DNA of 64,000 nt from Actinomycetota bacterium (GTDB lineage: Bacteria > Actinomycetota > Acidimicrobiia > Acidimicrobiales > Ilumatobacteraceae): positions 1 to 64,000 of the forward strand of contig JACQZZ010000003.1 in assembly GCA_016213625.1 (NCBI GenBank), read 5' to 3'. Numbering within the stretch: the first letter of the stretch is position 1; each line of letters opens with the position of its first letter. This document shows positions 1 through 64,000 of this stretch, one piece after another. A program made the position numbers and the translations under genes. The notes beneath the pieces were generated by a model, which saw nothing but the letters and a program-made list of their open reading frames with translations, was not told the origin of the DNA and searched no databases.

Positions 1-1092
1 CCACGGCGCGGTGAACACCACGAGCGTGCGCGTGTCGAGGACCGGTACGGCGACCGTGCCCCCGGCGCCGAACTGCGGTGCGGCCATGCCGACGGCGCTG
101 TCGGGTCCTTCTGAGTACGCCGGCAACGCGTCGCCGATGATCGTGTCGAGGGCGATGGTCTCGACGGTCGACGGCGACGACTCGAGCACCGTCGTTGCTG
201 GAACCGAGGTCGTGTCGATCGACTCCGTGATGGGTGAGTCGGCGGGACCGAGTGCCGCGACGAGTCCGTCGAATCGATCCGCCAGCGCAGGCGGCACGTC
301 CATCGTCGCCCACTGGCCATCAGGCATCTGCCAGACGATGTACGCGCCACCACCATCGAGGTCGGCGCGGTAGCCTTTCACCCCGAAACTGGGTATGAGC
401 ACCGTGCGGAGGCCATTTGTGATCAGCGGGGTGAGCTGGCCGCGATAGTCGCCCACCGACACCGTCACGGAGCCCTGATCGTTGGAGTAGGTCTGGCTGA
501 CCAGCCGACCGGTTCCTTCGAGGCCGACGCCCAGCACGGTGACGCCGTCGTCGGGCAGCACGAATGGCAAGCCCGAGCCCGGCACCACCTTCGACGTCAG
601 TTCCTGGACGCGTTCGGCGCTGAAACCGTTCGACGCGAACTGGGGCGAGGGGTCGGTGCCGTTCGTGGTGGTGAGGAGCAGCAGGCCGTGCTCCAACCCG
701 TCGACGGAACCCCATGCCATCACGGTGGCGGGCTCAGGGGGAGGGAAGGAGTCGCAGCACTCCTCGACCGAGATCCCGCCGGGCACGAGGTCCTGCGAGG
801 CGAGCACGGCCCACGCGGCTGGCTGGGCGAGGACAGTGGCCTCGGACACCGGCTCGGTGGTGTTCGGCGCGACCGTGTCGGAAGCACCGGTGTCGTCGCG
901 GTTGGCGAGGTTCACGCCGATCGCGGCGACGGCCCCGATGACCAACACGGTGGCGGCGGCGATGGCGATCCAGCGCCCCGCCGGGTGGTCGGGTCGGGCA
1001 GTGCGCAGCTCGGGGGCGGCGGCCGCGGGGGATGTGGCCGTCACCTCGTCGAGCGCGGTGCGCAGGCGGGCGATCAGTTCGTCGTCGTTCAT
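1..1092 (-). CDS. Membrane-anchored partner of an ECF sigma factor, anti-sigma-like (partial, C-terminus beyond left edge)
   Basis: The frame is open from an ATG at 1092 to the left window edge (364 codons seen), so the C-terminus is missing. A hydrophilic cytoplasmic stretch of about 41 residues (MNDDELIARLRTALDEV...) precedes a single hydrophobic segment at about residues 42-60 (IAIAAATVLVIGAVAAIG). A long Thr/Ser/Pro-rich extracytoplasmic part follows. The start overlaps the stop of the upstream sigma gene (ATGA), so the two are probably translationally coupled. One membrane span next to an ECF sigma gene is typical of an anti-sigma factor. The short cytoplasmic part shows no HxxxCxxC zinc anti-sigma motif, so that role is inferred from context only. 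Confidence 0.6.
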   Translation of the reverse strand, partial: MNDDELIARLRTALDEVTATSPAAAAPELRTARPDHPAGRWIAIAAATVLVIGAVAAIGVNLANRDDTGASDTVAPNTTEPVSEATVLAQPAAWAVLASQDLVPGGISVEECCDSFPPPEPATVMAWGSVDGLEHGLLLLTTTNGTDPSPQFASNGFSAERVQELTSKVVPGSGLPFVLPDDGVTVLGVGLEGTGRLVSQTYSNDQGSVTVSVGDYRGQLTPLITNGLRTVLIPSFGVKGYRADLDGGGAYIVWQMPDGQWATMDVPPALADRFDGLVAALGPADSPITESIDTTSVPATTVLESSPSTVETIALDTIIGDALPAYSEGPDSAVGMAAPQFGAGGTVAVPVLDTRTLVVFTAPW

Positions 1093-1556
1093 TCGGCGAT
1101 CTCCTTCTTCAGTGCGGCGATGCCGCGATGCAGGAGCACGCGCACGCTGGTGGGTGCGCAGTCGAGGGCTTCGGCGATCTGCTCGTCGGTCCAATCGGCC
1201 CAGTACCGAAGGGTGACCGCGGCGCGTTGCTTGTACGGCAGCACCACCAAGGCGTCGAGCATCTCGTGGGTCGGTTCGGTGTAGACGAGCGACTGCCCCG
1301 CCGCGGCCCTGGCTTCGCGGCGAATCGAACGACTGTGCCAGCGATGCCACGATGCCGCACGGTTGACCACCGTCCGGCGGAGGTACGCGGCCGGCTGATC
1401 GACCGTCGCCAACTTCCGGCCGACGGCCATCAGCGCGTCCTGGGCGAGTTCCTCGCCGACCTCGCGGCTGCCCACCAACGCGGTGGCCCACCGAACCGCG
1501 TCGCGATGGTGGGTGCGGTAGAAGCTGTCGAAATCGGCCGGTGGGTGTGAACTCAT
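1089..1556 (-). CDS. ECF-type RNA polymerase sigma factor (SigE-like family)
   Basis: About 155 residues, the usual size of an ECF sigma factor. Region 2 is near the N-terminus (FDSFYRTHHRDAVRWATAL, then EELAQDALMAV). Region 4 forms the C-terminal third, with a helix-turn-helix of the form LPYKQRAAVTLRYW ... DEQIAEALDCAPTSVRVLLHR. The protein should direct RNA polymerase to a small set of promoters. I chose the ATG at 1556 (MSSHPP) because an AGGA box lies just upstream. An in-frame start at 1592 would add 12 residues. Its stop overlaps the start of the membrane protein gene, the usual sigma/anti-sigma arrangement. The target promoters cannot be read from this window. Confidence 0.9.
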   Translation of the reverse strand: MSSHPPADFDSFYRTHHRDAVRWATALVGSREVGEELAQDALMAVGRKLATVDQPAAYLRRTVVNRAASWHRWHSRSIRREARAAAGQSLVYTEPTHEMLDALVVLPYKQRAAVTLRYWADWTDEQIAEALDCAPTSVRVLLHRGIAALKKEIAE

Positions 1557-1625
1557 GGTCCTCGCCTGCAGCCCCAGTGTGTCTGCCTGCATACCCGTCT
1601 GACCCCGCCGACGGGCGAATGTGTT

Positions 1626-3380
1626 TCAACCGTCGGTGAGGTCGGGGCAGGAATCCAGCTGCAGTTCGCAGACCTTCTCGGTCGCCAACGCTTCCAGCTC
1701 GGCGTCGTCGGTCTTCTTTGCCAGCGACAGCATCAGTGGCCACGCACTGGGACTCCAGGGCTGCAGTGCGATCGCCCGATCCAGCGCGTCGCGAGCACCT
1801 TCGTAGTCCTGGAACGCCAGTCGGGTGCCGGCGAGCTTGCTCCACCAGTACGGGCGGTCGGGTTCGCGAAGCGCTGGCTCTGCGGCCCACTTCACCAGGT
1901 GGCTGCGATCCGCGCCGTCGTAGAAGTACGCATTGGCCCACCCCTGCGCCACCAGGTCGGCGACCACGGCATCGTTGCCGAAAGGCCGTGCGGCGTTCTC
2001 GATTGCGACCGCGTCGCCGTCGCGGATCGCGGCGTCGAGCCGCAGGTCGATGAACGCGTACGCGCACGCGGCCAGAAGACCCACTCCGACTGCGAGCGCC
2101 TGGGTCACGCGCATCACCGAACTCCGCGTCGAGACGCGCGACGCCGTGCGAACAGGGCCGGCGGCACCGAGGCACAGCAACGCAACGGGAGCAGTCGACA
2201 CTGACATCGGCTGCATGGTCCATGTGATCGCGATCGCGATGAAGGCCGCGAGGAGCGGGCCTCGTGCGGTGCGAAGGGCGAACCAAGCGAATGCTGCCAG
2301 GAGCACGACGCCGACGATCCCGGTGATCACGAGATACTCGATGGCGACATTGTGCGCGTCGAACCAGGCGAGATGACGGTCGTCGCTGCCCACGCTCACG
2401 ATGAAGTCCGCGGTGAATCGTCCTTGCACCGCTGGGCGGAAGCCCCCCGGGCCGTGGCCGAGAATCGGACGATCCAGAAACGACTGGAGCCCGAAGCGCC
2501 ACACATCGCTGCGTCCCGCCTGACGATGCGTGAGACGAGACGTGGATGCCGAACCCCCCGAGCGATCGATTGCCATCGCGATCGCGAACCCGATCGCCGT
2601 GGCACCCAGCATCGCGACCACGCGGAACGAGCGACGGATGACGAGCAGGCCCAGCAACACCACGGCGATGCCGATCAAGGCGACCCTCGTGCCCGACAGG
2701 TTGGCCGCGGCCGCGAACAGGGCAGTGGGGATCAGCCAGAGCCACCAGCGACGGCCTGTCCCGGCGGTTCCGAGGGTGCTGCTCAGCGCCACCCCGGCCG
2801 CCATGAGCGCGCCGAGTTGCACCGGGTTGGCGGTGAGCCCGATCGCTCGGGTGCCTTCGGGAATGCCGAACTCGGAGCCCGACGATTCGGTCCCCACTGC
2901 GACCTGGAGGATGGCGACGACCGCATTGACTCCCAGTCCGATCAACAGCGCGTACGGGAGCAGGCGGCGACCATTGGAGGACAGCCGGCCTCCGATTGCC
3001 CACCACCCGACGAATGCGGTGACCAAGAGCGCGCTCTCCTCCTTCCCCAACTGACCGAAGAGAGAGATGCGAACGTGGTCGCTCAGAAGGCTGCTGACAA
3101 CGGCGACGCAGATCAGGGCCACGCCGGCGATCGCCGCCCGATCGCGCTCGATCGCCAGGAAGCCAATGGCCACCAGGCCCCACGGCAGGAACCCCAGCAA
3201 GATGGCGAATCGCGCCGAGAACGGTGCCGAGACGAACACCGGGGCGAAGGCGATGCACAGCAGCACGGCGCCCGCGATCACCACCAGGTCGCGTGTGGGC
3301 GCGATCGAACCGAGGCGTTGCGTGGCCGTTCCGGTGTCGTCGTCGCCGGTGGGACCATGCTCTGCGTCGGTCTCGAGCAC
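1626..3380 (-). CDS. O-antigen ligase/polymerase-type (Wzy_C) polytopic membrane protein
   Basis: 584 residues with a GTG start at 3380. About ten to twelve hydrophobic segments fill residues 30-445, with a large extracytoplasmic loop holding the Wzy_C-like part (SRLTHRQAGRSDVWRFGLQ, then ILGHGPGGFRPAV). The last ~140 residues are soluble and contain TPR-like helices (ARDALDRAIALQPWSPSAW). The family polymerises or transfers lipid-linked glycans on the outer face of the membrane. Members next to pilin loci can act as pilin O-oligosaccharyltransferases, and a pilus locus starts 2 kb away, but specificity cannot be deduced from sequence. The gene stands alone between the sigma operon and mce. 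Confidence 0.75.
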   Translation of the reverse strand: MLETDAEHGPTGDDDTGTATQRLGSIAPTRDLVVIAGAVLLCIAFAPVFVSAPFSARFAILLGFLPWGLVAIGFLAIERDRAAIAGVALICVAVVSSLLSDHVRISLFGQLGKEESALLVTAFVGWWAIGGRLSSNGRRLLPYALLIGLGVNAVVAILQVAVGTESSGSEFGIPEGTRAIGLTANPVQLGALMAAGVALSSTLGTAGTGRRWWLWLIPTALFAAAANLSGTRVALIGIAVVLLGLLVIRRSFRVVAMLGATAIGFAIAMAIDRSGGSASTSRLTHRQAGRSDVWRFGLQSFLDRPILGHGPGGFRPAVQGRFTADFIVSVGSDDRHLAWFDAHNVAIEYLVITGIVGVVLLAAFAWFALRTARGPLLAAFIAIAITWTMQPMSVSTAPVALLCLGAAGPVRTASRVSTRSSVMRVTQALAVGVGLLAACAYAFIDLRLDAAIRDGDAVAIENAARPFGNDAVVADLVAQGWANAYFYDGADRSHLVKWAAEPALREPDRPYWWSKLAGTRLAFQDYEGARDALDRAIALQPWSPSAWPLMLSLAKKTDDAELEALATEKVCELQLDSCPDLTDG

Positions 3381-3466
3381 GCGAGCGACCGTACCAGTCG
3401 GTGCCGAACGGGACCGGGGATGCGGACGGTTGGCTCCGGCGCATGTCGCGGTGCGACGATGGGGCC

Positions 3467-3883
3467 ATGCTGCTCACCGAAATCGACCACGTGGCCATCG
3501 CCGTGAAGGACCTCGAAGCCGCCATCGAGTACTACGCCAAGGCGTTCGGCGCCACCGTCGACCACCGTGAAGTGGTGGAGAGCGACGGAGTGGAGGAGGC
3601 GCTGTTGAAGGTGGCCGAGAGCTATGTGCAGTTGCTCACCCCCACTCGCGACGACAGCCCCGTGGCCAAGGCCATCGAGAAGCGGGGCGAGGGTTTGCAT
3701 CACATCGGCTATCGCGTCGCCGACTGCCAGGTGGCGCTCGACAGCATGCTCGCCGCCGGTGCCACCGCCATCGACAAGGCCCCGCGTCCCGGCAGCCGTG
3801 GCACCACCGTGGCGTTCATCCACCCCAAGGGCAGCTTCGGCACGCTCATCGAGCTGGTGCAGGAGAACCCGGCCGCCCACTGA
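3467..3883 (+). CDS. mce: Methylmalonyl-CoA epimerase
   Basis: 138 residues of the VOC superfamily, the normal length for this enzyme. It interconverts (2R)- and (2S)-methylmalonyl-CoA. Family metal ligands are visible: His8 in IDHVAIAV, a second His in GLHHIGYRV, and the C-terminal Glu in LIELVQ. PKGSFGTLIEL near the end is characteristic of epimerases. The ATG at 3467 is preceded by GGGG and places the first VOC beta-strand at the N-terminus. The longer upstream frame crosses the divergent gene and is not conserved-looking. Functionally it pairs with the ethylmalonyl-CoA mutase at 50564-52513. Confidence 0.9.
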   Translation: MLLTEIDHVAIAVKDLEAAIEYYAKAFGATVDHREVVESDGVEEALLKVAESYVQLLTPTRDDSPVAKAIEKRGEGLHHIGYRVADCQVALDSMLAAGATAIDKAPRPGSRGTTVAFIHPKGSFGTLIELVQENPAAH

Positions 3884-3900
3884 CCGCTCAGTCGACGTTG

Positions 3901-4036
3901 CGAGTGGGTCGCGGCCGGTCGGAGTGGGTCCGGGTCATCCGAGTGGGTACTCGCACCCAGGGTGCGAGTACCCACTCGCATGGACAGCAGACACTCGGAC
4001 GGCGGGCTGGCACTCGGACCGGCGTCGACCCACTCG
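3901..4036. repeat. Long imperfect nested palindrome between convergent genes
   Basis: The core is a perfect 19-bp inverted repeat (3940-3958 with 3960-3978, one base between) beginning CGAGTGGGTACTCG. Around it lie outer arms 3901-3926 and 4011-4036 that match as inverted repeats at about 23 of 26 positions. The octamer GAGTGGGT occurs three times on the left and its complement twice on the right. The element fills the gap between the 3' ends of mce and the rRNA methyltransferase. It may work as a two-way terminator, but there is no T-tract and the nested design resembles a REPIN-type repeat pair. Confidence 0.75.
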
Positions 4037-4048
4037 AACCTTTGGCGG

Positions 4049-5239
4049 TCAGTCGGCGACGAGGACGAGGCCCTTCAGGTACTCGGCCTCCGGGAACGCC
4101 AGCGGCACCGGGTGATCGCTGGGCTGGTGCAGCCGATCGACGATGCGTACGGTGCGCTTGGCGTCGAGCGCCGCACCGGCGACCACCTTCTGGAACAGGT
4201 CCATCCCCATCGCGCCGCTGCACGACCACGTCATCAGCATCCCGCCCGGCGCGAGCAGCTTGACGGCCAACAGGTTGAGGTCCTTGTACGCCCGTGACGC
4301 CTTCTCCAGCTGACCTTCGGTGTTGGCCAACTTCGGAGGGTCGAGGCAGATCAGGTCGTACTGCTTCGCCCGGTCGCGCAGGCCGCGGAGCACCGTGAAT
4401 GCGTCGCCCTCGGTCAACTCGCCGATGTCGACGCCGTTCAGCGCGGCGTTGCGCGCGGCGACCTCCAGTGCAGGGCCGGACGAGTCGATCGACGTGACGC
4501 TCGCTGCGCCCCGGGCCGCGGCGATGACGCTGAACGCGCCCGTGTAGGAGAACACGTTCAGCACTCGACGGTCGGTGGCCACCGCTTCGACAGCTCGGCG
4601 GGCGTCGCGCTGATCGAGGTAGAAGCCCGTTTTGTGTCCGCCGGTCACGTCGACCGCGAAGCGGAACCCGGCTTCGTGAGCGACCAGGTCGGGGTTCGGT
4701 TCGGCGCCCCGCAAGAGCCCCACGCGCGGCAGCAGTCCCTCGCGGTCGCGTACGTCGGCGTCGCTCCGCTCGTACACGCACGCCACGCCCGGCAGTTCGA
4801 ACAGCGCGTCGGCCATCACCTCGCGCCAGGCGTCGGCGCCGGCGGTGGTGAACTGGCAGACGATGGTGTCGCCGTACCGATCGGCCACCAGTCCCGGCAC
4901 GCCGTCGGCCTCGCTGAACACCAGGCGGGCGGAGTCGGTGTCGCCGGCCAACAATGCGGCGCGCCTGCCCGCGGCCGAGGTGATGGCTGCCGCGACGAAC
5001 GCGTCGTCGACCACGCGCTCGGCGTCGAACGTCCACATCCGAGCGCGGATCTGCGACTCGGGGCTGTACGCACCGAGGCCGAACGGCGTGCCGTCGTTGG
5101 CGCGCACCACGACGGTCTGCCCGGGAACCGGCGAGCCATCCACCTTGGCGACGGCACCGCTGAACACCCACGGGTGCAGGCGCTTGAGCGAACGCTCGCG
5201 GTTCGGGCGCAGCCAGAGTGATGGGATCGACGGACTCAC
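4049..5239 (-). CDS. Class I SAM-dependent rRNA methyltransferase, RlmI-like (PUA + methyltransferase)
   Basis: 396 residues, the same length as E. coli RlmI, which methylates C5 of a 23S rRNA cytosine. The N-terminal PUA-like part begins LWLRPNRERSLKRLHPWVFSGAV. The central and C-terminal Rossmann domain has HKTGFYLDQRDARRAV, the SAM-binding VLNVFSYTGAFSV, then DLICLDPPKLA. The catalytic-type Cys lies in MTWSCSGAM. I chose the GTG at 5239, preceded by a GGTGG box and 22 bases after the stop of the upstream gene. The longer frame overlaps that gene. Exact target base not provable here. Confidence 0.85.
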   Translation of the reverse strand: MSPSIPSLWLRPNRERSLKRLHPWVFSGAVAKVDGSPVPGQTVVVRANDGTPFGLGAYSPESQIRARMWTFDAERVVDDAFVAAAITSAAGRRAALLAGDTDSARLVFSEADGVPGLVADRYGDTIVCQFTTAGADAWREVMADALFELPGVACVYERSDADVRDREGLLPRVGLLRGAEPNPDLVAHEAGFRFAVDVTGGHKTGFYLDQRDARRAVEAVATDRRVLNVFSYTGAFSVIAAARGAASVTSIDSSGPALEVAARNAALNGVDIGELTEGDAFTVLRGLRDRAKQYDLICLDPPKLANTEGQLEKASRAYKDLNLLAVKLLAPGGMLMTWSCSGAMGMDLFQKVVAGAALDAKRTVRIVDRLHQPSDHPVPLAFPEAEYLKGLVLVAD

Positions 5240-5261
5240 GCCCGCCACCGTAACGAGCGGA

Positions 5262-5786
5262 TCAGCGCAGCGAGAGTTCCGACGAGCTGCCGCTGCTGAC
5301 CAGCCAGCCGTCGCCCTGCATCTGACGCTCGAGCAACTCGTCGACCTGGTGACGCAACATGATGTTGTCGCGCACGCACGACTCCAGTGCGCCGACCATG
5401 GCATTCATGCGGTCTTCCATCGCGGCGAGGCGTGACGCCGCATCGAGTGCGAGCGACGTGCTGGGCAGGCTGGGCCGAGCCTCGACACCGTCCATGCGGT
5501 TGGTGAGCTCGGTGCGCAGGCGATCGATGAGGCCGATGATGGTGGCCTGGGTGCGGTCGAGGTCGGCGCGAGCTTCGGCGCGTGCGGTGTCCACTCCCTG
5601 CTGGGCGAGGGTGGCGTACGCGGCCGTGGCGGTGTACTGCGCCAGCACCTGCTGCTCCACCTTCACCATGCGGTCGCGCAGTTCCACGGCGACCGAGGTG
5701 GCACTCTCACTGGACTCGGGGTCGAGGAACGGCTTCGTGAGCTCGTCCTGCTGATCCATCCAGTTCTTCTCCGACTTGCGCAACAT
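5262..5786 (-). CDS. Coiled-coil protein of unknown function next to the pilus locus
   Basis: 174 residues from the ATG at 5786, which has GAGG seven bases upstream. An in-frame start at 5879 would add 31 residues of doubtful character. The protein is soluble and largely helical, with heptad-like stretches (VAVELRDRMVKVEQQVLAQY; LAAMEDRMNAMVGALES) and no catalytic motif I recognise. It ends in a Ser-rich tail (SSGSSSELSLR). It is divergent from the major pilin gene, and a second, longer coiled-coil protein with a Ser-rich end sits at the other end of the pilus locus (19043-20299). A structural or regulatory role in pilus assembly is a guess from position. Confidence 0.65.
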   Translation of the reverse strand: MLRKSEKNWMDQQDELTKPFLDPESSESATSVAVELRDRMVKVEQQVLAQYTATAAYATLAQQGVDTARAEARADLDRTQATIIGLIDRLRTELTNRMDGVEARPSLPSTSLALDAASRLAAMEDRMNAMVGALESCVRDNIMLRHQVDELLERQMQGDGWLVSSGSSSELSLR

Positions 5787-6000
5787 CTTGCCCGCCTCTT
5801 TCCACGGCCTGCCCGAGGGCCACTTGACAACTGTCCATACATCGGCGGCGCGCGGCGTGGCCTTGAGCTTGAAGATCACTTGAAAAAGAAACTTCTCAAG
5901 TCGCCGTCAGATCCACCCGAAACCTTTGTTGCGATCGTGCCAACCGAACGGATGGAACGACGTTGTCAATGGGACACACGTAAGCGGGAGGAACCCAACT
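5787..6000. promoter_or_regulatory. Divergent intergenic region upstream of the major pilin gene
   Basis: This 214-bp gap separates the minus-strand coiled-coil gene from the plus-strand pilin gene and must hold the promoters of both. It is less GC-rich than its surroundings around 5875-5905. It contains an inverted repeat, ACTTGA (5879-5884) paired with TCAAGT (5897-5902), a possible operator. A good ribosome-binding site (GGGAGGAA) lies at about 5988-5995, upstream of the pilin ATG. I could not identify a convincing -35/-10 pair. Confidence 0.45.
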
Positions 6001-6318
6001 ATGGATACCAACACTCAGAAGAAGGACCGGGGCTTCACCCTCGTCGAACTTCTCATCGTCATCGTCATCCTCGGCATTCTTGCCACTGTCACCGTGTTCG
6101 CCGTCCGCGGCATCACCGACAAGGGCCAGGAGAACAGCTGCGCCGTGGAGAAGCGGGCCATCGAGACCGCGTTCGAGGCGTACTTCGCCGACACCGGTGC
6201 CGACGCTGCCAGCCTGGCCGACCTCACCCCCGGCTACCTGAAGGACAACCCTTCCGCTCGCTGGACCTTCACCGCTGGCTCGCCCCCGAGCATCGTCGGT
6301 GCGGGCGACTGCGTCTGA
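6001..6318 (+). CDS. pilA: Type IV major pilin-like prepilin
   Basis: 105 residues. The class III prepilin signal is textbook: an 11-residue positively charged leader (MDTNTQKKDRG), cleavage before Phe12, and Glu at +5 in FTLVELLIVIVILGILATV. The hydrophobic N-terminal helix then leads into a small globular domain. Cys47 and Cys104 could form the C-terminal disulphide loop typical of pilins. The ATG has GGGAGGAA upstream. A strong hairpin with a T-rich tail follows the gene (6347-6383), so it is probably expressed at higher level than the minor pilins, as expected for the main fibre subunit. Processing would be by the peptidase at 14082. Confidence 0.92.
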   Translation: MDTNTQKKDRGFTLVELLIVIVILGILATVTVFAVRGITDKGQENSCAVEKRAIETAFEAYFADTGADAASLADLTPGYLKDNPSARWTFTAGSPPSIVGAGDCV

Positions 6319-6346
6319 TTCTCTGACGAGATCACATTGACCGAAT

Positions 6347-6383
6347 GGGGTCGGGACTCAGGTCCCGGCCCCTTCGGCGTTTT
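6347..6383 (+). terminator. Hairpin terminator after the major pilin gene
   Basis: An 11-bp stem GGGGTCGGGAC (6347-6357) with GTCCCGGCCCC (6362-6372), one G-T pair and a TCAG loop, followed by TTCGGCGTTTT. It lies 29 bases after the pilin stop and before the minor pilin genes. It could attenuate rather than fully stop transcription into them. Confidence 0.75.
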
Positions 6384-6509
6384 CCGGTTGCACACGCACG
6401 GTGAGATGCACCACCGAGTCAGGTGCGAGGACCGACACAGAAAGATTCCAGTGGAGTTCGATCATCGATCTGCCGATGAACGAGATGGACAATCACAGCG
6501 GGAGCGGGC

Positions 6510-6989
6510 ATGGGCCTCAGGCTTGAACCACAACAGATCGAGGAACCGGCCGACGCGTCTCGTCGCGACGCCGGCTACAGCCTCACCGAGGTCGTCGTCG
6601 CCGTGTTGCTGATGTCGATCGCGGTGGTGCCGATCATCCTCGCGGCGGGCGTCAGCGTGCGCACCAGCTCGCAGTCACGCACCCTCGCCCGTGTGGAGAC
6701 GGTGTTGGCCAACGCCGCCGACCGCGTGAACCGCGCCCCCGAGGGGTGCGACTACAAGGTCTACGTCGAGGCCGCGGCGCTGGCAGAGGGTTGGAACCCG
6801 ACCCAGGCGACGCTCTCGTACAAGTACTACACACCGGCCGCGACTGCGGCCACCGAGGGAACGTGGACCGCGGGCGCTTGCCCCGGCGGTGTGCGGACCG
6901 ACGGTCTCGTGCAGATGGTCACCATCACGGTGGCCGGCCCCGATGGCAAGACCCTTCGATCGATCCAGGTGGTGAAGAGTGATGTCTGA
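6510..6989 (+). CDS. Minor prepilin, PilV/GspI-like
   Basis: 159 residues. The leader of 22 residues ends in DAG, followed by YSLTEVVVAVLLMSIAVVPI, a class III prepilin signal with Glu at +5 and a long hydrophobic helix. The ATG at 6510 has GGGAG nine bases upstream. The remainder is a small domain with a Cys pair (GCDYKVY, GACPGG). The stop overlaps the next gene by eight bases, so the three minor pilin genes look translationally coupled. Minor pilins of this type prime pilus assembly at the tip. The upstream gap 6319-6509 holds the terminator hairpin and otherwise nothing I recognise. Confidence 0.85.
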   Translation: MGLRLEPQQIEEPADASRRDAGYSLTEVVVAVLLMSIAVVPIILAAGVSVRTSSQSRTLARVETVLANAADRVNRAPEGCDYKVYVEAAALAEGWNPTQATLSYKYYTPAATAATEGTWTAGACPGGVRTDGLVQMVTITVAGPDGKTLRSIQVVKSDV

Positions 6990-9846
6990 GCAACAGCGCC
7001 GCAACGCCCGTCAGGCCCGTCGCGACGAGCGTCGCGCCCGACGCGCCCAGCACCCCGACTCGGGCATGACCCTGCCCGAACTCCTCATCAGCCTGATGGT
7101 GACGGGCACGTTGGTCGCGGCCATGGCCGTGAGCACGGCCGTCATCCTGCGACAGGCCGACAACAGCGAGGGTCGGCTGAACAACACCCGATCCGAGCAG
7201 AGCGTCGGTCTGTGGTTGCCCGCCGACCTGGCCTCGGCTGAGGGTGTGAGCACCAAGCCCGACGCGTCGCCGTGCGGATGGTCGGATCCGGTGGAGGGCA
7301 TCACCGCCCCCGGGCCCTGCCCGAGTGACGTCAACGTCGGCGGCTCGAATGCGCTGATGTTGCAGTGGGCCGGCTACACCGCCGGTGCCACCGATGCCAT
7401 CCCGACGCTCACCACCGTGTCGTATCGCTACGTGGAGATCGACGGTGAGTTCCACATCATCCGCGTGGCCTGCCTGTCCATCGGCGGCGGTGCCCCGGTG
7501 TGCGATCAACTGACGCTCCTCCACAACGTCGAAGCCCCGCCGGAGGGTGTGCCGTGGATCCCCGGCACCACTCGCCCCACCTGGGTGATGCTCGTCGCGC
7601 TGGCGCTCGACCCCGCCGCTCCCGACGAGGGATCCGGCGTGGCCGGCAGCGACGACCCGACCTACCACATCAAGAACGGTCGCCGAGTGACGGTCACCAT
7701 CAACGGTGGCGGCGACATCTCCGGGCTCGGTGGTGGTCAGGACAAGATCACCCTCAGCGCCGGCGGCGTGGAACGCGACCCCGACCTGAGCACCACGAAC
7801 ATCAACGTCGCACCCACCTTCTCGGCCACGCGCTCGCGCTGCGGCGGCAACTTCGGCATGCTCGTCGACACGTCGGGCTCCATCGGCAGCACGAACATGG
7901 CCAGCGTTCGCGATGGCATCACCCAGTTCGTGAACTCGTTCGCCGGAACCCCCATCAAGCTGCAGGTGGTTCGGTTCAGCTCCACCGCCACCACGCTCGG
8001 TGCCGGCGCCGGCTGGAGCCGCTACTACGACATGCTCGTGGAGGCCGATGTCGCCGACCTGAAGGCGCAGGTGGCCACCCTCACCTCGAACGGCAGCACC
8101 AACTACGAGGACGCGCTGTTCCGCATGTTCATGAACAGCGACGGCACCACCCAGCCGGTGCTGCCCGACACGTTGATCTTCTTCACCGACGGCATGCCCA
8201 CCTACAACCGGTTGAACGCGTCGTCGGCGACGGCTCCGGCGGTGGCGCACCCCGACGACATCGGGTTCCCGTCATCGGGAGGATCTTCGTACAGCCAGTT
8301 GGCGTGGAACCGGGCGAACCGCATCGCCCGGCAATTCGATGTCGACGTCGATCGGTTCATCGGCGTGTACGTGGGCAGCGACGTGAACGGCCAGTCGACC
8401 TGGAGCACCCAGGGTGCCGGCTACCACCTCGAGAACTTCCAGAAGGGCTACCACCTCTTGTGGGAGCGGGCACACAGCATCACCGACCCAGAGCGTGGCT
8501 ACCACCAGACGTGGGAGTACGCGGCATCCGGTCTCAAGTACCAGTACGCCAGCTCGAACATGACCTACAAGTACGCGACGACGGGTGTCCGGTACGAGAA
8601 GCTGACTTCGGGCACCTGGGGAACGATCTCGGCCTCCACCTATGTCGGTTCGAACCTCTCGCCAGGAAGTGGCGACGGGTATCGGGCAGTCGTCACGGGA
8701 ACGCTCGGAGGCTGGACGAACTTCAGTGGTCGCAGTACGTACGACAAGAGCAACGAGGTCGCGGGACCTGGTGACGGCTTCCAAGCCACCACGTCGGGGC
8801 CGAGTTCGTTCAAGGACACCACGAAGGCGTACTACGACATCAACAACACGATCGCCGGTCAGAACGACGGCTACCGAGTCTCCGTGTCGGGCACCTTGGG
8901 CAACTGGACCGCGACGACCGAGGCCTACTACCTGACGAGCAACACGAAGTCAGACAGCAGCGACGGGTATCGCACGACCAAGTCGTACAGCGCTCCGTTC
9001 GACTCCTGGGAGAGCACCACCCCGGCGCTGTTCGAGGCGAACAACACCACCGCAGACGACACTGATGGCTGGCGAGCAACCGTGAGTGGCTCCGCTCCCT
9101 ACAACTACTGGGAGTCGGTGACCCAGGCCGAGTACGACAGCGGCAACATCGACGCCGGCGAGTCCGACGGCTGGCGAGTCACCAACGTCTACTCCAGCCC
9201 GTTCAGCGTCTGGGAACCGGCCACCGAGTTGGAGTACACCAGTGGCAACACCAGCTGGGGCAACGGCGACGGTTGGGACGCGACGAAGGTCTACGTCGAG
9301 CCGTTCACGTTCCACGAGAACGTCACCACCAGCACGGTGTTGAACACCGAGATCCTCTCGCGCATCATCACCGTGGCCGACCCGGTGCCGGCCGTGCCCA
9401 CGGGTGGCCCGTACACCAACGCGGCGGTGGCCGACCTCTACGTGCTGCCCAACTGGAGCCAGTTCGCCGGCGCCATCAACGCGGTGGCACTCGCCGAGTG
9501 CGGCGGCACGGTGACCCTGCAGACCCGAGTGGGCGCGGCGGCGGCGGCCGACCCGTTCACGTACCAGAACTCGCAGGACCTCACGATCGCCACCACCAGC
9601 CAGCAGTACCGCAGTGGCACGTTCGACTTCGACATGCCCGACGGTCAGCCGGTCACGGTCGACATCTCGCCGGTCGACCTCTCGAACCTGGCCCGCTACG
9701 CACCGGTGAGCTGGGCGTGCCGAGCGAACGGCCTCGACTACCCGTTCACCCAGACCGTCCTCGACGGTTCCGAGTGGAGCAAGATCACGCTCACGGTGGC
9801 TCCGAACACCGCCGTGTCGTGCATCCAGACGGTGAGGATCCGATGA
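6982..9846 (+). CDS. Modular minor pilin fused to a von Willebrand factor A domain with tandem repeats
   Basis: 954 residues. A 28-residue Arg-rich leader ends in DSG, then MTLPELLISLMVTGTLVAAM, a prepilin signal with Glu at +5. A PilW-like region follows to about residue 285. A VWA domain begins at GGNFGMLVDTSGS with an intact MIDAS: DTSGS (Asp296), Thr373 in STNYEDAL and Asp403 in FFTDGMPT. After the VWA strand RFIGVYVGSDV the domain is interrupted by about 330 residues containing tandem repeats (residues about 535-775). It resumes at LYVLPNWSQFAGAINAVAL, followed by a C-terminal beta-rich domain. It is probably a pilus-tip adhesin. GTG 6979 is an alternative start. The stop overlaps the next ATG (ATGA). 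Confidence 0.88.
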   Translation: MSEQQRRNARQARRDERRARRAQHPDSGMTLPELLISLMVTGTLVAAMAVSTAVILRQADNSEGRLNNTRSEQSVGLWLPADLASAEGVSTKPDASPCGWSDPVEGITAPGPCPSDVNVGGSNALMLQWAGYTAGATDAIPTLTTVSYRYVEIDGEFHIIRVACLSIGGGAPVCDQLTLLHNVEAPPEGVPWIPGTTRPTWVMLVALALDPAAPDEGSGVAGSDDPTYHIKNGRRVTVTINGGGDISGLGGGQDKITLSAGGVERDPDLSTTNINVAPTFSATRSRCGGNFGMLVDTSGSIGSTNMASVRDGITQFVNSFAGTPIKLQVVRFSSTATTLGAGAGWSRYYDMLVEADVADLKAQVATLTSNGSTNYEDALFRMFMNSDGTTQPVLPDTLIFFTDGMPTYNRLNASSATAPAVAHPDDIGFPSSGGSSYSQLAWNRANRIARQFDVDVDRFIGVYVGSDVNGQSTWSTQGAGYHLENFQKGYHLLWERAHSITDPERGYHQTWEYAASGLKYQYASSNMTYKYATTGVRYEKLTSGTWGTISASTYVGSNLSPGSGDGYRAVVTGTLGGWTNFSGRSTYDKSNEVAGPGDGFQATTSGPSSFKDTTKAYYDINNTIAGQNDGYRVSVSGTLGNWTATTEAYYLTSNTKSDSSDGYRTTKSYSAPFDSWESTTPALFEANNTTADDTDGWRATVSGSAPYNYWESVTQAEYDSGNIDAGESDGWRVTNVYSSPFSVWEPATELEYTSGNTSWGNGDGWDATKVYVEPFTFHENVTTSTVLNTEILSRIITVADPVPAVPTGGPYTNAAVADLYVLPNWSQFAGAINAVALAECGGTVTLQTRVGAAAAADPFTYQNSQDLTIATTSQQYRSGTFDFDMPDGQPVTVDISPVDLSNLARYAPVSWACRANGLDYPFTQTVLDGSEWSKITLTVAPNTAVSCIQTVRIR
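8584..9320 (+). repeat. About seven tandem protein repeats of 31-34 residues inside the VWA pilin
   Basis: Successive units end in a shared DG[YWF]-type motif: GSGDGYRA, GPGDGFQA, GQNDGYRV, SSDGYRT, TDGWRA, ESDGWRV, GDGWDA. Each has an aromatic-rich middle, for example PFDSWESTTPALFEANNT, PYNYWESVTQAEYDSGN, PFSVWEPATELEYTSGNT. The later units resemble each other more closely (PF..WE..T....Y..GN), the earlier ones are more diverged. The array lies between two parts of the VWA fold, where a surface loop would be. I do not recognise the repeat family. Confidence 0.8.
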
Positions 9847-11333
9847 TCGCCCGATGGCGCTCCGCTCGATCGCCGCGTCGCGCCGACCTCCAACCCGAGG
9901 CCGGTCGCGACGAGGGCATGGCCATGGTGATGTGCATGGTCTTCATCATCATCGGCATGATGGTGATCAGCCCCCTGCTGGGGTATGCGGCCACCGTGCT
10001 GCACAGCAGTCGAACGCAGACGCTGAAGACCGACCGCGCCGAAGCCGCCCGTGGTGCGCTGCGCCTGGCGATGGCCGATCCGAAGGCGCTGTACGACACC
10101 TGTTCACCGTCTGGTCTCACGACCTCGGTGACGTTGCTGAAGTCGAGCGAACTCGACGTGCCGATCACCACCAAGTGCACTACGGTCAAGAGCGCCGCCG
10201 AGCTCAACGACACCGACCTGCGCATCGCCATGACCCTCACCCAGGTGGGCGCCGTGGCGCCGGTGGGTACCGTCGGTTCGGTGTACGCCGGGTCCGGTCA
10301 GGCGGACACGCTGGCGTGGTCGGCGGGCGCCACCACCGCGAGCACAGGCGGCCAGGTGTGGTTGCCGCAGTTGGCGGCACACGCCCTGAACCACCCGGCC
10401 AATGCCGGCTACATGATGCCGGCGTGGGCTGGCTCGTGTCGCGTCTTCTTCCCCGGCACCTACAACGCTGCGGTGACGATCAACGACTCCGTTCCCACGT
10501 TCTTCACCTCGGGTATCTACTACTTCGAGGACGCGGTGACCTTCGGCAGCGACGCCGCCGTCGTGATCGGCGAGGGCGCCACCGAGGGCTGCACCGACGA
10601 CCAGGACGCTGCCTACAACGCGATCAACGCGCCGCTCAACCACAACATCTCCGGCCTCGGCGCCACGTTCGTGTTCGGCAAGACCGGGCGCCTCGTCGTC
10701 ACCGACACCGGTGCGGCCGGGGCGGGCCCCAGCGTCGTGTTCAACAGTCGCCTCGTCGACCCCACCGACGTCGGGTCGGCCGCTTCCAAGAACGTCTCGA
10801 TCATCTCGGTGAACGGCGTCTATTCCTCGCCGAGCACCAACCTCGATCTCGACCTCCCGGGTCAACTGCACGTGCCGAAGTCGATGCTGCTCGCCGGTGC
10901 CACCCCCGTGGACGCCGCGACCGGTGAGTACGTGCCGTCGACACTCGTCCCCACGGTGCTGCCGGCGCTGCCGGAGAACCCGATCATCGACATCCAGTTC
11001 GCCGCCGGGTCCGGTGGCAAGGTGTTCGTCCCCGGGTACATCTCGGTGCCGCAGGGTCGCATCAACATCGCCGTCGCTCCCGGCATGGGCGCCAACAAGA
11101 GCGTCGAACTGGTGGGCGGTGTGCTCGCGGCGACGTTCACCCAGACCGTCGATCAGCCGGCGATCACCAGCCTGGGCATGATCAACCGCATCGTGCAGAA
11201 GACGTTCAAGCTGGTGGCGACCACCGATCAGTCGACCCCGCGGGTCTCGTCGGTCGCGGTCGTGCAGATCAACGACTACGGCGAGTTCGCCATCAACTCC
11301 TGGGTCACCGAGAGCTCCGGCTCCACGCCGTAA
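9843..11333 (+). CDS. PilX-like pilus-associated membrane protein
   Basis: 496 residues, with the start overlapping the stop of the VWA pilin (ATGA). The N-terminus resembles the PilX class: a short charged region ending DEG, then MAMVMCMVFIIIGMMVISPL, a hydrophobic helix that could be cut after the Gly although Glu +5 is absent. The rest is an extracytoplasmic beta-rich domain rich in Thr, Gly and Val with some Cys, without a motif I recognise. As last gene of the minor pilin operon it probably belongs to the tip complex with the VWA pilin. It is longer than classical PilX (under 200 residues). Confidence 0.75.
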   Translation: MIARWRSARSPRRADLQPEAGRDEGMAMVMCMVFIIIGMMVISPLLGYAATVLHSSRTQTLKTDRAEAARGALRLAMADPKALYDTCSPSGLTTSVTLLKSSELDVPITTKCTTVKSAAELNDTDLRIAMTLTQVGAVAPVGTVGSVYAGSGQADTLAWSAGATTASTGGQVWLPQLAAHALNHPANAGYMMPAWAGSCRVFFPGTYNAAVTINDSVPTFFTSGIYYFEDAVTFGSDAAVVIGEGATEGCTDDQDAAYNAINAPLNHNISGLGATFVFGKTGRLVVTDTGAAGAGPSVVFNSRLVDPTDVGSAASKNVSIISVNGVYSSPSTNLDLDLPGQLHVPKSMLLAGATPVDAATGEYVPSTLVPTVLPALPENPIIDIQFAAGSGGKVFVPGYISVPQGRINIAVAPGMGANKSVELVGGVLAATFTQTVDQPAITSLGMINRIVQKTFKLVATTDQSTPRVSSVAVVQINDYGEFAINSWVTESSGSTP

Positions 11334-11375
11334 CTCGCTCGCCGGCGGCCAGGGTTTCGTCATACCGTCGGGGTC

Positions 11376-12110
11376 GTGCCGGACGCCATCTTCGACGACC
11401 CCCGTCTGGCCCAGCTCTACGACCCGCTGGAAGCGGATCGAGCCGACCTGGAGTCGTATCTCGGCCTCGTCGACGAGTTCGGTGCCCGATCGGTGCTCGA
11501 CGTCGGTTGCGGCACCGGCACGTTCGCCTGTCTGCTCGCGCAGCGCGGTGTCGACGTGGTGGGGCTCGATCCGGCAGGGGCGTCGCTGACGGTCGCACGC
11601 TCGAAACCCGGCGCCCCGCGTGTTCGCTGGATCCACGGGGATGTGACCAGCCTGCCGCCGTCGCTGACGGTCGACATGGCCACCATGACCGGGAACGTCG
11701 CCCAGGTGTTCCTCGATGACGACGAGCTGGTGACCACGCTGTCCGCCGTTCGCGACGTCATCCGCCCGAGCGGGCACGTCGTGTTCGAGGTTCGCGACCC
11801 CAGCCGCGAGGCATGGCGATCGTGGACTCGTGACGAATCGCTCCGGCGGACGACCGTGCCGACGGTGGGCGTCGTCGAGAGCTGGGTCGACATGGTCGAC
11901 CTCGCGCTTCCGCTGGTCACCTTCCGCTGGATCTACCGGTTCGAACGCACCGGCGAGGTCATCACGTCCGACTCCACGCTCCGCTTCCGTGGCCGCGACG
12001 AGGTGGCCCGCTGCGTGTCACAGAGCGGCCTCGAGGTCATCGACGTTCGGGATGCGCCGGATCGTCCGGGGCTCGAGTTCGTCTTCGTCTGTGGGATCCC
12101 TGCGGGCTGA
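11376..12110 (+). CDS. Class I SAM-dependent methyltransferase
   Basis: 244 residues from a GTG start. Motif I is clear (RSVLDVGCGTGTFACLLAQRG), followed by the acidic end of beta-2 (VVGLDPAG) and a motif IV-like DMATMTGNVAQVF. The N-terminus (FDDPRLAQLYDPLEADRADLESY) is common in small actinobacterial methyltransferases. The substrate cannot be named. The gene starts 42 bases after the pilus gene and is convergent with the DUF429 gene. Cotranscription with the minor pilins is possible but nothing else ties it to pili. Confidence 0.8.
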   Translation: MPDAIFDDPRLAQLYDPLEADRADLESYLGLVDEFGARSVLDVGCGTGTFACLLAQRGVDVVGLDPAGASLTVARSKPGAPRVRWIHGDVTSLPPSLTVDMATMTGNVAQVFLDDDELVTTLSAVRDVIRPSGHVVFEVRDPSREAWRSWTRDESLRRTTVPTVGVVESWVDMVDLALPLVTFRWIYRFERTGEVITSDSTLRFRGRDEVARCVSQSGLEVIDVRDAPDRPGLEFVFVCGIPAG

Positions 12111-12143
12111 CCGCACAGGGACACGCGACGCACCGCGCAGCGT

Positions 12144-12863
12144 CTACCGCACCAGTTCCATGCGCATGCCCGCCGAATCCCAGTTGGGGTCCATGGGCAG
12201 ACGTTGCATCGCGCGACCGGCGGCACGTCGAGCCGTCCACAACAGTCCGGTGGCGTTCACCATGTGCACCATGGCGGCACCGGGCGGTGGCGTGCGGGTG
12301 ACGATCTCCTCGACGCCCGGCATCTTGTCTCGGATGAGAGCCATTCGCTCGATGACGCCGTCCTCGTGGAACGGCGAGGTGAGCAACGGCTGGTCGTTGT
12401 TCAACTGAGCGAACGTCAGATCGGGATGCGCCGCGAAGTAGGAACGCTGATGGAACGGCTGGAACTCGCGCTCGGCCTCCCGGAGCCACTTGAAGCGGCG
12501 GAAGTCGTCGCGGGTGAGCCACGGCTCGAGCTGCAGTGCTTCGTCGCGGGTCGCGGCGTTCAGCGCCGCGCGCGACGGTGTGGGCCGGACGGCGATTCGG
12601 CGCGGCCAGCCGACGAACGCGCGGGCCTCCTCGTCGCACGGACGGAACGGACCCTCGGGTTCGTCGGAGAACCCGATGGGCACCCAGATGGCCGCCGCTT
12701 CGAACTTCGGCTTGTACTCGAGCACGTCGAGCAGCGTGGGCACCACCATCGGCTCTTCCGCCACGATGGTGACGCCGGCCAGACGTGCGGGCACGATGAG
12801 CCATCCGCCGGGGCACGGCACGATGCCACCGAGCATCTTGTACGGCAGCTTGCTGGCGGTCAT
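12144..12863 (-). CDS. DUF429-like protein (RNase H fold) lacking the usual acidic residues
   Basis: 239 residues. It follows the DUF429 pattern: an N-terminal glycine motif (GGIVPCPGGW, where the family usually has GVDGCxGGW), then AIWVPIGFSDEPEG (usually DIPIGLP), RPCDEEARAFVG, RIAVRPTPSRAAL, and later HPDLTFAQLNNDQPL and ERMALI. The family is a predicted RNase H-like nuclease. In this copy both acidic positions in the first two motifs are replaced, so nuclease activity is doubtful. It lies 14 bases downstream of pilT on the same strand and is probably cotranscribed with it. A role linked to pili is inference from position. Confidence 0.65.
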   Translation of the reverse strand: MTASKLPYKMLGGIVPCPGGWLIVPARLAGVTIVAEEPMVVPTLLDVLEYKPKFEAAAIWVPIGFSDEPEGPFRPCDEEARAFVGWPRRIAVRPTPSRAALNAATRDEALQLEPWLTRDDFRRFKWLREAEREFQPFHQRSYFAAHPDLTFAQLNNDQPLLTSPFHEDGVIERMALIRDKMPGVEEIVTRTPPPGAAMVHMVNATGLLWTARRAAGRAMQRLPMDPNWDSAGMRMELVR

Positions 12864-12877
12864 GGCGGCGGACCTCC

Positions 12878-14029
12878 TCAGACACCCACGAAGGTGCCGG
12901 CACCGGTGCTGGCGCTCTGGCCGGCTTCCACGGTGGCCTGCGCCTGCAGCTGCGAGCGCATGGTGGCCGCCTGGGCCAGGATCTCCTTCGGGTACTGGCT
13001 CACTTCGGCGGCGACGTCGAAGCTCAGGATGCCACTGGACACCAGACGAGCGAGGTCCATCTCGATGGTCTGCATGCCTTCCTGCTGGCCCGAGATCATC
13101 GCATTGCGCAGCTGACGGCTCTTGCCCTCACGCACCAGGTTGCGCACGGCGTCGTTGGCCATGAGCACCTCGTAGGCGGCCACACGACCGCCGCCTTCAG
13201 CGGGGAGCAGACGCTGGCTGATGACGCCCTGCAGGGTGCCCGCGAGCTGGATCTGGATCTGGTCGCGGCGCTCGGCGGGGAACACGTCGACGATGCGGTC
13301 GAGTGCCTGTGAGGCGTCGTTCGTGTGCAGCGTGGCGAACACGAGGTGACCGGTCTCGGCCAGCGTGAGCGTGATCGAGATCGAGTCGAGGTCGCGCATT
13401 TCACCCAGCAACACGACGTCGGGGTCTTCACGCAGTGCGCTGCGCAGACCGTCGAGGAAGTTGTTCACGTCGGTGCCCACTTCGCGCTGGTTGACCATCG
13501 CGACCTTGTGGTGGTGCAGGTATTCGATGGGGTCCTCGATGGTGAGGATGTGCACCGGCTTGGTCTCGTTGATGCGGTCGATCATCGCCGCCAGGGTGGT
13601 GCTCTTACCGGAGCCGGTGGGGCCCACGACGAGCACGAGGCCGTACGGGCGAGCGAGCAGTTCGTTGGCGGCCCACGGAGCGCCGAGCTCCTCGAGCGAC
13701 CGCACGCGGAAGGGAATGACACGAAGGGCGAGCGCATAGCTGTTGCGCTGCTTGTAGGCGTTGGCGCGGAATCGGCCGATGGAGTCGAGGCCGAACGAGA
13801 AGTCGACCTGCGAGTTGTGCTCGAGTTCGTGCTGCTGTTCGAGGGTGAGCAACGAGCGCACCATCCGCTCGGTGTCCTCCGTCTCGAGCAGGCCCACGCC
13901 CTCGAACGGCACCAGCACGCCGTCGCGGCGAGCGGTGGCCGGACGGCCCACGGTGAGGTGCAAGTCGCTGGCCCCGGCGGCCACGGTGGCCTGCAGCAAG
14001 GTGACCAACATCGGGTCTGGATTGAACAT
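12878..14029 (-). CDS. pilT: Type IV pilus retraction ATPase PilT
   Basis: 383 residues, close to the usual PilT length. The hexameric ATPase powers pilus retraction at the cytoplasmic face of the membrane. Visible motifs: N-terminal ASDLHLTVGRPATARRDG, Walker A GPTGSGKSTT (Lys142), Asp box with TIEDPIEYLH, Walker B LREDPDVVLLGEMRD, His box HLVFATLHTNDA, and the PilT-type AIRNLVREGK equivalent AVRNLVREGKSRQLRN. The gene is divergent from the prepilin peptidase gene (52-bp gap) and leads into the DUF429 gene. Confidence 0.95.
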   Translation of the reverse strand: MFNPDPMLVTLLQATVAAGASDLHLTVGRPATARRDGVLVPFEGVGLLETEDTERMVRSLLTLEQQHELEHNSQVDFSFGLDSIGRFRANAYKQRNSYALALRVIPFRVRSLEELGAPWAANELLARPYGLVLVVGPTGSGKSTTLAAMIDRINETKPVHILTIEDPIEYLHHHKVAMVNQREVGTDVNNFLDGLRSALREDPDVVLLGEMRDLDSISITLTLAETGHLVFATLHTNDASQALDRIVDVFPAERRDQIQIQLAGTLQGVISQRLLPAEGGGRVAAYEVLMANDAVRNLVREGKSRQLRNAMISGQQEGMQTIEMDLARLVSSGILSFDVAAEVSQYPKEILAQAATMRSQLQAQATVEAGQSASTGAGTFVGV

Positions 14030-14081
14030 GTGGGTAGCCTCCGTGTGTCCCGCCGCTCACCGCGTGCTGGATCCCTTGCGC

Positions 14082-14846
14082 ATGACGACTGTGATCTGTG
14101 CCCTGTACGGGCTTCTCATTGGTTCTTTCCTCACCGTGGTGGTGGACCGAGTGCCTCGTGGCGCCTCTGTCGTTTCCCCCGGATCGGAGTGTGGAAACTG
14201 CGGCTTGCGCCTCGGTGTCCGCGATCTCATTCCTGTGTTCAGTTGGCTGGCGCTGCGTGGAAAGTGTCGGCAGTGCCATACGAGTATCGGCACTGAACCG
14301 CTCGTGCTTGAGTTGTCAACGTCGTTTCTTTTCGGCCTCACTGCGTGGCACTTCGGCCTGTCGTGGCGCACCCCGGCGTTCTGCGTCCTGATGGCCGGCC
14401 TGGTGGCCCTGAGCTGGATCGATCTGAAGACCAAGCGCCTTCCCCGAGGCATCATCTACTGGACCGCGATCATCGGTGTGCCGCTGCTCTGCGTGGCGGC
14501 CCTGGTCGAGCACGAGCCGAAGCGGATGTGGATGATGGTGCTCGGCGCCGCCATCTCGCTGAGTGTGATGGCGTTCATCTACTGGGTCAGCCGGGGTGGC
14601 ATGGGCGACGGCGACGTGCGCCTGTCGCCGCTGCTCGGCGCGTACCTCGGCTTCCTGAATCCCGGTCTCGCGCTCGTGGGGCTGTTCTACGGGTTCCTCG
14701 TCGGTGCCCTCGTGGGCGTCGGGCTGATGATCACCAAGCGCGCCGGCCGGCGCACCGAAGTGCCCTTCGGCCCGTTCCTGGCCCTCGGCACCGTTCTGGC
14801 CATCTTCTTCGGCCAGGCCTACATCGACCTCCTCCTCGTCCGGTGA
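14082..14846 (+). CDS. pilD: Prepilin peptidase / N-methyltransferase (A24 family)
   Basis: 254 residues, a polytopic membrane protein. The cytoplasmic zinc-type loop has both Cys pairs (CGNCGLRLG ... GKCRQCH), as in bifunctional PilD that cuts prepilins and N-methylates them. The two catalytic Asp regions are WIDLKTKRLP and GGMGDGDVRLSPLLGA (GxGD type). About seven to eight hydrophobic segments are visible. I chose the ATG at 14082 because it gives the typical N-terminus running straight into the first membrane helix (YGLLIGSFLTVVVDRVPRG). It is convergent with the DUF559-like gene, separated by one copy of the palindrome. Confidence 0.93.
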   Translation: MTTVICALYGLLIGSFLTVVVDRVPRGASVVSPGSECGNCGLRLGVRDLIPVFSWLALRGKCRQCHTSIGTEPLVLELSTSFLFGLTAWHFGLSWRTPAFCVLMAGLVALSWIDLKTKRLPRGIIYWTAIIGVPLLCVAALVEHEPKRMWMMVLGAAISLSVMAFIYWVSRGGMGDGDVRLSPLLGAYLGFLNPGLALVGLFYGFLVGALVGVGLMITKRAGRRTEVPFGPFLALGTVLAIFFGQAYIDLLLVR

Positions 14847-14864
14847 CCCCACCACGCCGGTCCG

Positions 14865-14901
14865 GAATGCTCAGCGCCCGGCAGTCGGGCGTTCAGCATT
14901 C
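14865..14901. repeat. Palindromic repeat, copy 1 of 3
   Basis: Arms GAATGCTCAGCGCCCG (14865-14880) and CGGGCGTTCAGCATTC (14886-14901) match at 14 of 16 positions around a GCAGT loop. This copy overlaps the 3' end of the DUF559-like gene and encodes its last residues and stop codon. It lies 18 bases after the prepilin peptidase stop, so it may also act as a two-way terminator. Confidence 0.85.
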
Positions 14902-15857
14902 GGCGGTGCCGGGAGTTCGATCCCGAGATCGATGGCGCGTCGCCGCGCAATGCGCTCCACCGTTCGCCGAACGGTGGCATGTGACCCCGCAGCGTCCGCC
15001 CACCCCACGAAGGTCGTGTGCCACCCCTCCTCGGCCAACTGGTTCTCCCGCGCCTGGTCGAATGCCTCGGCACGGGGCCCTGTGTGCCACCGGCGGCTGT
15101 GGGCCTCGATGGCCATTTTCAACGACGGGATGGCGAGATCCACGCGGGCGACGAACGAACCATCCTCTCGCCGCACCTCGTGCTGGCGGACGACCGGCGG
15201 CAATATCGGCGACCGAACGCAGGCCTCGACCAGGCGTTCGAACCAGCTGTCGGGAACCCGTCCGCCGATGGTGCGACGTTCGAGATCGTCGGCCACGCGG
15301 CGGCGCCACGGTCCACGAGCGGGAAACCGGTCGACGGTGTGCACCAACCATTGGAGGTTGAAGCCTCGCCGCACGAAGTCGTCGACGGCGCGTTCGTATC
15401 GGTCCGGGTGCCAGCGAGCGATGTCGCAGAGCGTGCGGGCGAGGGTCGTGCAGCGGATGCCGTCGATGGTGAAGACGTCGTGGGTGAGGTCGTACTGGTC
15501 GATGGTCTGCGTCACCACGACGAGCGGTGACGCGCTGGAGGCACCCCGCCGACCCGCGACCCGCAACGCGTCGTCCGTGAAGCCGTCGATCCCGTGCAGG
15601 CGCGCGGCGGAGGCGGCGATGGCGAGTCGTTGATCGCCGCCCTCCAGTGTGGCGACGTACAGCGACTGCTCCCAGCTGGGCGGCATGCCGCGGATGCGCA
15701 GCACACCGGGTACGTCTTCCATCAGCACCCCGCGCGCGATGAGGCGGGCGATGGCGTTGCGTCCGAGTCCATGTTCGGCGGCCTGGCGGCGTGTCACGGC
15801 ACCGTGGCGAGAGGCTGCGAGCTCGCCCACGGCACCCAACGAGGTGCTCACAGGCAT
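14871..15857 (-). CDS. AbiEi-like winged-helix protein with C-terminal DUF559/Vsr-type nuclease fold
   Basis: 328 residues from the ATG at 15857. An upstream frame to 15941 is open, but its extra 28 codons come largely from a palindrome. Residues 1-60 form a winged-helix-like AbiEi-type domain (GAVTRRQAAEHGLGRNAIARLIARG). The C-terminal third looks like DUF559/Vsr-type PD-(D/E)XK nuclease: RVDLAIPSLKMAIEAHSRRWH, then ARENQLAEEGWHTTFVGW. Proteins of this build are frequent in actinobacteria and are often labelled type IV antitoxin-like. No toxin partner is adjacent. Its last residues and stop are encoded by palindrome copy 1, and copies 2 and 3 lie upstream. It interrupts the pilus locus. Confidence 0.75.
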   Translation of the reverse strand: MPVSTSLGAVGELAASRHGAVTRRQAAEHGLGRNAIARLIARGVLMEDVPGVLRIRGMPPSWEQSLYVATLEGGDQRLAIAASAARLHGIDGFTDDALRVAGRRGASSASPLVVVTQTIDQYDLTHDVFTIDGIRCTTLARTLCDIARWHPDRYERAVDDFVRRGFNLQWLVHTVDRFPARGPWRRRVADDLERRTIGGRVPDSWFERLVEACVRSPILPPVVRQHEVRREDGSFVARVDLAIPSLKMAIEAHSRRWHTGPRAEAFDQARENQLAEEGWHTTFVGWADAAGSHATVRRTVERIARRRAIDLGIELPAPPNAERPTAGR

Positions 15858-15906
15858 GCGAGCGGACACTATCGACGCAGCGGACGTCCCCAACCTGGCC
15901 CGCCCG

Positions 15907-15943
15907 GAATGGTCAGCGCCCGGCAGTCGGGCGCTCAGCATTC
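15907..15943. repeat. Palindromic repeat, copy 2 of 3
   Basis: Arms GAATGGTCAGCGCCCG (15907-15922) and CGGGCGCTCAGCATTC (15928-15943) around GCAGT, 14 of 16 paired. It lies 50 bases upstream of the DUF559-like start codon, in the position expected for the promoter of that gene, so a pure terminator role is unlikely. Confidence 0.85.
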
Positions 15944-15977
15944 GCGCACCACGGGGGCGTCACCGGGCCGAAAACCT

Positions 15978-16016
15978 TGAATGCTCAGCGCCCGATCGTC
16001 GGGCGCTGAGCATTCA
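15978..16016. repeat. Palindromic repeat, copy 3 of 3 (perfect)
   Basis: A perfect 18-bp inverted repeat (15978-15995 and 15999-16016, starting TGAATGCTCAGCGCCCGA) around TCG. It is the best-conserved copy and lies 21 bases after the pilC stop, so it could terminate the pilB-pilC transcript. Same sequence family as the copies at 14865 and 15907. Confidence 0.88.
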
Positions 16017-16036
16017 GAACTGACGGGAGCGGTGGG

Positions 16037-17248
16037 TCAGGCGGTGGCCTTGAGTCCGTTCATCACGCCGTACATGGCCTGCACGAGGGCGACGGCCACG
16101 AAGCCGACGATGACACCCACGAACACGATCATCAACGGCTCGAACATCGTGGTGAACTTCTTGATGCGGCTCTCGAGCTCGCGGTCGAAGTACAGGCTGG
16201 CCACTTCGAGCTGCTGGTCGAGCGTTCCGGTCTCTTCGCCGACCTTGAACATCTGGCGGGCGGCGCCGGGGAACAGCTCGGTGCGGGCGAGCGGCTTGGC
16301 GAAGCCGGCGCCTTCCATGATCTCCACCTGGGCCTCGGCGAGGCGCTCGCGGAACACGATGTTGCTCGTGGCCTCGGTGGTGGTCTTCATCGCATCGGGC
16401 AGCGGCACACCGGCCTTCACCATGGCGCCGAGGATGCGGCAGAAGCGCTCGAGAATGGAGTACTCGATGATGCCGCGCACCACCGGGAGCTTGAGCACGA
16501 GCCGGTCCTTGAACGCTCGACCTGTCTCGCTGCGGAACATCCACACCATCCAGGCCGTGAACAGACCGCCGATGCTGAACGGGATGTACCAGAGCGTGCT
16601 GAACAGGGTGGCCACGAACAGCAGCGCGCGAGTGGCGAAGGGCAGGTCGGCATTGAGCTCCTCGAACAACGGCTTGAACTGAGGCAGCACGTAACCGGCC
16701 AACACGGCCACGGTGAAGACGGCCAACACCATGACGACGCCCGGGTACGAGAGCGCGGAGATCACCTTCGACCGCGTCTCGAGCTCGCGCTCGAGGTAGC
16801 CGGCCAGGTTCTCCAGCGTCTCGTCGAGCTTGCCGGTGAGTTCCGCCGACCCGAGGATGCCGATGTAGTACTTCGGGAACGCTTCGGGGTGCTTGCTGGC
16901 GGCGCCGGAGAGCGTGCCGCCGTTGCGGATGTCCTCCACCATGTGCGAGATGGTGCGCTGCAGCGCGACGTCGGTGGTCTCGTCGCCGATGATCTCCATC
17001 GCCTCGGTGAGCGGGATACCGGCCTTCACGAAGACGGCCAGCTGACGCGTGAAGTGCATCAGCTCCTTCTTCTTCACCTTCTCCTTGGTGAGCTCGATGG
17101 AGAGCGCGCCGCGCTTCTCCTCGATCTTCACCGGGTAAAGGCTCTTGTCGAGCAGGTGTGCTCGAGCTTCGCCGATCGTGTCGGCCTTGGTGACGCCTTC
17201 GACCGACGTGCCGTTGGCGTCGATTGCGGCGTAGGCGAACCTGGGCAT
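16037..17248 (-). CDS. pilC: Type IV pilus inner-membrane platform protein PilC (T2SS F family)
   Basis: 403 residues, normal for PilC. Two homologous T2SSF units are visible, each with a soluble helical part followed by membrane helices: first FTRQLAVFVKAGIPLTEAMEI ... VVMVLAVFTVAVLAGYVLP, second RFCRILGAMVKAGVPLPDAM ... PLMIVFVGVIVGFVAVALV. The N-terminus (MPRFAYAAIDANGTSVEG) is typical of the family. PilC transmits PilB/PilT motion to the growing fibre. It starts 11 bases after the pilB stop, so the two are one operon. The perfect palindrome follows its stop. Confidence 0.95.
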   Translation of the reverse strand: MPRFAYAAIDANGTSVEGVTKADTIGEARAHLLDKSLYPVKIEEKRGALSIELTKEKVKKKELMHFTRQLAVFVKAGIPLTEAMEIIGDETTDVALQRTISHMVEDIRNGGTLSGAASKHPEAFPKYYIGILGSAELTGKLDETLENLAGYLERELETRSKVISALSYPGVVMVLAVFTVAVLAGYVLPQFKPLFEELNADLPFATRALLFVATLFSTLWYIPFSIGGLFTAWMVWMFRSETGRAFKDRLVLKLPVVRGIIEYSILERFCRILGAMVKAGVPLPDAMKTTTEATSNIVFRERLAEAQVEIMEGAGFAKPLARTELFPGAARQMFKVGEETGTLDQQLEVASLYFDRELESRIKKFTTMFEPLMIVFVGVIVGFVAVALVQAMYGVMNGLKATA

Positions 17249-17259
17249 GAGTGTGGCTC

Positions 17260-18999
17260 CTAGCTGGCGAAGAGGGTGCGGACGACTTCAGGGATGGTGG
17301 TCACGTCGTTCTCGACCAGGGCCATGGCTTCGCGCAGCATGGTGCGCATGCCCTGAGCGACGGCGAGTCGACGGAGTTCTTCGGTGGTGGCCCAACCGAC
17401 GATGAGGCGGCGGAGCTCGGGGGTGATGCGCAGCAGCTCGTACACGCCGATGCGGTCGCGGTAGCCGGTGCCGGCGCAGAAGTTGCAGCCGGCGCCGCGG
17501 TAGAAGGTGCTCTTCTCGCTGCCACCGCTGTGCTGGCGGAACACTGCCAGTTCGTCGGCACCGGGGGCGTACGGCTCCTTGCAGGAGTCGCACACTCGAC
17601 GGAGCAGACGCTGGCCGATGACACCCACCACCGACGAGGCGATGAGGAAGGCCTCGATGCCCATGTCGAGGAAGCGGTGCAGCGCGGCGACGGAGTCGGT
17701 GCCGTGCAGTGACGACAGCACGAGGTGACCGGTGAGTGCCGACTGCACGGCGATGCGTGCCGTGTCGGCGTCACGGATCTCACCCACGAGGATCACGTCG
17801 GGGTCCTGACGGAGGATGGCCTTGAGGCCGGTGGCGAACGTGAGGCCCGCCTGGTCGTTCGTCTGGATCTGGTTGATGCCGGGGAACACGTACTCCACCG
17901 GGTCTTCCACGGTGGTGATGTTCTTGCCCGCAGAGTTCACCTCGAGCAGCGACGCGTACAGCGTGGTGGTCTTACCGGCACCGGTGGGGCCGGCGCAGAT
18001 GACCATGCCGAACGGCGAGTGGATCATCTTCGAGTAGTGCAGGTACGTCTCGCGGGGAAAGCCCAACTCGCCGAGACCGATCATGGACCTCGACTTGTCG
18101 AGGATTCGCATGACGATCTTCTCGCCGAACACGGTGGCCACGCTGGCGACGCGGACGTCGACGTCCTTGCCGTCGATGGTGGTGGAGAATTGACCGTCCT
18201 GCGGCCGGCGCTTCTCCACGATGTTCATGCCGCTCATGATCTTCAAGCGGCTGGTGAGCGCGGCGTGCACGCCCTGGGGCAGCGAGAAGGTCTCCACGAG
18301 GTGACCGTCGATGCGGAACCGGACGCGCACCGAGTCGTCGAGCGGCTCGATGTGGATGTCACTCGTACGGTCGCGCATGGCCTGGCTGACGATGCGGTTC
18401 ACGAGCTGGATGACCGGCGCCTGGTCGTCGAGGCGCACTTCCGACGCCTGCGCGGCGATCTTCGCCTGATCGTCGGCCACGTCGAGCGATGCGACCAGTC
18501 GATGGATGTCGGCGTCGGCGCGGTACATCGTGTCGATGAACGTGTGCACCGTGGCCGGATCGGCGATGAAGTACTTGACCGGACGCTTGACCTCGGCCTC
18601 GATGGCTGCCTTGCGCGCCGGTGCCGGGTCGGTGAGCAGCACGATGACCGTGCCGTTTTCCTCGGCCACGGCCACGGCGCAGTGCTGGCGCACGAGTGCC
18701 TCGGGCAGCATGTTCTTGACCTCGTCGCTGACGACGATGCCCTTGGTGTCCACCGCCTGCAGGCCGGTCGCGGCCGACAACGCCAGCGCGGTCTCCGCGC
18801 GTCCGACGCTGAACCGACCCGTGACGAACTCGGCGAAGCTGAGCAGGTCACCGTTCGCATGGGCGAGTGCTTCCGCCATGTTCTCGGCCGACAGGAATCC
18901 GCCCTCGACGAGGGACTGTCCGGCCTTCAGACATTCAGCCGCGGACTCACCCTCGGGGGCCGAAACGCCTTGGTCCCTGGATCCTTTGAAAAGTGCCAT
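17260..18999 (-). CDS. pilB: Type IV pilus assembly ATPase PilB (GspE family)
   Basis: 579 residues from the ATG at 18999 (MALFKGSRDQG). Upstream in-frame codons overlap the coiled-coil gene region and are rejected. The N-terminal GspE_N-like domain spans about residues 20-170. The ATPase core has Walker A GPTGAGKTTT (Lys343), TVEDPVEYVFPGINQIQ, Walker B RQDPDVILVGEIRD and the His box HLVLSSLHGTDSV. A zinc tetracysteine site is present (RVCDSCKEPY ... GCNFCAGTGY). It powers pilus extension. The preceding coiled-coil gene ends 43 bases upstream, so all three genes may be cotranscribed. Confidence 0.95.
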   Translation of the reverse strand: MALFKGSRDQGVSAPEGESAAECLKAGQSLVEGGFLSAENMAEALAHANGDLLSFAEFVTGRFSVGRAETALALSAATGLQAVDTKGIVVSDEVKNMLPEALVRQHCAVAVAEENGTVIVLLTDPAPARKAAIEAEVKRPVKYFIADPATVHTFIDTMYRADADIHRLVASLDVADDQAKIAAQASEVRLDDQAPVIQLVNRIVSQAMRDRTSDIHIEPLDDSVRVRFRIDGHLVETFSLPQGVHAALTSRLKIMSGMNIVEKRRPQDGQFSTTIDGKDVDVRVASVATVFGEKIVMRILDKSRSMIGLGELGFPRETYLHYSKMIHSPFGMVICAGPTGAGKTTTLYASLLEVNSAGKNITTVEDPVEYVFPGINQIQTNDQAGLTFATGLKAILRQDPDVILVGEIRDADTARIAVQSALTGHLVLSSLHGTDSVAALHRFLDMGIEAFLIASSVVGVIGQRLLRRVCDSCKEPYAPGADELAVFRQHSGGSEKSTFYRGAGCNFCAGTGYRDRIGVYELLRITPELRRLIVGWATTEELRRLAVAQGMRTMLREAMALVENDVTTIPEVVRTLFAS

Positions 19000-19042
19000 G
19001 TTGCCCGTCTCCCGCCCGGGGGGCCTGCGTGCCAGCCTGTCG

Positions 19043-20299
19043 TCAGAACGACGACAGGCTCGGCTCCGATGAGTTGTCCGGGCTGCCGGTCGGCAGCGAT
19101 GAGTCGAGTGAGGTGTTCGCGCGACCTGCGCCGACGCCGCCGGCGCCCGCTTGCGGGTCGGACTTGCGGACGAACTGGTCGGGGTTGAGTTCGATGATGG
19201 CCCGCTCGAGCTCCTCGAGTCGCTCGAGCTGCACCGCAGCACTCACGTCCATCTCGTCGGCCAGTTGCGCTTCGATCTCGGCCATGCGCAGCGTGGCCTT
19301 GTCGATCTTCTCGTCCGTGTTCTGGGACAAGCGGTCGATCTCGATGCGCACGAGCATGGCTTCACCGACGGCGGCCGACAGCTGGTCGCGCACTTCCTGG
19401 ATGGCCTTCTCGTCGACCTTGCCGACCTGCTCGGCCAACGCGGCCAGGCGGTCGTCGTGCGAGTAGAGCGTGTTCTCGAGCTCCAGCATGCGCTGCGAGA
19501 GCGCCGCCATCGCGTCGTCGAAGCCGGCGCCGATGCGGCCGACCGTCGCCTCGAGGTGGGCGATCTTGGTGCCGTTGGTCTCGTTGATGCGATCTTCCAT
19601 CGCCAGCATGCGGTCGGTGACCTTGTGCTCGGTGAAGTCGATGCGTTGCGACATCATCTGCGTGTGCTCGGCCAACTGCCGCTGCACTTCAGGAGCGACG
19701 GTCTCGAGCGTGCTGCGCACGAAGTTCAACCGCTCCTCCACCGCGCTGGCGAGGGCCTGGTTGCCCTCGTCCATGCGCTGGGCGAGCGCGATGGTCGTGT
19801 CGTTCACGTGCTGCACCAGTGCAGAGGCCTGCTCGTCGAACCGCCGGGTGGCCTTGTGCAGGTCGTCGATGCGCGCATGCGCAGCGGCGCTCTGCTGGTC
19901 CATCTGGTCGCGAAGACTGGCGATCTCGTTGGCGTCGAAGCCACCTTCCGTGGCCGGCAGTTCCAGCATCCGGTTCTCCACCTCGGCGAGCCGACGGTGT
20001 TGGTGCTGGGCGAAATCCGCCAGCCGCTCCTCGAGCGCGTTCTGCAACGCCTTCTGGTAGGCCTCGGTGCTGTGCTGGCCCGATTCGAGCCGCTGAGTGA
20101 GCACCTGGAGCTGCTGGTTGAACTCGGCGCGCAGCTCCGAACGAGCTCCTTCCGCCTCTCGACGGATCGAGTCCATCTGGTGCGTCATGGTGGAGACGTA
20201 CTGGGTGAGCTGACGCTCGACGGCCGACGCGATGGTCGCGACCAGGACTTCCGCGGTCGCGGCCGAAATTCCGTTGGGGTTGGGTGTGGGGGTGCTCAT
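19043..20299 (-). CDS. Large coiled-coil protein upstream of pilB, function unknown
   Basis: 418 residues with hardly any hydrophobic segment. Nearly the whole length from residue 20 to 360 is helical with heptad-like patterns (VERQLTQYVSTMTHQMDSIR; LRIAMLELENTLYSHDDRL-type stretches). It ends in a disordered Gly/Ser/Asn tail (SSLPTGSPDNSSEPSLSSF). No catalytic motif. As first gene of the pilB-pilC unit it may scaffold or localise the pilus motor. Other readings (polar organiser, chromosome-associated coiled coil) are open. It resembles the coiled-coil protein at 5262 only in general character. Confidence 0.7.
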   Translation of the reverse strand: MSTPTPNPNGISAATAEVLVATIASAVERQLTQYVSTMTHQMDSIRREAEGARSELRAEFNQQLQVLTQRLESGQHSTEAYQKALQNALEERLADFAQHQHRRLAEVENRMLELPATEGGFDANEIASLRDQMDQQSAAAHARIDDLHKATRRFDEQASALVQHVNDTTIALAQRMDEGNQALASAVEERLNFVRSTLETVAPEVQRQLAEHTQMMSQRIDFTEHKVTDRMLAMEDRINETNGTKIAHLEATVGRIGAGFDDAMAALSQRMLELENTLYSHDDRLAALAEQVGKVDEKAIQEVRDQLSAAVGEAMLVRIEIDRLSQNTDEKIDKATLRMAEIEAQLADEMDVSAAVQLERLEELERAIIELNPDQFVRKSDPQAGAGGVGAGRANTSLDSSLPTGSPDNSSEPSLSSF

Positions 20300-20417
20300 C
20301 GCGTGCCTTCCACAGTCTCGGGGTGCCCCGTGTCGGGGTGTTGCTCCTTCGCCACGAACTGTTATCGGAGCGTCTTGCTGGATCCTTGAGAGATTGGTGT
20401 CCGCTACGGTCGAGGTC

Positions 20418-21299
20418 GTGAAGGTTCACCTCATCGACGGCACGTACGAGCTGTTCCGGCAGCACTTCGGACAGGTGTCGCGCCATGGCGACGCCGGCCC
20501 GTTCGACGCCTCGGTGGGCGTGGTGGGCAGCACGCTGCAACTGGTGGCGAACGGAGCCACCCACGTCGGTGTGGCCAGCGACCACGTGATCGAGAGCTTC
20601 CGCAACGACCTGTACGCCGGGTACAAGACCAGCGCGGGGATGGATCCGGTGTTGCTCGATCAGATTCCGGTCATGGAAGAAGCGCTGGTCGCGTGCGGGT
20701 TCACCACGTGGGCGATGGTGCAGTGGGAGGCCGACGACGCGCTCGCCGCGGCGGCCGCCGTGGCCGATGCCGACCCCCGGGTCGAGCAGGTGCTCATCGT
20801 CACCCCCGACAAGGACCTCGGCCAGTGCGTGCGCGGGTCTCGGGTGGTGCAGTACGACCGGCGCAAGGACGAGATCGTCGACGAAGCCGGTGTCACCGCC
20901 AAGTTCGGGGTGGGCCCGGCGTCGATCGCCGACTACCTGGCCCTGGTGGGCGACGCGGCCGACGGCTTTCCGGGGTTGCCCGGCTGGGGGGCGAAGAGCG
21001 CCGCCACGGTGCTGGCGAAGTTCGGCACCATCGAGGCCATCCCGCCGTCGTCGGGCGAGTGGGGCCTGCCCGGCCTTCGCGGGGCCGAGAAGCTGGCCCG
21101 CACCCTGCAGGACCAGATGGCCGATGCGCTCCTCTTCAAGGTCATCGCCACGGTCGCCCTCGACGTACCCGTCGGCACGGTGGACGAATGGCGCTGGACC
21201 GGTCCCACGCCCGAGTTCGCCGCCATCGCCGCTCGCCTGGGCGCACCCGATCTCGCCGATCGTGCCGCCCGGCTGTTCGAACGCGTCAGCACCCGCTGA
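20418..21299 (+). CDS. Stand-alone 5'-3' exonuclease (flap endonuclease family)
   Basis: 293 residues, similar to the 5' nuclease domain of DNA polymerase I without the polymerase. Metal-site acidic motifs are present: N-terminal HLIDGTYELFR, MVQWEADDALAAAAA, LIVTPDKDLGQCV, and the helix-hairpin-helix region VGDAADGFPGLPGWGAKSAATVL. It would remove RNA primers or flaps in replication and repair. GTG at 20418 gives the expected N-terminus. The 118-bp gap to the coiled-coil gene upstream must contain divergent promoters that I cannot assign. Confidence 0.88.
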   Translation: MKVHLIDGTYELFRQHFGQVSRHGDAGPFDASVGVVGSTLQLVANGATHVGVASDHVIESFRNDLYAGYKTSAGMDPVLLDQIPVMEEALVACGFTTWAMVQWEADDALAAAAAVADADPRVEQVLIVTPDKDLGQCVRGSRVVQYDRRKDEIVDEAGVTAKFGVGPASIADYLALVGDAADGFPGLPGWGAKSAATVLAKFGTIEAIPPSSGEWGLPGLRGAEKLARTLQDQMADALLFKVIATVALDVPVGTVDEWRWTGPTPEFAAIAARLGAPDLADRAARLFERVSTR

Positions 21300-21300
21300 G

Positions 21301-21414
21301 TGAGGTGACGGCAAGGTGGCCTGCGGCACACGAGCGGCACCGTTGAAGGCTGCTACCTCCCGGTCCTGACCTGATTCCCGGACGCTCGTCGCACAGGGCC
21401 CGACCGTCACCTCA
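21301..21414 (-). ncRNA. ffs: Signal recognition particle RNA (small bacterial type, 4.5S-like)
   Basis: Read on the minus strand, the segment carries the near-universal helix 8 core in the form GTCAGGACCGGGAGGTAGCA, then GCC. Consensus is GTCAGGNCCGGAAGGNAGCAGCC, so the apical tetraloop here is GGGA in place of GGAA. The ends pair perfectly over 11 bp (TGAGGTGACGG with CCGTCACCTCA), and an inner helix pairs GCGACGAGCG-type sequence with CGCTCGTGTGC, giving one long hairpin of about 114 nt. SRP RNA joins Ffh to target membrane proteins. The gene sits immediately after the exonuclease gene and opposite tRNA-Ser and tadA, a common genomic neighbour. Ends are estimated from pairing. Confidence 0.85.
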
Positions 21415-21496
21415 CCCAGCGGGTGCACCGAGCAGGCTAGCGACTTCCGGGCCAACACATTCGCACGAGAGGCCGCTACCCTGTCGGCTCGTCCCG

Positions 21497-21581
21497 GGAG
21501 GGGTGCGAGAGCGGCCGAATCGGCACGCTTGGAAAGCGTGTGAAGGGCAACCTTCCGTGGGTTCGAATCCCACCCCCTCCG
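21497..21581 (+). tRNA. tRNA-Ser(GGA)
   Basis: Acceptor stem GGAGGGG with CCCCTCC, anticodon loop CTTGGAAAG giving anticodon GGA (codons UCC/UCU), a long variable arm of class II type, T-loop GGTTCGAATCC and discriminator G. CCA is not encoded. It ends three bases before the tadA start codon. Confidence 0.95.
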
Positions 21582-21584
21582 CTC

Positions 21585-22052
21585 ATGTCAGCCGAGCCGA
21601 TCACCTCACACCGCGAGGCGATGCGGCTCGCGCTCGCCGAGGCCGCGGCGGCGGAATTGCACGGCGATGTCCCCATCGGAGCCGTCGTGGTGCGCGACGG
21701 TGTGGTCGTCGCCCGCCGGCACAACGAGCGCGAGCTCACGGGCGATCCGACCGCACATGCCGAGGTCCTGGCGCTGCGTGACGCGGCCGCTCAGGTGGGC
21801 CACTGGCGGTTGCTCGACTGCACCTTGTACGTCACGCTCGAGCCGTGCGTCATGTGCGCCGGCGCGCTGGTGAACTCGCGCATCGGCGCGGTGGTGTACG
21901 GCGCCACCGACCCCAAGGCCGGAGCCGTCGAGAGCCTGTACCACGTGTGTGCCGACGATCGCCTGAACCACCGTCCCCCGGTGGAGGGCGGCGTGTTGGC
22001 CGACGAGTGTGGCCTGCTGCTGAAGGCCTTCTTCGCCGCCCGTCGCGGCTGA
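21585..22052 (+). CDS. tadA: tRNA-specific adenosine deaminase TadA
   Basis: 155 residues, normal for TadA, which deaminates A34 of tRNA-Arg(ACG) to inosine. Zinc/catalytic motifs are intact: HAE (His58, Glu60) in TAHAEVLAL, and PCVMC (Cys88, Cys91) in LEPCVMCAGALVNSRI. The typical VVYGATDPKAGAV follows. The ATG at 21585 is three bases after the tRNA-Ser, so the mRNA and tRNA may be cotranscribed and separated by processing. No separate ribosome-binding site fits between them, although the tRNA 3' end (CCCCCTCCG) does not resemble one either. Confidence 0.95.
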   Translation: MSAEPITSHREAMRLALAEAAAAELHGDVPIGAVVVRDGVVVARRHNERELTGDPTAHAEVLALRDAAAQVGHWRLLDCTLYVTLEPCVMCAGALVNSRIGAVVYGATDPKAGAVESLYHVCADDRLNHRPPVEGGVLADECGLLLKAFFAARRG

Positions 22053-22062
22053 CCCAGGCCGG

Positions 22063-23133
22063 CTACTGCGGCACTTCGATGGCCGCGAGCGCGCGGCGCA
22101 CCGCTTCGGCCACCTCGTCGGCGATGCCGTTGCCCACCAGCTGATCCACTGCCGAATCGGCCAACTTGATGCCGGAGTCGTTCGACGACTCTGGTGCTGA
22201 CTCGGTGACCGGCTCGATCATCTCGTCGAGCATTGACTCGTCGACCATCGGCATCTCCACGGTGGGAGGCGCGACGTGCTGCTGGTCGTGGTCGTGCTGG
22301 TGCTGATCGTGCTGGTGCTGGTGCACTTCGGCCACGGGCTCGTCGGCGATCGCGACGGCCACGACCTGGTGCTCGCCGGTGATGGGCGGGGGCAGCACGA
22401 CCGGAGGTGCCATCGGTGCCGGCTCGACCGGCGGCGCGTACTCCATCTCGGGTGCCGGCGCGGGCTGGGGTTGCGGCGCGGGGACCGCTGCGACGACCAC
22501 CGCGGGGGGAGCGGCAGGCGTCGGAGGTGGGGTCAGGTGCGGCCGCTGACGGGGACCGTCGCCGGGGGTGACCACGGCGTCCTGATCCGCCAGATGGTGG
22601 CCCTCCACGATGTGGGTGACCACTTCCACGCGAGTCGGCAGCCAGCGGTCGAGGCCGCTCGGATGACGCTTGTACAGCTGCAGCTTCCAGCTGTCGACCT
22701 GGTGCGCGGCGACCGTCGTGAGGACGTCGTCGGTCATCAGCTCCACGCACAGCTCCACCGCGTCGCGGTCGATGCTGGCGTCGCGTTCGAACATGCGCCC
22801 GAGGTGCTCCACGCCGCTGACCTGCAGTGTCGCCTTGTGCATCTGCTCGCGGGTGATCACACCCTCCACCAGCAGTCGCACGCCGAGGCCACCGTCGGTG
22901 GTGCGCTCGGCGAAGTACACCTGCCCGTCGCGCAGATAGATGTTGGTGGGCGGGGTGGTGTCGAGGGTGAGCACACCGGTGAGATACCGCCGCCGCGCCG
23001 CTTCGATCACCTGCCACGCCGGACGGGGGGTCACCGCGTCGCCGTTGTCGAACAGGTCAACTTCCACGAGAGCTTCTTCGGCATGTCCAGACGAGAACTT
23101 GAGGATCTCGCGCACGGTGGCGCCCGAGTTCAC
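22063..23133 (-). CDS. DUF4388 (PATAN) domain protein with proline/histidine-rich linker
   Basis: 356 residues from GTG 23133. Longer frames run through the tRNA-Ser gene and are rejected. Residues about 25-165 resemble DUF4388/PATAN: RRRYLTGVLTLDTTPPTNIY, LRDGQVYFAERTTDGGLGVR, LLVEGVITREQM. A long disordered linker follows, rich in Pro/Ala and then in His/Gln (VHQHQHDQHQHDHDQQH), which could bind metal. The acidic C-terminus ends in a helix (DEVAEAVRRALAAIEVPQ). PATAN proteins occur in signalling and motility regulators. Function here unknown. Only 20 bases separate its start from the divergent tRNA gene. Confidence 0.7.
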   Translation of the reverse strand: MNSGATVREILKFSSGHAEEALVEVDLFDNGDAVTPRPAWQVIEAARRRYLTGVLTLDTTPPTNIYLRDGQVYFAERTTDGGLGVRLLVEGVITREQMHKATLQVSGVEHLGRMFERDASIDRDAVELCVELMTDDVLTTVAAHQVDSWKLQLYKRHPSGLDRWLPTRVEVVTHIVEGHHLADQDAVVTPGDGPRQRPHLTPPPTPAAPPAVVVAAVPAPQPQPAPAPEMEYAPPVEPAPMAPPVVLPPPITGEHQVVAVAIADEPVAEVHQHQHDQHQHDHDQQHVAPPTVEMPMVDESMLDEMIEPVTESAPESSNDSGIKLADSAVDQLVGNGIADEVAEAVRRALAAIEVPQ

Positions 23134-23153
23134 AGCCGCTAACCTGCCGCCCC

Positions 23154-23241
23154 GGAAGGGTGCCCGAGCGGCCAAAGGGACACGCCTCGAAAGCGTGCGA
23201 GGTGAAAGCCTCCGTGGGTTCAAATCCCACCCCTTCCGCCA
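23154..23241 (+). tRNA. tRNA-Ser(CGA)
   Basis: Acceptor stem GGAAGGG with CCCTTCC, anticodon loop CCTCGAAAG giving CGA (codon UCG), class II variable arm, T-loop GGTTCAAATCC, discriminator G at 23238 and an encoded CCA at 23239-23241. Confidence 0.95.
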
Positions 23242-23309
23242 GCCACTTCGAGTGGGCACACACCGTCCGGTCCTGCCGGGCGGTGTCTGCGTTTTCGTAC
23301 ACTCCCACC

Positions 23310-23765
23310 ATGGAGCCACTGCCGCCCGCGGCCGAGGTCGTACGAGCGCTGGGCCTGCAACCACTGCCCGAGGAAGGCGGACTGTTCCGCGAGACGTTCC
23401 GCGACGAGCGGTCGTCGGGCATCTACTTCATGTTGGTCGACCCGATGGTGTCGCGTCTGCACGCCCTGAGCGGCGACGAGATGTACCACTGGTATGCGGG
23501 CGCGCCACTGCAGATGCTGTTGCTCGGCCCCGACGGTCGCGTCGATCGGCCGGTGCTCGGCCCCGATGTCGTCCACGGTGAGCGGCCCCAGCTGCGGGTG
23601 CCCGGCGGGGTGTGGCAGGGCTCGCACTCCACCGGTGCGTGGTCGTTGGTCGGCACCACGATGGCGCCGCCGTTCGACTGGCAGGGATTCGTGATGGGTG
23701 ATGCCGACGAACTGGTTGCGGCGTACCCGTCGGTGGCCGAACTGATTCGTCGACTGCTGCCCTGA
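23310..23765 (+). CDS. Cupin_5 (DUF985) protein
   Basis: 151 residues, the usual length of DUF985 proteins, small cupin-fold proteins of uncertain function. Typical motifs: ALGLQPLPEEGGLFRETFRD near the N-terminus, IYFMLVDPMVSRLHALSGDEMYHWYAG with the conserved His/Glu pair, then PQLRVPGGVWQGSHSTGAWSLVG and FDWQGFVMGD. The ATG at 23310 follows tRNA-Ser(CGA) by 68 bases. Convergent with the lipoprotein hydrolase gene 9 bases away. Confidence 0.85.
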   Translation: MEPLPPAAEVVRALGLQPLPEEGGLFRETFRDERSSGIYFMLVDPMVSRLHALSGDEMYHWYAGAPLQMLLLGPDGRVDRPVLGPDVVHGERPQLRVPGGVWQGSHSTGAWSLVGTTMAPPFDWQGFVMGDADELVAAYPSVAELIRRLLP

Positions 23766-23774
23766 TCAGCGGGC

Positions 23775-25310
23775 TCAGTCGCAGCGAGTGCCGTCGTCGG
23801 GTGCATGCCCGGCGGGGTCGATGAGGTACTGGTCGATCGTGGAGCGACTGCACTCGTTGGCGCCGTAACCGGTGTGTCCCTCGGCCTCCACCACGACCAG
23901 GCGGCCGTCCTCCAACGCATCGGCCATGTTCTCGGTGCTCGCGAGCGGGGTGGCGGGGTCACCGGTGGTGCCCATCACCAGGATGGGGCCCGCGCCCGCG
24001 CCGGTGATGGCGGCCGACGGCTCGATCGACGGAGGGAAGAACGTGCAGAAGTAGGAGCCCGTCGTTCCCGGTGCTGCACGAGGTGCCACCTCGTTGAACT
24101 GGCCGGCGGTGGCGTCGTCCTGTTCGACGGTCAGCCGCTCGGCCGTGTCCTGGCACTCGATCACCTGGAACGCCTCCAGCGAGTTGTCGTAGGTGCCGTC
24201 GGGGCGCCGCTGGAAGTACTGGTCGAAGAGGCCGAGCAGTCCGGACCCGTCGCCAGCCTCCGCGGCAGCGAGGGCCTCTTCGAGGTCCGGCCACAGGCTC
24301 TCGCTGTACATGGCCTCGATCACACCCTGCAGGGCCATGCCGCGAGTGAGGTCGGGGCGGCCGTCCACGGTGGGAACCGGCTGCTCATCGAGCGCGACCA
24401 TCAACGCGTCGAACGCGTCCTCGGCGTTGCCGCCGTGGTGGAACGCACACCCGGGCTCGGCGCTGCACCGGGCCAGGAACGTGGCGATCGCCTGCTCGAA
24501 TCCGGCCGATTGCTGCAGACCCGACTCGACGAAGTCGGCGTTGGGGTCCACCGCGCCGTCGAGCACCGCGGCGCGCACGGTGTCGGGGAACAGGGTGGCC
24601 CAGGTGGCACCCAGCTCGCTGCCGTAGCTAAAGCCGAAGTAGCTGATGGTGGACTCGCCCAGCGCCTGACGGATGAGGTCCATGTCGCGGGCCGAGTTGT
24701 TGGTGCCGACGTACGGCAGGAACTCGGCATTGCGCTCGACGCACAGGTCGCTGAACTCCTTCGCCAGGTCGACGATCGTCTGGCGTTCCTCGGCGGTGTC
24801 CGGCGTGATGTCGTAGCCGGCGTAGAAGCGGTCGTAGTCGTCGGTGCAGTCGATGGCGGGTTCGCTCAGACCCGTGCCGCGGGGGTCCCACCCGACGATG
24901 TCGAACCGGTCGAGCAGGTCCTTCGAGTACACCTGCTCGGCGTAGATGGCGTAGTCGCTGCCGCCGAACCCTGGTCCACCAGGGTTCACGAGCAGGCTGC
25001 CGATTCGCTGGTCGGGGTCGGCCAGGTGGCGGGCGACGTACAGGTCGAACGTGCCCTTCGAGGGATCGCCGTGGTCGATGGGCACGTCGAGGCTGCCGAT
25101 CTGCACCCGCGGGTCCTCGCCGAACGACGACCACCCGAACGCGGACGACGGGTCGGCGGTGCCGCCATCATCGGTGACCGCGGTGGTGATGTCGGTGCCA
25201 GGGCGGTCGGTGCCCGCGCCGGACGAGGACGTGCGCTCGCTGTTGCACGCGACGAGCAGGGCGAGCGGCACGAGCAGCCAGGCGGCGCGAGATCTCGGCG
25301 AAGTGGTCAT
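23775..25310 (-). CDS. Secreted lipoprotein alpha/beta hydrolase, tripeptidyl-aminopeptidase-like (copy 2)
   Basis: 511 residues from ATG 25310. The signal peptide ends in a lipobox (AWLLVPLALLVAC), predicting a lipid-anchored extracellular enzyme. The fold has LLVNPGGPGFGGSDYAIY (oxyanion region), FDIVGWDPRGTGLSEPAIDC, and the nucleophile elbow YFGFSYGSELGATW (Ser in GFSYGS). The C-terminal TAP-like region holds ILVMGTTGDPATPLASTENM (Asp) and AEGHTGY (His). Such enzymes release short peptides from N-termini. Its start overlaps the stop of the upstream paralogue (ATGA). The two proteins are similar over their full length. Confidence 0.87.
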   Translation of the reverse strand: MTTSPRSRAAWLLVPLALLVACNSERTSSSGAGTDRPGTDITTAVTDDGGTADPSSAFGWSSFGEDPRVQIGSLDVPIDHGDPSKGTFDLYVARHLADPDQRIGSLLVNPGGPGFGGSDYAIYAEQVYSKDLLDRFDIVGWDPRGTGLSEPAIDCTDDYDRFYAGYDITPDTAEERQTIVDLAKEFSDLCVERNAEFLPYVGTNNSARDMDLIRQALGESTISYFGFSYGSELGATWATLFPDTVRAAVLDGAVDPNADFVESGLQQSAGFEQAIATFLARCSAEPGCAFHHGGNAEDAFDALMVALDEQPVPTVDGRPDLTRGMALQGVIEAMYSESLWPDLEEALAAAEAGDGSGLLGLFDQYFQRRPDGTYDNSLEAFQVIECQDTAERLTVEQDDATAGQFNEVAPRAAPGTTGSYFCTFFPPSIEPSAAITGAGAGPILVMGTTGDPATPLASTENMADALEDGRLVVVEAEGHTGYGANECSRSTIDQYLIDPAGHAPDDGTRCD

Positions 25311-26881
25311 CGGCAGAAGGTCTCCGGTGGAAGGGGAGTGGTGGGATCGAGCAGGTAGGTGTCGACGGCGTCGTCGCCGCATGGGCTCACGCCGTACCCA
25401 GTGTGCTGCGTCGCGTCGACGACGACCAGTCGGCCGTTCTCCAACGCGTCGGCCATGCGCCGAGTGCTCGCGAGCGGGGTGATCGCATCACCGGTGGTGC
25501 CCATCACGAGGATCTGCCCGGCGCCGGCGCCGGTGACCTCGACCGGCCCGGCGGCGGGCACCGGCCAGACGGAACAGAACGCCAGCTCGGCCAGCCAGCC
25601 GCGGCCCACCCGAGGTGCGGCCGCAGCGAAGTCGAGCTCGTGGGAGAACAGGTCCTCCGGGCCCGTGCTGCCGGGATCATCGAGGCAGCCGATCGCGAAG
25701 TAGGCCTCGAGCGCGTTGTCCCAGGTGCCGTCGAAGTACCCGAAGTACTCGTCGTACAGCGACAGCACACCGCGACCGTCACCCTGCTGCAGGTCGTCGA
25801 GCGCGCGGGCGAGTTCGGGCCAGTACGACTCGTCGTACATCGCCTGCGCGACCGCAGTGGCCAACACGCCCTGGGTGATGCTCGGCCGGCCCCGGGAGGG
25901 TGCGGGCAACGGCTCGGCATCGATGTTCGCGTCGAGCTCGTCGAACGCGCCCTCGGCATCGCCGCCGTTGTGGAACGGGCACCGATCGTCGGCGCTGCAC
26001 TCCGCGAGGAAGTGGGCGAGCGCGGTCTCCACTCCTGTTGCCTGCTGGAGGTTCTGTTGCAGGTAGGGAACCGTGGGGTCCACCGCGCCGTCGAGCACGG
26101 CGGCGCGCACGGTGTCGGGGAACAGCGTGGCCCAGATGGCACCCAGTTCGCTTCCGTAGCTGAAGCCGAAGTAGCTGATGGTGGCCTCGCCCAGCGCCCG
26201 GCGGATGGCGTCCATGTCGCGCGCCGAGTCCTCGGTGCTCAGATGGGGCAGGAGGTCACCGTTCGCGTCCTGGCATGCGCCCGCGAACTCGCGACCCAGG
26301 TCGACCAGCTGCTGGTGCTCCTCGGGGGTGTCGGGTGACGAGTCGATCGCGAAGTACGTGTCGTAGTCGTCGATGCAGTCGACCGCCGGTTCGCTGTAGC
26401 CCGTGCCACGAGGGTCCCACCCGACGATGTCGAACCTGGCGACCAGCTGCTCGCCGTACACCTCGTCGGCACCGTACGCCAACCCGCTGCCGCCATACCC
26501 GGGGCCACCCGGGTTCACCAACAACGTGCCGATGCGGTGCGCCGGGTCGGTGGCCAGGTGTCGCACCGCGTAGAGCGCCACCGTGTCGCCATCCGGGTCG
26601 GCGTGGTCGAGCGGCACCTCCAGGTACCCCTCCTGCAGTCCAGGGTTGATCTCGACCCACCCGAACGGGTCGCCGTCGACGGCCGGCGTGACCGTGTCGG
26701 ACGTGGCGTCATCGGTGGTGGCCGGGTCGGTGGGGAGTGGCGCATCGGCAGTGTGGAGCGGCACGCCGTCGATGGTGCCGCGAGTGCCCCGCCCCTGGTT
26801 CACGCCTTCGTCGATGCCGTCGCCGCACGCGGCGGCCAGCAGCAGGCCGCCGACGAGAGCGGCGAGGGGAAGACGGCGCAC
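25307..26881 (-). CDS. Secreted lipoprotein alpha/beta hydrolase, tripeptidyl-aminopeptidase-like (copy 1)
   Basis: 524 residues from GTG 26881, chosen because it gives a compact lipoprotein signal (RRLPLAALVGGLLLAAAC). Upstream in-frame codons cross the divergent ABC gene start. Catalytic features mirror the downstream copy: LLVNPGGPGYGGSGLAYG, FDIVGWDPRGTGYSEPAVDC, nucleophile elbow YFGFSYGSELGAIW, acid ILVMGTTGDAITPLAST and His in ATQHTGYG. The tandem pair is almost certainly a local duplication, and overlap of the genes (ATGA) implies one transcript. Substrates are presumably peptides outside the cell. Confidence 0.87.
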   Translation of the reverse strand: MRRLPLAALVGGLLLAAACGDGIDEGVNQGRGTRGTIDGVPLHTADAPLPTDPATTDDATSDTVTPAVDGDPFGWVEINPGLQEGYLEVPLDHADPDGDTVALYAVRHLATDPAHRIGTLLVNPGGPGYGGSGLAYGADEVYGEQLVARFDIVGWDPRGTGYSEPAVDCIDDYDTYFAIDSSPDTPEEHQQLVDLGREFAGACQDANGDLLPHLSTEDSARDMDAIRRALGEATISYFGFSYGSELGAIWATLFPDTVRAAVLDGAVDPTVPYLQQNLQQATGVETALAHFLAECSADDRCPFHNGGDAEGAFDELDANIDAEPLPAPSRGRPSITQGVLATAVAQAMYDESYWPELARALDDLQQGDGRGVLSLYDEYFGYFDGTWDNALEAYFAIGCLDDPGSTGPEDLFSHELDFAAAAPRVGRGWLAELAFCSVWPVPAAGPVEVTGAGAGQILVMGTTGDAITPLASTRRMADALENGRLVVVDATQHTGYGVSPCGDDAVDTYLLDPTTPLPPETFCR

Positions 26882-26926
26882 GCGGCCATCGTACGAGGAG
26901 GGGATGCCGTCCGTATCCTCAAGCCA

Positions 26927-28789
<1,863 letters not shown>

Positions 28790-28868
28790 ATCGCACCACG
28801 CAGGGCCGTGACCAGGGGCTCCGGCCCATCCGCGAACCATGTCACACCCCCTCGTCATGATGAGGAGC

Positions 28869-30134
28869 ATGGAATCCGTTCTGGTCCTGCTCCTCGTGCT
28901 CGCCGTCGCCGCCATCATCGGCCTGCTCCTCGTTCGGCGTCCCGTGGCGGCCGTGCCCGCTGCCATCCCGGTGGTGCCGCCCGCCACCCAGCCGTTGCAG
29001 GTGCCGGCCGAACTGGTGCAGCAGGCGGTGGCCGCCGCAGTGGCCCAGGCCAACGACCGTGCCGCCCACGAGCGCGACATGGCCGTGCAGGCAGCGGTGC
29101 AACAGGCACTCCTCTTCACCAAGGAGCAGCTGGGCATGGCCACCCAGGCGGTCGATGCCAGCCTGCAGGGGCGTCACCAGCTCATCGATCAGCAGCTGGG
29201 CGAGGTCAAGTCGGTGGTGCACGACGACCTGCAGCGGCTCAGCGCCATGGTGCAGCAGCTCGGTGAGCAGACCGCGCAGAAGTTCGGCGACGTGGATCGC
29301 TCGCTGCAGGCGCAGGCCGAGGTCACCCAGGCCCTGCACGGCACGGCCGCCAGCCTTCGCGACGCGCTGGCCAACACCAACGCCCGCGGTCAGTGGGGCG
29401 AGCGCATGGCCGAAGACGTGCTGCGCCTCGCGGGTCTGCTGCCGAACGTCAACTACCTGAAGCGCACCGCGGTGGCCGGCGAGGGTCGCGCCATCCCCGA
29501 CTTCACGTTCCTCATGCCCGACCAGCACGTCATGTTCATGGACGTGAAGTTCCCGGTCGATTCGTACCTGTCGTATCTGCAGGCCACCACCGAGGCCGAG
29601 AAGTCGGCGCACCGCGATGCGTTCCTGCGGGCCGTGCGCGGGCACATGAAGGAACTGTCGCGCCGCGACTACGCGAGTGTCGACGATCGTCCGGCGGTCG
29701 ACAACGTGCTGATGTTCGTGCCCAACGAGACCATCGTCGGGTTCATCCACGAACACTCGCCGTCGCTCATCGACGAAGCGATGCGCGAGCACGTCGTGCT
29801 CTGCTCGCCGCTCACCCTGTTCGCCTTCCTCGGCGTCATTCGGCAGGCATTCGAGAACTTCCGCCTCGAACAGACCAGTCGCGAAATGCTCTCCCTGCTC
29901 GGCCGGTTCAGCGTGCAGTGGAAGAAGTACAACGAGCAGGTCGACAAGGTGAAGAAGCAGTTCGACACCGTCGCCGGCAGCTTCGACGACCTCGCCGGTG
30001 CCCGTCGCCGGCAGCTCGAGCGCCCGCTGCGCGACCTCGAGGCGTTGCGCCAGGAGCGCCATGTGGCCATCGAGGGTGAGCTGTTCGCCCTCGAGACCGA
30101 CGACGACCGCACCGTGCGCCAACTGGGTGCCTGA
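28869..30134 (+). CDS. rmuC: DNA recombination protein RmuC-like
   Basis: 421 residues. An N-terminal membrane anchor (VLVLLLVLAVAAIIGLLLV) precedes a coiled coil (about residues 40-150) and the RmuC domain: GQWGERMAEDVLRLAGLLPNVNY, IPDFTFLMPDQHVMFMDVKFP with the Asp/Lys core of a restriction-endonuclease-like fold, then VLMFVPNE and PLTLFAFLGVIRQAFENFRLE. RmuC limits DNA inversions. The ATG at 28869 has GAGGAG just upstream. An in-frame start at 28839 would precede it by ten codons. Confidence 0.9.
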   Translation: MESVLVLLLVLAVAAIIGLLLVRRPVAAVPAAIPVVPPATQPLQVPAELVQQAVAAAVAQANDRAAHERDMAVQAAVQQALLFTKEQLGMATQAVDASLQGRHQLIDQQLGEVKSVVHDDLQRLSAMVQQLGEQTAQKFGDVDRSLQAQAEVTQALHGTAASLRDALANTNARGQWGERMAEDVLRLAGLLPNVNYLKRTAVAGEGRAIPDFTFLMPDQHVMFMDVKFPVDSYLSYLQATTEAEKSAHRDAFLRAVRGHMKELSRRDYASVDDRPAVDNVLMFVPNETIVGFIHEHSPSLIDEAMREHVVLCSPLTLFAFLGVIRQAFENFRLEQTSREMLSLLGRFSVQWKKYNEQVDKVKKQFDTVAGSFDDLAGARRRQLERPLRDLEALRQERHVAIEGELFALETDDDRTVRQLGA

Positions 30135-30162
30135 ACCTCGGTTCGGCGCATAACCTCACGCC

Positions 30163-30768
30163 GTGGTCACGCTGCGCGCTCTCGATCCCTCACCGGTGCA
30201 GGTGGCGCAGGTGCGTGCGGTCATCGGTGCCGCGTTCGCCGACGATCCGATGCTGCAGTGGGTGTTCCGCGAGGTGCCGCAACCCGATCAGGCCATCGCC
30301 GCCTGGCTGGGACTGTTCGTCGACGCGTTCGCCGGCGGCGGTGTGGTCGACGTGGTGGTCGACGATTCGCTCGAACCGATCGCTGCCGCGCTGTGGCGGG
30401 TCGACACGTCGCCCCTGCCGTACCCCACGACGCCGAATCTGGGTGGACTGCTGGTCTCGTTCCTCGGTGTCGAGCGAGCCACCGCCGTGGGCACCGGGTT
30501 GGGCGCCTTCGCGGCCAACAAGCCCGAGCCGCCGTTCCACTACCTGCAGTTCCTCGCGGTGCATCCGGCCCATCAGGGCAAGGGCCTCGGACGGATGCTC
30601 GTGGCCCACGGGCAGGACCGGGCGTCGCGCAATGGTCAGGGCGTCTACCTCGAGAGCACCAATGCGCGGAACCTGCCCTTCTACCGATCGGTCGGGTTCA
30701 CCTCGCAGGGCGAGTTCACGCTCGAACCCGACGGCCCCACGGCCTGGCGCCTGTGGTGGTCACCATGA
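30163..30768 (+). CDS. GNAT-family N-acetyltransferase
   Basis: 201 residues from GTG 30163. The acetyl-CoA binding motif is clear near residue 135 (LQFLAVHPAHQGKGLGRMLV), followed by NGQGVYLESTNARNLPFYRSVGF. The N-terminal VRAVIGAAFADDPMLQWVF is typical of a widespread actinobacterial/fungal-like GNAT subgroup of unknown substrate. Its stop overlaps the xseA start (ATGA), so it is translated together with the exonuclease VII genes, although a functional link is not evident. Confidence 0.88.
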   Translation: MVTLRALDPSPVQVAQVRAVIGAAFADDPMLQWVFREVPQPDQAIAAWLGLFVDAFAGGGVVDVVVDDSLEPIAAALWRVDTSPLPYPTTPNLGGLLVSFLGVERATAVGTGLGAFAANKPEPPFHYLQFLAVHPAHQGKGLGRMLVAHGQDRASRNGQGVYLESTNARNLPFYRSVGFTSQGEFTLEPDGPTAWRLWWSP

Positions 30769-32093
30769 GCCAACCCGCGTTCGACTTCGATCTCGACGAC
30801 GGTGGCGTGCCCACGTTCTCGGTGGGCGAGCTCGCCGAGGCCATCAACGGCGCGCTGCGGCGGCGATTCGACGACGGCGTGTGGGTGCGCGGCGAGATCC
30901 AGGGCTGGAACGAGCGTGGGCAACACGCCTACTTCCGGCTCGTGGAGGACACCGGCGACGGCAAGGCAGTGGTGAACGTGCAGTTCTTCGCCAACAGCCG
31001 CGCTCGCCTGCGCCCACTGCTGATGAAGAACCGGCTGCACCTCGCCGACGGCCTGAAGGTGCGCATCTTCGGCCACCTCGACTTCTTCGCGCCGTCGGGC
31101 CAACTGGGCCTGAAGATGAGCGGCATCGACCCGCGGTTCACACTGGGCGAGCTGGCGCTGGAACGCGACGCCGTGGTGCGCCGGCTCACCGAGGCCGGCT
31201 TGCTCGGTCGCAACAGGGCCCGTCCGCTGTCGGTGGCGCCGTTGCGAGTGGGCGTGGTCACCAGCATGGCCAGCGCGGCCTGGGCCGACTTCCTGCACGA
31301 GATCGAGCGCAGCGAGCTGGCCTTCCAGCTGCGCGCCATCGACGTGCGAGTGCAGGGCGAGTGGGCGGTCACCGAGATCACCTCGGCGGTGCGCACGCTC
31401 GCTCGCCACTCCGACCTCGATGCCGTGGTGATCATCCGCGGCGGTGGCAGCCGCAGCGAGCTGGCCACATTCGACCACGAGGCCATCGCCACCGCCATCG
31501 CGATGTCGCCGCTCCCCGTGTTCACCGGGCTCGGCCACGAGATCGACCGCAGCGTCGCCGACGAAGTGGCGCACACCGCGCTGAAGACCCCCACCGCGTG
31601 TGCCGCGGCGTTGGTCGAGCACGTGCTCGCGTTCCGTCAACGCACCGAGCTCGCGTGGGCGGCCATCGAACGCCGCGCCGATCGTGGGGTGCAGGCGGCT
31701 GAGGCCGAGGTTGCCGACGTGGCGCAGTCCATCCGTCACCGTGTGTTGGCCGCCGTGGAACGCGGCGACGAACGCATCGCGCAGCGAGCCCAGCGGGTGC
31801 GAGTGGGCGCGAGTCGGGTGGTCGACCGCGCCGAGATGCGAATGCAGTCGGCCGTGGGCACCGTGCGGCGAGTGCCGCAACGCCTCGACCCCGAAGGACG
31901 ACACCTCGACGCCGTCGCCGAGCGCGTGCGGTTGCTCGACCCGGTGAACACGATGGCCCGCGGCTGGAGCATCACTCGCACGGCCGACGGGCGCACCGTG
32001 CGCGACTCGGGCCACCTGCAGCCCGGCGACGAACTCGTCACCACCTTTGCCAGCGGCACGGCGCGCAGCCGTGTGGAGGAGACCACACCATGA
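30765..32093 (+). CDS. xseA: Exodeoxyribonuclease VII large subunit
   Basis: 442 residues. The N-terminal OB-fold (PTFSVGELAEAINGALRRRF, VWVRGEIQGW, AYFRLVED) is followed by the catalytic domain with VGVVTSMASAAWADFLHEI, DAVVIIRGGGSRSELATFD and FTGLGHEIDRSVADEVAHTALKTPTACA. A long coiled coil and the C-terminal RGWSITRT segment complete the family pattern. With XseB it degrades single-stranded DNA from both ends. It overlaps the upstream GNAT gene and the downstream xseB gene by four bases each. Confidence 0.95.
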   Translation: MSQPAFDFDLDDGGVPTFSVGELAEAINGALRRRFDDGVWVRGEIQGWNERGQHAYFRLVEDTGDGKAVVNVQFFANSRARLRPLLMKNRLHLADGLKVRIFGHLDFFAPSGQLGLKMSGIDPRFTLGELALERDAVVRRLTEAGLLGRNRARPLSVAPLRVGVVTSMASAAWADFLHEIERSELAFQLRAIDVRVQGEWAVTEITSAVRTLARHSDLDAVVIIRGGGSRSELATFDHEAIATAIAMSPLPVFTGLGHEIDRSVADEVAHTALKTPTACAAALVEHVLAFRQRTELAWAAIERRADRGVQAAEAEVADVAQSIRHRVLAAVERGDERIAQRAQRVRVGASRVVDRAEMRMQSAVGTVRRVPQRLDPEGRHLDAVAERVRLLDPVNTMARGWSITRTADGRTVRDSGHLQPGDELVTTFASGTARSRVEETTP

Positions 32094-32305
32094 CCACCCC
32101 CGAACCTGTCGCCACCGGCTACGCCGCGGCGCTCGACGAGCTCGAAACCATTCTCGGCCAACTCGAACGCACCGACGTCGACGTCGACGTGCTCGCCGCC
32201 CAGGTGCAGCGAGCGGCGGAACTCATCGCCTTCTGCCGCGATCGCATCGGCAATGCTCGGCTGCAGATCGAGCAGGTGGTGTCGAACCTGGGCGACGACG
32301 CCTAG
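32090..32305 (+). CDS. xseB: Exodeoxyribonuclease VII small subunit
   Basis: 71 residues, normal for XseB. The helical pattern is characteristic: GYAAALDELETILGQLERTDVDVDVLAAQVQRAAELIAFCRDRI is read across two helices, with the conserved leucines and the FCR segment. It starts inside the xseA stop (ATGA), giving coupled synthesis of the two subunits. Confidence 0.93.
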   Translation: MTTPEPVATGYAAALDELETILGQLERTDVDVDVLAAQVQRAAELIAFCRDRIGNARLQIEQVVSNLGDDA

Positions 32306-32314
32306 CCTGCCCCC

Positions 32315-33379
32315 GTGACCCCCCCGGCCGTTCCGCCCTCGCTCGTCGCCATCGCGACCCGGGTGCAGGATCGCCTGCGCGAGTTCCTCGAGCCCGAGGA
32401 AGCGCGCTGGTCCAGCTTCGACGACGATCTCGCCGAACCGGTGCGCGAGATCGGCCGGCTGGTGCTCGTGGGCGGGAAGCGGTTGCGACCCGCCTTCTGC
32501 CACTGGGGGTTCGTCGGTGCCGGTGGCGACCCGGCCGACGAGATGGTGGTGAACGCCGGAGCAGCGTTCGAGCTGATGCACGCGTTCGCGCTGTTCCACG
32601 ACGACGTGATGGACGACGCGGCCAGCCGCCGTGGCGAGCCCACCACCCACACGGTGTTCGCCCAGTACCACCGCGACCACGGCTGGGCCGGCGAGGCTCG
32701 GCGGTTCGGCGAGGGCGTCGCCATCCTGGTGGGCGACCTGGCGTTCGTGTACGCCGACCAGCTGATGTCGGGTGCCTCGCCGCAGGCGTGGGCCATCTGG
32801 AACGAACTGCGCATCGAGCTGAACGTCGGGCAGGTGCTCGACATCGTGGGCAGTGCGCGCAACGAACGTCGACGGCACAAGGCCGAACGGATCTGCCGGT
32901 ACAAGAGCGGCAAGTACACCATCGAGCGGCCGCTGCACCTCGGTGCGGTGATGGCTGCACCCGAGCGTGCGGCCGAGTTGTTGCCGGCGCTCAGCGCTTA
33001 CGGGCTACCGCTCGGCGATGCGTTCCAGATGCGCGACGACGTGATGGGTGCATTCGGCGACGCGGCCGAGACCGGCAAGCCGGTCGGAGGCGATCTGCGC
33101 GAAGGCAAGCCCACGCCGCTCATGGCCCGTGCCACCGAGGCCGCCACGTCGGCGCAGGCCGAGGTGCTGGCGTTGGTGGGCACGGTGCACCTCACCGATC
33201 ACGATGTGGCCCGCGTGCAGCAGGCCATCATCGACACCGGCGCACTGGCCGACCTCGAGGCCACCATCTCGGCGCTCACCGCCGAGGCCGTGGCCGCCAT
33301 CGAGCGAGCGCCCATCACCGCCGACGCTCGCGACGAGCTCATCACCCTGGCCGACTACGTCAGCCGGCGGCGTACGTAG
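32315..33379 (+). CDS. Polyprenyl diphosphate synthase (E-isoprenyl type)
   Basis: 354 residues from GTG 32315. It extends allylic diphosphates with IPP units. The first Asp-rich motif is FHDDVMDDAASRRG (FARM), the second QMRDDVMGAFGD (SARM). GGKRLRPAFCHWGF is the expected IPP-binding Arg region, and KSGKYTIERPLHLGA matches the family KTG/KS-type motif. Residues before the FARM (AGAAFELMHAF) suggest a medium-chain product, such as GGPP or longer, but chain length cannot be fixed from sequence. The 3' end overlaps the convergent pseudogene by 20 bases. Confidence 0.9.
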   Translation: MTPPAVPPSLVAIATRVQDRLREFLEPEEARWSSFDDDLAEPVREIGRLVLVGGKRLRPAFCHWGFVGAGGDPADEMVVNAGAAFELMHAFALFHDDVMDDAASRRGEPTTHTVFAQYHRDHGWAGEARRFGEGVAILVGDLAFVYADQLMSGASPQAWAIWNELRIELNVGQVLDIVGSARNERRRHKAERICRYKSGKYTIERPLHLGAVMAAPERAAELLPALSAYGLPLGDAFQMRDDVMGAFGDAAETGKPVGGDLREGKPTPLMARATEAATSAQAEVLALVGTVHLTDHDVARVQQAIIDTGALADLEATISALTAEAVAAIERAPITADARDELITLADYVSRRRT

Positions 33380-34022
33380 CCAACGCCTGCGCCAGCGTGC
33401 CCTCGGCCACCCCCACTTCGCCGACCACGGTCTCCAGCCACGGCGGCCGCACGACGGTGGTGACGGTGATGGGCTCGTCGAGCCCGGAGTGTTCCACGGC
33501 GAGCCGAGCGAACAGCGCCGCGTAGTCGCGGGGCCGAAGGTCTCGGGACAGCTCGAGCAGCGCGTAGGGATCGGGCGTGGACCGTTCGTCGGGCAGCACG
33601 GTGAAGCTGCTGGACGTGGGCCCGGATGCACCGCCCCACAGGCCCGGACCGTCGCACAGGACGGCGCCGCGAACCTGCTGAGGCCGGGCACCTGCCAACA
33701 TCAACGCCACCTAGGCGCCCAGGCCGCGGCCCACCACGGTGGCCTCACCGAGGTGAGCCAGCGCGATGTCGGCGTCGCCGAGCAGGATCTCGGCCGAGTA
33801 GCCGCCGCCGGCGGGCACCGTGGAGGCGCCGTGGCCGGTGAAGTCGAGCGCGACCACCGGCCCGGGCCACGAGGCGGCCCAGTCGGGCACCGCGGTGGGC
33901 GACTGCTCGCCCAGACCGTGGAGCAGCAGCAGTGTGCGACCAGCGCCGTCTCGAAGGTGGTGCAACGCGAGCTGCACTCGATAGTGCGTGAGGAACTCAG
34001 TGCTCATGGACGTCTCGGTCAT
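33360..34022 (-). pseudogene. Alpha/beta hydrolase gene interrupted by an in-frame TAG
   Basis: One hydrolase reading frame, 220 residues if repaired, is split by TAG at 33711-33713. The N-terminal half (LLLLHGLGEQSPTAVPDWAA ... VVALDFTGHGAST ... VVGRGLGA) ends exactly at the nucleophile elbow, and the other half (VALMLAGARPQQVRGAVLCDG) continues in frame. A TAC (Tyr) in place of TAG would restore GRGLGAYVALMLAGARP. The codon right after TAG is GTG, so re-initiation is conceivable. The nucleophile position of the elbow is Gly rather than Ser, so even an intact protein may be non-catalytic. It follows the hydrolase gene at 34029 by six bases. Sequencing error is not excluded. Confidence 0.75.
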
Positions 34023-34028
34023 TCGAAG

Positions 34029-34940
34029 TCACTTCCCGCGGTCCAGGAAGTCGAGCACCATGCCGGCCACGAGTTCCGGCTGTTCGATGTGCACGAAGTG
34101 GCCGAGATCGGTCATCACTTCCAGGCGACCCTGCGGAGGGATCATCGACTCGATCTGGCGTGGCAGCGTGCCCCACCCCATCGGCTCCTGCTGCCCGGCG
34201 AGCATGCCCAGGAACGGCATGCCCAGACCCGGCAGCCGGGTGGCCGTCCATTCCGGACGCCACGGCCCGAACCCGCCGAAGCGCATGGATGGGTCGAGCT
34301 TCCAACGCCAGCCGTCGGCGTCGTGCCGAGCGCCGACGCTGACCAGATAGCACAGCCATTCGAACGACAGACGAGGGTTCATCTTCCCGCGGCGAGCCGC
34401 CAGCTCCTCCAAGGTGCCGGCCTTCCGGCTGGCGGTGGCCGTGGTGCGGCGGTGGTCGAGCCAGCCGCCGAGGTCGCTGGCCACCGTGCGCGTGCGCTCG
34501 TGCTCGGGCACGTCGCTCATCGGTCGCTTCGACGGCAGCCCGTCGAGGTTCACCAGGTGGCTGAACCGGAACGGCTGGGCGTCGGCGAGTTGGATCATCA
34601 ACGCACCACCCTTGGAGTGGCCGATGACCGGTGCCGGCTTCCGGGTGATGTGGCTCATCACGCCGATGGCGTCGCGGATGTCGGCATCCCAGCCGTAGAG
34701 CGCGGCGTGCTCGCTGTCGCCGTGACCGCGTTGGTCCCAGGCCACCACGCGCCATCCGGCTGCCGCGAGACGGGGAGCGAACTCCGAGTACGTGCGGGCG
34801 AAGTCCATGCCGCCGTGCACGAGGAACAGCGGTTCGCCGTCCTCGGGCCCCCATTCGTGGACCGCGATGTGCACACCCGTCACCGGCAGGTCGTACCGGC
34901 GGGCGGGCGCCTCGGCGCCGGGGAACTCCACGATGGTCAT
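34029..34940 (-). CDS. Alpha/beta-fold hydrolase
   Basis: 303 residues from ATG 34940. Motifs: LFLVHGGMDFARTYSEFAP (oxyanion HGG), WRVVAWDQRGHGDSEHAALYG, nucleophile elbow VIGHSKGGALMIQLAD (Ser in GHSKG) and a C-terminal His in LGHFVHIEQPELVAGMVLDFL. The class includes esterases, epoxide hydrolases and haloperoxidase-like enzymes, and no substrate can be chosen. It is first gene of a two-gene unit with the broken hydrolase. The frame extends upstream to 35162, but that part overlaps the divergent LysM gene. Confidence 0.88.
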   Translation of the reverse strand: MTIVEFPGAEAPARRYDLPVTGVHIAVHEWGPEDGEPLFLVHGGMDFARTYSEFAPRLAAAGWRVVAWDQRGHGDSEHAALYGWDADIRDAIGVMSHITRKPAPVIGHSKGGALMIQLADAQPFRFSHLVNLDGLPSKRPMSDVPEHERTRTVASDLGGWLDHRRTTATASRKAGTLEELAARRGKMNPRLSFEWLCYLVSVGARHDADGWRWKLDPSMRFGGFGPWRPEWTATRLPGLGMPFLGMLAGQQEPMGWGTLPRQIESMIPPQGRLEVMTDLGHFVHIEQPELVAGMVLDFLDRGK

Positions 34941-34998
34941 CGTCCGGAGGCTACGACGCGGTGTGCCGTGGCGTGCAACCCGCCTATGCTCGCGCCCT

Positions 34999-35379
34999 GT
35001 GACATGTGCGAACCGGGTGGGTTGGCTGGCGATCGCCGCCGTGCTATTCCCGGTCGTCGTCGCGGCCTGTGGCGACGACTCCGAGTCCGCCGGCACCTTG
35101 CCGCCGCTGCTCACCACCACCACGACCACCACCATCGTGGTCACCACGACCACCACCATCACCTACTACGTGGTGCAGTCGGGCGACACGTTGAGCAAGA
35201 TCGCCAACCGCTTCTCCGTGGACCAGGCCGAACTGATGGCCGTGAACGGCATCACCGATCCCGATCACATCGAGAAGGGCCAGGAGCTGCGCATCCCGGC
35301 ACCGAAGGCCGTCACCGAGACCCTGCCGGCCACCGCCTCCAGCGGCCTCCCCGCCACCAGCACCACCACCGCCCCCTGA
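34999..35379 (+). CDS. LysM-domain lipoprotein
   Basis: 126 residues from GTG 34999. A signal peptide with lipobox (WLAIAAVLFPVVVAAC) is followed by a Thr-rich linker (TTTTTTTIVVTTTTTIT) and one LysM domain (YYVVQSGDTLSKIANRF ... MAVNGITDPDHIEKGQEL), then a Thr/Pro-rich tail. It should be lipid-anchored outside the membrane and bind peptidoglycan. No catalytic domain is attached. A perfect 32-bp palindrome begins 12 bases after its stop. Confidence 0.88.
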   Translation: MTCANRVGWLAIAAVLFPVVVAACGDDSESAGTLPPLLTTTTTTTIVVTTTTTITYYVVQSGDTLSKIANRFSVDQAELMAVNGITDPDHIEKGQELRIPAPKAVTETLPATASSGLPATSTTTAP

Positions 35380-35390
35380 CCCCAACCCGC

Positions 35391-35422
35391 GAACTTAAGT
35401 TCCGACGTCGGAACTTAAGTTC
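35391..35422. repeat. Perfect 32-bp palindrome, AT-rich core
   Basis: GAACTTAAGTTCCGAC followed directly by its reverse complement, with no spacer. Each half also contains the 12-bp palindrome GAACTTAAGTTC, so the site can be read as two identical 12-bp palindromes 20 bp apart, centre to centre. It is strikingly AT-rich for this chromosome. It could be a terminator for the LysM gene (no T-tract follows) or a double operator for the CAP gene that starts 74 bases later. Confidence 0.8.
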
Positions 35423-35495
35423 TGGTGCAGGGTCGTTCGTCAATGGGGTGTCAACCGGGCGTCAAGTGACGCCCTGGACGTGCCGATGAACTGGT

Positions 35496-37046
35496 GTGAT
35501 CGGATGGCGGCTTCCTGGCACGCCGACTCGTCGGCGGCGAGCAGCGGTCACCCTCGTCATCCTCACTGCGGCGCTGGTGGTGGCGCCGGTGATGCGCGAC
35601 GACTCGTCCGCGGTCGACCTCGCTCCGGTCGCCACGCCGTGCCCTCCCGGGAGTGAATGGCAACTGCACGATCTGGTGAACGCCTTCCGTGTGCGCCACG
35701 GTGCGTGGGAACTGCCGCTCAGTGCGGAGCTCACCCGGAAGGCGCAGGCGTGGAGCGAGTCCATGGCGGACTCCGGCGTGCTGGCTCACTCGCCACTCGC
35801 CGACGGCGTGTCGCCGGGCTACACCGCGGTCGCCGAGAACGTCGCGCTCGACGTGAGCGTCGCCGGGGCAGAGGCGTCCTTCGAACAATCGTCGGCCCAT
35901 CGGGCCAACCTGCTCGGTGCTGCCACCGAGATGGGAGTGGGCGTGTCCCGCGACGAGCACGGTCGGGTGTGGGTGGCGCAGTTGTTCGCCCAACGCTCGG
36001 TACCGACCCCCCCGTACCGGGGACCTGCGAACAGCAGTGCGTACCACCCGATCGTGCCCTTCGTGGAGTTGCGGGGTTCCGCGGCCATCGATGCGTCGGT
36101 CTCGCTGCAGGTGACCGGTGAGGGCTCCATCCCGATCGGTGCCACGGCGGTGGTGGCCACCGTCACCGCGTCGGGCGCGACGAACCTCGGCCGGCTGCAG
36201 GTCCTCCTGCCCGACAGCACCGTCGGCGAGACATCGGCCGTGGAGTTCGGACCGCAGGGCGCGTCGGTGTCGACGGTCCTCCCGCTCGACACCGCGGGGC
36301 GGCTCACGCTGCACGCGTCGGTCCCGGTGCACCTGAGTGTGATCGTGTCGGGAGCCTTCGTGCCGACGGGTGGCCCGACCAGCGATGGTCGGTTCACGCC
36401 CGTCGACGCCGTACGCCTCGGGTCGTTCTCCGTCGCGGCCGGTTCGCCCACGTCGGTCGGCGTCATCGGCACCGGCGGTGTCCCGGGCACTGGTGTGCTG
36501 GCAGTGGCGCTCGGTGTGCACGCGCTCGACGACGTCGCAGTCACCGTCGACGGAGCGCCCGCTGCCGGTCTGGTCATCGCCCCGGTCGCTGCCGACGGCA
36601 CCATCGACCTCGACATTCCCGCCAACGCCGCTCCCACCACCGTCACGGTCGACCTGGCCGGGTGGTTCACCGACAGCTCGGCGCCCGCCACGACGAGCGG
36701 GTTGTTCGTGCCGATCACGCCGGGCCGGGTCCTCGACAGCCGCACGGGCTCCGAGCCCGTCGCGGGTGGTCGTCGGGTGTACGTGCCCGGCCGTCACGAC
36801 GTGGGGGCCTGCCCGAGGGCAGTGGCCGCGACCTTGACCATCGTTCCCGGATCGGCCAGCAGCGCCGCCCAACTGGGCCCGATGGACGGGTTCGCCGCCG
36901 GCCAGGTGCCCACGGTCCTGTCCGTCACCCCGAAGGTGCCCGTGTCGGCCACCGCGTTGGTCGCCACCGGCGAAGGGTCCGATCTGGGTGTGTTCACGTC
37001 CGAACCGGCCGAGGTGATGGTCGATCTGGTCGGGTGGTTCCTCTGA
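35496..37046 (+). CDS. Secreted CAP/SCP-domain protein with C-terminal beta-sandwich repeats
   Basis: 516 residues from GTG 35496. An Arg-rich N-terminus and hydrophobic segment (AAVTLVILTAALVVAPV) form a signal peptide. The CAP (SCP/PR1) domain spans about residues 55-170: LVNAFRVRHGAWELPLSAEL, QAWSESMADSGVLAHSPL, VAENVALDV, and HRANLLGAATEMGVGVSRDE, with the cavity His residues. Two beta-rich modules follow, each ending in a V-DLxGWF motif (VTVDLAGWFTD; VMVDLVGWFL) and one with GRVLDSRTG, a module common in actinobacterial surface proteins. CAP proteins act outside the cell. Ligand unknown. Confidence 0.85.
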   Translation: MIGWRLPGTPTRRRRAAVTLVILTAALVVAPVMRDDSSAVDLAPVATPCPPGSEWQLHDLVNAFRVRHGAWELPLSAELTRKAQAWSESMADSGVLAHSPLADGVSPGYTAVAENVALDVSVAGAEASFEQSSAHRANLLGAATEMGVGVSRDEHGRVWVAQLFAQRSVPTPPYRGPANSSAYHPIVPFVELRGSAAIDASVSLQVTGEGSIPIGATAVVATVTASGATNLGRLQVLLPDSTVGETSAVEFGPQGASVSTVLPLDTAGRLTLHASVPVHLSVIVSGAFVPTGGPTSDGRFTPVDAVRLGSFSVAAGSPTSVGVIGTGGVPGTGVLAVALGVHALDDVAVTVDGAPAAGLVIAPVAADGTIDLDIPANAAPTTVTVDLAGWFTDSSAPATTSGLFVPITPGRVLDSRTGSEPVAGGRRVYVPGRHDVGACPRAVAATLTIVPGSASSAAQLGPMDGFAAGQVPTVLSVTPKVPVSATALVATGEGSDLGVFTSEPAEVMVDLVGWFL

Positions 37047-37144
37047 GCGCTCGGGTCCGCTGAGCGAGCGGCACGGCGGAGCCTGCTGCCGCCAGGGACC
37101 GAGGTCCCTAACGTTCAAAAAGGGGCGTTGGTAGGCTGACGCGC

Positions 37145-37843
37145 ATGAGCTTTTGGCCGACCAAGGAGCACTGGAGCGTCGACATTCCGCTCCGTACCAA
37201 CCACTACCTCTGCCCCGCGCTCGAGGAAACAGGGTTCGTGGCCCTCACGCCCTACGCGGGTGAGATCCCCACCGAGGAGTGGGAGTCGCTCGAGTACATG
37301 GATTGGAAGAGCGGCGGCGACACCAACTTCGCGCCGCTCGCCTCGGCCGACGGCACGCTCGACTGCCGTGGGTTCTGGGACAAGGGCAAGACCGACAAGG
37401 ACGCGCTGTGGACCCCGAACGCCGAGAAGGCGCCCACGCTGCGTTCCTATGTCGACAGCATCGGCGCCAACTTCGGTCGCGTGCGCATCATCAAGCTCGA
37501 ACCGCAGGACCGCGAGCAGGCGATGAAGAGCTTCCACCGCGACGACAACAACCGGTTCAACCCCGAGGGCACCGGTTGGGTGGTTCGCACCTGGATCGAG
37601 CTCACCGACGACTCCGACAGTTACATGCTGCTGATGGATCTCGACGAGGACCGTTTGCCCATCCCCAGCACCGAGCGTCGGGTGCCGCTGCCCCGCTTCT
37701 CGCGGTTCGTGGTCGACACGCAGCGCCTGTGGCACGTGGTCGTGCACCACGGCAACGCCCCTCGCTACGGCCTCATCACGAGCGTGGAGTGCACCCCGCA
37801 CCTGCAGGACTGGATCGACAGCCAGGTCCCGGCGCTCGTCTGA
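37145..37843 (+). CDS. Probable 2-oxoglutarate/Fe(II) oxygenase-like protein (Asp/Asn hydroxylase type)
   Basis: 232 residues from ATG 37145. The C-terminal half carries an HxD...H arrangement compatible with a jelly-roll oxygenase: FHRDDNNRFNPEGTGWVVRTWIEL, then RFSRFVVDTQRLWHVVVHHG, APRYGLI with the Arg that usually binds 2-oxoglutarate. This pattern resembles the aspartyl/asparaginyl beta-hydroxylase family. The N-terminal part (MSFWPTKEHWSVDIPLRTNHY) is not one I recognise. It lies 48 bases upstream of the HPr-kinase-like gene on the same strand and may form an operon with it. Assignment is by motif only. Confidence 0.55.
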   Translation: MSFWPTKEHWSVDIPLRTNHYLCPALEETGFVALTPYAGEIPTEEWESLEYMDWKSGGDTNFAPLASADGTLDCRGFWDKGKTDKDALWTPNAEKAPTLRSYVDSIGANFGRVRIIKLEPQDREQAMKSFHRDDNNRFNPEGTGWVVRTWIELTDDSDSYMLLMDLDEDRLPIPSTERRVPLPRFSRFVVDTQRLWHVVVHHGNAPRYGLITSVECTPHLQDWIDSQVPALV

Positions 37844-37891
37844 GCGTCCACCACGCCTGCATCGCGGTCGTCAGGCTCTAGCCTGCCCGCC

Positions 37892-38812
37892 GTGCCATCG
37901 CCCACCGCTCGCTACCGTCCGATGGGTGTCGATGTGCAGCTCGTCGGCGACCTCCCGGAGGTGCAGGCAGCGCTGGAAGCTGGGCTCGGACGGTATCCCG
38001 ACGACCTCGGCGTGGCCGGTTCGCTGCACATCTCCGTGCGCCGGCATCCCGACCAGCCGGGCGACCCTGCATGGCCGCACGTGCAGGCTGCCGACGGAGA
38101 CCACGAGTTGGTGGTGCGTTGCGGGTCGGCGGTGGCCACGCTCCGCTACGCAGACGGCTCGGTGGATCTCGACGTGCCGACGTCGCTCGCGGCGGTGCCC
38201 GATGCGCTGCGGCTGTTCGTCGAGAGCGTGTTCACCGCGTCGCTCGTGCGGGCCGGCCGCCTGCACGCGGTGCACAGCGCATTGGTGGTGTCCGACGGCA
38301 TCGGGCTGGTGCTGCGTGGGCCCTCGGGTGCCGGGAAGAGCACCCTCACCTACTCGTGTCTGCGTCGGGGCATGGGCGTGTGCAGCGACGACTGGGTCTA
38401 CGCGCCGGCGCACACTCGGCCCGAGCGCTTTGCCGGGTACCCCTGGCGGATGATGATGACCGAGGACGCGTCGTCCAGGTTCCCGGAACTCGTCGGGCGC
38501 GTCACCGTGCCCCATCCTGCGGCCGAGGGCAGGAAGGTCCCCGTCGTTCCGCCCGCCGACCAGCAGGTGCCGGTGGCCACGGCACACGCGTTGGTGCTGC
38601 TCGACCCCGACCCGACGCTGTCGTTGCGTGCGGTGTCGGTCGACGAGGCGACGGAACGGTTCTGGTCGTCGGCACTGCCCACCGAGCAGGAGCACCTGGC
38701 GCCCGACTGGGTCGTGTCGCTGTCGACGCTGCCTGCGTTCGTGTTGCGGCGGGGGACGGACCCCATCGCCGCCACTCAGGCGTTGGCCGATCTGGCTGCC
38801 AGCCTGCGGTAG
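37892..38812 (+). CDS. HPr-kinase-like P-loop protein (HprK-related)
   Basis: 306 residues. A P-loop RGPSGAGKST (Lys149) is followed by the HprK-like acidic segment VCSDDWVY, and preceded by RLHAVHSALVVSDGIGLVL, a region shared by HPr-kinase/phosphorylase relatives and PEP-carboxykinase-like kinases. True HprK acts on HPr of the sugar PTS, but no PTS gene is nearby. HprK-related kinases are found in peptide-modification loci (some lasso peptides) and in glycan clusters, where they phosphorylate a peptide or other small acceptor. The product here is not known. Its 3' end overlaps the convergent glycosyltransferase by 37 bases. Confidence 0.72.
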   Translation: MPSPTARYRPMGVDVQLVGDLPEVQAALEAGLGRYPDDLGVAGSLHISVRRHPDQPGDPAWPHVQAADGDHELVVRCGSAVATLRYADGSVDLDVPTSLAAVPDALRLFVESVFTASLVRAGRLHAVHSALVVSDGIGLVLRGPSGAGKSTLTYSCLRRGMGVCSDDWVYAPAHTRPERFAGYPWRMMMTEDASSRFPELVGRVTVPHPAAEGRKVPVVPPADQQVPVATAHALVLLDPDPTLSLRAVSVDEATERFWSSALPTEQEHLAPDWVVSLSTLPAFVLRRGTDPIAATQALADLAASLR

Positions 38813-39909
38813 AGCTGGTCGAACGCGCTCGCGGTGAAGGCCGCGTCGTGCTGGGTGGCCCACGAGTGTGCCGCACGCGACAGCGCGTCGCGCCGAGGTC
38901 GGTCGGCGAGCAGCTGTGTGATGGCATACGCGAGCGTGGCCGGCCGCCGATCCGCGACCGCGACGGCAGCCGGTGTGCGCATCGCGGCGAAGTCGGCGAC
39001 GTGACCGACCGAAGTGCCGACGGTGGGGACGCCACAGGCTGCTGCCTCCAACACTGCCAGCGGCCCCGCGTCGTGATGCGAGGTGAGCGCATGCAGCGCG
39101 GCGCCGGCCAGCACCGGCGCCAGCTGGTCGTGGGGCACGTGGCCGAGGAACTCCACGCGATCGGCGACGCCGAGTTCGGTGGCGAGCTGTTCGTGATGGC
39201 CGGCCAGGGTGTCGCCGCCGGCGATGGTGAGCGTGAGGCGCGGCTCGTCGTGCAGCGCCAACGCGAATGCTCGCAGCAGCAGGTCTTGGTCCTTCACCAG
39301 ATTGCGCCCGGCGAGGTGCACCAGGTGCTGTGGGCGCGGAGGTGTGCCGGCGGCGACCGTGCAGTGTCGGAGATCGGCACCCAGGGGAATCACCTCATGC
39401 ACTCGGCCTCCCGCGGCCTGCACGTGCTGACGCATCCACTCGGTGGCGACGGTGGTGGCGGTGGCACCTCGGAGTGCCAGTAGGGCCAGTCGCCGAGTGC
39501 CGTCGCGCAACCCGCCGCCGTAGCCGATGGCGGGCACTGCGGCCAGCTCGCCGCCACACACACTGACGACGCTGGGCACGCGGAACCGACGTGCGGCGAC
39601 CACCGCGGCGAGGCCCGGCAGGTTGGCCCACAGACCGTGCACCACCTGAGGTCGCCCGTGTCGGCCGATGGCGCGAGGCACCTCGTACAGCACGCGGCCG
39701 ATGTCGACCTTGCCGTGATCGCCGACCGGCACGTTGACGACGGGCGCGCCGAACATCGACCACTCGCCGGGCTCGGTGTCGTGCCCGGTGGCGATGATCG
39801 TGACCTGATGCTGCTCGACCAGCGACTCGACCAGGTGGTGCACGAACGGGATGACGCGCTCGCCGCCGGGAGGGTCCACCCCGCCGGGCACCACGAGCGC
39901 GATTCGCAT
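38776..39909 (-). CDS. GT4-family glycosyltransferase
   Basis: 377 residues from ATG 39909 (MRIALVVPGGVDPPGGERV). GT-B fold: an N-terminal acceptor domain and a C-terminal donor domain with HLVHLAGRNLVKDQDLLLRA, VEFLGHVPHDQLAPVLAGA, and ADAGPLAVLEAAACGVPTVGT in the form HDAGPLAVLEAAACG (the EX7E-like donor site). It transfers a sugar from a nucleotide donor. It is divergent from the nucleotidyltransferase gene (66-bp gap) and convergent with the HprK-like gene, so it is not part of their transcripts, though physically inside the same island. Confidence 0.88.
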   Translation of the reverse strand: MRIALVVPGGVDPPGGERVIPFVHHLVESLVEQHQVTIIATGHDTEPGEWSMFGAPVVNVPVGDHGKVDIGRVLYEVPRAIGRHGRPQVVHGLWANLPGLAAVVAARRFRVPSVVSVCGGELAAVPAIGYGGGLRDGTRRLALLALRGATATTVATEWMRQHVQAAGGRVHEVIPLGADLRHCTVAAGTPPRPQHLVHLAGRNLVKDQDLLLRAFALALHDEPRLTLTIAGGDTLAGHHEQLATELGVADRVEFLGHVPHDQLAPVLAGAALHALTSHHDAGPLAVLEAAACGVPTVGTSVGHVADFAAMRTPAAVAVADRRPATLAYAITQLLADRPRRDALSRAAHSWATQHDAAFTASAFDQLYRRLAARSANA

Positions 39910-39975
39910 GCCCCGAGTCTGGCAGGGACGGGCGTCGCTAGTGTCGGGCAGATCGCTGCTCCGCTCGTCACCCCG

Positions 39976-41022
39976 ATGCGCGACCGCCAACTCCAGGTGG
40001 TTGACGCCGTGCTCGCTCGTGTGCAGGGCCGAACGTCGAAGCCGCTCGCATGGTCACTGCCCGACGTGCAGCTCGCAGGACTGGCCACCGGACTCACCGC
40101 GCTCGCCGCCACGTCCGACGTGTTCGCGGCCGACGCGCCGGAGGTGCGCGACTACCTGGTCGATCAGCAGCGGCAGGTCGCCGGTCGGGTCGAGCGGTTC
40201 CGTGAGGTCACGCCACGCGTGCTCGCCGCCTTGGCGTCCGCCGACCTCGTCGCGGTGCCGGTGAAGGGTGCGGTGCTCACCGGTGCGGCCGGCGACGACC
40301 CGGTGTGGCCCCAGCCGGCAACGCGTCCGATGAGCGACATCGACCTGTTGGTCGCGCCGCACCAGCGCGCACAGGCCGCTGCCGTATTGGCGCGTGGGGG
40401 TTGGTCGTTGCACTCGTCGTCGGACCACGAGGACACGTTCCTCGCCTGGGGCGACGGCGGACAGGGCCGTCTGGACGGCGAGTCCGTCGAGCACAACGGG
40501 CGTGTGGAGGTGCACCCCGGTTGGGTGGAGTTCCTCCACGGCTATCTGGCATGCGGCTTCGAACTCCGCCCCCATCTCCGCCACACCGACGACGGGCAGT
40601 GGCGGCTGAGCAACTCAGCGCTCGCCGCGCACGTCATCGGCCATCTGGCGTCCACCGTGGTGCGTGCCGAGGTACGGGCGGTGAACGTCGTCGACGTCTG
40701 GTTCCTGCACGCTCGCGGTGTCGACTGGTCGGCGATCGGTGAGGTGCAGCAGGAGGTCGACCCGCGGCTCACCGCGCCCGGCCTGTGGCTGGTCGATCGT
40801 CTGCTCCCGGATGTCGTGCCGCCGTGGTTGCTCCAGCGCGAGCTCGCCCGGCTGCCCCATCCCGATGTGCTCGATGCGCTCTCGCCTGCCTCGGTGCTGC
40901 GCGACCCCACGCAGCGCACCACCATGCGATGGCGATCGTCGTTCGCCTCGTCGGTCGCGGAACGGGCGGCGGTGGGTCGGCAGGCGAGTGAGTCGGTCGT
41001 GGCGAGGGTTCGTCGCCGATGA
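39976..41022 (+). CDS. Nucleotidyltransferase-family protein (PF14907, NTP_transf_5 type)
   Basis: 348 residues from ATG 39976. The polymerase-beta-like signature is clear: VAVPVKGAVLTGAAGDDPVW, then RPMSDIDLLVAPHQRAQA with Asp121 and Asp123 as the metal pair. A later acidic/His region (VEVHPGWVEFLH) fits the family. These proteins occur in peptide-natural-product and exopolysaccharide clusters with HprK-related kinases. Their chemical role is mostly untested. It is the first gene of a four-gene coupled unit (39976-44438) and overlaps the next start (ATGA). Confidence 0.8.
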   Translation: MRDRQLQVVDAVLARVQGRTSKPLAWSLPDVQLAGLATGLTALAATSDVFAADAPEVRDYLVDQQRQVAGRVERFREVTPRVLAALASADLVAVPVKGAVLTGAAGDDPVWPQPATRPMSDIDLLVAPHQRAQAAAVLARGGWSLHSSSDHEDTFLAWGDGGQGRLDGESVEHNGRVEVHPGWVEFLHGYLACGFELRPHLRHTDDGQWRLSNSALAAHVIGHLASTVVRAEVRAVNVVDVWFLHARGVDWSAIGEVQQEVDPRLTAPGLWLVDRLLPDVVPPWLLQRELARLPHPDVLDALSPASVLRDPTQRTTMRWRSSFASSVAERAAVGRQASESVVARVRRR

Positions 41023-42086
41023 AGGTGGCCATCGTCATGCCGCCCGCCACCGGCTTTATGCCCGCGGCCGCCGTCGCGAGATGGAGCACGGTGACCGCAG
41101 CGGCCGAGGCGCTGCACCGCGACGGTCGTGCCGACCCGGAGGTGCACTGCCGTCACGTCAGCGAGTCGGCAGTGGTGGAACGCAACGGAGTCGAGTACCG
41201 ATTCCATTCGTCCGACCGGGCACTCGCCGCGTCCATCGGGAGCGCACGACCCGACGTCGTCCACGTGCACGGGCTCGGCTGGGCGCGGTTGATCCGTCGG
41301 CTCCACACCGGAGTCCGCGGCGTGCCCCTCGTGGCGCAGCACCACGGCGAGCTCCCGTTCACCGGTCGGGCGAGGGCGGGCCATCGCATGATTCGTCGGC
41401 ACATCGACGGCTACCTGTTCACGGGCGCGTCCACCGGCCAGGTGCAACCGTGGGTCGACGGTGGGGTCATCTCGCCGACCGCGCGTTGGTTCGAGGTGCT
41501 GGAAGCCGGCTCGCTGCTGCCGTCGGTCCCTGCACCGTCGGTGCAGCTCGAGGGCGACCCGGCGGTCCTGTGGGTGGGGCGTCTGAACGAGGGGAAGGAC
41601 CCGCTCACCGCCGTCGACGCGTTCGCACTCGCCGCCTCCACCCTGCCGCAGGCGCACCTGCACCTCCTGGCGTCCGACCGCACGCTGGAGCGCGAGGTGC
41701 GTGCGCGGATCGATGCGCTCGGCGTCGTCGGAGGCCGGGTCCATCTGCACGACGCCGTGCCGCACGAGCAGATCGCGGCGTGGTACGCCGCGTCCCATCT
41801 GTTCGTCTCGACCAGCCGTCACGAAGGGTCGGGCTACTCGCTCATCGAAGCGCTGACCTGCGGTTGCGTGCCGGTGGTGACGTCCATTCCGCCGCATCGA
41901 GCCATCGTCGGCGAGCTCGGCGGCCAGTTCGCGCCCGGCGACGCCCGCGGGGCGGCGGTGAGTCTGGCGACCTGTTCGACGATGCCCCGTGAACCGATCG
42001 CCACTGCAGCACGTACCATCGTGTCGTGGGGGAGGGTCGCCGAGCAGCTGGTCGGTGCCTACACCTCAGTGGTGCAGCGGACTTGA
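41019..42086 (+). CDS. GT4-family glycosyltransferase
   Basis: 355 residues, starting inside the stop of the nucleotidyltransferase gene. N-terminal domain MKVAIVMPPATGFMPAAAVA ... DVVHVHGLGWARLI. Donor domain VLWVGRLNEGKDPLTAVDAF, LHDAVPHEQIAAWYAASHLF, and SRHEGSGYSLIEALTCGCVPVV with the EX7E pair. Retaining GT-B enzyme by family, acceptor and sugar unknown. Translational coupling with the genes before it and the short gap (25 bases) to the radical SAM gene suggest one pathway. Confidence 0.9.
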   Translation: MKVAIVMPPATGFMPAAAVARWSTVTAAAEALHRDGRADPEVHCRHVSESAVVERNGVEYRFHSSDRALAASIGSARPDVVHVHGLGWARLIRRLHTGVRGVPLVAQHHGELPFTGRARAGHRMIRRHIDGYLFTGASTGQVQPWVDGGVISPTARWFEVLEAGSLLPSVPAPSVQLEGDPAVLWVGRLNEGKDPLTAVDAFALAASTLPQAHLHLLASDRTLEREVRARIDALGVVGGRVHLHDAVPHEQIAAWYAASHLFVSTSRHEGSGYSLIEALTCGCVPVVTSIPPHRAIVGELGGQFAPGDARGAAVSLATCSTMPREPIATAARTIVSWGRVAEQLVGAYTSVVQRT

Positions 42087-42111
42087 CACCGCGACTGAAC
42101 AGGGAGATTCG

Positions 42112-43611
42112 GTGACTCACATGGCCACGGTGTTGTTGGCGCATTCGTACTTCTTGCAGCTCGATCCGAAGCAGCACGCGAAGATGAAGCCCTACCCGCC
42201 GCTCAACACCCTGCACGCCGCGACGGTGTTGCGCAACGACGGCATCGAGGTGGCGGTGTTCGACGCGATGCTCGCCGCCGATGAGTCCGACTTCCAGGTC
42301 AGCCTCGACCTCCACCGCCCCGAGATCGTCGTGTTGTTCGAGGACAACTTCAACTTCCTCTCCAAGATGTGCCTCACGCGCATGCGTCAGGCCGCCATCA
42401 CGATGATCCACATGGCGCGCGCCGCCGGCTGTCGGGTCGCGGTCACCGGCGCCGATGTCACCGATCACCCAGAGGTGTACCTCGAGGCCGGTGCCGAGGC
42501 GTGCTTCCTCGGTGAAGGCGAGCACACGATGCACGAGGTGGTCGCGCGCTGGCTCGGCGATGATCCGCACCAGTCGGTGGCCGATCTGGCCGGCGTGGCC
42601 ACGTTGGTCGAGGGCGGCGTCGTGTCGAACGGCCGTCGGCCCATCGAGCGTCATCCCGACGTGTTCGGCCTTCCCTCTCGCGATCTCGTCGACATCGATG
42701 CGTATCGCACCGCGTGGCAGGAGGCGCACGGCAAGTTCTCGCTCAACGTGGTGTCCACGCGCGGATGCCCGTACTCCTGCAACTGGTGCGCGAAGCCCAT
42801 CTGGGGTCAGCGCTACTCCATGCGTTCCGCATCGGAAGTCGCCGACGAGGTGATCCACCTCGCTCGCGACTACCAGCCGGATCACCTGTGGTTCGCCGAC
42901 GACATCTTCGGTCTGCGCAGCGACTGGTTGGCCGCGTTCGCCGATCGTCTGCAGGCGGCCGAGGTGCGGGTGCCGTTCACGATGCAGAGCCGTTGCGACC
43001 TGATGAACGAACAGGCTGTCGATGCCCTGGCTCGGTCGGGGTGCGACGAGGTGTGGCTGGGCTGCGAGAGCGGCAGCCAACGCATCCTCGATGCGATGGA
43101 CAAGGAGATCACGGTCGAGCAGATCCGGGTGGCCCGTCAACGACTGGGCGACCACGGCATTCGTGCCTGCTTCTTCATCCAGTTCGGCTACCCCGGTGAG
43201 ACGTGGGACGACATCGAGAAGACCGTGGCGCTCGTCGCGGAACTGTTGCCCGACGACATTGGCGTGAGCGTGAGCTACCCGCTCCCCGGTACTCGCTTCC
43301 ACGAGATGGTGAAGCTGGAACTCGACGAACAGGCCAACTGGGAGACCTCGGGCGACCTGACGATGATGTTCCACGGCACGTACCCCACCGACATCTACCG
43401 CGAGCTCCACCTCAGCCTGCACGATCTGCTCGATCTGCGTCGCCGCGAAGCAGGTCTCAGCCGGGCGAAGCACGCGATGCTGCCCGACGTGCCGGTCGAC
43501 GAGCACCACCGTCGTGTCGAGGATCGGTGGATCGCGCTGCGGGCCCGCGAGGTGGCCGAGCGCAACCCGAACCCCACCCGTCTGCGGATCCCGGTGTTGA
43601 CTCAGCCGTGA
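42112..43611 (+). CDS. B12-binding-domain radical SAM enzyme
   Basis: 499 residues from GTG 42112, which has AGGGAG five bases upstream. An ATG at 42121 is an alternative. The N-terminal third looks like a cobalamin-binding Rossmann domain (VLLAHSYFLQLDPKQHAKM, VLRNDGIEVAVFDAM, RVAVTGADVTDHPEVY, AEACFLGEGEHT). The radical SAM core has the cluster motif CPYSCNWC (Cys219, Cys223, Cys226), the SAM-binding GCESGSQRILDAM, and YPGETWDDI. Relatives methylate unreactive carbons or rearrange skeletons in natural-product and lipid/glycan pathways. It overlaps the methyltransferase start (GTGA). Confidence 0.88.
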   Translation: MTHMATVLLAHSYFLQLDPKQHAKMKPYPPLNTLHAATVLRNDGIEVAVFDAMLAADESDFQVSLDLHRPEIVVLFEDNFNFLSKMCLTRMRQAAITMIHMARAAGCRVAVTGADVTDHPEVYLEAGAEACFLGEGEHTMHEVVARWLGDDPHQSVADLAGVATLVEGGVVSNGRRPIERHPDVFGLPSRDLVDIDAYRTAWQEAHGKFSLNVVSTRGCPYSCNWCAKPIWGQRYSMRSASEVADEVIHLARDYQPDHLWFADDIFGLRSDWLAAFADRLQAAEVRVPFTMQSRCDLMNEQAVDALARSGCDEVWLGCESGSQRILDAMDKEITVEQIRVARQRLGDHGIRACFFIQFGYPGETWDDIEKTVALVAELLPDDIGVSVSYPLPGTRFHEMVKLELDEQANWETSGDLTMMFHGTYPTDIYRELHLSLHDLLDLRRREAGLSRAKHAMLPDVPVDEHHRRVEDRWIALRAREVAERNPNPTRLRIPVLTQP

Positions 43612-44438
43612 GCGACCTCGAACAGCGGCTGCAGGCCACCGCGCTCGCCTTCGACAGTGTCGCGCCCACGTACGACGGCCCGCAGGGCAACAACCACCTC
43701 ATCCAGCGCATGCGCGACATCGTGTGGCGCCAGATCGACACACTCCTGCCGGCAGTACCCGCCGAGATGGTCGACCTCGGGTGTGGCACGGGCATCGACG
43801 CACAGCACTTCGCCGAGCTCGGTCACCATGTCGTGGCCACCGACTGGTCACCGGCCATGGTCGAGCGCGCCGCCGCTCGGGCCGCCATGGTCGCCCCCGG
43901 AACGATCGAGGCGGTGCACGCCGGGTCGCAGGAACTGCACCTGCTCGCACCCGAACACCTGGGTCGATTCCACATGGCGTACTCGAACTTCGGTCCGCTG
44001 AACTGCGTGCCCGACCTCTCGGTCACAGGGTCGGCGCTGGCCGACCTGATGCGACCGGGTGGCTACGCACTGTTCACCGTGATCGGTCGGTGGTGCCCGT
44101 GGGAGATGGCGCACTACGCACGCAAGCGTCGGTGGCAGCGGGCGAAGGTGCGTTTCGAGAAGGACATCACGCCGGTGGGCATGAACGGCGGCACCATCTG
44201 GACCCGCTATCACACGCCCCGCGAGTTCGCCCGCGAGTGGATCGGCACCGAGGGTCGCTGGGACCTCGTGCGCTACGAGGGCCTCAGCACGTTCGTGCCG
44301 CCGCCCTACCTCACCTCGATGAGCGAGCACCACCCGAAGATGTTCGAGCGCATGGCGGTGCTCGACGCGCACACCGCCTCCTGGCCGGTGCTGCGCAGCG
44401 TCGGCGATCACTTCCTCATCGTGTTGCGCCGCCGCTGA
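43608..44438 (+). CDS. Class I SAM-dependent methyltransferase in the radical SAM unit
   Basis: 276 residues from GTG 43608, overlapping the radical SAM stop. N-terminal TALAFDSVAPTYDGPQGNNHLIQRM is typical of small-molecule/quinone-type methyltransferases, then motif I EMVDLGCGTGIDAQHFAELGHHV, ATDWSPAMVERA, and the later FSNFGPLNCVPDL-type motif (here AYSNFGPLNCV). The pattern AYSNFGPLNC recurs in methyltransferases of polyketide and glycan pathways. Last gene of the four-gene unit. The GH13 gene follows after 40 bases and may be separate. Confidence 0.87.
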   Translation: MSDLEQRLQATALAFDSVAPTYDGPQGNNHLIQRMRDIVWRQIDTLLPAVPAEMVDLGCGTGIDAQHFAELGHHVVATDWSPAMVERAAARAAMVAPGTIEAVHAGSQELHLLAPEHLGRFHMAYSNFGPLNCVPDLSVTGSALADLMRPGGYALFTVIGRWCPWEMAHYARKRRWQRAKVRFEKDITPVGMNGGTIWTRYHTPREFAREWIGTEGRWDLVRYEGLSTFVPPPYLTSMSEHHPKMFERMAVLDAHTASWPVLRSVGDHFLIVLRRR

Positions 44439-44478
44439 CCCGCCGTCGAGTGGTTCGCCGCGACGTAACCTCGGCTGC

Positions 44479-46149
44479 ATGACCCAGGGCACGCCATGGT
44501 GGAAGGAGGCGGTGGTCTATCAGATCTATCCGCGGTCGTTCATGGATTCGAACGGCGACGGCATTGGCGATCTGAACGGCATCACTGCCCGCCTCGACCA
44601 TCTCCAGGAGTTGGGCATCGACACGGTGTGGCTCAGCCCACACTTCGACAGCCCGAACGCCGACAACGGCTACGACATCCGTGACTACCGCAAGGTGATG
44701 GCGGAGTTCGGCACGATGGACGACTTCGACCGCATGCTCGCGGCGATGAACGAGCGCGGCATCCGGCTGGTGCTCGACCTGGTGGTGAACCACAGCAGCG
44801 ACCAACACGAGTGGTTCGTGCAGAGTCGTTCGTCGCGCGACAACCCGTACCGCGACCACTACATCTGGCGCGACGGCCGCGATGGCGGCCCGCCGAACAA
44901 CTACCCGGCGTTCTTCGGTGGTTCGGCGTGGGAGTACGACGGTGCCACCGACCAGTGGTATCTGCACTACTTCGCCAAGGAGCAACCCGACCTCAACTGG
45001 GAGAACCCCACGGTGCGCGCCGAGGTGTACGACCTGATGAAGTTCTGGCTCGACAAGGGTGTCGCCGGCTTCCGAATGGACGTCATCGCGTTCATCTCCA
45101 AGCAGCCCGGCCTCCCGGATCTGATGGGCGACGAGCGGTTCCGCCCGCAGTACGTCTACGCCCGCGGCCCGCGCGTGCACGAGTTCCTGCACGAGATGCA
45201 CACCGAAGTGCTGGGCCCCTATGACGCCGTCTCCATCGGGGAGGCTTTCGGCGTGGAGGTGGCCGACATCGCCAAGTTCACCGACGTGGACCGTGAGGAA
45301 CTGTCGATGATCTTCCAGTTCGATCTGGTCCGCCTCGGTCACCCGCACTGGCGGCAGCAGTCGTTCACGTGGCCCGAGTTCAAGCGCATCGTGGCCGACA
45401 CCGACGCGGTCGCAGGTGCCAGTGGGTGGAACACGAGTTTCCTCGCCAACCACGACAACCCGCGCATGGTGTCGCAGTTCGGCGACGATCGCCCCGAGTG
45501 GCGTGAGCGTTCGGCGAAGGCGCTCGCCACCTGGAACCTCACCCAGCGGGCCACCCCGTTCATCTACCAGGGCGACGAGATCGGGATGACCAACTACCCG
45601 TTCACCTCCATCGAGCAGTACGACGACGTGGAGGTGCGTGGCCTGTGGCGCGGTCTGGTGGAGACCGGCAAGGTGTCGGCCGAGGAACTGCTCGCGAACC
45701 TCGCGCAGACCAGCCGGGATCACTCGCGCACGCCGGTGCAGTGGACGGCCGACGCGCACGGCGGGTTCACCACGGGCACGCCGTGGCTGGCGGTGAACCC
45801 GAACCACACCTCCATCAACGCCGAGTCGCAGCGCGACGACCCCGACTCGGTGTTCCACCACCATCGTGCCCTCATCGCACTGCGACGCAGCCATCGCGCG
45901 CTGGTGCACGGCGCGTACCGCGACCTCGACCCCGAGCACCCGTACGTGTACGCGTACACCCGCACCCTCGACGACGAGACGCTGCTCGTGCTGCTGCACC
46001 TCGGCACCGAGACGCACGAGTACACGTTGCCGCACGGCCTGCGGGTGGGCGACACGCTCATCGCGTGTGGCCGGGTGCCCGAGCCCGGCGCGGCCACCGT
46101 CACCCTGGAGGGCTGGCACTCGTCCATCCACGTCGTCAGCCACGGCTGA
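44479..46149 (+). CDS. GH13 alpha-glucosidase
   Basis: 556 residues. The (beta/alpha)8 barrel shows all GH13 regions: VVYQIYPRSFMDSNGDGIGDL, LVLDLVVNHSSDQH, nucleophile Asp201 in GFRMDVIAF, acid/base Glu255 in SIGEAFG, and transition-state Asp326 in FLANHDNPRMV. The start WWKEAVVYQIYPRSF and the EQPDLNWENP segment are typical of oligo-1,6-glucosidase/alpha-glucosidase enzymes. No signal peptide, so it acts in the cytoplasm on imported or internal oligosaccharides. It might also belong to the trehalose/sucrose-acting side of the family. Specificity is not resolved. Confidence 0.9.
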   Translation: MTQGTPWWKEAVVYQIYPRSFMDSNGDGIGDLNGITARLDHLQELGIDTVWLSPHFDSPNADNGYDIRDYRKVMAEFGTMDDFDRMLAAMNERGIRLVLDLVVNHSSDQHEWFVQSRSSRDNPYRDHYIWRDGRDGGPPNNYPAFFGGSAWEYDGATDQWYLHYFAKEQPDLNWENPTVRAEVYDLMKFWLDKGVAGFRMDVIAFISKQPGLPDLMGDERFRPQYVYARGPRVHEFLHEMHTEVLGPYDAVSIGEAFGVEVADIAKFTDVDREELSMIFQFDLVRLGHPHWRQQSFTWPEFKRIVADTDAVAGASGWNTSFLANHDNPRMVSQFGDDRPEWRERSAKALATWNLTQRATPFIYQGDEIGMTNYPFTSIEQYDDVEVRGLWRGLVETGKVSAEELLANLAQTSRDHSRTPVQWTADAHGGFTTGTPWLAVNPNHTSINAESQRDDPDSVFHHHRALIALRRSHRALVHGAYRDLDPEHPYVYAYTRTLDDETLLVLLHLGTETHEYTLPHGLRVGDTLIACGRVPEPGAATVTLEGWHSSIHVVSHG

Positions 46150-46170
46150 GGCGCGGGTACTGTGCGCCGA

Positions 46171-48078
46171 ATGCGAGTACACGGACCTGAACGACTCGGC
46201 GGGCAGGGCCTGCAGCCCGCCCAGGACGAATCCGGCGACCGGGCCATCCTCGCGCTGCTCACGGATCCGGTGGTCGGCCCGCAGGTGGATCTGCTGCTCA
46301 CCTGGCGTCCGCACGACGACGGCGCCGGGTACGAGGTGTGGTCGTCGCGTGGCATGGTGCGCTTTCGACGGCTGGTCGACGACCAGGGCGCACTGCACTT
46401 CGAGGTGGCCGAAGTGATCGGCCGGAACCCCATCGAGGCGCAGGATCCGTTGGCGCTCAGCACACTCGCGGCCGAGCGCGCCGCCGCCATCGCGTCGGGC
46501 TTCGACGGCGACGACCCGGAGCGCCGATTCATCGCCCCGGACCAGCAGAGCTACCCGTTCGGGTACGAGCGCGTGGCGCAGCTGTTCGACTCGCCGCATG
46601 CGCCCGACATCGCGGTGTCGCCGCGCGACTGGTGCTCGGGCAACCAGCCCGGCACCCATGGCGCGTTGCACGTGCGTCAGGCACGAGCACCGCTCTGGTT
46701 CAGCGGCCCCGGCATTCGTGCAGGTCGGGTCGAGCTGGCGGCACGTTCCGTCGACATCGCGCCCACCTGCCTGGCCGCGCTGGGGTTTCCCACGGTCGAG
46801 GGTGTCGGCCCGGCGGGGGTTCCCACCGACGACGTGTACCTCGCCCGTCAGGACGGTCGCCCTCTGCGCGAGATCCTCGACCCCGAGCAGCCCCAGCCCA
46901 CCCGGTTGTACGTGTTCCTCATGGACGGCATGCACCAGACGGAGCTGGAGGACCGACTCGCACGCGATCCCGACGGGTTGCCGAACCTGCGTCGCCTCCG
47001 CGATCGCGCGGCGGTGCTCGCGGGTGGCTCCATGGTGAACTTCCCGAGCATCACCTGGCCCAGCCACACCGCCATCGTCACGGGCACATGGTGCGGTCAC
47101 CACGGTGTGGTGAACCCCACGTACTACGTGCGCGAGGACCGCGAGACCGTGTCGCCCCAGGGTCTGCAGGTGGGCACCGAGCGATTCGCCAGCTCCGCCG
47201 TGGAGAGCCTGTACGAAGCGTTCCACCGCGTGCACCCCGACGCGATGACAGCGGCCATCCACGCCCCGTTCGGTCGCTCGGCCAAGCATGCGGTGCTCGA
47301 AGGGCGCAACCTGTGCGACCGGGCGCGGGTCAAAGAGCTCACGGTGCAGTTCGCCGGCGACATGAACCAGCGATGGGCCGATGAACACCCGGCCGTGGCG
47401 AGCGAGTCGTTGCTCGACACGCGTGGCCTGGCGCAGGTGTACGACCTGTTCACCCGCGACGATCTCCCTGCGCCGCTGTTCGTGTATCACGAGCTGGCCG
47501 TCACCGACGGCGCGGGGCACGAGTACGGCCCGCATCACGAGGGTCTGGCCGACGCGCTCACCGAGACCGATCGACGCATCGGCCACGTGCTCGCGCTCCT
47601 CGACGAGAAGGGACTGTTCGACGACACGTTGTTCGTCGTGTCGGCCGACCACGGCATGGCGCCGCAGGACACGTCGATGCGCGCGAACCCCGCGGCCCAC
47701 GTCCTGGATGCGGGCTTCGCCGCGGTGGTGGCGGAACCGATGATCTGGTTGCTCGACGTGTCGGTCGCCGTCGAGCGCAAACCCGACGCCCGCACGGCTC
47801 GGGTGGAGGTCACCGACGCCGATGCGCTCGCCAGCGGTGAGTACCCGGTGGTGGAGGGCGCGCTGGTCGATGTGTTCCTGCATCGTCCAGGGCTGGAGCC
47901 GCGCTCGCTGGCCAGTGGCCGTACCGACGCCAATGGTCTGTTCGGCTTCGCCACGCCCAGCGACGCCGACAGCGAACACATCACCGTCACCGTGCACGCC
48001 CAGGGTCGCAACCCCCGTCGCCTCCGCCTCGACGGCACGCCCCTCGGCATCGACCTCCGCGCCGCCCTCTACTCTTGA
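46171..48078 (+). CDS. Alkaline-phosphatase-superfamily phosphodiesterase/nucleotide pyrophosphatase
   Basis: 635 residues from ATG 46171 (GTG 46162 possible). The catalytic part lies at about residues 245-560: VFLMDGMHQTELEDRL, the Thr region NFPSITWPSHTAIVTGTWCGHHG, the metal pair LAVTDGAGHEYGPHHEG and VVSADHGMA. An unusual N-terminal segment of ~230 residues itself resembles part of a phosphatase fold (HGALHVRQARAPLWFSGPGI). A C-terminal beta domain (VVEGALVDVFLHRPGL ... DANGLFGFATPS) looks like a carbohydrate-binding or Ig-like module. No clear signal peptide. Substrate unknown. It lies 21 bases after the GH13 gene and is probably cotranscribed. Confidence 0.8.
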   Translation: MRVHGPERLGGQGLQPAQDESGDRAILALLTDPVVGPQVDLLLTWRPHDDGAGYEVWSSRGMVRFRRLVDDQGALHFEVAEVIGRNPIEAQDPLALSTLAAERAAAIASGFDGDDPERRFIAPDQQSYPFGYERVAQLFDSPHAPDIAVSPRDWCSGNQPGTHGALHVRQARAPLWFSGPGIRAGRVELAARSVDIAPTCLAALGFPTVEGVGPAGVPTDDVYLARQDGRPLREILDPEQPQPTRLYVFLMDGMHQTELEDRLARDPDGLPNLRRLRDRAAVLAGGSMVNFPSITWPSHTAIVTGTWCGHHGVVNPTYYVREDRETVSPQGLQVGTERFASSAVESLYEAFHRVHPDAMTAAIHAPFGRSAKHAVLEGRNLCDRARVKELTVQFAGDMNQRWADEHPAVASESLLDTRGLAQVYDLFTRDDLPAPLFVYHELAVTDGAGHEYGPHHEGLADALTETDRRIGHVLALLDEKGLFDDTLFVVSADHGMAPQDTSMRANPAAHVLDAGFAAVVAEPMIWLLDVSVAVERKPDARTARVEVTDADALASGEYPVVEGALVDVFLHRPGLEPRSLASGRTDANGLFGFATPSDADSEHITVTVHAQGRNPRRLRLDGTPLGIDLRAALYS

Positions 48079-48103
48079 CTCACCCACCCGTCGCACCCGC
48101 TCG

Positions 48104-48144
48104 TGTCATCGCTCTGCCGAGGATTCCTCGGTCCAGGCATGACA
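48104..48144. terminator. Bidirectional hairpin between convergent genes
   Basis: A 7-bp inner stem CCGAGGA (48117-48123) with TCCTCGG (48125-48131), flanked by outer inverted repeats TGTCAT (48104-48109) and ATGACA (48139-48144). It lies between the 3' ends of the phosphodiesterase and the methyltransferase genes. No T-tract is present. Confidence 0.5.
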
Positions 48145-48182
48145 TGAACGATGGATGCGGGGTCGGAGAGTGGGGAATGGGG

Positions 48183-48815
48183 TCAGGGGTCGGTGAAGCG
48201 GAAGACCACTTCGGGGACGGGTGTGGTGGCTCCGGGTCCATCGAAGCGGTGCGCACCCACGCCGTACTTGCCGGCCCCGGGCGAGTGGAATGCGATCTCG
48301 GTGCAGCCGGCATCGGCGAACCACTGACGGACCCGTGGGGTGATGTCGTCGCCACGTCGGTGACGAGTCCACACCACGTGTCCGCCGGGGCGTACGAGTG
48401 CCGGTACCGACCGGACGACGCGCGAGATGTCGTCATCGGTGATGTTGCCGAAGATGCCCGCGAGGATCAGCAGGTCCACCGGGGTGACGTCGAGCCAGTG
48501 CACGGACCGACCGGCATCGGCGCAACGCACCTCGATGCCGGTGCCCGCGTCGGCCAGGTTCGTCGCCGCGATCGCGGCCAGGCCGCCACTCAACTCCACG
48601 GCACATCCGGTCAGATCGCCGGCGCGTGCATGGCCGGTTGCGGCCGCGGTCAGATCGCGGGCCTCGCCGCAACACAGTGACAGCACCCGAATGGGACCGG
48701 CCGGCGAGCCGTCGATCACCGCGCGCACGGCATCGGTGACGACGACGAGTCGTTGCGACAGATCGCTGCCGGGGTCGGCATAGTCGCGGTGCCAGGCGGC
48801 CCAGTCGCGGCTCAT
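48183..48815 (-). CDS. Class I SAM-dependent methyltransferase
   Basis: 210 residues from ATG 48815. Motif I is partly altered (IRVLSLCCGEARDLTAAA), followed by AVELSGGLAAIAATN and the motif IV-like DLLILAGIFGNITDDD. The GIFGNI segment followed by HVVWTRHRR matches a family of small actinobacterial methyltransferases with no assigned substrate. It is last in the five-gene operon, 29 bases after the FAD oxidoreductase. Confidence 0.78.
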   Translation of the reverse strand: MSRDWAAWHRDYADPGSDLSQRLVVVTDAVRAVIDGSPAGPIRVLSLCCGEARDLTAAATGHARAGDLTGCAVELSGGLAAIAATNLADAGTGIEVRCADAGRSVHWLDVTPVDLLILAGIFGNITDDDISRVVRSVPALVRPGGHVVWTRHRRGDDITPRVRQWFADAGCTEIAFHSPGAGKYGVGAHRFDGPGATTPVPEVVFRFTDP

Positions 48816-48844
48816 GCGTCCGCAACCTAGCGAACCGTGGACGG

Positions 48845-50551
48845 TCAGTTTTCCGGTGAGTCCTCGGCGGACTGTGCGCGACGCTCGCGGAGCGATGCCG
48901 CTCGTTCGGCGCGCTTGGCTCGCAGCCGCTCGCCCCTGCAGTACTCGAGCGGGTCGAAGTCGTCGCCGTCGGCAGGAATCGACGCCGGGTCGATGAGCTG
49001 GGTGCCCATGTACATGTCGACGATGAGTGGGCGTTCGAGGATGTCGCTGGCGCAGAAGACACCGCCGCTGACGGCTCCCGCGATGCCGTGGCCGGACACG
49101 GTGTTGGCCCCCACCACCCACAGGCCGGGGATCTCGGTGCGGTACTGCGGGCGGTGATCGCCGGTCTGCTCGGGGGAGTGCAGGAAGCCGTAGCTGGTGC
49201 CACCGGTGGAGTGGGTGTACCGCTCGTGCGAGAGCGTGGTGGCCATCTCGACGTGCACGATGTGGTCGCGGAACGGGCCCAGCACGCGTTCTGCGGCGTC
49301 GATCAGTCGATCGGTCAACTGCTCCTTGCGAGCCCGGTAGTCCTCGTTGCGGCGGTACTGACCACCGTCGGCCGGGCCGGTGTCGACGCCCCAGAACTCG
49401 TTGCCACGCGGTGCGAGCGTCATGATCTGGAAGTTGGTGTGGCCGGGCGGACAGAGCTCGGGGTTGCCCGGGTCCTTGCGCGACGCGAGGGCCACGTAGG
49501 CGAACGGCACGTCACCGTGGGGGAGCGCGCCGCGATCCAGTTCCTCGTAGAGCTCGTCGGTGCGGTAGTCGGGGAAGATGAAGTAGTTGGTGTTCGGCCC
49601 GGTGAGTTCCACGTCGACCACGACGTACACGCAGACCAGCCCGAGGGTCATCACCGCGTCGTGCGCCCACTTCACGGTGCCCGGCGCCAGGTGTTCGGGA
49701 CCGAGGAGCTGCTCGACCGTGCGCCGGTAGTCCGCGTTGGAGACGACGATGGGTGCCTCGATCTCGGTGCCGTCGGCGAGGACCGCGCCGCACGCCACGC
49801 CGTCGCGCACCGTGATGCGCTCGACCGGCGACAGCGTGCGCACCTCGCCACCGGTGGCCTCCACGGCCTGCACCAGGCGGGCCGCGATCATCTGGCCGCC
49901 GCCTTCGGGGTAGAACGCGCCACCGTTCATGTAGTGGCCGATGATGTTGGCGTGCATCGACAGCACGGTCTGCTTCGGGCCGCCCGCGTAGAGACCCGAC
50001 CAGTGATCCAGCACGGCCTGCGCCTGCGGTGAGAGTTCGCTCTCGGCGAACAGTTCCGACAGCGGCCGCCGTGCCCACACGTCGGACACGGGCCGTGGTT
50101 CGCCGGGGAACGATCGTGCCTCGGTGGCCACGGAACGGAGCACGTGGATGCACTTCTCGATGCCGGCGCGTTCGTTCGGAAACTGCTCCACGAGGCGCCG
50201 TTCGTACTCATCCCAACCCGCCGGCACGCGGAACTCGAAGTCGGGGAAATGCAGCGTGTCGAACCCGTCGCGGTCGAGAGGCAGGAAGCGAAGCCGGTCG
50301 CCCACGCCGAGGGCGGCGAACACCACCGTGAACAGCCCGCCCGGTTGGCACTCGCCCACGTAGTGCACACCCACGTCGAACTCGTACCAGTCGTCGCCGT
50401 GGTGACGTCGAAACACTTGCGTGTTGCCGCCGGCCACGTCGTGCCGTTCGAGCACGAGGACGCGCTTGCCCGATGACCCGAGGCACGCCGCGGCGGTGAG
50501 CCCCCCGGGGCCGGATCCGATGACGATTGCATCCCAACGTTCGGTGCTCAT
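48845..50551 (-). CDS. FAD-dependent oxidoreductase, phytoene-desaturase/carotenoid-isomerase-like
   Basis: 568 residues. The N-terminal FAD-binding dinucleotide fold is clear (DAIVIGSGPGGLTAAACLGS ... VLVLERHDVAGGN), and the C-terminal FAD contact is GLWVVGANTVSGHGIAGAV. Overall pattern matches the CrtI/CrtISO/retinol-saturase group, which oxidises, reduces or isomerises polyunsaturated hydrocarbons. A carotenoid substrate is possible but no other carotenoid gene is nearby. The C-terminal tail is highly charged (ERLRAKRAERAASLRERRAQ). It starts 12 bases after the mutase stop and is probably cotranscribed. Confidence 0.82.
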   Translation of the reverse strand: MSTERWDAIVIGSGPGGLTAAACLGSSGKRVLVLERHDVAGGNTQVFRRHHGDDWYEFDVGVHYVGECQPGGLFTVVFAALGVGDRLRFLPLDRDGFDTLHFPDFEFRVPAGWDEYERRLVEQFPNERAGIEKCIHVLRSVATEARSFPGEPRPVSDVWARRPLSELFAESELSPQAQAVLDHWSGLYAGGPKQTVLSMHANIIGHYMNGGAFYPEGGGQMIAARLVQAVEATGGEVRTLSPVERITVRDGVACGAVLADGTEIEAPIVVSNADYRRTVEQLLGPEHLAPGTVKWAHDAVMTLGLVCVYVVVDVELTGPNTNYFIFPDYRTDELYEELDRGALPHGDVPFAYVALASRKDPGNPELCPPGHTNFQIMTLAPRGNEFWGVDTGPADGGQYRRNEDYRARKEQLTDRLIDAAERVLGPFRDHIVHVEMATTLSHERYTHSTGGTSYGFLHSPEQTGDHRPQYRTEIPGLWVVGANTVSGHGIAGAVSGGVFCASDILERPLIVDMYMGTQLIDPASIPADGDDFDPLEYCRGERLRAKRAERAASLRERRAQSAEDSPEN

Positions 50552-50563
50552 GGCACCTCCTGT

Positions 50564-52513
50564 TCAGTTGGTGGAACGGTGTGCGGCGGCGAGGTTCGCC
50601 ACGTCGCGCATGATGCGCGACAGCTCGAAGTCCTTCGGCGTGTAGACGGCGCTGACGCCTGCGTCCGCGAGTCGTTGGCGGTCGGCTTCGGGGATGATGC
50701 CACCGACGATGACCGGTGCATCGACGCCTTCGGCGCGCAGCATGTCGACGATGGCGGGCACCAGCGACAGGTGCGAACCGCTCAGGATGGACAGACCGAT
50801 GACGTCGGGGTCTTCGTCGCGTGCGGAGGCGACGATCTGCTCGGGCGTGAGCCGGATGCCGCTGTACACGACCTCCATGCCGGCGTCGCGCGCTGCGACG
50901 GCGATCTGCTCGGCGCCGTTGCTGTGACCGTCGAGTCCGGGCTTGGCCACCAGGAACCGCGGCGGGCCACCCGTCATGCTCTTCACGAACTCGGCCACCG
51001 CCGCGAGTTCGCCCACCCGCCGGCCGACGGCGGCGTTGACGCCGGTGGGTGCACGGAACTCGCCGAACACCTCGCGCAGGCAGCCCGCCCACTCGCCGGT
51101 GGTGCCCCCGGCGACGGCGAGCGCGATGGAGGGCTCCATGATGTTCGCGCCGCTGACGGCGGCGTCGTGCAGGGCCGCGACGGCTGCATCCACCGCTGCC
51201 TGATCGCGAGCGCCGCGCCATTGCTCGAGCTCGGCGATGAGCTCGTGTTCGATGGCCGGGTCGACGGTGAGGATGTTGCCCGGCGAGTCGAGCGGCGACG
51301 GCTCGGTCTCGGTGTACGCGTTGACGCCGACCACCGTCAGGTCGCCCGCCTCGATACGACGAGTGCGCTCGCTCATGGAACGCACGAGCCGACCCTTCAG
51401 CTCGTCGACCGCCGCGAACGCACCACCCAGTGACAGCACCTCCTGCAGCTCGGCCCAGGCGGCGTCGCGCAGTTCGCCGGTCTTCGCTTCGATGACGGTG
51501 CTGCCGTCGAACAGGTCGCCGTACTCCAGCAGGTCGGTCTCGAACGCGAGCACCTGCTGCATACGCAGCGCCCACTGCTGGTCCCACGGGCGAGGCAGGC
51601 CGAGGGCTTCGTTCCACGCCGGCAGTTGCACGCTGCGCGCCCGTGCGTTCTTGGAGAGCGTGACGGCCAGCATCTCGAGCACGATGCGCTGCACGTTGTT
51701 CTCGGGCTGCGCCTCGGTGAGGCCGAGGCTGTTCACCTGCACGCCGTAGCGGAATCGGCGGGCCTTGGCATCGGTGACGCCGTACCGCTCGAAGCCGATG
51801 CGGTCCCACAACTCGGTGAACGCCCGCAGCTTGCAGATCTCCTCCACGAATCGGATGCCGGCGTTGACGAAGAACGAGATGGCCCCGAAGACCTGGCCGA
51901 ACTGTTCCGGCGCGACCTGACCGCTGTCGCGCACCGCGTCGAGCACGTCGATGGCCGTGGCCAGCGAGTAGGCGATCTCCTGCACCGGAGTCGCGCCGGC
52001 TTCCTGCAGGTGGTAGCTGCAGACGTTCATCGGGTTCCACTTCGGCGCGTGCTGCGCGCACCACGCCACCATGTCGACGATGAGCCGCTTGCTGGGTTCG
52101 GGCGGGAAGATGTACGTGCCGCGCGACAGGTACTCCTTCACGATGTCGTTCTGGGTGGTGCCGCGCAGGGCGGTGGTGGGCACGTCCTGTTCCTGCGCGT
52201 TGGCCACGTACAGGGCCAGCAGCCACGCGGCGGTGGCGTTGATGGTCATCGAGGTGTTCATCTGCCCCGGCGGAATGCCATCGAGCAGGGTGCGCATGTG
52301 GCCGAGGTGCACCACCGGCACGCCCACCTTGCCCACCTCGCCACGCGCGAGGACGTGGTCGGGGTCGTACCCCGTCTGCGTGGGCAGATCGAACGCGATG
52401 GAGAGACCGGTCTGCCCCTTGGCGAGGTTCGTGCGATACAGCTCATTGGATGCTCGCGCCGACGAGTGGCCCGAGTACGTCCGCATCAGCCAGGGTTCGT
52501 CACGCTGCGTCAT
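50564..52513 (-). CDS. ecm: Ethylmalonyl-CoA mutase (MeaA-type, B12-dependent)
   Basis: 649 residues from ATG 52513. The start PWLMRTYSGHSSARASNELY and the total length match the Ecm/MeaA branch rather than methylmalonyl-CoA mutase large subunits (about 730 residues). The substrate-binding barrel has QTGLSIAFDLPTQTGYDPDH, MNTSMTINATAAWLLALY and RGTTQNDIVKEYLSRGTY. The C-terminal cobalamin domain has KPGLDGHSNGAEQIA (DxHxxG) and GLSILSGSH. It converts ethylmalonyl-CoA to methylsuccinyl-CoA in the ethylmalonyl-CoA pathway. Ten bases separate it from aat. Subfamily call is by length and N-terminus, so a small mcm variant is the alternative. Confidence 0.85.
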   Translation of the reverse strand: MTQRDEPWLMRTYSGHSSARASNELYRTNLAKGQTGLSIAFDLPTQTGYDPDHVLARGEVGKVGVPVVHLGHMRTLLDGIPPGQMNTSMTINATAAWLLALYVANAQEQDVPTTALRGTTQNDIVKEYLSRGTYIFPPEPSKRLIVDMVAWCAQHAPKWNPMNVCSYHLQEAGATPVQEIAYSLATAIDVLDAVRDSGQVAPEQFGQVFGAISFFVNAGIRFVEEICKLRAFTELWDRIGFERYGVTDAKARRFRYGVQVNSLGLTEAQPENNVQRIVLEMLAVTLSKNARARSVQLPAWNEALGLPRPWDQQWALRMQQVLAFETDLLEYGDLFDGSTVIEAKTGELRDAAWAELQEVLSLGGAFAAVDELKGRLVRSMSERTRRIEAGDLTVVGVNAYTETEPSPLDSPGNILTVDPAIEHELIAELEQWRGARDQAAVDAAVAALHDAAVSGANIMEPSIALAVAGGTTGEWAGCLREVFGEFRAPTGVNAAVGRRVGELAAVAEFVKSMTGGPPRFLVAKPGLDGHSNGAEQIAVAARDAGMEVVYSGIRLTPEQIVASARDEDPDVIGLSILSGSHLSLVPAIVDMLRAEGVDAPVIVGGIIPEADRQRLADAGVSAVYTPKDFELSRIMRDVANLAAAHRSTN

Positions 52514-52523
52514 GCCGCGAGTG

Positions 52524-53171
52524 TTACCGCTCGGTGGTGGCGATCGCCACTTCCAATCGCCGCAGGTAGTCCTGGCGGGGCATCTCCACCGCACCCAGCG
52601 ATGCCAGATGATCCGTGCACCACTGCACGTCGAGCAACACGGCGCCTGAGTCGCGCAGGTCGTCGACCAGCGCCACGAGCGCCACCTTCGAAGCGTCCGT
52701 CACGGTGTGGAACATCGACTCGCCGGCGAAGAGCCCGTCGATGTGCACGCCGTAGAGCCCGCCAACGAGTGCACCGTCGAGCCAGGTCTCCACGCTGTGT
52801 GCCCACCCCAACTCGTGCAGCCGCACGTACGCCTGCACGAACTCCTCGTTGATCCACCCGTGTGGTCGGTGCGGGTCGGCACAGCGGCGCATCACGTCCT
52901 CGAACGCCGTGTCGCGGCGGATCTCGAACCGGCGGCAGCTCTTGCGCAGCGAGCGCGACACCCGCAACCCGTCGAGCGGCAGCACGCCCCGCGGGTCGGG
53001 CGACCACCAGCCCACCTTTCGCCGGGTGAACGGCATGGGGAACAACCCGCTGCGGTACGCGGCGAGCAGCGTGCCCGGCTCGAGGTCCGCGCCCACGGCC
53101 ACCAACCCGTGCGGGTCGGCGAGGTGCGGCGACGGCATCACCCACGGCGTGGGCGGCGGTTCGACGGGCAT
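52524..53171 (-). CDS. aat: Leucyl/phenylalanyl-tRNA-protein transferase
   Basis: 215 residues, typical for Aat, which adds Leu or Phe to N-terminal Lys/Arg of proteins for ClpS/ClpAP degradation. Motifs: HGLVAVGADLEPGTLLAAYR, GLFPMPFTRRKVGWWSPDPRGVLPL, GWINEEFVQAYVRLHELGWAHSVETW, LVGGLYGVHIDGLFAGESMF and LLDVQWCTDHLASLGAVEMPR. It sits between hbd and the mutase with very short gaps (19 and 10 bases), an odd companion in a CoA-thioester operon. Confidence 0.93.
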   Translation of the reverse strand: MPVEPPPTPWVMPSPHLADPHGLVAVGADLEPGTLLAAYRSGLFPMPFTRRKVGWWSPDPRGVLPLDGLRVSRSLRKSCRRFEIRRDTAFEDVMRRCADPHRPHGWINEEFVQAYVRLHELGWAHSVETWLDGALVGGLYGVHIDGLFAGESMFHTVTDASKVALVALVDDLRDSGAVLLDVQWCTDHLASLGAVEMPRQDYLRRLEVAIATTER

Positions 53172-53190
53172 GGGCCCAGTCTGGCGGTTG

Positions 53191-54042
53191 TCAGTACGTG
53201 TAGAAGCCGCGCTTGGTCTTGCGGCCGAGATGCCCGGCGGCGACCATGCGACGCAGCGTGGGCACCGCGGCGTAGTTCGAGTCGGCGAACTCCGCGTGCA
53301 GCGCATCGAGGATCGCGAGCGATGTGTCGAGGCCCACCAGATCGAGCAGTGCGAACGGGCCCATCGGGAAGTTGCAGCCGCCCTTCATGGCGGTGTCGAT
53401 GCTCTCCATCGAGGCCGTGCCGGTCTCCCACATGCGGATCGCGTTGTTCAGGTAGGGGAACAGCAACGCGTTGACGATGAAGCCGGCGCGGTCCTTCACC
53501 TCCACCGCGTCCTTGCCGCAGGCGGTGGCGAACTGCAGCGCGGTGGCGATGGTCTCGTCGCTGGCGGTGATGGGACGCACCACCTCGACCAACTTCATCA
53601 TCGGCGCGGGGTTGAAGAAGTGGATGCCGCACACCTTGTCGGGGCGCTGGGTGACCATCGCCATCTCGACGACCGGCAGGGTGCTGGTGTTGGTGGCGAG
53701 GATGCCGTCGGGCTTCACGATCTGCTCGAGTTCGGCGAACAGCGCCTTCTTCACGGCCAGGTCCTCGATGACCGACTCGATGACCAGGTCGCAGTCGGCC
53801 ACGGCGCCGAGGTGGTCGGTGGCCGTGATGCGTCCGAGCACGGCGGCGCGCTCCTCCTCGGTGGACTTGCCGCGCTCGATGGCTTTGGCGAAGCCCTTGT
53901 CGATGCTGGCCACCATGGCGTTGGCCGCGGCGAGGGAGCGTGAACGCACGACCACCTCGAAACCGGCTCGGGCGGCCACCTCGGCCAACCCGGACCCCAT
54001 GATGCCCGAACCCAGAATGCCGACCTTCGTGATCTCGCTCAT
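53191..54042 (-). CDS. 3-hydroxybutyryl-CoA dehydrogenase
   Basis: 283 residues. NAD(P)-binding GxGxxG motif GILGSGIMGSGLAEVAARAG at the N-terminus, then DLVIESVIEDLAVKKALF, ILATNTSTLPV, the catalytic His-Glu region CGIHFFNPAPMMKLVEVVRP, and the C-terminal domain RAGFIVNALLFPYLNNAIR. It reduces acetoacetyl-CoA to 3-hydroxybutyryl-CoA or the reverse. As first gene of the operon with ethylmalonyl-CoA mutase it fits acetyl-CoA assimilation or polyhydroxybutyrate metabolism. The longer upstream frame overlaps the divergent HD gene and is rejected. Confidence 0.92.
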   Translation of the reverse strand: MSEITKVGILGSGIMGSGLAEVAARAGFEVVVRSRSLAAANAMVASIDKGFAKAIERGKSTEEERAAVLGRITATDHLGAVADCDLVIESVIEDLAVKKALFAELEQIVKPDGILATNTSTLPVVEMAMVTQRPDKVCGIHFFNPAPMMKLVEVVRPITASDETIATALQFATACGKDAVEVKDRAGFIVNALLFPYLNNAIRMWETGTASMESIDTAMKGGCNFPMGPFALLDLVGLDTSLAILDALHAEFADSNYAAVPTLRRMVAAGHLGRKTKRGFYTY

Positions 54043-54114
54043 GACCAGCACAGTAACTACTGACGGGTAACTTCGACGAAGCGACACTCGCGGCATGCGG
54101 GTACGGTCTCGGGC

Positions 54115-54708
54115 ATGGACGATGTGCAGGCCACCCTCCAGTTCTTCATGGAAGCCGACCAGCTGAAAGGCGTCGAGCGACGCAACTGGCTGGCAGACGG
54201 GTCGCGCCGCGAGAACACGGCTGAGCACTCGTGGCACCTCGGCATCGCCGCCATGATCTTCGCCGGATTCGCCACCGAGCCCGTCGACGTCGGCCGGGCC
54301 GTGTGCATGGCGCTGGTGCACGACATCGTCGAGATCGATGCCGGCGACACGTTCGCCTACGACACGTCCGAGGCCGCCGACACCAAGCGAGCACGAGAGG
54401 TGGCCGCCGCCGATCGGCTGTTCGGGCTGCTCCCGCCCGAGATGGGCAACCATTTCCGCGAACTGTGGGACGAGTACGAGGCCGGCGACACGCCGGAGGC
54501 CCGGTACGTGATGGCGGTCGACCGTGTGGCGCCCATGCTGTTGAACCTGGCCGAGGGCGGCAGCGCGTGGCGCGAGTACGGCATCACCCGATCCCGGGTC
54601 GTCGATCGCAACGGCCGACACGTGCAGCCCGCGCTGCCTGAGGTGTGGGCCGTGGCGTTGCAGCGCCTGAACGAAGCCGCGTCCGCGGGCACCGTCGACC
54701 CCGCCTGA
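54115..54708 (+). CDS. HD-domain hydrolase (YfbR/HDDC2-like, probable 5'-deoxynucleotidase)
   Basis: 197 residues. HD motifs are complete: ENTAEHSWHLGIAAM (His), CMALVHDIVEIDAGD (His-Asp with the VHDIVE form typical of the HDDC2/YfbR branch), and the distal Asp in YVMAVDRVAPML. The family dephosphorylates deoxynucleoside monophosphates. No other domain. It is divergent from hbd across 72 bases and is followed 17 bases later by the DUF2017 gene. Confidence 0.87.
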   Translation: MDDVQATLQFFMEADQLKGVERRNWLADGSRRENTAEHSWHLGIAAMIFAGFATEPVDVGRAVCMALVHDIVEIDAGDTFAYDTSEAADTKRAREVAAADRLFGLLPPEMGNHFRELWDEYEAGDTPEARYVMAVDRVAPMLLNLAEGGSAWREYGITRSRVVDRNGRHVQPALPEVWAVALQRLNEAASAGTVDPA

Positions 54709-54725
54709 CGGTACCGTCGGTGCCC

Positions 54726-55217
54726 ATGGGTCTGCGCAGGAATCGTTCGGTCGTCGGGCGCACGTCGAAGGGCTACGTGCTGCGTCTGTCGCGCGACGAG
54801 ATCGACCTCATCGTGCGCCTGCTCGACGAGCTGCGGGCCCTCATGCTCAGTGACGATCCCGAGACCGCGCCACTGATGCGGCGACTGTTCCCTCCCGCCT
54901 ATCACCTGCAGGACGATGCCGAGGCCGAGGCCGAGTACCAGCGGCTCATGCGCGAAGACCTGGTGGCCTCTCACCTCGAGTCCATCGGTCGCGTGGAGAC
55001 CGCGCTCAACAGCGGCGAGCCGATGAACGACAGCACCGTGCAGGGGTTCATGCAGGCACTCAACGGCGTGCGTCTGGTGCTGGGCACGCTGCTCGACGTG
55101 AGCGAGGAACACGACCTCACCTCGGTGCGCGACGATCACCCCATGGCGGCCGAACACCACCTGTACGGTTTTCTCAGCTACCTGCTGGAGTCCACCGTGC
55201 TCGCGGTGAGCCGCTGA
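54726..55217 (+). CDS. DUF2017 protein
   Basis: 163 residues from ATG 54726. It resembles the actinobacterial DUF2017 family: basic N-terminus (LRRNRSVVGRTSKGYVLRLSRDEIDLI), LLDELRALMLSDD, LMRRLFPPAYHLQDDAEAEAEY, and NGVRLVLGTLLDVSEEHDL. These proteins are often encoded next to clpS in actinobacteria. Here clpS is not seen, but aat, which feeds the same N-degron route, is 1.5 kb away. Function unknown. Confidence 0.8.
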   Translation: MGLRRNRSVVGRTSKGYVLRLSRDEIDLIVRLLDELRALMLSDDPETAPLMRRLFPPAYHLQDDAEAEAEYQRLMREDLVASHLESIGRVETALNSGEPMNDSTVQGFMQALNGVRLVLGTLLDVSEEHDLTSVRDDHPMAAEHHLYGFLSYLLESTVLAVSR

Positions 55218-55236
55218 GCTCGGCCGTGATGTGGCG

Positions 55237-56016
55237 TCAGTCGGCGGGGAACCAGTAGCAGCCCACGGTGCCCGGCACCGCCTGGGCCGCAGCGCCCGGG
55301 CCGATGCGGTAGCGCACGACGTCGATGACGCTCGCGGGTTCACCGATGGCCGCCTCCAGCGCGTCGGCGATGGCGGCGGTGGGCGGATCCGAGTGCCCGA
55401 CGGCCACGCGGAGTCGGCCCCCTGTGGCCAGCACGCGCGATGCCAGGCTGTTGATGGCATCGAACACCGAGGGGCACGGTTCGAGCGGCTGCCGTTCGGC
55501 GTCGACGAAGGTGACCAGTTCGACGCCCGCGCTGGCGGCGCCGGTGGCACCGACGATGAACAGATTGCCCACCTGCGGCACGACGCGCTCGGCGACGGTG
55601 ACCACCTGGTCGAGTGACGCACCACGGGTGATGGATTCGCCGGCCGCCCAGACGGCGCAGCTGAGCGCGAACCCCGGGGCGCCCGGGTCGACCACTCGAA
55701 CCGGCACGGCCGTGGCATGCGCGGCGAGGCGAGCCGCGTTCAGCGAGCCGCCGGAGTGGAGCGACACGATTTCGGTGCAGCCGCGCGCCACGAGGTCGTC
55801 ATACGCGGCCGCGAACTGGCCCGAGCTCGGCTCGACGAGCGTGACGCTGTCGCGTCCGTGCCGGGTGACGTGGCCGTAGAAGGCGTCGAGTGCACCCGGC
55901 TCGTCGAGGTGCTCCTCGTCGTCGATGACGACCGTGGCGGGCACCACCTCGATGCCATGGCGCGTGCAGAGCTCACTCGGCACTTGCGCCGTGGAATCGG
56001 TGCACAGCCCGATCAT
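55237..56016 (-). CDS. DegV-family protein (fatty-acid binding)
   Basis: 259 residues. Typical features: N-terminal IGLCTDSTAQVPSELCTRHG, VVPATVVIDDEEHLDE, and the ligand-contact segment TLVEPSSGQFAAAYDDLVARG, then IVSLHSGGSLNAARLAA. DegV proteins bind a fatty acid and present it to fatty-acid kinase in Firmicutes. No kinase gene is in the window. The two-domain layout and length fit the family. Confidence 0.88.
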   Translation of the reverse strand: MIGLCTDSTAQVPSELCTRHGIEVVPATVVIDDEEHLDEPGALDAFYGHVTRHGRDSVTLVEPSSGQFAAAYDDLVARGCTEIVSLHSGGSLNAARLAAHATAVPVRVVDPGAPGFALSCAVWAAGESITRGASLDQVVTVAERVVPQVGNLFIVGATGAASAGVELVTFVDAERQPLEPCPSVFDAINSLASRVLATGGRLRVAVGHSDPPTAAIADALEAAIGEPASVIDVVRYRIGPGAAAQAVPGTVGCYWFPAD

Positions 56017-56119
56017 CGGGCCGCCTCATCGGGTTGGTCGCCCATCCACGGCACCCTAACGACACCCTGTTGCGAGGAGGTTGCGGTTTGGGTGTGAATC
56101 GTAAGAAACTTCTGACGGC

Positions 56120-56548
56120 TCAGTTTTCGCCGAGGGCGAGCAACCACCCCGGCATGCGCACCGGCCGGCCGTCGGCGTTGACGCAGCCGTGCACGGTGAC
56201 GGCGGTGGCGCGCACCTGGTCGTCCACGGTCAGCAGGTAGGCCATCTGGAAGGTGGCCCGGGTGGCCGCGCCGAGCCGCAGGTGTACCACCACCTGATCG
56301 TCGAATCGGAGCGGTTGGCGGTACTGGACGAACGCCTCGAGCACGGCGTAGTCGACGCCCTCTGCCCGCAGCTCGATGTAGGGGTGGCCGAGGTGGCGCA
56401 GGTACTCCACCCGGGCCTCCTCCAGGTACGGCAGATACCGGCTGTGGTGCACGATGCCCATGGCATCGGTCTCGGCGAAGCGGACCCGCAGCGTGTGGGC
56501 GTAGGCGTAGTCACCGGGGTCCAGGCTGGGGTCGAGTTCGAGGCGCAC
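56120..56548 (-). CDS. Hotdog-fold acyl-CoA thioesterase (4HBT-like)
   Basis: 142 residues. The hotdog motif with the active-site Asp is clear: HTLRVRFAETDAMGIVHHSRYLPYLEEARVEYLR, quoted here in parts (RFAETDAMGIVHHSRY; EEARVEYLRHLG). It is the 4-hydroxybenzoyl-CoA thioesterase/YbgC type and hydrolyses acyl-CoA esters. The sequence ends in a short C-terminal strand region (NADGRPVRMPGWLLALGEN). The 103-bp gap to degV downstream holds a mildly AT-rich stretch at about 56090-56120. Confidence 0.87.
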   Translation of the reverse strand: MRLELDPSLDPGDYAYAHTLRVRFAETDAMGIVHHSRYLPYLEEARVEYLRHLGHPYIELRAEGVDYAVLEAFVQYRQPLRFDDQVVVHLRLGAATRATFQMAYLLTVDDQVRATAVTVHGCVNADGRPVRMPGWLLALGEN

Positions 56549-56644
56549 GCAGGCACCGTATCGGCCGTGGTCGCGCGAATCCGTGGGTGGAGTTCGCGGG
56601 GCCTGCTGATAATGTGCTCACGCTCTCAACCGGAGTCGTCCAAT

Positions 56645-56717
56645 GCCCCCATCGTCTAGTGGCCTAGGACACCACCCTTTCAAGGTGGCGGCACGGGTTC
56701 GAATCCCGTTGGGGGTG
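56645..56717 (+). tRNA. tRNA-Glu(TTC)
   Basis: Acceptor stem GCCCCCA with TGGGGGT (one G-U), anticodon stem-loop ACCACCCTTTCAAGGTGG with anticodon TTC, T-loop GGTTCGAATCC, discriminator G. CCA is not encoded. A GATAAT hexamer at 56608-56613 is a plausible -10 element for the tRNA cluster. Confidence 0.94.
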
Positions 56718-56742
56718 CAAGATCAACCTGGTCTTCCAGTTT

Positions 56743-56816
56743 GGTCCCGTGGTGAAGTTGGAGTTCACGCCGGCCTGTCAAGCCGGAGGTCGCGGGTTCG
56801 AGTCCCGTCGGGACCG
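56743..56816 (+). tRNA. tRNA-Asp(GTC)
   Basis: Acceptor stem GGTCCCG with CGGGACC, anticodon loop CTGTCAA giving GTC, T-loop GGTTCGAGTCC, discriminator G. CCA is not encoded. It follows tRNA-Glu by 25 bases, so the three tRNAs are probably cotranscribed. Confidence 0.95.
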
Positions 56817-56863
56817 CTCGGGCGCAAGCCCGATCGGGGATCGATCGTCAGATCGGTCCGCAC

Positions 56864-56939
56864 GGTCGAGTAGCTCAGTCGGCAGAGCATACGCCTGAAA
56901 AGCGTAGGGTCACCGGATCGACGCCGGTCTCGACCACCA
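56864..56939 (+). tRNA. tRNA-Phe(GAA)
   Basis: Acceptor stem GGTCGAG with CTCGACC, anticodon stem-loop TACGCCTGAAAAGCGTA with anticodon GAA, discriminator A at 56936 and an encoded CCA at 56937-56939. The T-loop reads GGATCGACGCC, unusual in lacking the canonical TTC form, yet all stems pair. Confidence 0.92.
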
Positions 56940-56942
56940 GTG

Positions 56943-56974
56943 AAGCGGTCCGCAAGGACCGCTTTCTGCGTTTT
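56943..56974 (+). terminator. Rho-independent terminator of the tRNA cluster
   Basis: A perfect 9-bp stem AAGCGGTCC (56943-56951) with GGACCGCTT (56956-56964), GCAA loop, and the tail TCTGCGTTTT. It starts four bases after the tRNA-Phe CCA. Confidence 0.88.
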
Positions 56975-57027
56975 CCGCCCGCCCCCGTCGGGGCAGCCGT
57001 GACGTGATCCTTTCCTCTGTTCGGTCC

Positions 57028-57357
57028 ATGGAGCGCTTTCGGTCGATCAGCCGCGTCGTGTTGCTCGTGGCCGCAGCCGTGCTCATCCCGTTGTGCGTGC
57101 TCACCACCTGGGCAGATCGCACGGTCTACGACAGCACCACGTTCGCCAACCGCACGGTGTCGCTCCTCGACTCGGCCTCTGTACGCCGCGAGATGGGCGC
57201 GCATCAAGCCCTCGACCAGAACGGGTTCGATGCCGGCGAACGTGCGGCGTGGGCCGCTCGGTCGACGAAGCGCTCAGCAGTGTGGCGATGGACTCGACGC
57301 CGTCTCGCTGGTGGAGACGCTGTCGGGCGAACTCGACACCGCACTCCTGCTTCGTTG
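57028..57357 (+). pseudogene. Decayed remnant of a membrane protein gene
   Basis: The start looks real: ATG 57028, then MERFRSISRVVLLVAAAVL and PLCVLTTWADRTVYDSTTFA, a membrane-anchored N-terminus common in actinobacterial membrane proteins. After about residue 70 the protein-like signal seems to jump between frames: VDEALSSVAMDS in one frame, then GDGLDAVSLVETLSGELDTA and LLLR-stop (57357) in another. This suggests a gene broken by two small indels. The region 57358-57626 contains no further gene that I recognise. The formally open 134-codon frame from 57028 to 57429 is the alternative reading. Confidence 0.4.
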
Positions 57358-57626
57358 ACTGAACAACGCCTGCTCCTCGCCGCGATTGCGCGGACCCGAA
57401 CGAATCCCGAGGGTTTTCCGAAGGGTTGAACGCCACTGTGGGGTTCGACTCGACTCAACCCCTGAGTCGGTCCTGTCAACCCGCACACCACATCGTCGCT
57501 CGTCACCCCGATGAGATCGGAACGAGTTCTCCCGTTCGGTCCGACCTCTGGCGCTCGACGGTGTGGTGTGCAAGGTTGTGGCTCACATCGCCGCCGGCAG
57601 GGCGGCGCCACGTGGGAGGAATCCTC

Positions 57627-57800
57627 ATGGGACTCATGGACTCGATCAAGGGTGTCGTCGGCGGCAACAAGAAGACCATCAACGACGCGGTCGACAAGGG
57701 TGCCGATCTCGTGGAGTCGAAGACGCCCGACTCGATCGATCCTCACGTCGAGAAGGGCGCGGAGGCCTTGAAGGACGTGGTCAACAAGGTCGACGAGTAG
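57627..57800 (+). CDS. Small MT0933-type antitoxin-like protein
   Basis: 57 residues (MGLMDSIKGVVGGNKKTIND ... HVEKGAEALKDVVNKVDE) from ATG 57627 with GGGAGGA eight bases upstream. The repeated VDKGAD, VEKG and KDVV elements match the MT0933 family of small, charged helical proteins, labelled antitoxins in mycobacteria. No toxin gene lies next to it, so a toxin-antitoxin role is not supported here. A GC hairpin (57589-57607, CGCCGCC with GGCGGCG) precedes the ribosome-binding site. Its last 20 bases overlap the convergent desaturase gene. Confidence 0.65.
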   Translation: MGLMDSIKGVVGGNKKTINDAVDKGADLVESKTPDSIDPHVEKGAEALKDVVNKVDE

Positions 57801-58734
57801 TCGCCCGCCAAGGAAGTTGGCGCAACGTCCTCGCGTGGAACGCGAGGTAACCGTTCGACCGCCACACCGGGTCGAGGTGTGGCTCCACCAGTTCCTCGCT
57901 CACCGACCGGATGTGCTGCGGTACGACACCGGGTGCCACGTGGTGCGCGGTGTGGAAGTTGTTGCCCCAATAGATCCAGGTGAGGACGCGGTTCGAGCGC
58001 ACGGTGCGAGTGGTGGCCAGCGCCCACGCGGCATCGTCCATCGACGCGCCGTAGTGCTCGGGGATGAGCACCAGTGGCTCCAGCACGATGATGGCGAACA
58101 GCCACGGCACCAGCCACACGGTGGCCAGCGTGGCCAGGTCGTGCATGCCGATCGCGATGAGGCCCACGTAGACGGCGATGCTGAGCATGCCGTCGAGGAC
58201 GACATCGCGTCGTTGGCGTGCCGATCGAACGAACGGTGGCGGTGAACCGGCGATGGAGCGCAGCGTCCACCACACGAAGTTGACGGCGAACAGCGGCCCA
58301 CCCACGGGGATGGCGGCGTAGTACCAGCGCGTGGTGAACCGGTACGGCGGACCTTCGGGGTCGTTGGGGGTGCACGACGCCTGGTGATGTCCGAGGTGGT
58401 ACGCGCGATAGGTGCTCCATGGCAGGCCCACCCACGCCCCGGCGATGTTGCCGATCAGACGGTTGGCCCATGCCTGGGGGAACAGGTGCCCGTGGAGTGT
58501 CTCGTGCACGACGGCGCCGTTGCCGAGGATGACGAACGCCATGCACGTCCACGCGAGCAGGGTGACCGCCCAGTGGTCCGCCGACAGTGCGACGACCACC
58601 GCGACGGCGTACGCGCCCCACGCGATGGCCAGATGCCCCAGCGAACGCCACGGCCGCGGCGTCGTGAGCCGTCGGTCGGCGATCTCGCGCCGCAGCGCGG
58701 CCTCGTCCACCCGCGGGATTCGGGTCACTTCCAT
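57781..58734 (-). CDS. Fatty-acid desaturase family membrane di-iron enzyme
   Basis: 317 residues. Three histidine boxes: HETLHG (His77, His81), HLGHH (His113-117) and NFHTAHH near residue 265. Hydrophobic segments flank them (LAIAWGAYAVAVVVALSADH; WLVPWLFAIIVLEPLVLIP). The family inserts double bonds or hydroxyl groups in lipids or carotenoids, using di-iron in the membrane. The box spacing fits acyl-lipid desaturases, but beta-carotene hydroxylase-like enzymes are similar. Its 3' end overlaps the small MT0933-type gene by 20 bases. Confidence 0.87.
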   Translation of the reverse strand: MEVTRIPRVDEAALRREIADRRLTTPRPWRSLGHLAIAWGAYAVAVVVALSADHWAVTLLAWTCMAFVILGNGAVVHETLHGHLFPQAWANRLIGNIAGAWVGLPWSTYRAYHLGHHQASCTPNDPEGPPYRFTTRWYYAAIPVGGPLFAVNFVWWTLRSIAGSPPPFVRSARQRRDVVLDGMLSIAVYVGLIAIGMHDLATLATVWLVPWLFAIIVLEPLVLIPEHYGASMDDAAWALATTRTVRSNRVLTWIYWGNNFHTAHHVAPGVVPQHIRSVSEELVEPHLDPVWRSNGYLAFHARTLRQLPWRATTRRPC

Positions 58735-58797
58735 CGTCGAAAGTCTCTCACCTCGTGCCGCTGGTGTGACTGCGGGAAGGTGTGGAGCGCGATGGAT

Positions 58798-59427
58798 CTA
58801 CGGCTGTGCCCGCTCGCGTACCCGGGCCAGCAGCATGTCGATCGCGGGCTCGTTCATGCCGCCCTGCGGGAAGATGACGTCGGCGTGACGCTTGCTGGGC
58901 TCGATGAACTGGTCGTGCGACGGGCGAACGGTTTCGAGGTACTGCTCGATGATGCTGTCGGTGGTGCGGCCGCGCTCGGCCACGTCGCGACGAAGCCGAC
59001 GGATGAGCCGCAGGTCGGCGTCGGTGTCGACGTACACCTTCAGATCGAAGCGATCCCGGAGGCGAGGCTCCCACAACACCAGGATGCCCTCCATCACGAT
59101 GATGGGCGACGGTCGCACGATGCGCACCTCGGAGCTCCGGTCGTGATTGGTGAAGTCGTACACGGGCACCGGCACCGTTGCACCGGCGGCGAGCGCGGCG
59201 AGGTGATCGTTGAGCAGGTCCCAGTCGAACGCGTCGGGATGGTCGTAGTTGATCTTCTCGCGCTCGTGGAGCGGCTTGTCGTGCGCCGCGTTGTAGTACG
59301 AGTCGAGCTTGATGAGCGCGAGGTGCTCCCCGCCCGCGAGCACCGCGAGCTTCTCGCTCAATGTGGTCTTGCCCGAGCAGGTTCCACCGGCCACACCGAT
59401 GAGGAACGGTCGCTGATGCATCGACAT
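58798..59427 (-). CDS. udk: Uridine kinase
   Basis: 209 residues from ATG 59427 (MSMHQRPF). ATG 59421 is the alternative. P-loop GVAGGTCSGKTTLSEKL, then LIKLDSYYNA, NYDHPDAFDWDLL, VPVYDFTNHDR, IVMEGILVLWEP, and RLIRRLRRDVAERGRTTDS are all standard for Udk. It phosphorylates uridine and cytidine for pyrimidine salvage. Single gene, divergent from the DUF3263 gene. Confidence 0.93.
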   Translation of the reverse strand: MSMHQRPFLIGVAGGTCSGKTTLSEKLAVLAGGEHLALIKLDSYYNAAHDKPLHEREKINYDHPDAFDWDLLNDHLAALAAGATVPVPVYDFTNHDRSSEVRIVRPSPIIVMEGILVLWEPRLRDRFDLKVYVDTDADLRLIRRLRRDVAERGRTTDSIIEQYLETVRPSHDQFIEPSKRHADVIFPQGGMNEPAIDMLLARVRERAQP

Positions 59428-59525
59428 GGCGCAGCACGCTAGCGATCCGACACCGGTCACCGCCGACGAACAGGCGTTCGTAGTGCTTGAGCAGAGGGGG
59501 TCCGACCGGGCAGGCTGGGCGCATC

Positions 59526-59804
59526 ATGACTGCGGACACCGAGATGCTCGATCACCTGAACGAACGCGAACTCGCCATCATCGAGTTCGAAGCGACGTGG
59601 TTCACGCTCGACGAGGATCGCCACGAGGCCATCCGCGCGCGGTTCGCGTGTTCGGTGGAGGAGTACAATCTCGAACTCAACCGGGTGATCGATCACCCGG
59701 CGGCGTTGCTCGCCGACCCGCTGGTGGTTCGCCGCCTGCGTCGTCACCGCGAACGTCGTCGTCGGGCCCTCATCGATGGCACGGCCGCCGGCGAACAGGC
59801 CTGA
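59526..59804 (+). CDS. DUF3263 protein
   Basis: 92 residues. Matches the small actinobacterial DUF3263 family: LNERELAIIEFEATWFTLDEDRHEAIRARFACSVEEYN, seen here in parts (ELAIIEFEATWF; HEAIRARFACSVEEY), then NRVIDHPAALLADPLVVRRL and an Arg-rich tail. It has a helix-turn-helix look and is thought to be regulatory. Often next to a LytR_C protein, as here (14 bases downstream). Confidence 0.87.
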   Translation: MTADTEMLDHLNERELAIIEFEATWFTLDEDRHEAIRARFACSVEEYNLELNRVIDHPAALLADPLVVRRLRRHRERRRRALIDGTAAGEQA

Positions 59805-59818
59805 CCAAAGGGAGCCCC

Positions 59819-60454
59819 ATGAGCAACGACAACGCAGGCCGCAGTCCTCGTTCGACCAGTGGCGGCGCTCCCATGGGCTCCACGATCGCCATCGTGGTCA
59901 CCGCGGTCGCCGTGGTGCTCGGATTCCTCATCCTGCGCAAGATCAACGACGGCGGCGACACCGGTTCGGTGGCGCCGCAGACCACGCTCTCGGCCGAGAC
60001 CACGGTGGACCCCAACGTGTCCACCACCATCGCCTTCACCACCACCACGGCGCAGCAGTTGGTCACCACCGGCACCAAGGTGCAGGTGGCGAACGCCAGC
60101 AACGCCAGCGGCACCGCTCGCCAGATGAGCACCGCGTTGGCCGGGAAGGGGTTCGACATGGCCGACGCCACGAACTCCACGTTGAGCCCGAAGCTCGACC
60201 TCACCAAGGTCATCTACGACGCCAATGATCCCAACGCGCTCGCCGTCGCCAACTCGGTGGCAGTGGTGCTGGGCAACGTGGTCGTCGAAGTGGCACCGGT
60301 GCCGCCGCCCGTGGAGTCGGGCGCGTTTGCCGAAGGCAGCGGCGTCATCGTGCTGCTGGGCAACGACCTCGCCGGCAAGACCCTGCCGGCCATCGCCGGC
60401 GAGCCCACCACCGGCACCACCGCATTGCCCACCACCACCCTCGCCGGCGGCTGA
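59819..60454 (+). CDS. LytR_C-domain membrane protein
   Basis: 211 residues from ATG 59819 with AAAGGGAG upstream. One N-terminal membrane helix (TIAIVVTAVAVVLGFLIL), a Thr-rich linker, and a LytR_C domain: VQVANASNASGTARQMSTALAGKGFDMADA, given here in parts (KVQVANASNASGTARQM; LAGKGFDMADATN). Topology puts the domain outside the membrane. The role in cell-wall biology is inferred from LytR_C occurrence in LCP proteins. The C-terminus is Thr/Pro-rich. Cotranscribed with the DUF3263 gene. Confidence 0.85.
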   Translation: MSNDNAGRSPRSTSGGAPMGSTIAIVVTAVAVVLGFLILRKINDGGDTGSVAPQTTLSAETTVDPNVSTTIAFTTTTAQQLVTTGTKVQVANASNASGTARQMSTALAGKGFDMADATNSTLSPKLDLTKVIYDANDPNALAVANSVAVVLGNVVVEVAPVPPPVESGAFAEGSGVIVLLGNDLAGKTLPAIAGEPTTGTTALPTTTLAGG

Positions 60455-60464
60455 CCCCTCCCTG

Positions 60465-60484
60465 GATCACGACGTACGTTGTGA
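60465..60484. terminator. Short palindromic hairpin between convergent genes
   Basis: ATCACGACGT directly followed by ACGTTGTGAT, a palindrome with one mismatch, between the 3' ends of the LytR_C and amidohydrolase genes. No T-tract. Confidence 0.45.
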
Positions 60485-60491
60485 TGCAGCG

Positions 60492-61853
60492 TCAGTGGGC
60501 GGTGTAGTCCTGGATGGTGCGTCCGTGTGATCGGTCGGTGATCCACCGTGCTCGTTCGCGGAACTCGGCCAGCAGGCTCGTGCGGTCGATGGTGAGCAGC
60601 TCGCGGTCGCGCATCAACACGCGACCGTCGACGATGGTGGTGCGCACGTCGGTGGGTTGCACCGAGTAGGCGAGCGCCGCGGCGATGTCGTGCAGCGGTT
60701 GGCAGTGGAACCCCGACAGGTCCACCAGGATCACGTCGGCCGCCGCACCTTGCCGCAGCTCACCGATCTGCCCCTTCATGCCCAGCACCGCGGCCGAACC
60801 GGGCCCGGCCATGTGGAGCGCGGTGCCACTGGTGAACCAGGTGGCGTCGTCGACGATCTGCTTCTGGAGGCATGCCGTGACGCGCATGTTCTCGAGGATG
60901 TCGAGGGTGTTGTTCGAGGCGGCGCCGTCGGTGCAGTAGCCCACCGGCACGCCGGCGGCGGTGAGATCCATGATGGGCGTGAGCGGACCGAGTGCGAACT
61001 TCAGGTACCCCTTCGGGCCGTGGGTCACTCCCACGCGGTCGCGCCACTTCGCCAGCAGCGGGATGTCGCCGGGCACGATGCCGTTGCCGTGGGCCACGAT
61101 GCACCCGGCCTCGAGCACTCCCGTCCGGTCGAGCACATCGATCGGCGTGATGCCCCGGGATGCGAGACTCTTGTTGGTCTGCACGATGTCCTCGGCCGCG
61201 TGGGTGTGCACCTTCACTCCCAGCCGCGTGGCCGCCTCCGCCGCGCCCACGAGGTCGTCGTCGCTCACCGTGTACGGCGCGTGCGGGGCGATGCTGGTGG
61301 TGATGCGCCCGTCGGCGCGACCGTTCCACTCCTCGGCGAACGCCACCGATGCGGCCAGCCCCACGGGACCCTGCGAGCTGAAGAACGCAGAACCGAGATT
61401 GGCGCGCAGCCCGCTGGTCATCACCGCCGCCGCGGCTTGCTCCATGAAGAAGTAGTGATCGGCGAACGTGGTGACACCGCACTCGATCATCTCCGCCGCG
61501 GCGAGCAGCGTGCCGAGGTACACGTCGCGTTCGCCGACGTTCACCTCCATCGGCCAGATGTAGTCGTTGAACCAGTTGGTGACGGCCACGTCTTCGGCGG
61601 CACCGCGGAACAGCGTCATCGCCGCGTGACAGTGGGTGTTGATGAGCCCGGGCATCGCCACCATGCCGCGAGCGTCGATGACCTCGCGTGCGGCGGGCGC
61701 GCCTTCTGGGTGCGTGTCGATGGACACGAAGCGGCCCTGATCGATGGTGATGGTGGTGTCGGGTGCGAAACGGGCGCGGCCGGCCGAGGTGTCGATGAGC
61801 GCGGTGCAGTTGACGATCGCCAGATCGGCGACGGGGGAATCGGGGGATGCCAT
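60492..61853 (-). CDS. Amidohydrolase, MTA/SAH deaminase-like (TRZ/ATZ family)
   Basis: 453 residues from ATG 61853. Metal motifs of the amidohydrolase barrel: HCHAAMTLFRG (first HxH), HTHAAEDIVQTN (His/Glu), VAHGNGI, and YCTDGAASNNTLDILENM (Asp). MPGLINTHCHAAMTLFRG and the GTDGA-like segment resemble 5'-methylthioadenosine/S-adenosylhomocysteine deaminases. Other substrates of the family (chlorohydrolases, guanine) remain possible. Next gene on the same strand is glycerate kinase, 32 bases upstream. Confidence 0.87.
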   Translation of the reverse strand: MASPDSPVADLAIVNCTALIDTSAGRARFAPDTTITIDQGRFVSIDTHPEGAPAAREVIDARGMVAMPGLINTHCHAAMTLFRGAAEDVAVTNWFNDYIWPMEVNVGERDVYLGTLLAAAEMIECGVTTFADHYFFMEQAAAAVMTSGLRANLGSAFFSSQGPVGLAASVAFAEEWNGRADGRITTSIAPHAPYTVSDDDLVGAAEAATRLGVKVHTHAAEDIVQTNKSLASRGITPIDVLDRTGVLEAGCIVAHGNGIVPGDIPLLAKWRDRVGVTHGPKGYLKFALGPLTPIMDLTAAGVPVGYCTDGAASNNTLDILENMRVTACLQKQIVDDATWFTSGTALHMAGPGSAAVLGMKGQIGELRQGAAADVILVDLSGFHCQPLHDIAAALAYSVQPTDVRTTIVDGRVLMRDRELLTIDRTSLLAEFRERARWITDRSHGRTIQDYTAH

Positions 61854-61885
61854 TGCTCGCAACCTAGCCAGATCCCCGTGAGGGA

Positions 61886-62872
61886 CTAGTGCTGTTGCAA
61901 GATCAAGGACGCCGCCTGCTCGATACACCACAGCGGCTCGTGCATCGCCCGTTCCAAGCCGAACTCGGCGGCGAGCGATCGATGGCTGATGCGGTGGTGC
62001 ACCTCAGGGGCGCTGTCGCCCACGACCGCTGCGATGGGCCGGCCGACGGCTGCGCACATGGCCTGCACGCCGCCGATGACCTTGCCCTCGAAGCTCTGCT
62101 CGTCGAGGTAGCCCTCACCGGTGATGACGAAGTCGGCCTCGACGATGTGGTCGTGCAGGTCGATCTCGTCGGCCACCAGATCGAATCCGGGCATGAGCGC
62201 GCCGCCCAACGCCACCAGCCCGCCCGCCAACCCTCCGGCGGCTCCGGTGCCCGGTATGTGCCGAACGTCGACGCCGTACTGCTCCTCGTACATCTGGGCC
62301 AGCCGGTGCAGTCGCCCGCGGAGCATGTCGACCTGCGCCGGTGTAGCGCCCTTCTGTGGACCGAACACGGGCGCCGCATCGGCGAAAAGGGTCTGCACGT
62401 CGCAGGCGACCAGCAGCTGCACCCCCTTCAATCGATTCGGTGCGGTGATGGCGCGCACGCAACCGAGTCCGCCGTCGGTGGTGGCGGATCCGCCCAGGCA
62501 CACGATGATCTTCTTCGCGCCGAGGTCGAGCGCCTGATCGATCAGTTCGCCCGTGCCGGTGGTGGTGGCCGCCATGGCGTCGTTCGCCTCGGCGCCACCC
62601 ACGAGCGTGAGCCCCGACGCACGAGCCATCTCGATGACCGCGGTGCCGCGGTGGAAACGCCACTCGGCGCGCACCGGATCGCCCAGGGGACCGGTGACCG
62701 TGCTGGTGCGGTTCGGGCCTCCCAGCGCCTCCAGTGTGCCCTCGCCGCCGTCGGCGACGGGTTGCTCCACGCAGTCGTGCCCGAGCTCCCAGCAAGCATG
62801 CCCGATGGCCGCGGCCACCTGCGCCGCGGTGGCGGTTCCCTTGAACTTGTCGACCGCGGCGAGCACTCGCAT
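61886..62872 (-). CDS. Glycerate kinase (GlxK/GarK type)
   Basis: 328 residues. N-terminal VLAAVDKFKGTATAAQVAAAIG, QPVADGGEGTLEALGG, then VIEMARASGLTL, KKIIVCLGGSATTDGGLGC and GTGAAGGLAGGLVALGG, and DFVITGEGYLDEQSFEGKVIGGV are all characteristic of glycerate kinase family 1. It phosphorylates D-glycerate in glyoxylate/serine-type metabolism, compatible with acetyl-CoA assimilation genes elsewhere in the window. Divergent from the amidase gene. Confidence 0.92.
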   Translation of the reverse strand: MRVLAAVDKFKGTATAAQVAAAIGHACWELGHDCVEQPVADGGEGTLEALGGPNRTSTVTGPLGDPVRAEWRFHRGTAVIEMARASGLTLVGGAEANDAMAATTTGTGELIDQALDLGAKKIIVCLGGSATTDGGLGCVRAITAPNRLKGVQLLVACDVQTLFADAAPVFGPQKGATPAQVDMLRGRLHRLAQMYEEQYGVDVRHIPGTGAAGGLAGGLVALGGALMPGFDLVADEIDLHDHIVEADFVITGEGYLDEQSFEGKVIGGVQAMCAAVGRPIAAVVGDSAPEVHHRISHRSLAAEFGLERAMHEPLWCIEQAASLILQQH

Positions 62873-62907
62873 TCGGCACAGGTTAGGGCCGCGTAAGGTG
62901 CTCGCCC

Positions 62908-64000
62908 ATGGGAACTCTCGATGACGTCCTCGCGCTCGATGCCACCGGCCAGGCCGACTTGCTGCGTGCCGGGCAGGTGACTCCGACGGAGCTGGTGGCC
63001 GCTGCCATCGCCGCCGCGGAGGTACGCAACCCGGCGCTGAATGCCATCATCCACCCGCGCTTCGACGCCGCGCTCGGCGAGGCATCGCAGGTGCCCGCCG
63101 AACACGCCGGTCCGTTCCCCGGTGTGCCGATGGTCATCAAGGACCTCGGTTGTCACCAGGCCGGCGAACCCGCTCACGGTGGCACGCGTGCGCTGAAGAA
63201 CATCGACTACCGCGCCCCTGTCGACTCGGCGCTGTACCGGCGTTTCCGCAAGGCGGGTTTCATCTCCATCGGTCGCACCAACACGCCGGAGTGGGGCAGC
63301 ACCATCACCACCGAGCCGCTGGCGTACGGCGCGTCACACAACCCGTGGAACCTCGATCACTCCACCGGCGGGTCGTCGGGTGGTTCGGCTGCTGCGGTCG
63401 CCGCCGGCATCGTGGCGGTGGGGCATGCCAACGACGGAGGTGGCTCCATCCGCGTGCCCGCGTCGGAGTGCGGCCTCGTCGGCCTGAAGCCCACGCGGGC
63501 TCGAGTGAGCCTGGCGCCCGATGTCGGTGAGGCGTGGGCCGGCTCCACCATCGACGGCGCCGTGGTGCGCAGCGTGCGCGATGCGGCCGCCGTGCTCGAC
63601 GCGATCGCCGGCTACGAGTCGGGCGACCCGTACACCGCACCTCCGTTCGCGCGTCCCCTGCGCGACGAGGTGGGCGTGACGCCCGGTCGCTTGCGCATCG
63701 GAGTGTTCAGCGGCGCCGAACTCGGGGGTGCGGTGCACCCCGAATGCATCGCCGGCGTGGAGCACACGGCGAAGTTGCTCGAGGCCGCGGGCCACCACGT
63801 GGAGGCCTCGGTGCCCGAGGCCATGTCGGATCAGGGGCTCGTCGAGCGCTTCGTCACCGTGCTCGCCGCGTGTACCGCCAACGACCTGCGCGCCCTGGAG
63901 GAGATCCTGGGCCGACCGGCCACCGAGGACGACCTCGAGCCCGACAACCTGATGTACGCGCACATGGGCCAGGCCGTGTCGGCGGTGGACTATCTGGCCT
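62908..64000 (+). CDS. Amidase-signature family enzyme (partial, C-terminus beyond right edge)
   Basis: 364 codons are seen from ATG 62908 to the window end. The Lys-cisSer-Ser triad is present: Lys in GVPMVIKDLG, the glycine/serine segment STGGSSGGSAAAVAAG with the cis-Ser and nucleophile Ser, and GHANDGGGSIRVPASECGLVGLKPT. The N-terminal helix (TELVAAAIAAAEVRNPALNAI) is typical. The class hydrolyses amides. It includes GatA, but no gatB/gatC neighbour is seen, so a catabolic amidase is more likely. The C-terminal part is outside the window. Confidence 0.9.
   Translation, partial: MGTLDDVLALDATGQADLLRAGQVTPTELVAAAIAAAEVRNPALNAIIHPRFDAALGEASQVPAEHAGPFPGVPMVIKDLGCHQAGEPAHGGTRALKNIDYRAPVDSALYRRFRKAGFISIGRTNTPEWGSTITTEPLAYGASHNPWNLDHSTGGSSGGSAAAVAAGIVAVGHANDGGGSIRVPASECGLVGLKPTRARVSLAPDVGEAWAGSTIDGAVVRSVRDAAAVLDAIAGYESGDPYTAPPFARPLRDEVGVTPGRLRIGVFSGAELGGAVHPECIAGVEHTAKLLEAAGHHVEASVPEAMSDQGLVERFVTVLAACTANDLRALEEILGRPATEDDLEPDNLMYAHMGQAVSAVDYLA

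Follow-up and report, generated by a model that had tools for sequence, protein, structure and literature searches.

The VWA-bearing minor prepilin encoded in the window (the whole 64,000-nucleotide stretch of DNA analyzed here) carries two repeat arrays in the betaE-alpha6 loop of its VWA domain, and these arrays match each other in number of units and, in antiparallel order, in unit class. We consider it probable (about 0.7) that the insert projects from the MIDAS face as a hairpin arm, in which array 1 runs outward, array 2 runs back and the length is set by the number of units. On balance, and with modest confidence, we regard this as a new extendable arm, built from two unrelated arrays of one chain that are complementary unit for unit in antiparallel order and lengthen in step within one loop of the host domain of a type IV pilin. 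The source genome belongs to the class Acidimicrobiia, its closest named relatives being Ilumatobacteraceae/Acidimicrobiaceae metagenome bins, and the hosts of this surface-pilus protein are freshwater actinobacteria.

The protein comprises 954 residues and is encoded by an uninterrupted open reading frame on the + strand (6982–9846, ATG at 6982 and stop codon at 9844–9846). The class III prepilin leader (6982–7065, +), with cleavage expected after G28, between DSG and MTLPE, has the E5 and hydrophobic helix of modular type IV pilins, and its residues G28, L31 and E33 are unchanged across 30 homologues. A long helix (aa 31–85) is followed by a beta-rich pilin region, the VWA domain (aa 285–464 and 788–842) and a C-terminal beta region. 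The Pfam N_methyl match of the window protein is weak (E 0.015), with 17 of 18 family members matching at E 0.1 or better, and the VWA match lies above the curated cut-off. The first part of the VWA domain (aa 285–464; 7834–8373, +), recognized by invariant columns and by a VIA fold match, contains the MIDAS residues D296-x-S298-x-S300, T373 and D403, all invariant in 30 aligned homologues; the last part (aa 788–842; 9343–9507, +), which reads NTEILSRI...YVLPNWSQFAGAINAVALAECGG, was delimited by alignment, model and VIA. The first-pass annotation, which had proposed a prepilin with a VWA domain and an intact MIDAS in a single 954-residue protein, is thus borne out. Judged from its sequence, this protein belongs to the modular type IV pilins with a VWA domain (PilB-like), and its adhesive function would be metal-dependent. 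Most probably it serves as a minor pilin at the tip of the filament or close to it; the location at the tip, like the labels 'pilus tip' and 'binding surface' of that annotation, we infer rather than observe.

The gene lies among other type IV pilus genes, and this context, together with the leader and the VWA match, agrees with the modular pilin type suggested earlier. It is preceded by genes for a probable major pilin of 105 aa (6001–6318, +; N_methyl E 2.4e-10) and a PilV-position minor pilin of 159 aa (6510–6989, +; N_methyl at 20.7 bits, slightly below the cut-off). The gene that overlaps its stop codon (9843–11333, +) encodes a PilX-position, minor-pilin-like protein of 496 aa that has no Pfam match. 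ATPase and PilC genes are found nearby within 12878–19242, including that of a PilB-type extension ATPase (17260–19242, −; T2SSE and MshEN in Pfam). The order pilV, VWA pilin, pilX is kept in almost every related locus that has sufficient flanking sequence, with or without the insert. Two of these loci (L102:9828-11621 and L098:4421-6241) contain a second, insert-less VWA pilin cluster directly after the first, and the pilV-VWA-pilX set thus appears to have been duplicated in tandem there. The protein encoded at 14871–15941 (−), where the gene for the PilT-like ATPase lies on one side and that for PilC on the other, gives an antitoxin-like match to AbiEi_4 and a weak match to the MTES_1575 nuclease, and the same genome contains a second type IV filament cluster with a T2SSE ATPase and three N_methyl proteins (G000:C40:9845-22102).

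Alignment of 18 homologues places the insert (aa ~466–787; 8377–9342, +) between the VWA strand betaE (FIGVYVG) and the sequence ILSRI...YVLPNWSQF; it has no counterpart in the relatives L057, L058, L097 and L099. The spacing from betaE to the CGGT landmark is ~94–113 aa in the measured insert-less forms, ~160–250 aa in relatives with short inserts and ~300–660 aa in clearly repeat-bearing forms. The insert is joined to the VWA domain at both of its ends, and solved VWA domains align to the full-length model over aa ~285–840, across the insert, with VIA Z-scores of 17.6–20.3; the modeled VWA fold is therefore closed and complete around the insert (Z about 20). The earlier statement that the insert splits the VWA domain consequently holds for the sequence but not for the fold. 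By general VWA topology, the betaE-alpha6 loop faces the MIDAS side.

Array 1 (aa 480–542; 8419–8607, +) lies N-terminal to array 2 and was parsed, with support from predicted strands, into seven aromatic segments of 8–9 aa (GYHLENFQK, GYHLLWERA, HSITDPER, GYHQTWEYA, ASGLKYQYA, SSNMTYKYA and TTGVRYEKL). Array 2 (aa 546–775; 8617–9306, +) consists of seven Thr/Asn/Gly-rich units of 32–34 aa with the pattern W..(T/S)...Y...N......DG(Y/W)R, all recovered by the unit profile (E 1e-16 to 2e-7); three class A units with an SGTLG-like end are followed by four class B units with an x-P-F/Y end. The two arrays are linked by YEKLTSGTW (8593–8619, +), where the distal turn would be expected, since an aromatic-E/Q...W junction recurs at this point in the parsed relatives. 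The units of array 2 have diverged in DNA (median identity 42% for equal-length pairs), and for this reason no array was detected at the DNA level by Tandem Repeats Finder. About seven repeats ahead of the last VWA part had been described before, at 8584–9320; these repeats are real, but the insert starts at ~8377 and the shorter array 1 had been left out.

Both arrays were parsed in 18 non-redundant Acidimicrobiia relatives including the window protein, and the pieces were checked to concatenate to the protein. These related loci come from metagenome bins, the array-1 segmentation and class rules were set by hand after inspection, and the cleanly parsed set leaves out the diverged inserts L082, L086, L087 and L091–L095. 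The two counts are equal in 15 of the 18, over a range of 2 to 9 units: 2/2 in L088 and L102; 5/5 in L068, L075, L077, L080 and L085; 7/7 in the window protein, L066, L067 and L072; 8/8 in L069 and L071; and 9/9 in L073 and L083. When partners were shuffled, matches averaged 3.3 and reached a maximum of 11 in 200,000 trials. The mismatched proteins (array 1/array 2) are L084 (8/10), L079 (12/7) and L081 (10/11), and the last two contain near-identical copies, which are poorly handled by short-read assembly. The L081 gene extends over two overlapping open reading frames of 553 and 832 aa (L081:4995-8509), a frameshift in the bin that is either real or an assembly error. In L079 (6291–7298) and L083 (6288–7448), array 1 is made up of consecutive SFHYQR hexapeptides, about 10 and 7 copies respectively, some of them identical in DNA.

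The units of each array fall into two classes, namely GYH-type segments and segments of the SGLTY, NNVV or hexapeptide type in array 1, and units ending in xP-F/Y and units ending in SGTLG or similar in array 2. Read in reverse, the class string of array 1 is the same as that of array 2 in all 15 count-matched proteins of the 18, with strings such as AAABBBB (window), AAABBBBBB (L073), ABBBBBB (L072) and AAAAAAABB (L083); in L084 the strings AABABABB and AABABABABB differ by one extra AB pair. Shuffling gave a mean of 1.8 and a maximum of 9 antiparallel matches in 200,000 trials, and strings in parallel order fit only in the two n=2 cases, trivially. A first class rule misfiled segments starting with GS, GT or SS (string match 10 of 18) and was replaced by a single aromatic-His/Arg-start rule after the result had been seen; the count, length and contrast tests therefore outweigh the class-string count.

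Independent contrasts were calculated on a tree built from the pilin and VWA parts. Class alpha correlates with class B (r=0.989) and class beta with class A (r=0.808, or 0.994 without L079), and the cross-class contrasts are not significant (r about −0.23). By this measure, the link in count and class between the arrays survives phylogenetic correction. Within the genus, the length of array 1, for which no segment boundaries are used, follows the profile-counted number of array-2 units with r=0.98 and ~8 aa per unit. Similarity among copies was also compared between the arrays at the nucleotide level in 13 proteins, giving a mean r of 0.49 in antiparallel order versus 0.08 in parallel order; the combined P, about 6e-10 for all orders and 0.0017 for within-class shuffles, is not a strict probability because the proteins are related. 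In L073, for example, the most alike array-1 copies, 2/4 and 3/5, correspond to the most alike units, 8/6 (95% DNA identity) and 7/5 (75%). Equal counts alone would also fit two stacked modules of equal length, such as a solenoid with a wrapped strand, that co-vary without one-to-one antiparallel pairing, and the structure was read as secondary-structure strings, which would accommodate that arrangement as well. The reversal of class order between the arrays and the antiparallel mirroring of copy similarity argue against it, and we regard it as unlikely.

The AlphaFold2 model of the insert alone has a mean pLDDT of 89.7 (89.3–89.7 over five models) and a pTM of 0.57, a value that can be obtained for an elongated object and yet is a caution; AlphaFold2 can also over-regularize repeats. 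Array 1 is modeled as strand at insert residues 16–59 and 63–78, with pLDDT of about 89–95, and in the full-length model strands are predicted at aa 480–523, 527–531 and 534–542. Array 1 would thus be nearly one continuous strand of ~60 residues, unlike a compact meander with tight turns, and each array-2 unit in the insert-alone model is a strand, a short helix and a strand. The pairing of strands between the two arrays is suggested by the co-variation together with the predicted secondary-structure strings. A variable surface loop that is largely disordered or packs only loosely, with repeats gained and lost neutrally, would account for the Thr/Asn/Gly-rich units, their variable number and the recent near-identical copies in L079, L081 and L083. 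It is difficult to reconcile with the confidently modeled insert and with matching in count and class that persists after phylogenetic correction, and is very improbable. The description of the region as just a variable loop is accordingly not upheld in that form, array 2 looking like one half of a paired structure.

Searches with the insert revealed no known relative. Foldseek gave no match below E 1 in the PDB (best E 1.2) and a best E of 0.017 at a probability of 0.04 among the viral models of BFVD, and VIA found none with Z of 2 or more among Foldseek's 465 candidate chains. The Pfam, NCBIfam and PHROGs profiles gave no convincing match to the insert, at a sensitivity that a distant relation could escape, in line with the earlier remark that repeats of this kind within a VWA domain were unfamiliar. 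In Pfam up to E 10, the repeat produced solely matches under the curated cut-offs (best E 0.001, with a synthetic consensus), its profile had no match among PDB sequences, and tblastn of the insert had none in phage and plasmid records.

In the proposed hairpin arm, the chain would leave the VWA domain as one very long strand made of the n segments of array 1, each of 6–9 aa, turn at the recurring YExx..GxxW junction and return as the n strand-helix-strand units of ~33 aa of array 2, so that segment i from the base would pair with unit n+1−i. The value of n, from 2 to about 11, would determine how long the arm is; with a straight modeled strand, the arm of the window protein would measure as much as ~20 nm. 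Because a unit lacking its partner would leave a strand unpaired, a gain in either array would be accompanied by one in the other. Such an arm would most likely let the MIDAS adhesin reach further and, again most likely, offer its aromatic, His/Arg-rich side for contact with a ligand or surface. Alternatively, the arm could be real but mainly mechanical, its role being to gate or shield the MIDAS or to help sense force instead of contacting ligand all along the arm. Its exit through the MIDAS-side loop, expected from VWA topology, would suit this role, and mechanosensing is proposed for the VWA domain of PilY1 in the passages cited here (PMC13190605; PMC9210963). The insert-less relatives, however, retain the MIDAS and the same operon, and we give this alternative some, though limited, plausibility.

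The closest protein to the window pilin is Streptococcus sanguinis PilB, which likewise consists of a pilin module with a grafted VWA domain and MIDAS (PMC8179133; PDB 7b7p, 7ba2). In the portions of that report drawn on here, the PilB MIDAS is flanked by two protruding 'arms', as in RrgA; they are small, the second being a four-stranded sheet, and neither repeat arrays nor length variation is described (PMC8179133). The PilB VWA domain aligns to the window model with Z 18.8–19.0 over 201–206 residues. RrgA of Streptococcus pneumoniae, a VWA adhesin, shares the trait of arms beside the MIDAS (as cited in PMC8179133). The VWA parts of the sortase-pilus tip adhesins SpaC (Z 18.8) and PitA (Z 18.1) also align to the window model; these two adhesins and RrgA belong to sortase pili, whereas the window protein is of the type IV kind. 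To our knowledge, adhesins of the RrgA, SpaC and PitA type have no matched repeat arrays. The MIDAS-face betaE-alpha6 loop also bears an extra element, the alphaC helix, in collagen-binding integrin I domains, of which those of alpha1 and alpha2 can be aligned to the window VWA domain with Z about 18. Unlike the window insert, alphaC is a single short helix without repeats.

The closest idea is that of the periscope proteins (SasG, Rib and Sgo_0707), in which the number of repeats sets the length and reach of an elongated surface rod (PMC8201768). The account consulted describes in-line domain stalks with termini at opposite ends (PMC8201768), whereas the window rod would be a loop insertion with two arrays of equal number. 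Tandem repeats that vary between genomes are seen in array 2 within the genus, but inter-copy DNA identity is not high in the window array 2 (median 0.42), and the insert is not an in-line stalk with opposite poles. Paired arrays are described neither for PilB (PMC8179133) nor for the periscope proteins (PMC8201768) in the parts of these papers used here, and an architecture with matched repeat arrays was not described in the open-access literature searched. On the basis of the PilB and periscope comparisons, we therefore class the window protein among the VWA modular pilins, its arm being of a new kind. Although VWA pilins have been described before, our searches turned up no account of a rod lengthened by matched units in two arrays of different type. 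If the proposal is correct, a loop insertion can lengthen without separating its two ends, the relatives offer arms of graded natural length (n = 2 to 11) in which the effect of reach on pilus adhesion could be examined, and the insert provides a repeat scaffold that is new and follows a simple pairing code.

Among 395 Acidimicrobiia genomes, the unit profile matches solely the VWA pilin gene and its orthologues, in 6 genomes of 3 genera, and among 396 Actinomycetota genomes its matches are confined to the genus of the window. The gene is present in 14 of 15 genomes of that genus, the genome without it being only 63% complete. As had been anticipated, repeat number varies between species, with 2–11 array-2 units among relatives and 5 to 11 within the genus, and near-identical copies are restricted to some relatives such as L079, L081 and L083. 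The inserts of L089 (831–4091) and L090 (5007–8678) are diverged, their segments reading YHYxYxHx and their units being of the QYSAPF type, with rough counts, made by regular expression and eye only, of 6 versus 6 and 8–9 versus 10, respectively; the longer protein of this pair has about 1,220 aa.

Follow-up and report, generated by a model that had tools for sequence, protein, structure and literature searches.

Six neighboring genes in an actinobacterial contig (37892-44438 in the window, that is, the whole 64-kb stretch of DNA that was analyzed) form a real and uncharacterized set that recurs across several phyla near polysaccharide genes, and that, as read from sequence, probably builds or modifies a sugar-based molecule. 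The reading favored here, to which we assign a probability of roughly 0.5, is that they constitute a horizontally mobile set whose products make or decorate a glycan or glycoconjugate by the steps proposed below. The identities of the genes, their conservation, their insertion site, their recurrence across phyla and the polysaccharide genes in their company are matters of observation. A search of open-access literature returned nothing relevant to this gene combination, which may have been described elsewhere.

Composition of the gene set

The window represents the beginning of a 167-kb contig from a draft genome of 4.5 Mb that is 92% complete. All seven of the open reading frames named in an earlier note on this DNA were confirmed in it. 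While that note had treated the seven as one set, only six of them are conserved together, and the remaining gene (OXY, 37145-37843) belongs to the chromosomal backbone. The family labels that it had given to the nucleotidyltransferase, the two family-4 glycosyltransferases, the radical SAM protein and the methyltransferase correspond to clear profile matches; its oxygenase label corresponds to a motif only. Elsewhere in the window, at 6001-11333 and 12878-18879, gene calls place prepilin-like proteins (with an FTLVELL motif) followed by pilus-assembly-like proteins. The six genes are as follows.

37892..38812, plus strand: HPRK, HprK/PEPCK-fold kinase-like protein of 306 aa (weak HprK_C profile, AlphaFold fold, synteny)
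38776..39909, minus strand: GT4a, family-4 glycosyltransferase (clear profile match), convergent with HPRK and divergent from NT
39976..41022, plus strand: NT, PF14907 minimal nucleotidyltransferase (profile score over the cut-off, invariant motif)
41019..42086, plus strand: GT4b, second family-4 glycosyltransferase (clear profile match)
42112..43611 (alternative start 42121), plus strand: RSAM_A, B12-binding-type radical SAM protein (profile, CPYSCNWC cluster motif)
43608..44438, plus strand: MT, SAM-dependent methyltransferase (clear profile match)

The translational coupling described in the earlier note was borne out: NT and GT4b overlap in an ATGA, RSAM_A and MT overlap in a GTGA, and GT4b and RSAM_A are separated by 25 bp. 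The set does not constitute a single operon, since GT4a, which separates the kinase from NT, is encoded on the minus strand. Each of the six genes is under protein-level constraint, as indicated by less change at codon positions 1 and 2 than at position 3. The GC content differs little between the set (0.697) and its flanks (0.68), so that composition gives no support for recent transfer, and the description of the set as a compositional island was dropped.

HPRK matches the HprK_C profile at 7.6e-6, below the cut-off, and its AlphaFold model (pLDDT 87) displays the HprK/PEPCK fold, with Foldseek matches to HprK/P (E 1.6e-5, TMt about 0.5) and to PEPCK (E about 2e-8), such that the protein has both the fold and the P-loop of HprK/PEPCK-fold kinases. 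Residues H128, K149 (in the P-loop) and D167 are invariant across phyla and position 166 is D or E, and the His-Lys-Asp-Asp residues reported for lasso-peptide kinases are matched at conserved positions. NT scores 67.3 bits against PF14907 (curated cut-off 31.2; E 2e-18), and its K97-G98...D121-x-D123 residues, which include the DxD catalytic motif, are invariant across phyla; a PDB profile search with NT returned nothing credible. RSAM_A matches the Radical_SAM profile clearly (7.7e-19), and the three cysteines of its CxxxCxxC 4Fe-4S motif (C219, C223 and C226) are invariant; its match to the B12-binding profile PF02310 is weak (28.6 bits, E 1.4e-6, under the 32.1 cut-off), and use of cobalamin by this protein is thus putative. 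MT is about 51% identical to the corresponding methyltransferase of the Xanthomonas/Dyella cluster.

Insertion site and conservation within the family

In the window the six genes and four others occupy, exactly, the interval between OXY and a mutase-type gene. The boundaries and the additional genes are as follows.

37145..37843, plus strand: OXY, oxygenase-like protein; backbone gene that borders the insertion on the left, not a member of the set
44479..46149, plus strand: GH13 protein (alpha-glucosidase / trehalose-6-phosphate hydrolase-like), island cargo found in the window's genus only, not core
46171..48078, plus strand: type I phosphodiesterase/alkaline-phosphatase superfamily protein, likewise cargo of the island in the window's genus alone
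48183-50551: methyltransferase-like and phytoene-desaturase-like genes, recognized from sequence, which extend the insertion in the window genome and were not beside the six genes in the other carriers examined
50564..52513, minus strand: mutase-type gene, recognized from sequence; backbone gene that borders the insertion on the right

OXY is present in 103 of 150 family genomes, and in cluster-free sites it is found between alpha/beta-hydrolase genes and the mutase-type gene, at a distance from the latter of only 39 bp (L157) or 84 bp (L159). In genus g21 and in genome G037 the six-gene set is located elsewhere in the genome, apart from OXY. Taken together, these empty sites and alternative locations depict a set that is mobile and favors one insertion site. 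In one further genome (G131; L152, 9990-13404) the interval between OXY and the mutase gene harbors an HPRK of 57% identity, together with a membrane-like protein of 282 aa and small open reading frames; the site may here hold another occupant, or a decayed one.

OXY itself is an uncharacterized family-wide protein beside the mutase gene, with its own conserved neighbors, and the notion of a seven-gene island that includes it was dropped. Its mean column identity is 82% (12-row alignment), and its invariant residues H131, D133, H197 and R207 resemble the iron and 2-oxoglutarate ligands of Fe/2-oxoglutarate oxygenases; the label 'oxygenase' derives only from this HxD...H...R-like motif. OXY has no Pfam or NCBIfam match and no credible PDB match, its structure model has a pLDDT of 36, and a search lacking a positive control found none in seven genomes of xanthomonads and other distant carriers.

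Presence of the six genes was called by tblastn and profile searches. NT is found in 11 of the 150 family genomes, the window genome included, and in the other ten carriers, drawn from three genera, the order and orientation (HPRK >, < GT4a, NT >, GT4b >, RSAM >, MT >) are the same, with GT4a again reversed and with some losses: MT is absent from two loci of the window's own genus (L013 and L014), and HPRK is absent at L015, L020 and L021. Three of the loci (L019, L020 and L022) end at contig ends. In G120 (L015, L025) the MT that adjoins RSAM_A matches only piecewise, which suggests frameshift or decay. High-scoring RSAM is found in exactly the 11 genomes that bear NT (hypergeometric p about 7e-17, a value that ignores shared ancestry), and HPRK in 10 of those 11. 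In wider sampling, no carrier other than the window's own genome was seen among 296 phylum genomes sampled for NT or among 296 class genomes sampled for RSAM, both being thin samples with few members of the window's family. Many genomes of the collection are metagenome-assembled, with the attendant risk of binning errors; the carriers in Xanthomonas, Rhodanobacter, Dyella and Luteibacter include isolates.

The earlier note had called for a comparison of genome neighborhoods, and had held that its grouping would fall if the genes were not conserved together in any relative or if each had its own neighbors elsewhere. The six genes are syntenic in three genera, and relatives of all six are found together again in four proteobacterial genera; OXY is the gene for which separate, conserved neighbors were found.

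A second locus, away from the main set, was found in several family genomes, with the arrangement HPRK'-RSAM_B-MT'-ZnMT in G120, G018 and G053, and RSAM_B-MT'-ZnMT in G087 and, cut by a contig end, in G109. Across these loci (L147, L148, L149, L150 and L151) each genome examined has the kinase at one of the two loci, main or second, and not at both. In Planctomycetota, Acidobacteriota and Chloroflexota a second radical SAM protein directly adjoins RSAM_A, and RSAM_B falls in its clade (SH-aLRT of the whole clade 90, by a quick method); the window's family thus possesses both enzymes, split over two loci. No RSAM_B was detected in the window's own 92%-complete genome, which may reflect either a real absence or the incompleteness of the assembly.

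Recurrence beside polysaccharide genes in other phyla

A search for the RSAM protein across 84,980 species recovered at least 80 loci, the matches listed including Chloroflexi, Acidobacteria, Planctomycetota, Bacteroidetes and Proteobacteria. Relatives of the other five genes (HPRK, NT, GT4a, GT4b and MT) lie in a cluster with RSAM in Xanthomonas, Rhodanobacter, Dyella and Luteibacter. The block that surrounds the set in Dyella and Xanthomonas also encodes a Wzz protein (by Pfam) and GT2-like, Wzy-like, Wzx-like, DegT-like aminotransferase and QdtA-like proteins (the Wzx, Wzy, GT2, DegT and QdtA assignments in these loci being made from sequence, with no profile), together with acetyltransferases of the hexapeptide and GNAT types, an ABC exporter, an amidohydrolase and a second methyltransferase; in Dyella it encodes a second radical SAM protein as well. 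In both genera HPRK adjoins the ABC exporter, and Wzz lies near MT. In three proteobacterial loci (L112, L115 and L116) a TRZ/ATZ-like amidohydrolase and a second methyltransferase accompany the set, as does a second B12-type radical SAM protein in most of them; all three are absent from the window set.

In Chloroflexi a protein of about 312 aa (F6), followed by RSAM_A and MT, is found between Wzy-, GT2- and Wzx-like proteins. F6 carries a GS...DxD motif like that of minimal nucleotidyltransferases, has no Pfam or NCBIfam match, is encoded in L102 (1678-2616) and 20 other loci, immediately precedes RSAM_A in Chloroflexi and elsewhere, and is probably an undescribed family of minimal nucleotidyltransferase. 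Its position beside RSAM and MT indicates that the grouping of an NT-type protein, RSAM and MT near polysaccharide genes recurs with different nucleotidyltransferase families.

The two glycosyltransferases display a similar association. In a tree whose rows were GT4 proteins from RSAM loci, the window's GT4b falls in a 23-row clade (support 100/100) that otherwise contains only proteobacterial GT4b proteins of such loci. The clade of GT4a (28 rows, support 99/98) is composed solely of GT4 proteins from RSAM loci and spans the window's family, Proteobacteria, Chloroflexota and Bacteroidota. Both enzymes therefore appear to travel with the set, rather than being random GT4 neighbors.

In the window no flippase, polymerase or chain-length genes were found between the backbone genes, and the island carries no exporter or sugar-nucleotide genes, and so is unlike a complete polysaccharide locus. 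The earlier suggestion of a modified glycan or glycosylated small molecule is nonetheless supported in part by the Wzz, GT2 and Wzx/Wzy-like company of the set in other phyla.

Proposed function and relation to known systems

The substrate, the sequence in which the enzymes act, and both the phospho-glycosyl and the radical chemistry are inferred, as follows. GT4a and GT4b would build or extend a saccharide, HPRK would phosphorylate a hydroxyl on the acceptor, NT would add a nucleotidyl or hexosyl group to the acceptor phosphate, RSAM_A would carry out a radical change (for example, C-methylation), and MT would add the last methyl group; since some relatives lack HPRK or MT, or have them at another place, their steps are not essential everywhere. 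We propose that HPRK and NT act on a glycan or glycoconjugate by analogy with PsmK, which phosphorylates the C-terminal Ser of pseudomycoidin, and PsmN, an annotated nucleotidyltransferase that adds hexoses to the phospho-Ser (PMC9266682); true nucleotidyl transfer by PsmN combined with the action of a host glycosyltransferase is an alternative in that system, the direct activity of PsmN being uncertain (PMC9266682).

That the six genes are chance neighbors without a common function is very improbable. Their mixed strands, with GT4a reversed, and the membership of several in very large families would accord with chance, but the order kept in three genera, the clustered relatives in other phyla and the identical presence patterns of NT and RSAM do not, and synteny and co-occurrence refute it for all six, leaving it to hold only for OXY. 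A product that is a diffusible or lipid-linked glycosylated small metabolite, as opposed to a modified polymer, is a doubtful possibility that draws on the lack of flippase, polymerase and chain-length genes in the window island, on the presence of only two glycosyltransferases, and on the amidohydrolase and further methyltransferase genes that accompany the set in Proteobacteria; against it, Wzx/Wzy/Wzz-type genes are repeatedly nearby in two other phyla. End-capping of a glycan, in which HPRK would phosphorylate and MT would methylate the chain end, so stopping growth and marking the chain for export, seems quite unlikely. It has a precedent in the WbdD kinase-methyltransferase (PMC3482155), and agrees with the placement of HPRK and MT near the exporter and Wzz, respectively, in Xanthomonas and Dyella, but within the set HPRK and MT are kept least consistently, two carriers of the window's genus lack MT, and the window set is without an exporter.

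A system that tailors a ribosomal peptide whose gene lies elsewhere, and in which HPRK and NT would work in the manner of PsmK and PsmN, is likewise unlikely, although the pairing of kinase and annotated nucleotidyltransferase is that of pseudomycoidin and the lasso-kinase residues have conserved counterparts in HPRK. As the earlier note had stated, no cyclase, PqqD protein or precursor is found near the set: PqqD-type proteins (PF05402) gave 0 matches across the whole 92%-complete genome, in which positive controls were matched, and no asparagine-synthase-like cyclase (PF00733) lies near the kinase, the marginal and partial matches to that family all being on other contigs. The gaps of the cluster, at most about 66 bp, have no room for a precursor gene and contain none (a short reading frame nested in another gene, or lying in some other part of the genome, could encode one), and neither precursor nor cyclase was recognized in the clusters examined; a lasso or other ribosomal-peptide cluster was dropped on these grounds.

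With low probability, the glycan reading might be extended to a hitherto undescribed pathway, passed between phyla, in which HPRK and NT put phosphate-linked sugars on a glycan that the sister enzymes RSAM_A and RSAM_B and the methyltransferases then alter further, which, if true, would represent a new class of phosphorylated, C-modified bacterial glycoconjugate common to actinobacteria and xanthomonads. As a set, the genes bring together several enzyme families about which little is understood, in a pathway that can be tested in culturable carriers (Rhodanobacter, Dyella and Luteibacter). They connect B12-type radical SAM enzymes with polysaccharide loci in several phyla, and they place the combination of HprK-fold kinase and annotated nucleotidyltransferase, known from lasso peptides, in what is likely a glycan setting.

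Among known systems, the Wzx/Wzy/Wzz exopolysaccharide or O-antigen loci of Xanthomonas, Dyella and their relatives contain relatives of all six genes, whereas the window carries the set alone, without assembly machinery; to our knowledge, B12-type radical SAM proteins, HprK-like kinases and PF14907 proteins are non-standard parts of such loci. RSAM_A shares a superfamily with the ladder-lipid protein of TIGR04072 and with HpnJ, BchE and AprD4, which are among its best NCBIfam scores, but it falls far below every curated cut-off of the B12-binding radical SAM families (at best 117 versus 360 bits), and RSAM_A and RSAM_B form two clades separate from each other. The HprK-related kinase A and B families (TIGR04352 and TIGR04355) resemble HPRK in P-loop region and fold, but HPRK fails both, at no more than 28.7 bits against a cut-off of 200, and the window genome has no PqqD protein. 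In WbdD of E. coli O9a, kinase and methyltransferase activities are tied to glycan assembly, as those of HPRK and MT may be, although WbdD is a single bifunctional protein; the likeness drawn here is one of activities. The lasso clusters of pseudomycoidin and paeninodin (PsmK/PadeK and PsmN) likewise combine an HprK-fold kinase, with matching His-Lys-Asp-Asp residues, and an annotated nucleotidyltransferase; in contrast to them, the six-gene set is without precursor, B1/PqqD, B2 and C proteins, and instead has two family-4 glycosyltransferases, a B12-type radical SAM protein and a methyltransferase, and adjoins polysaccharide genes in other phyla.
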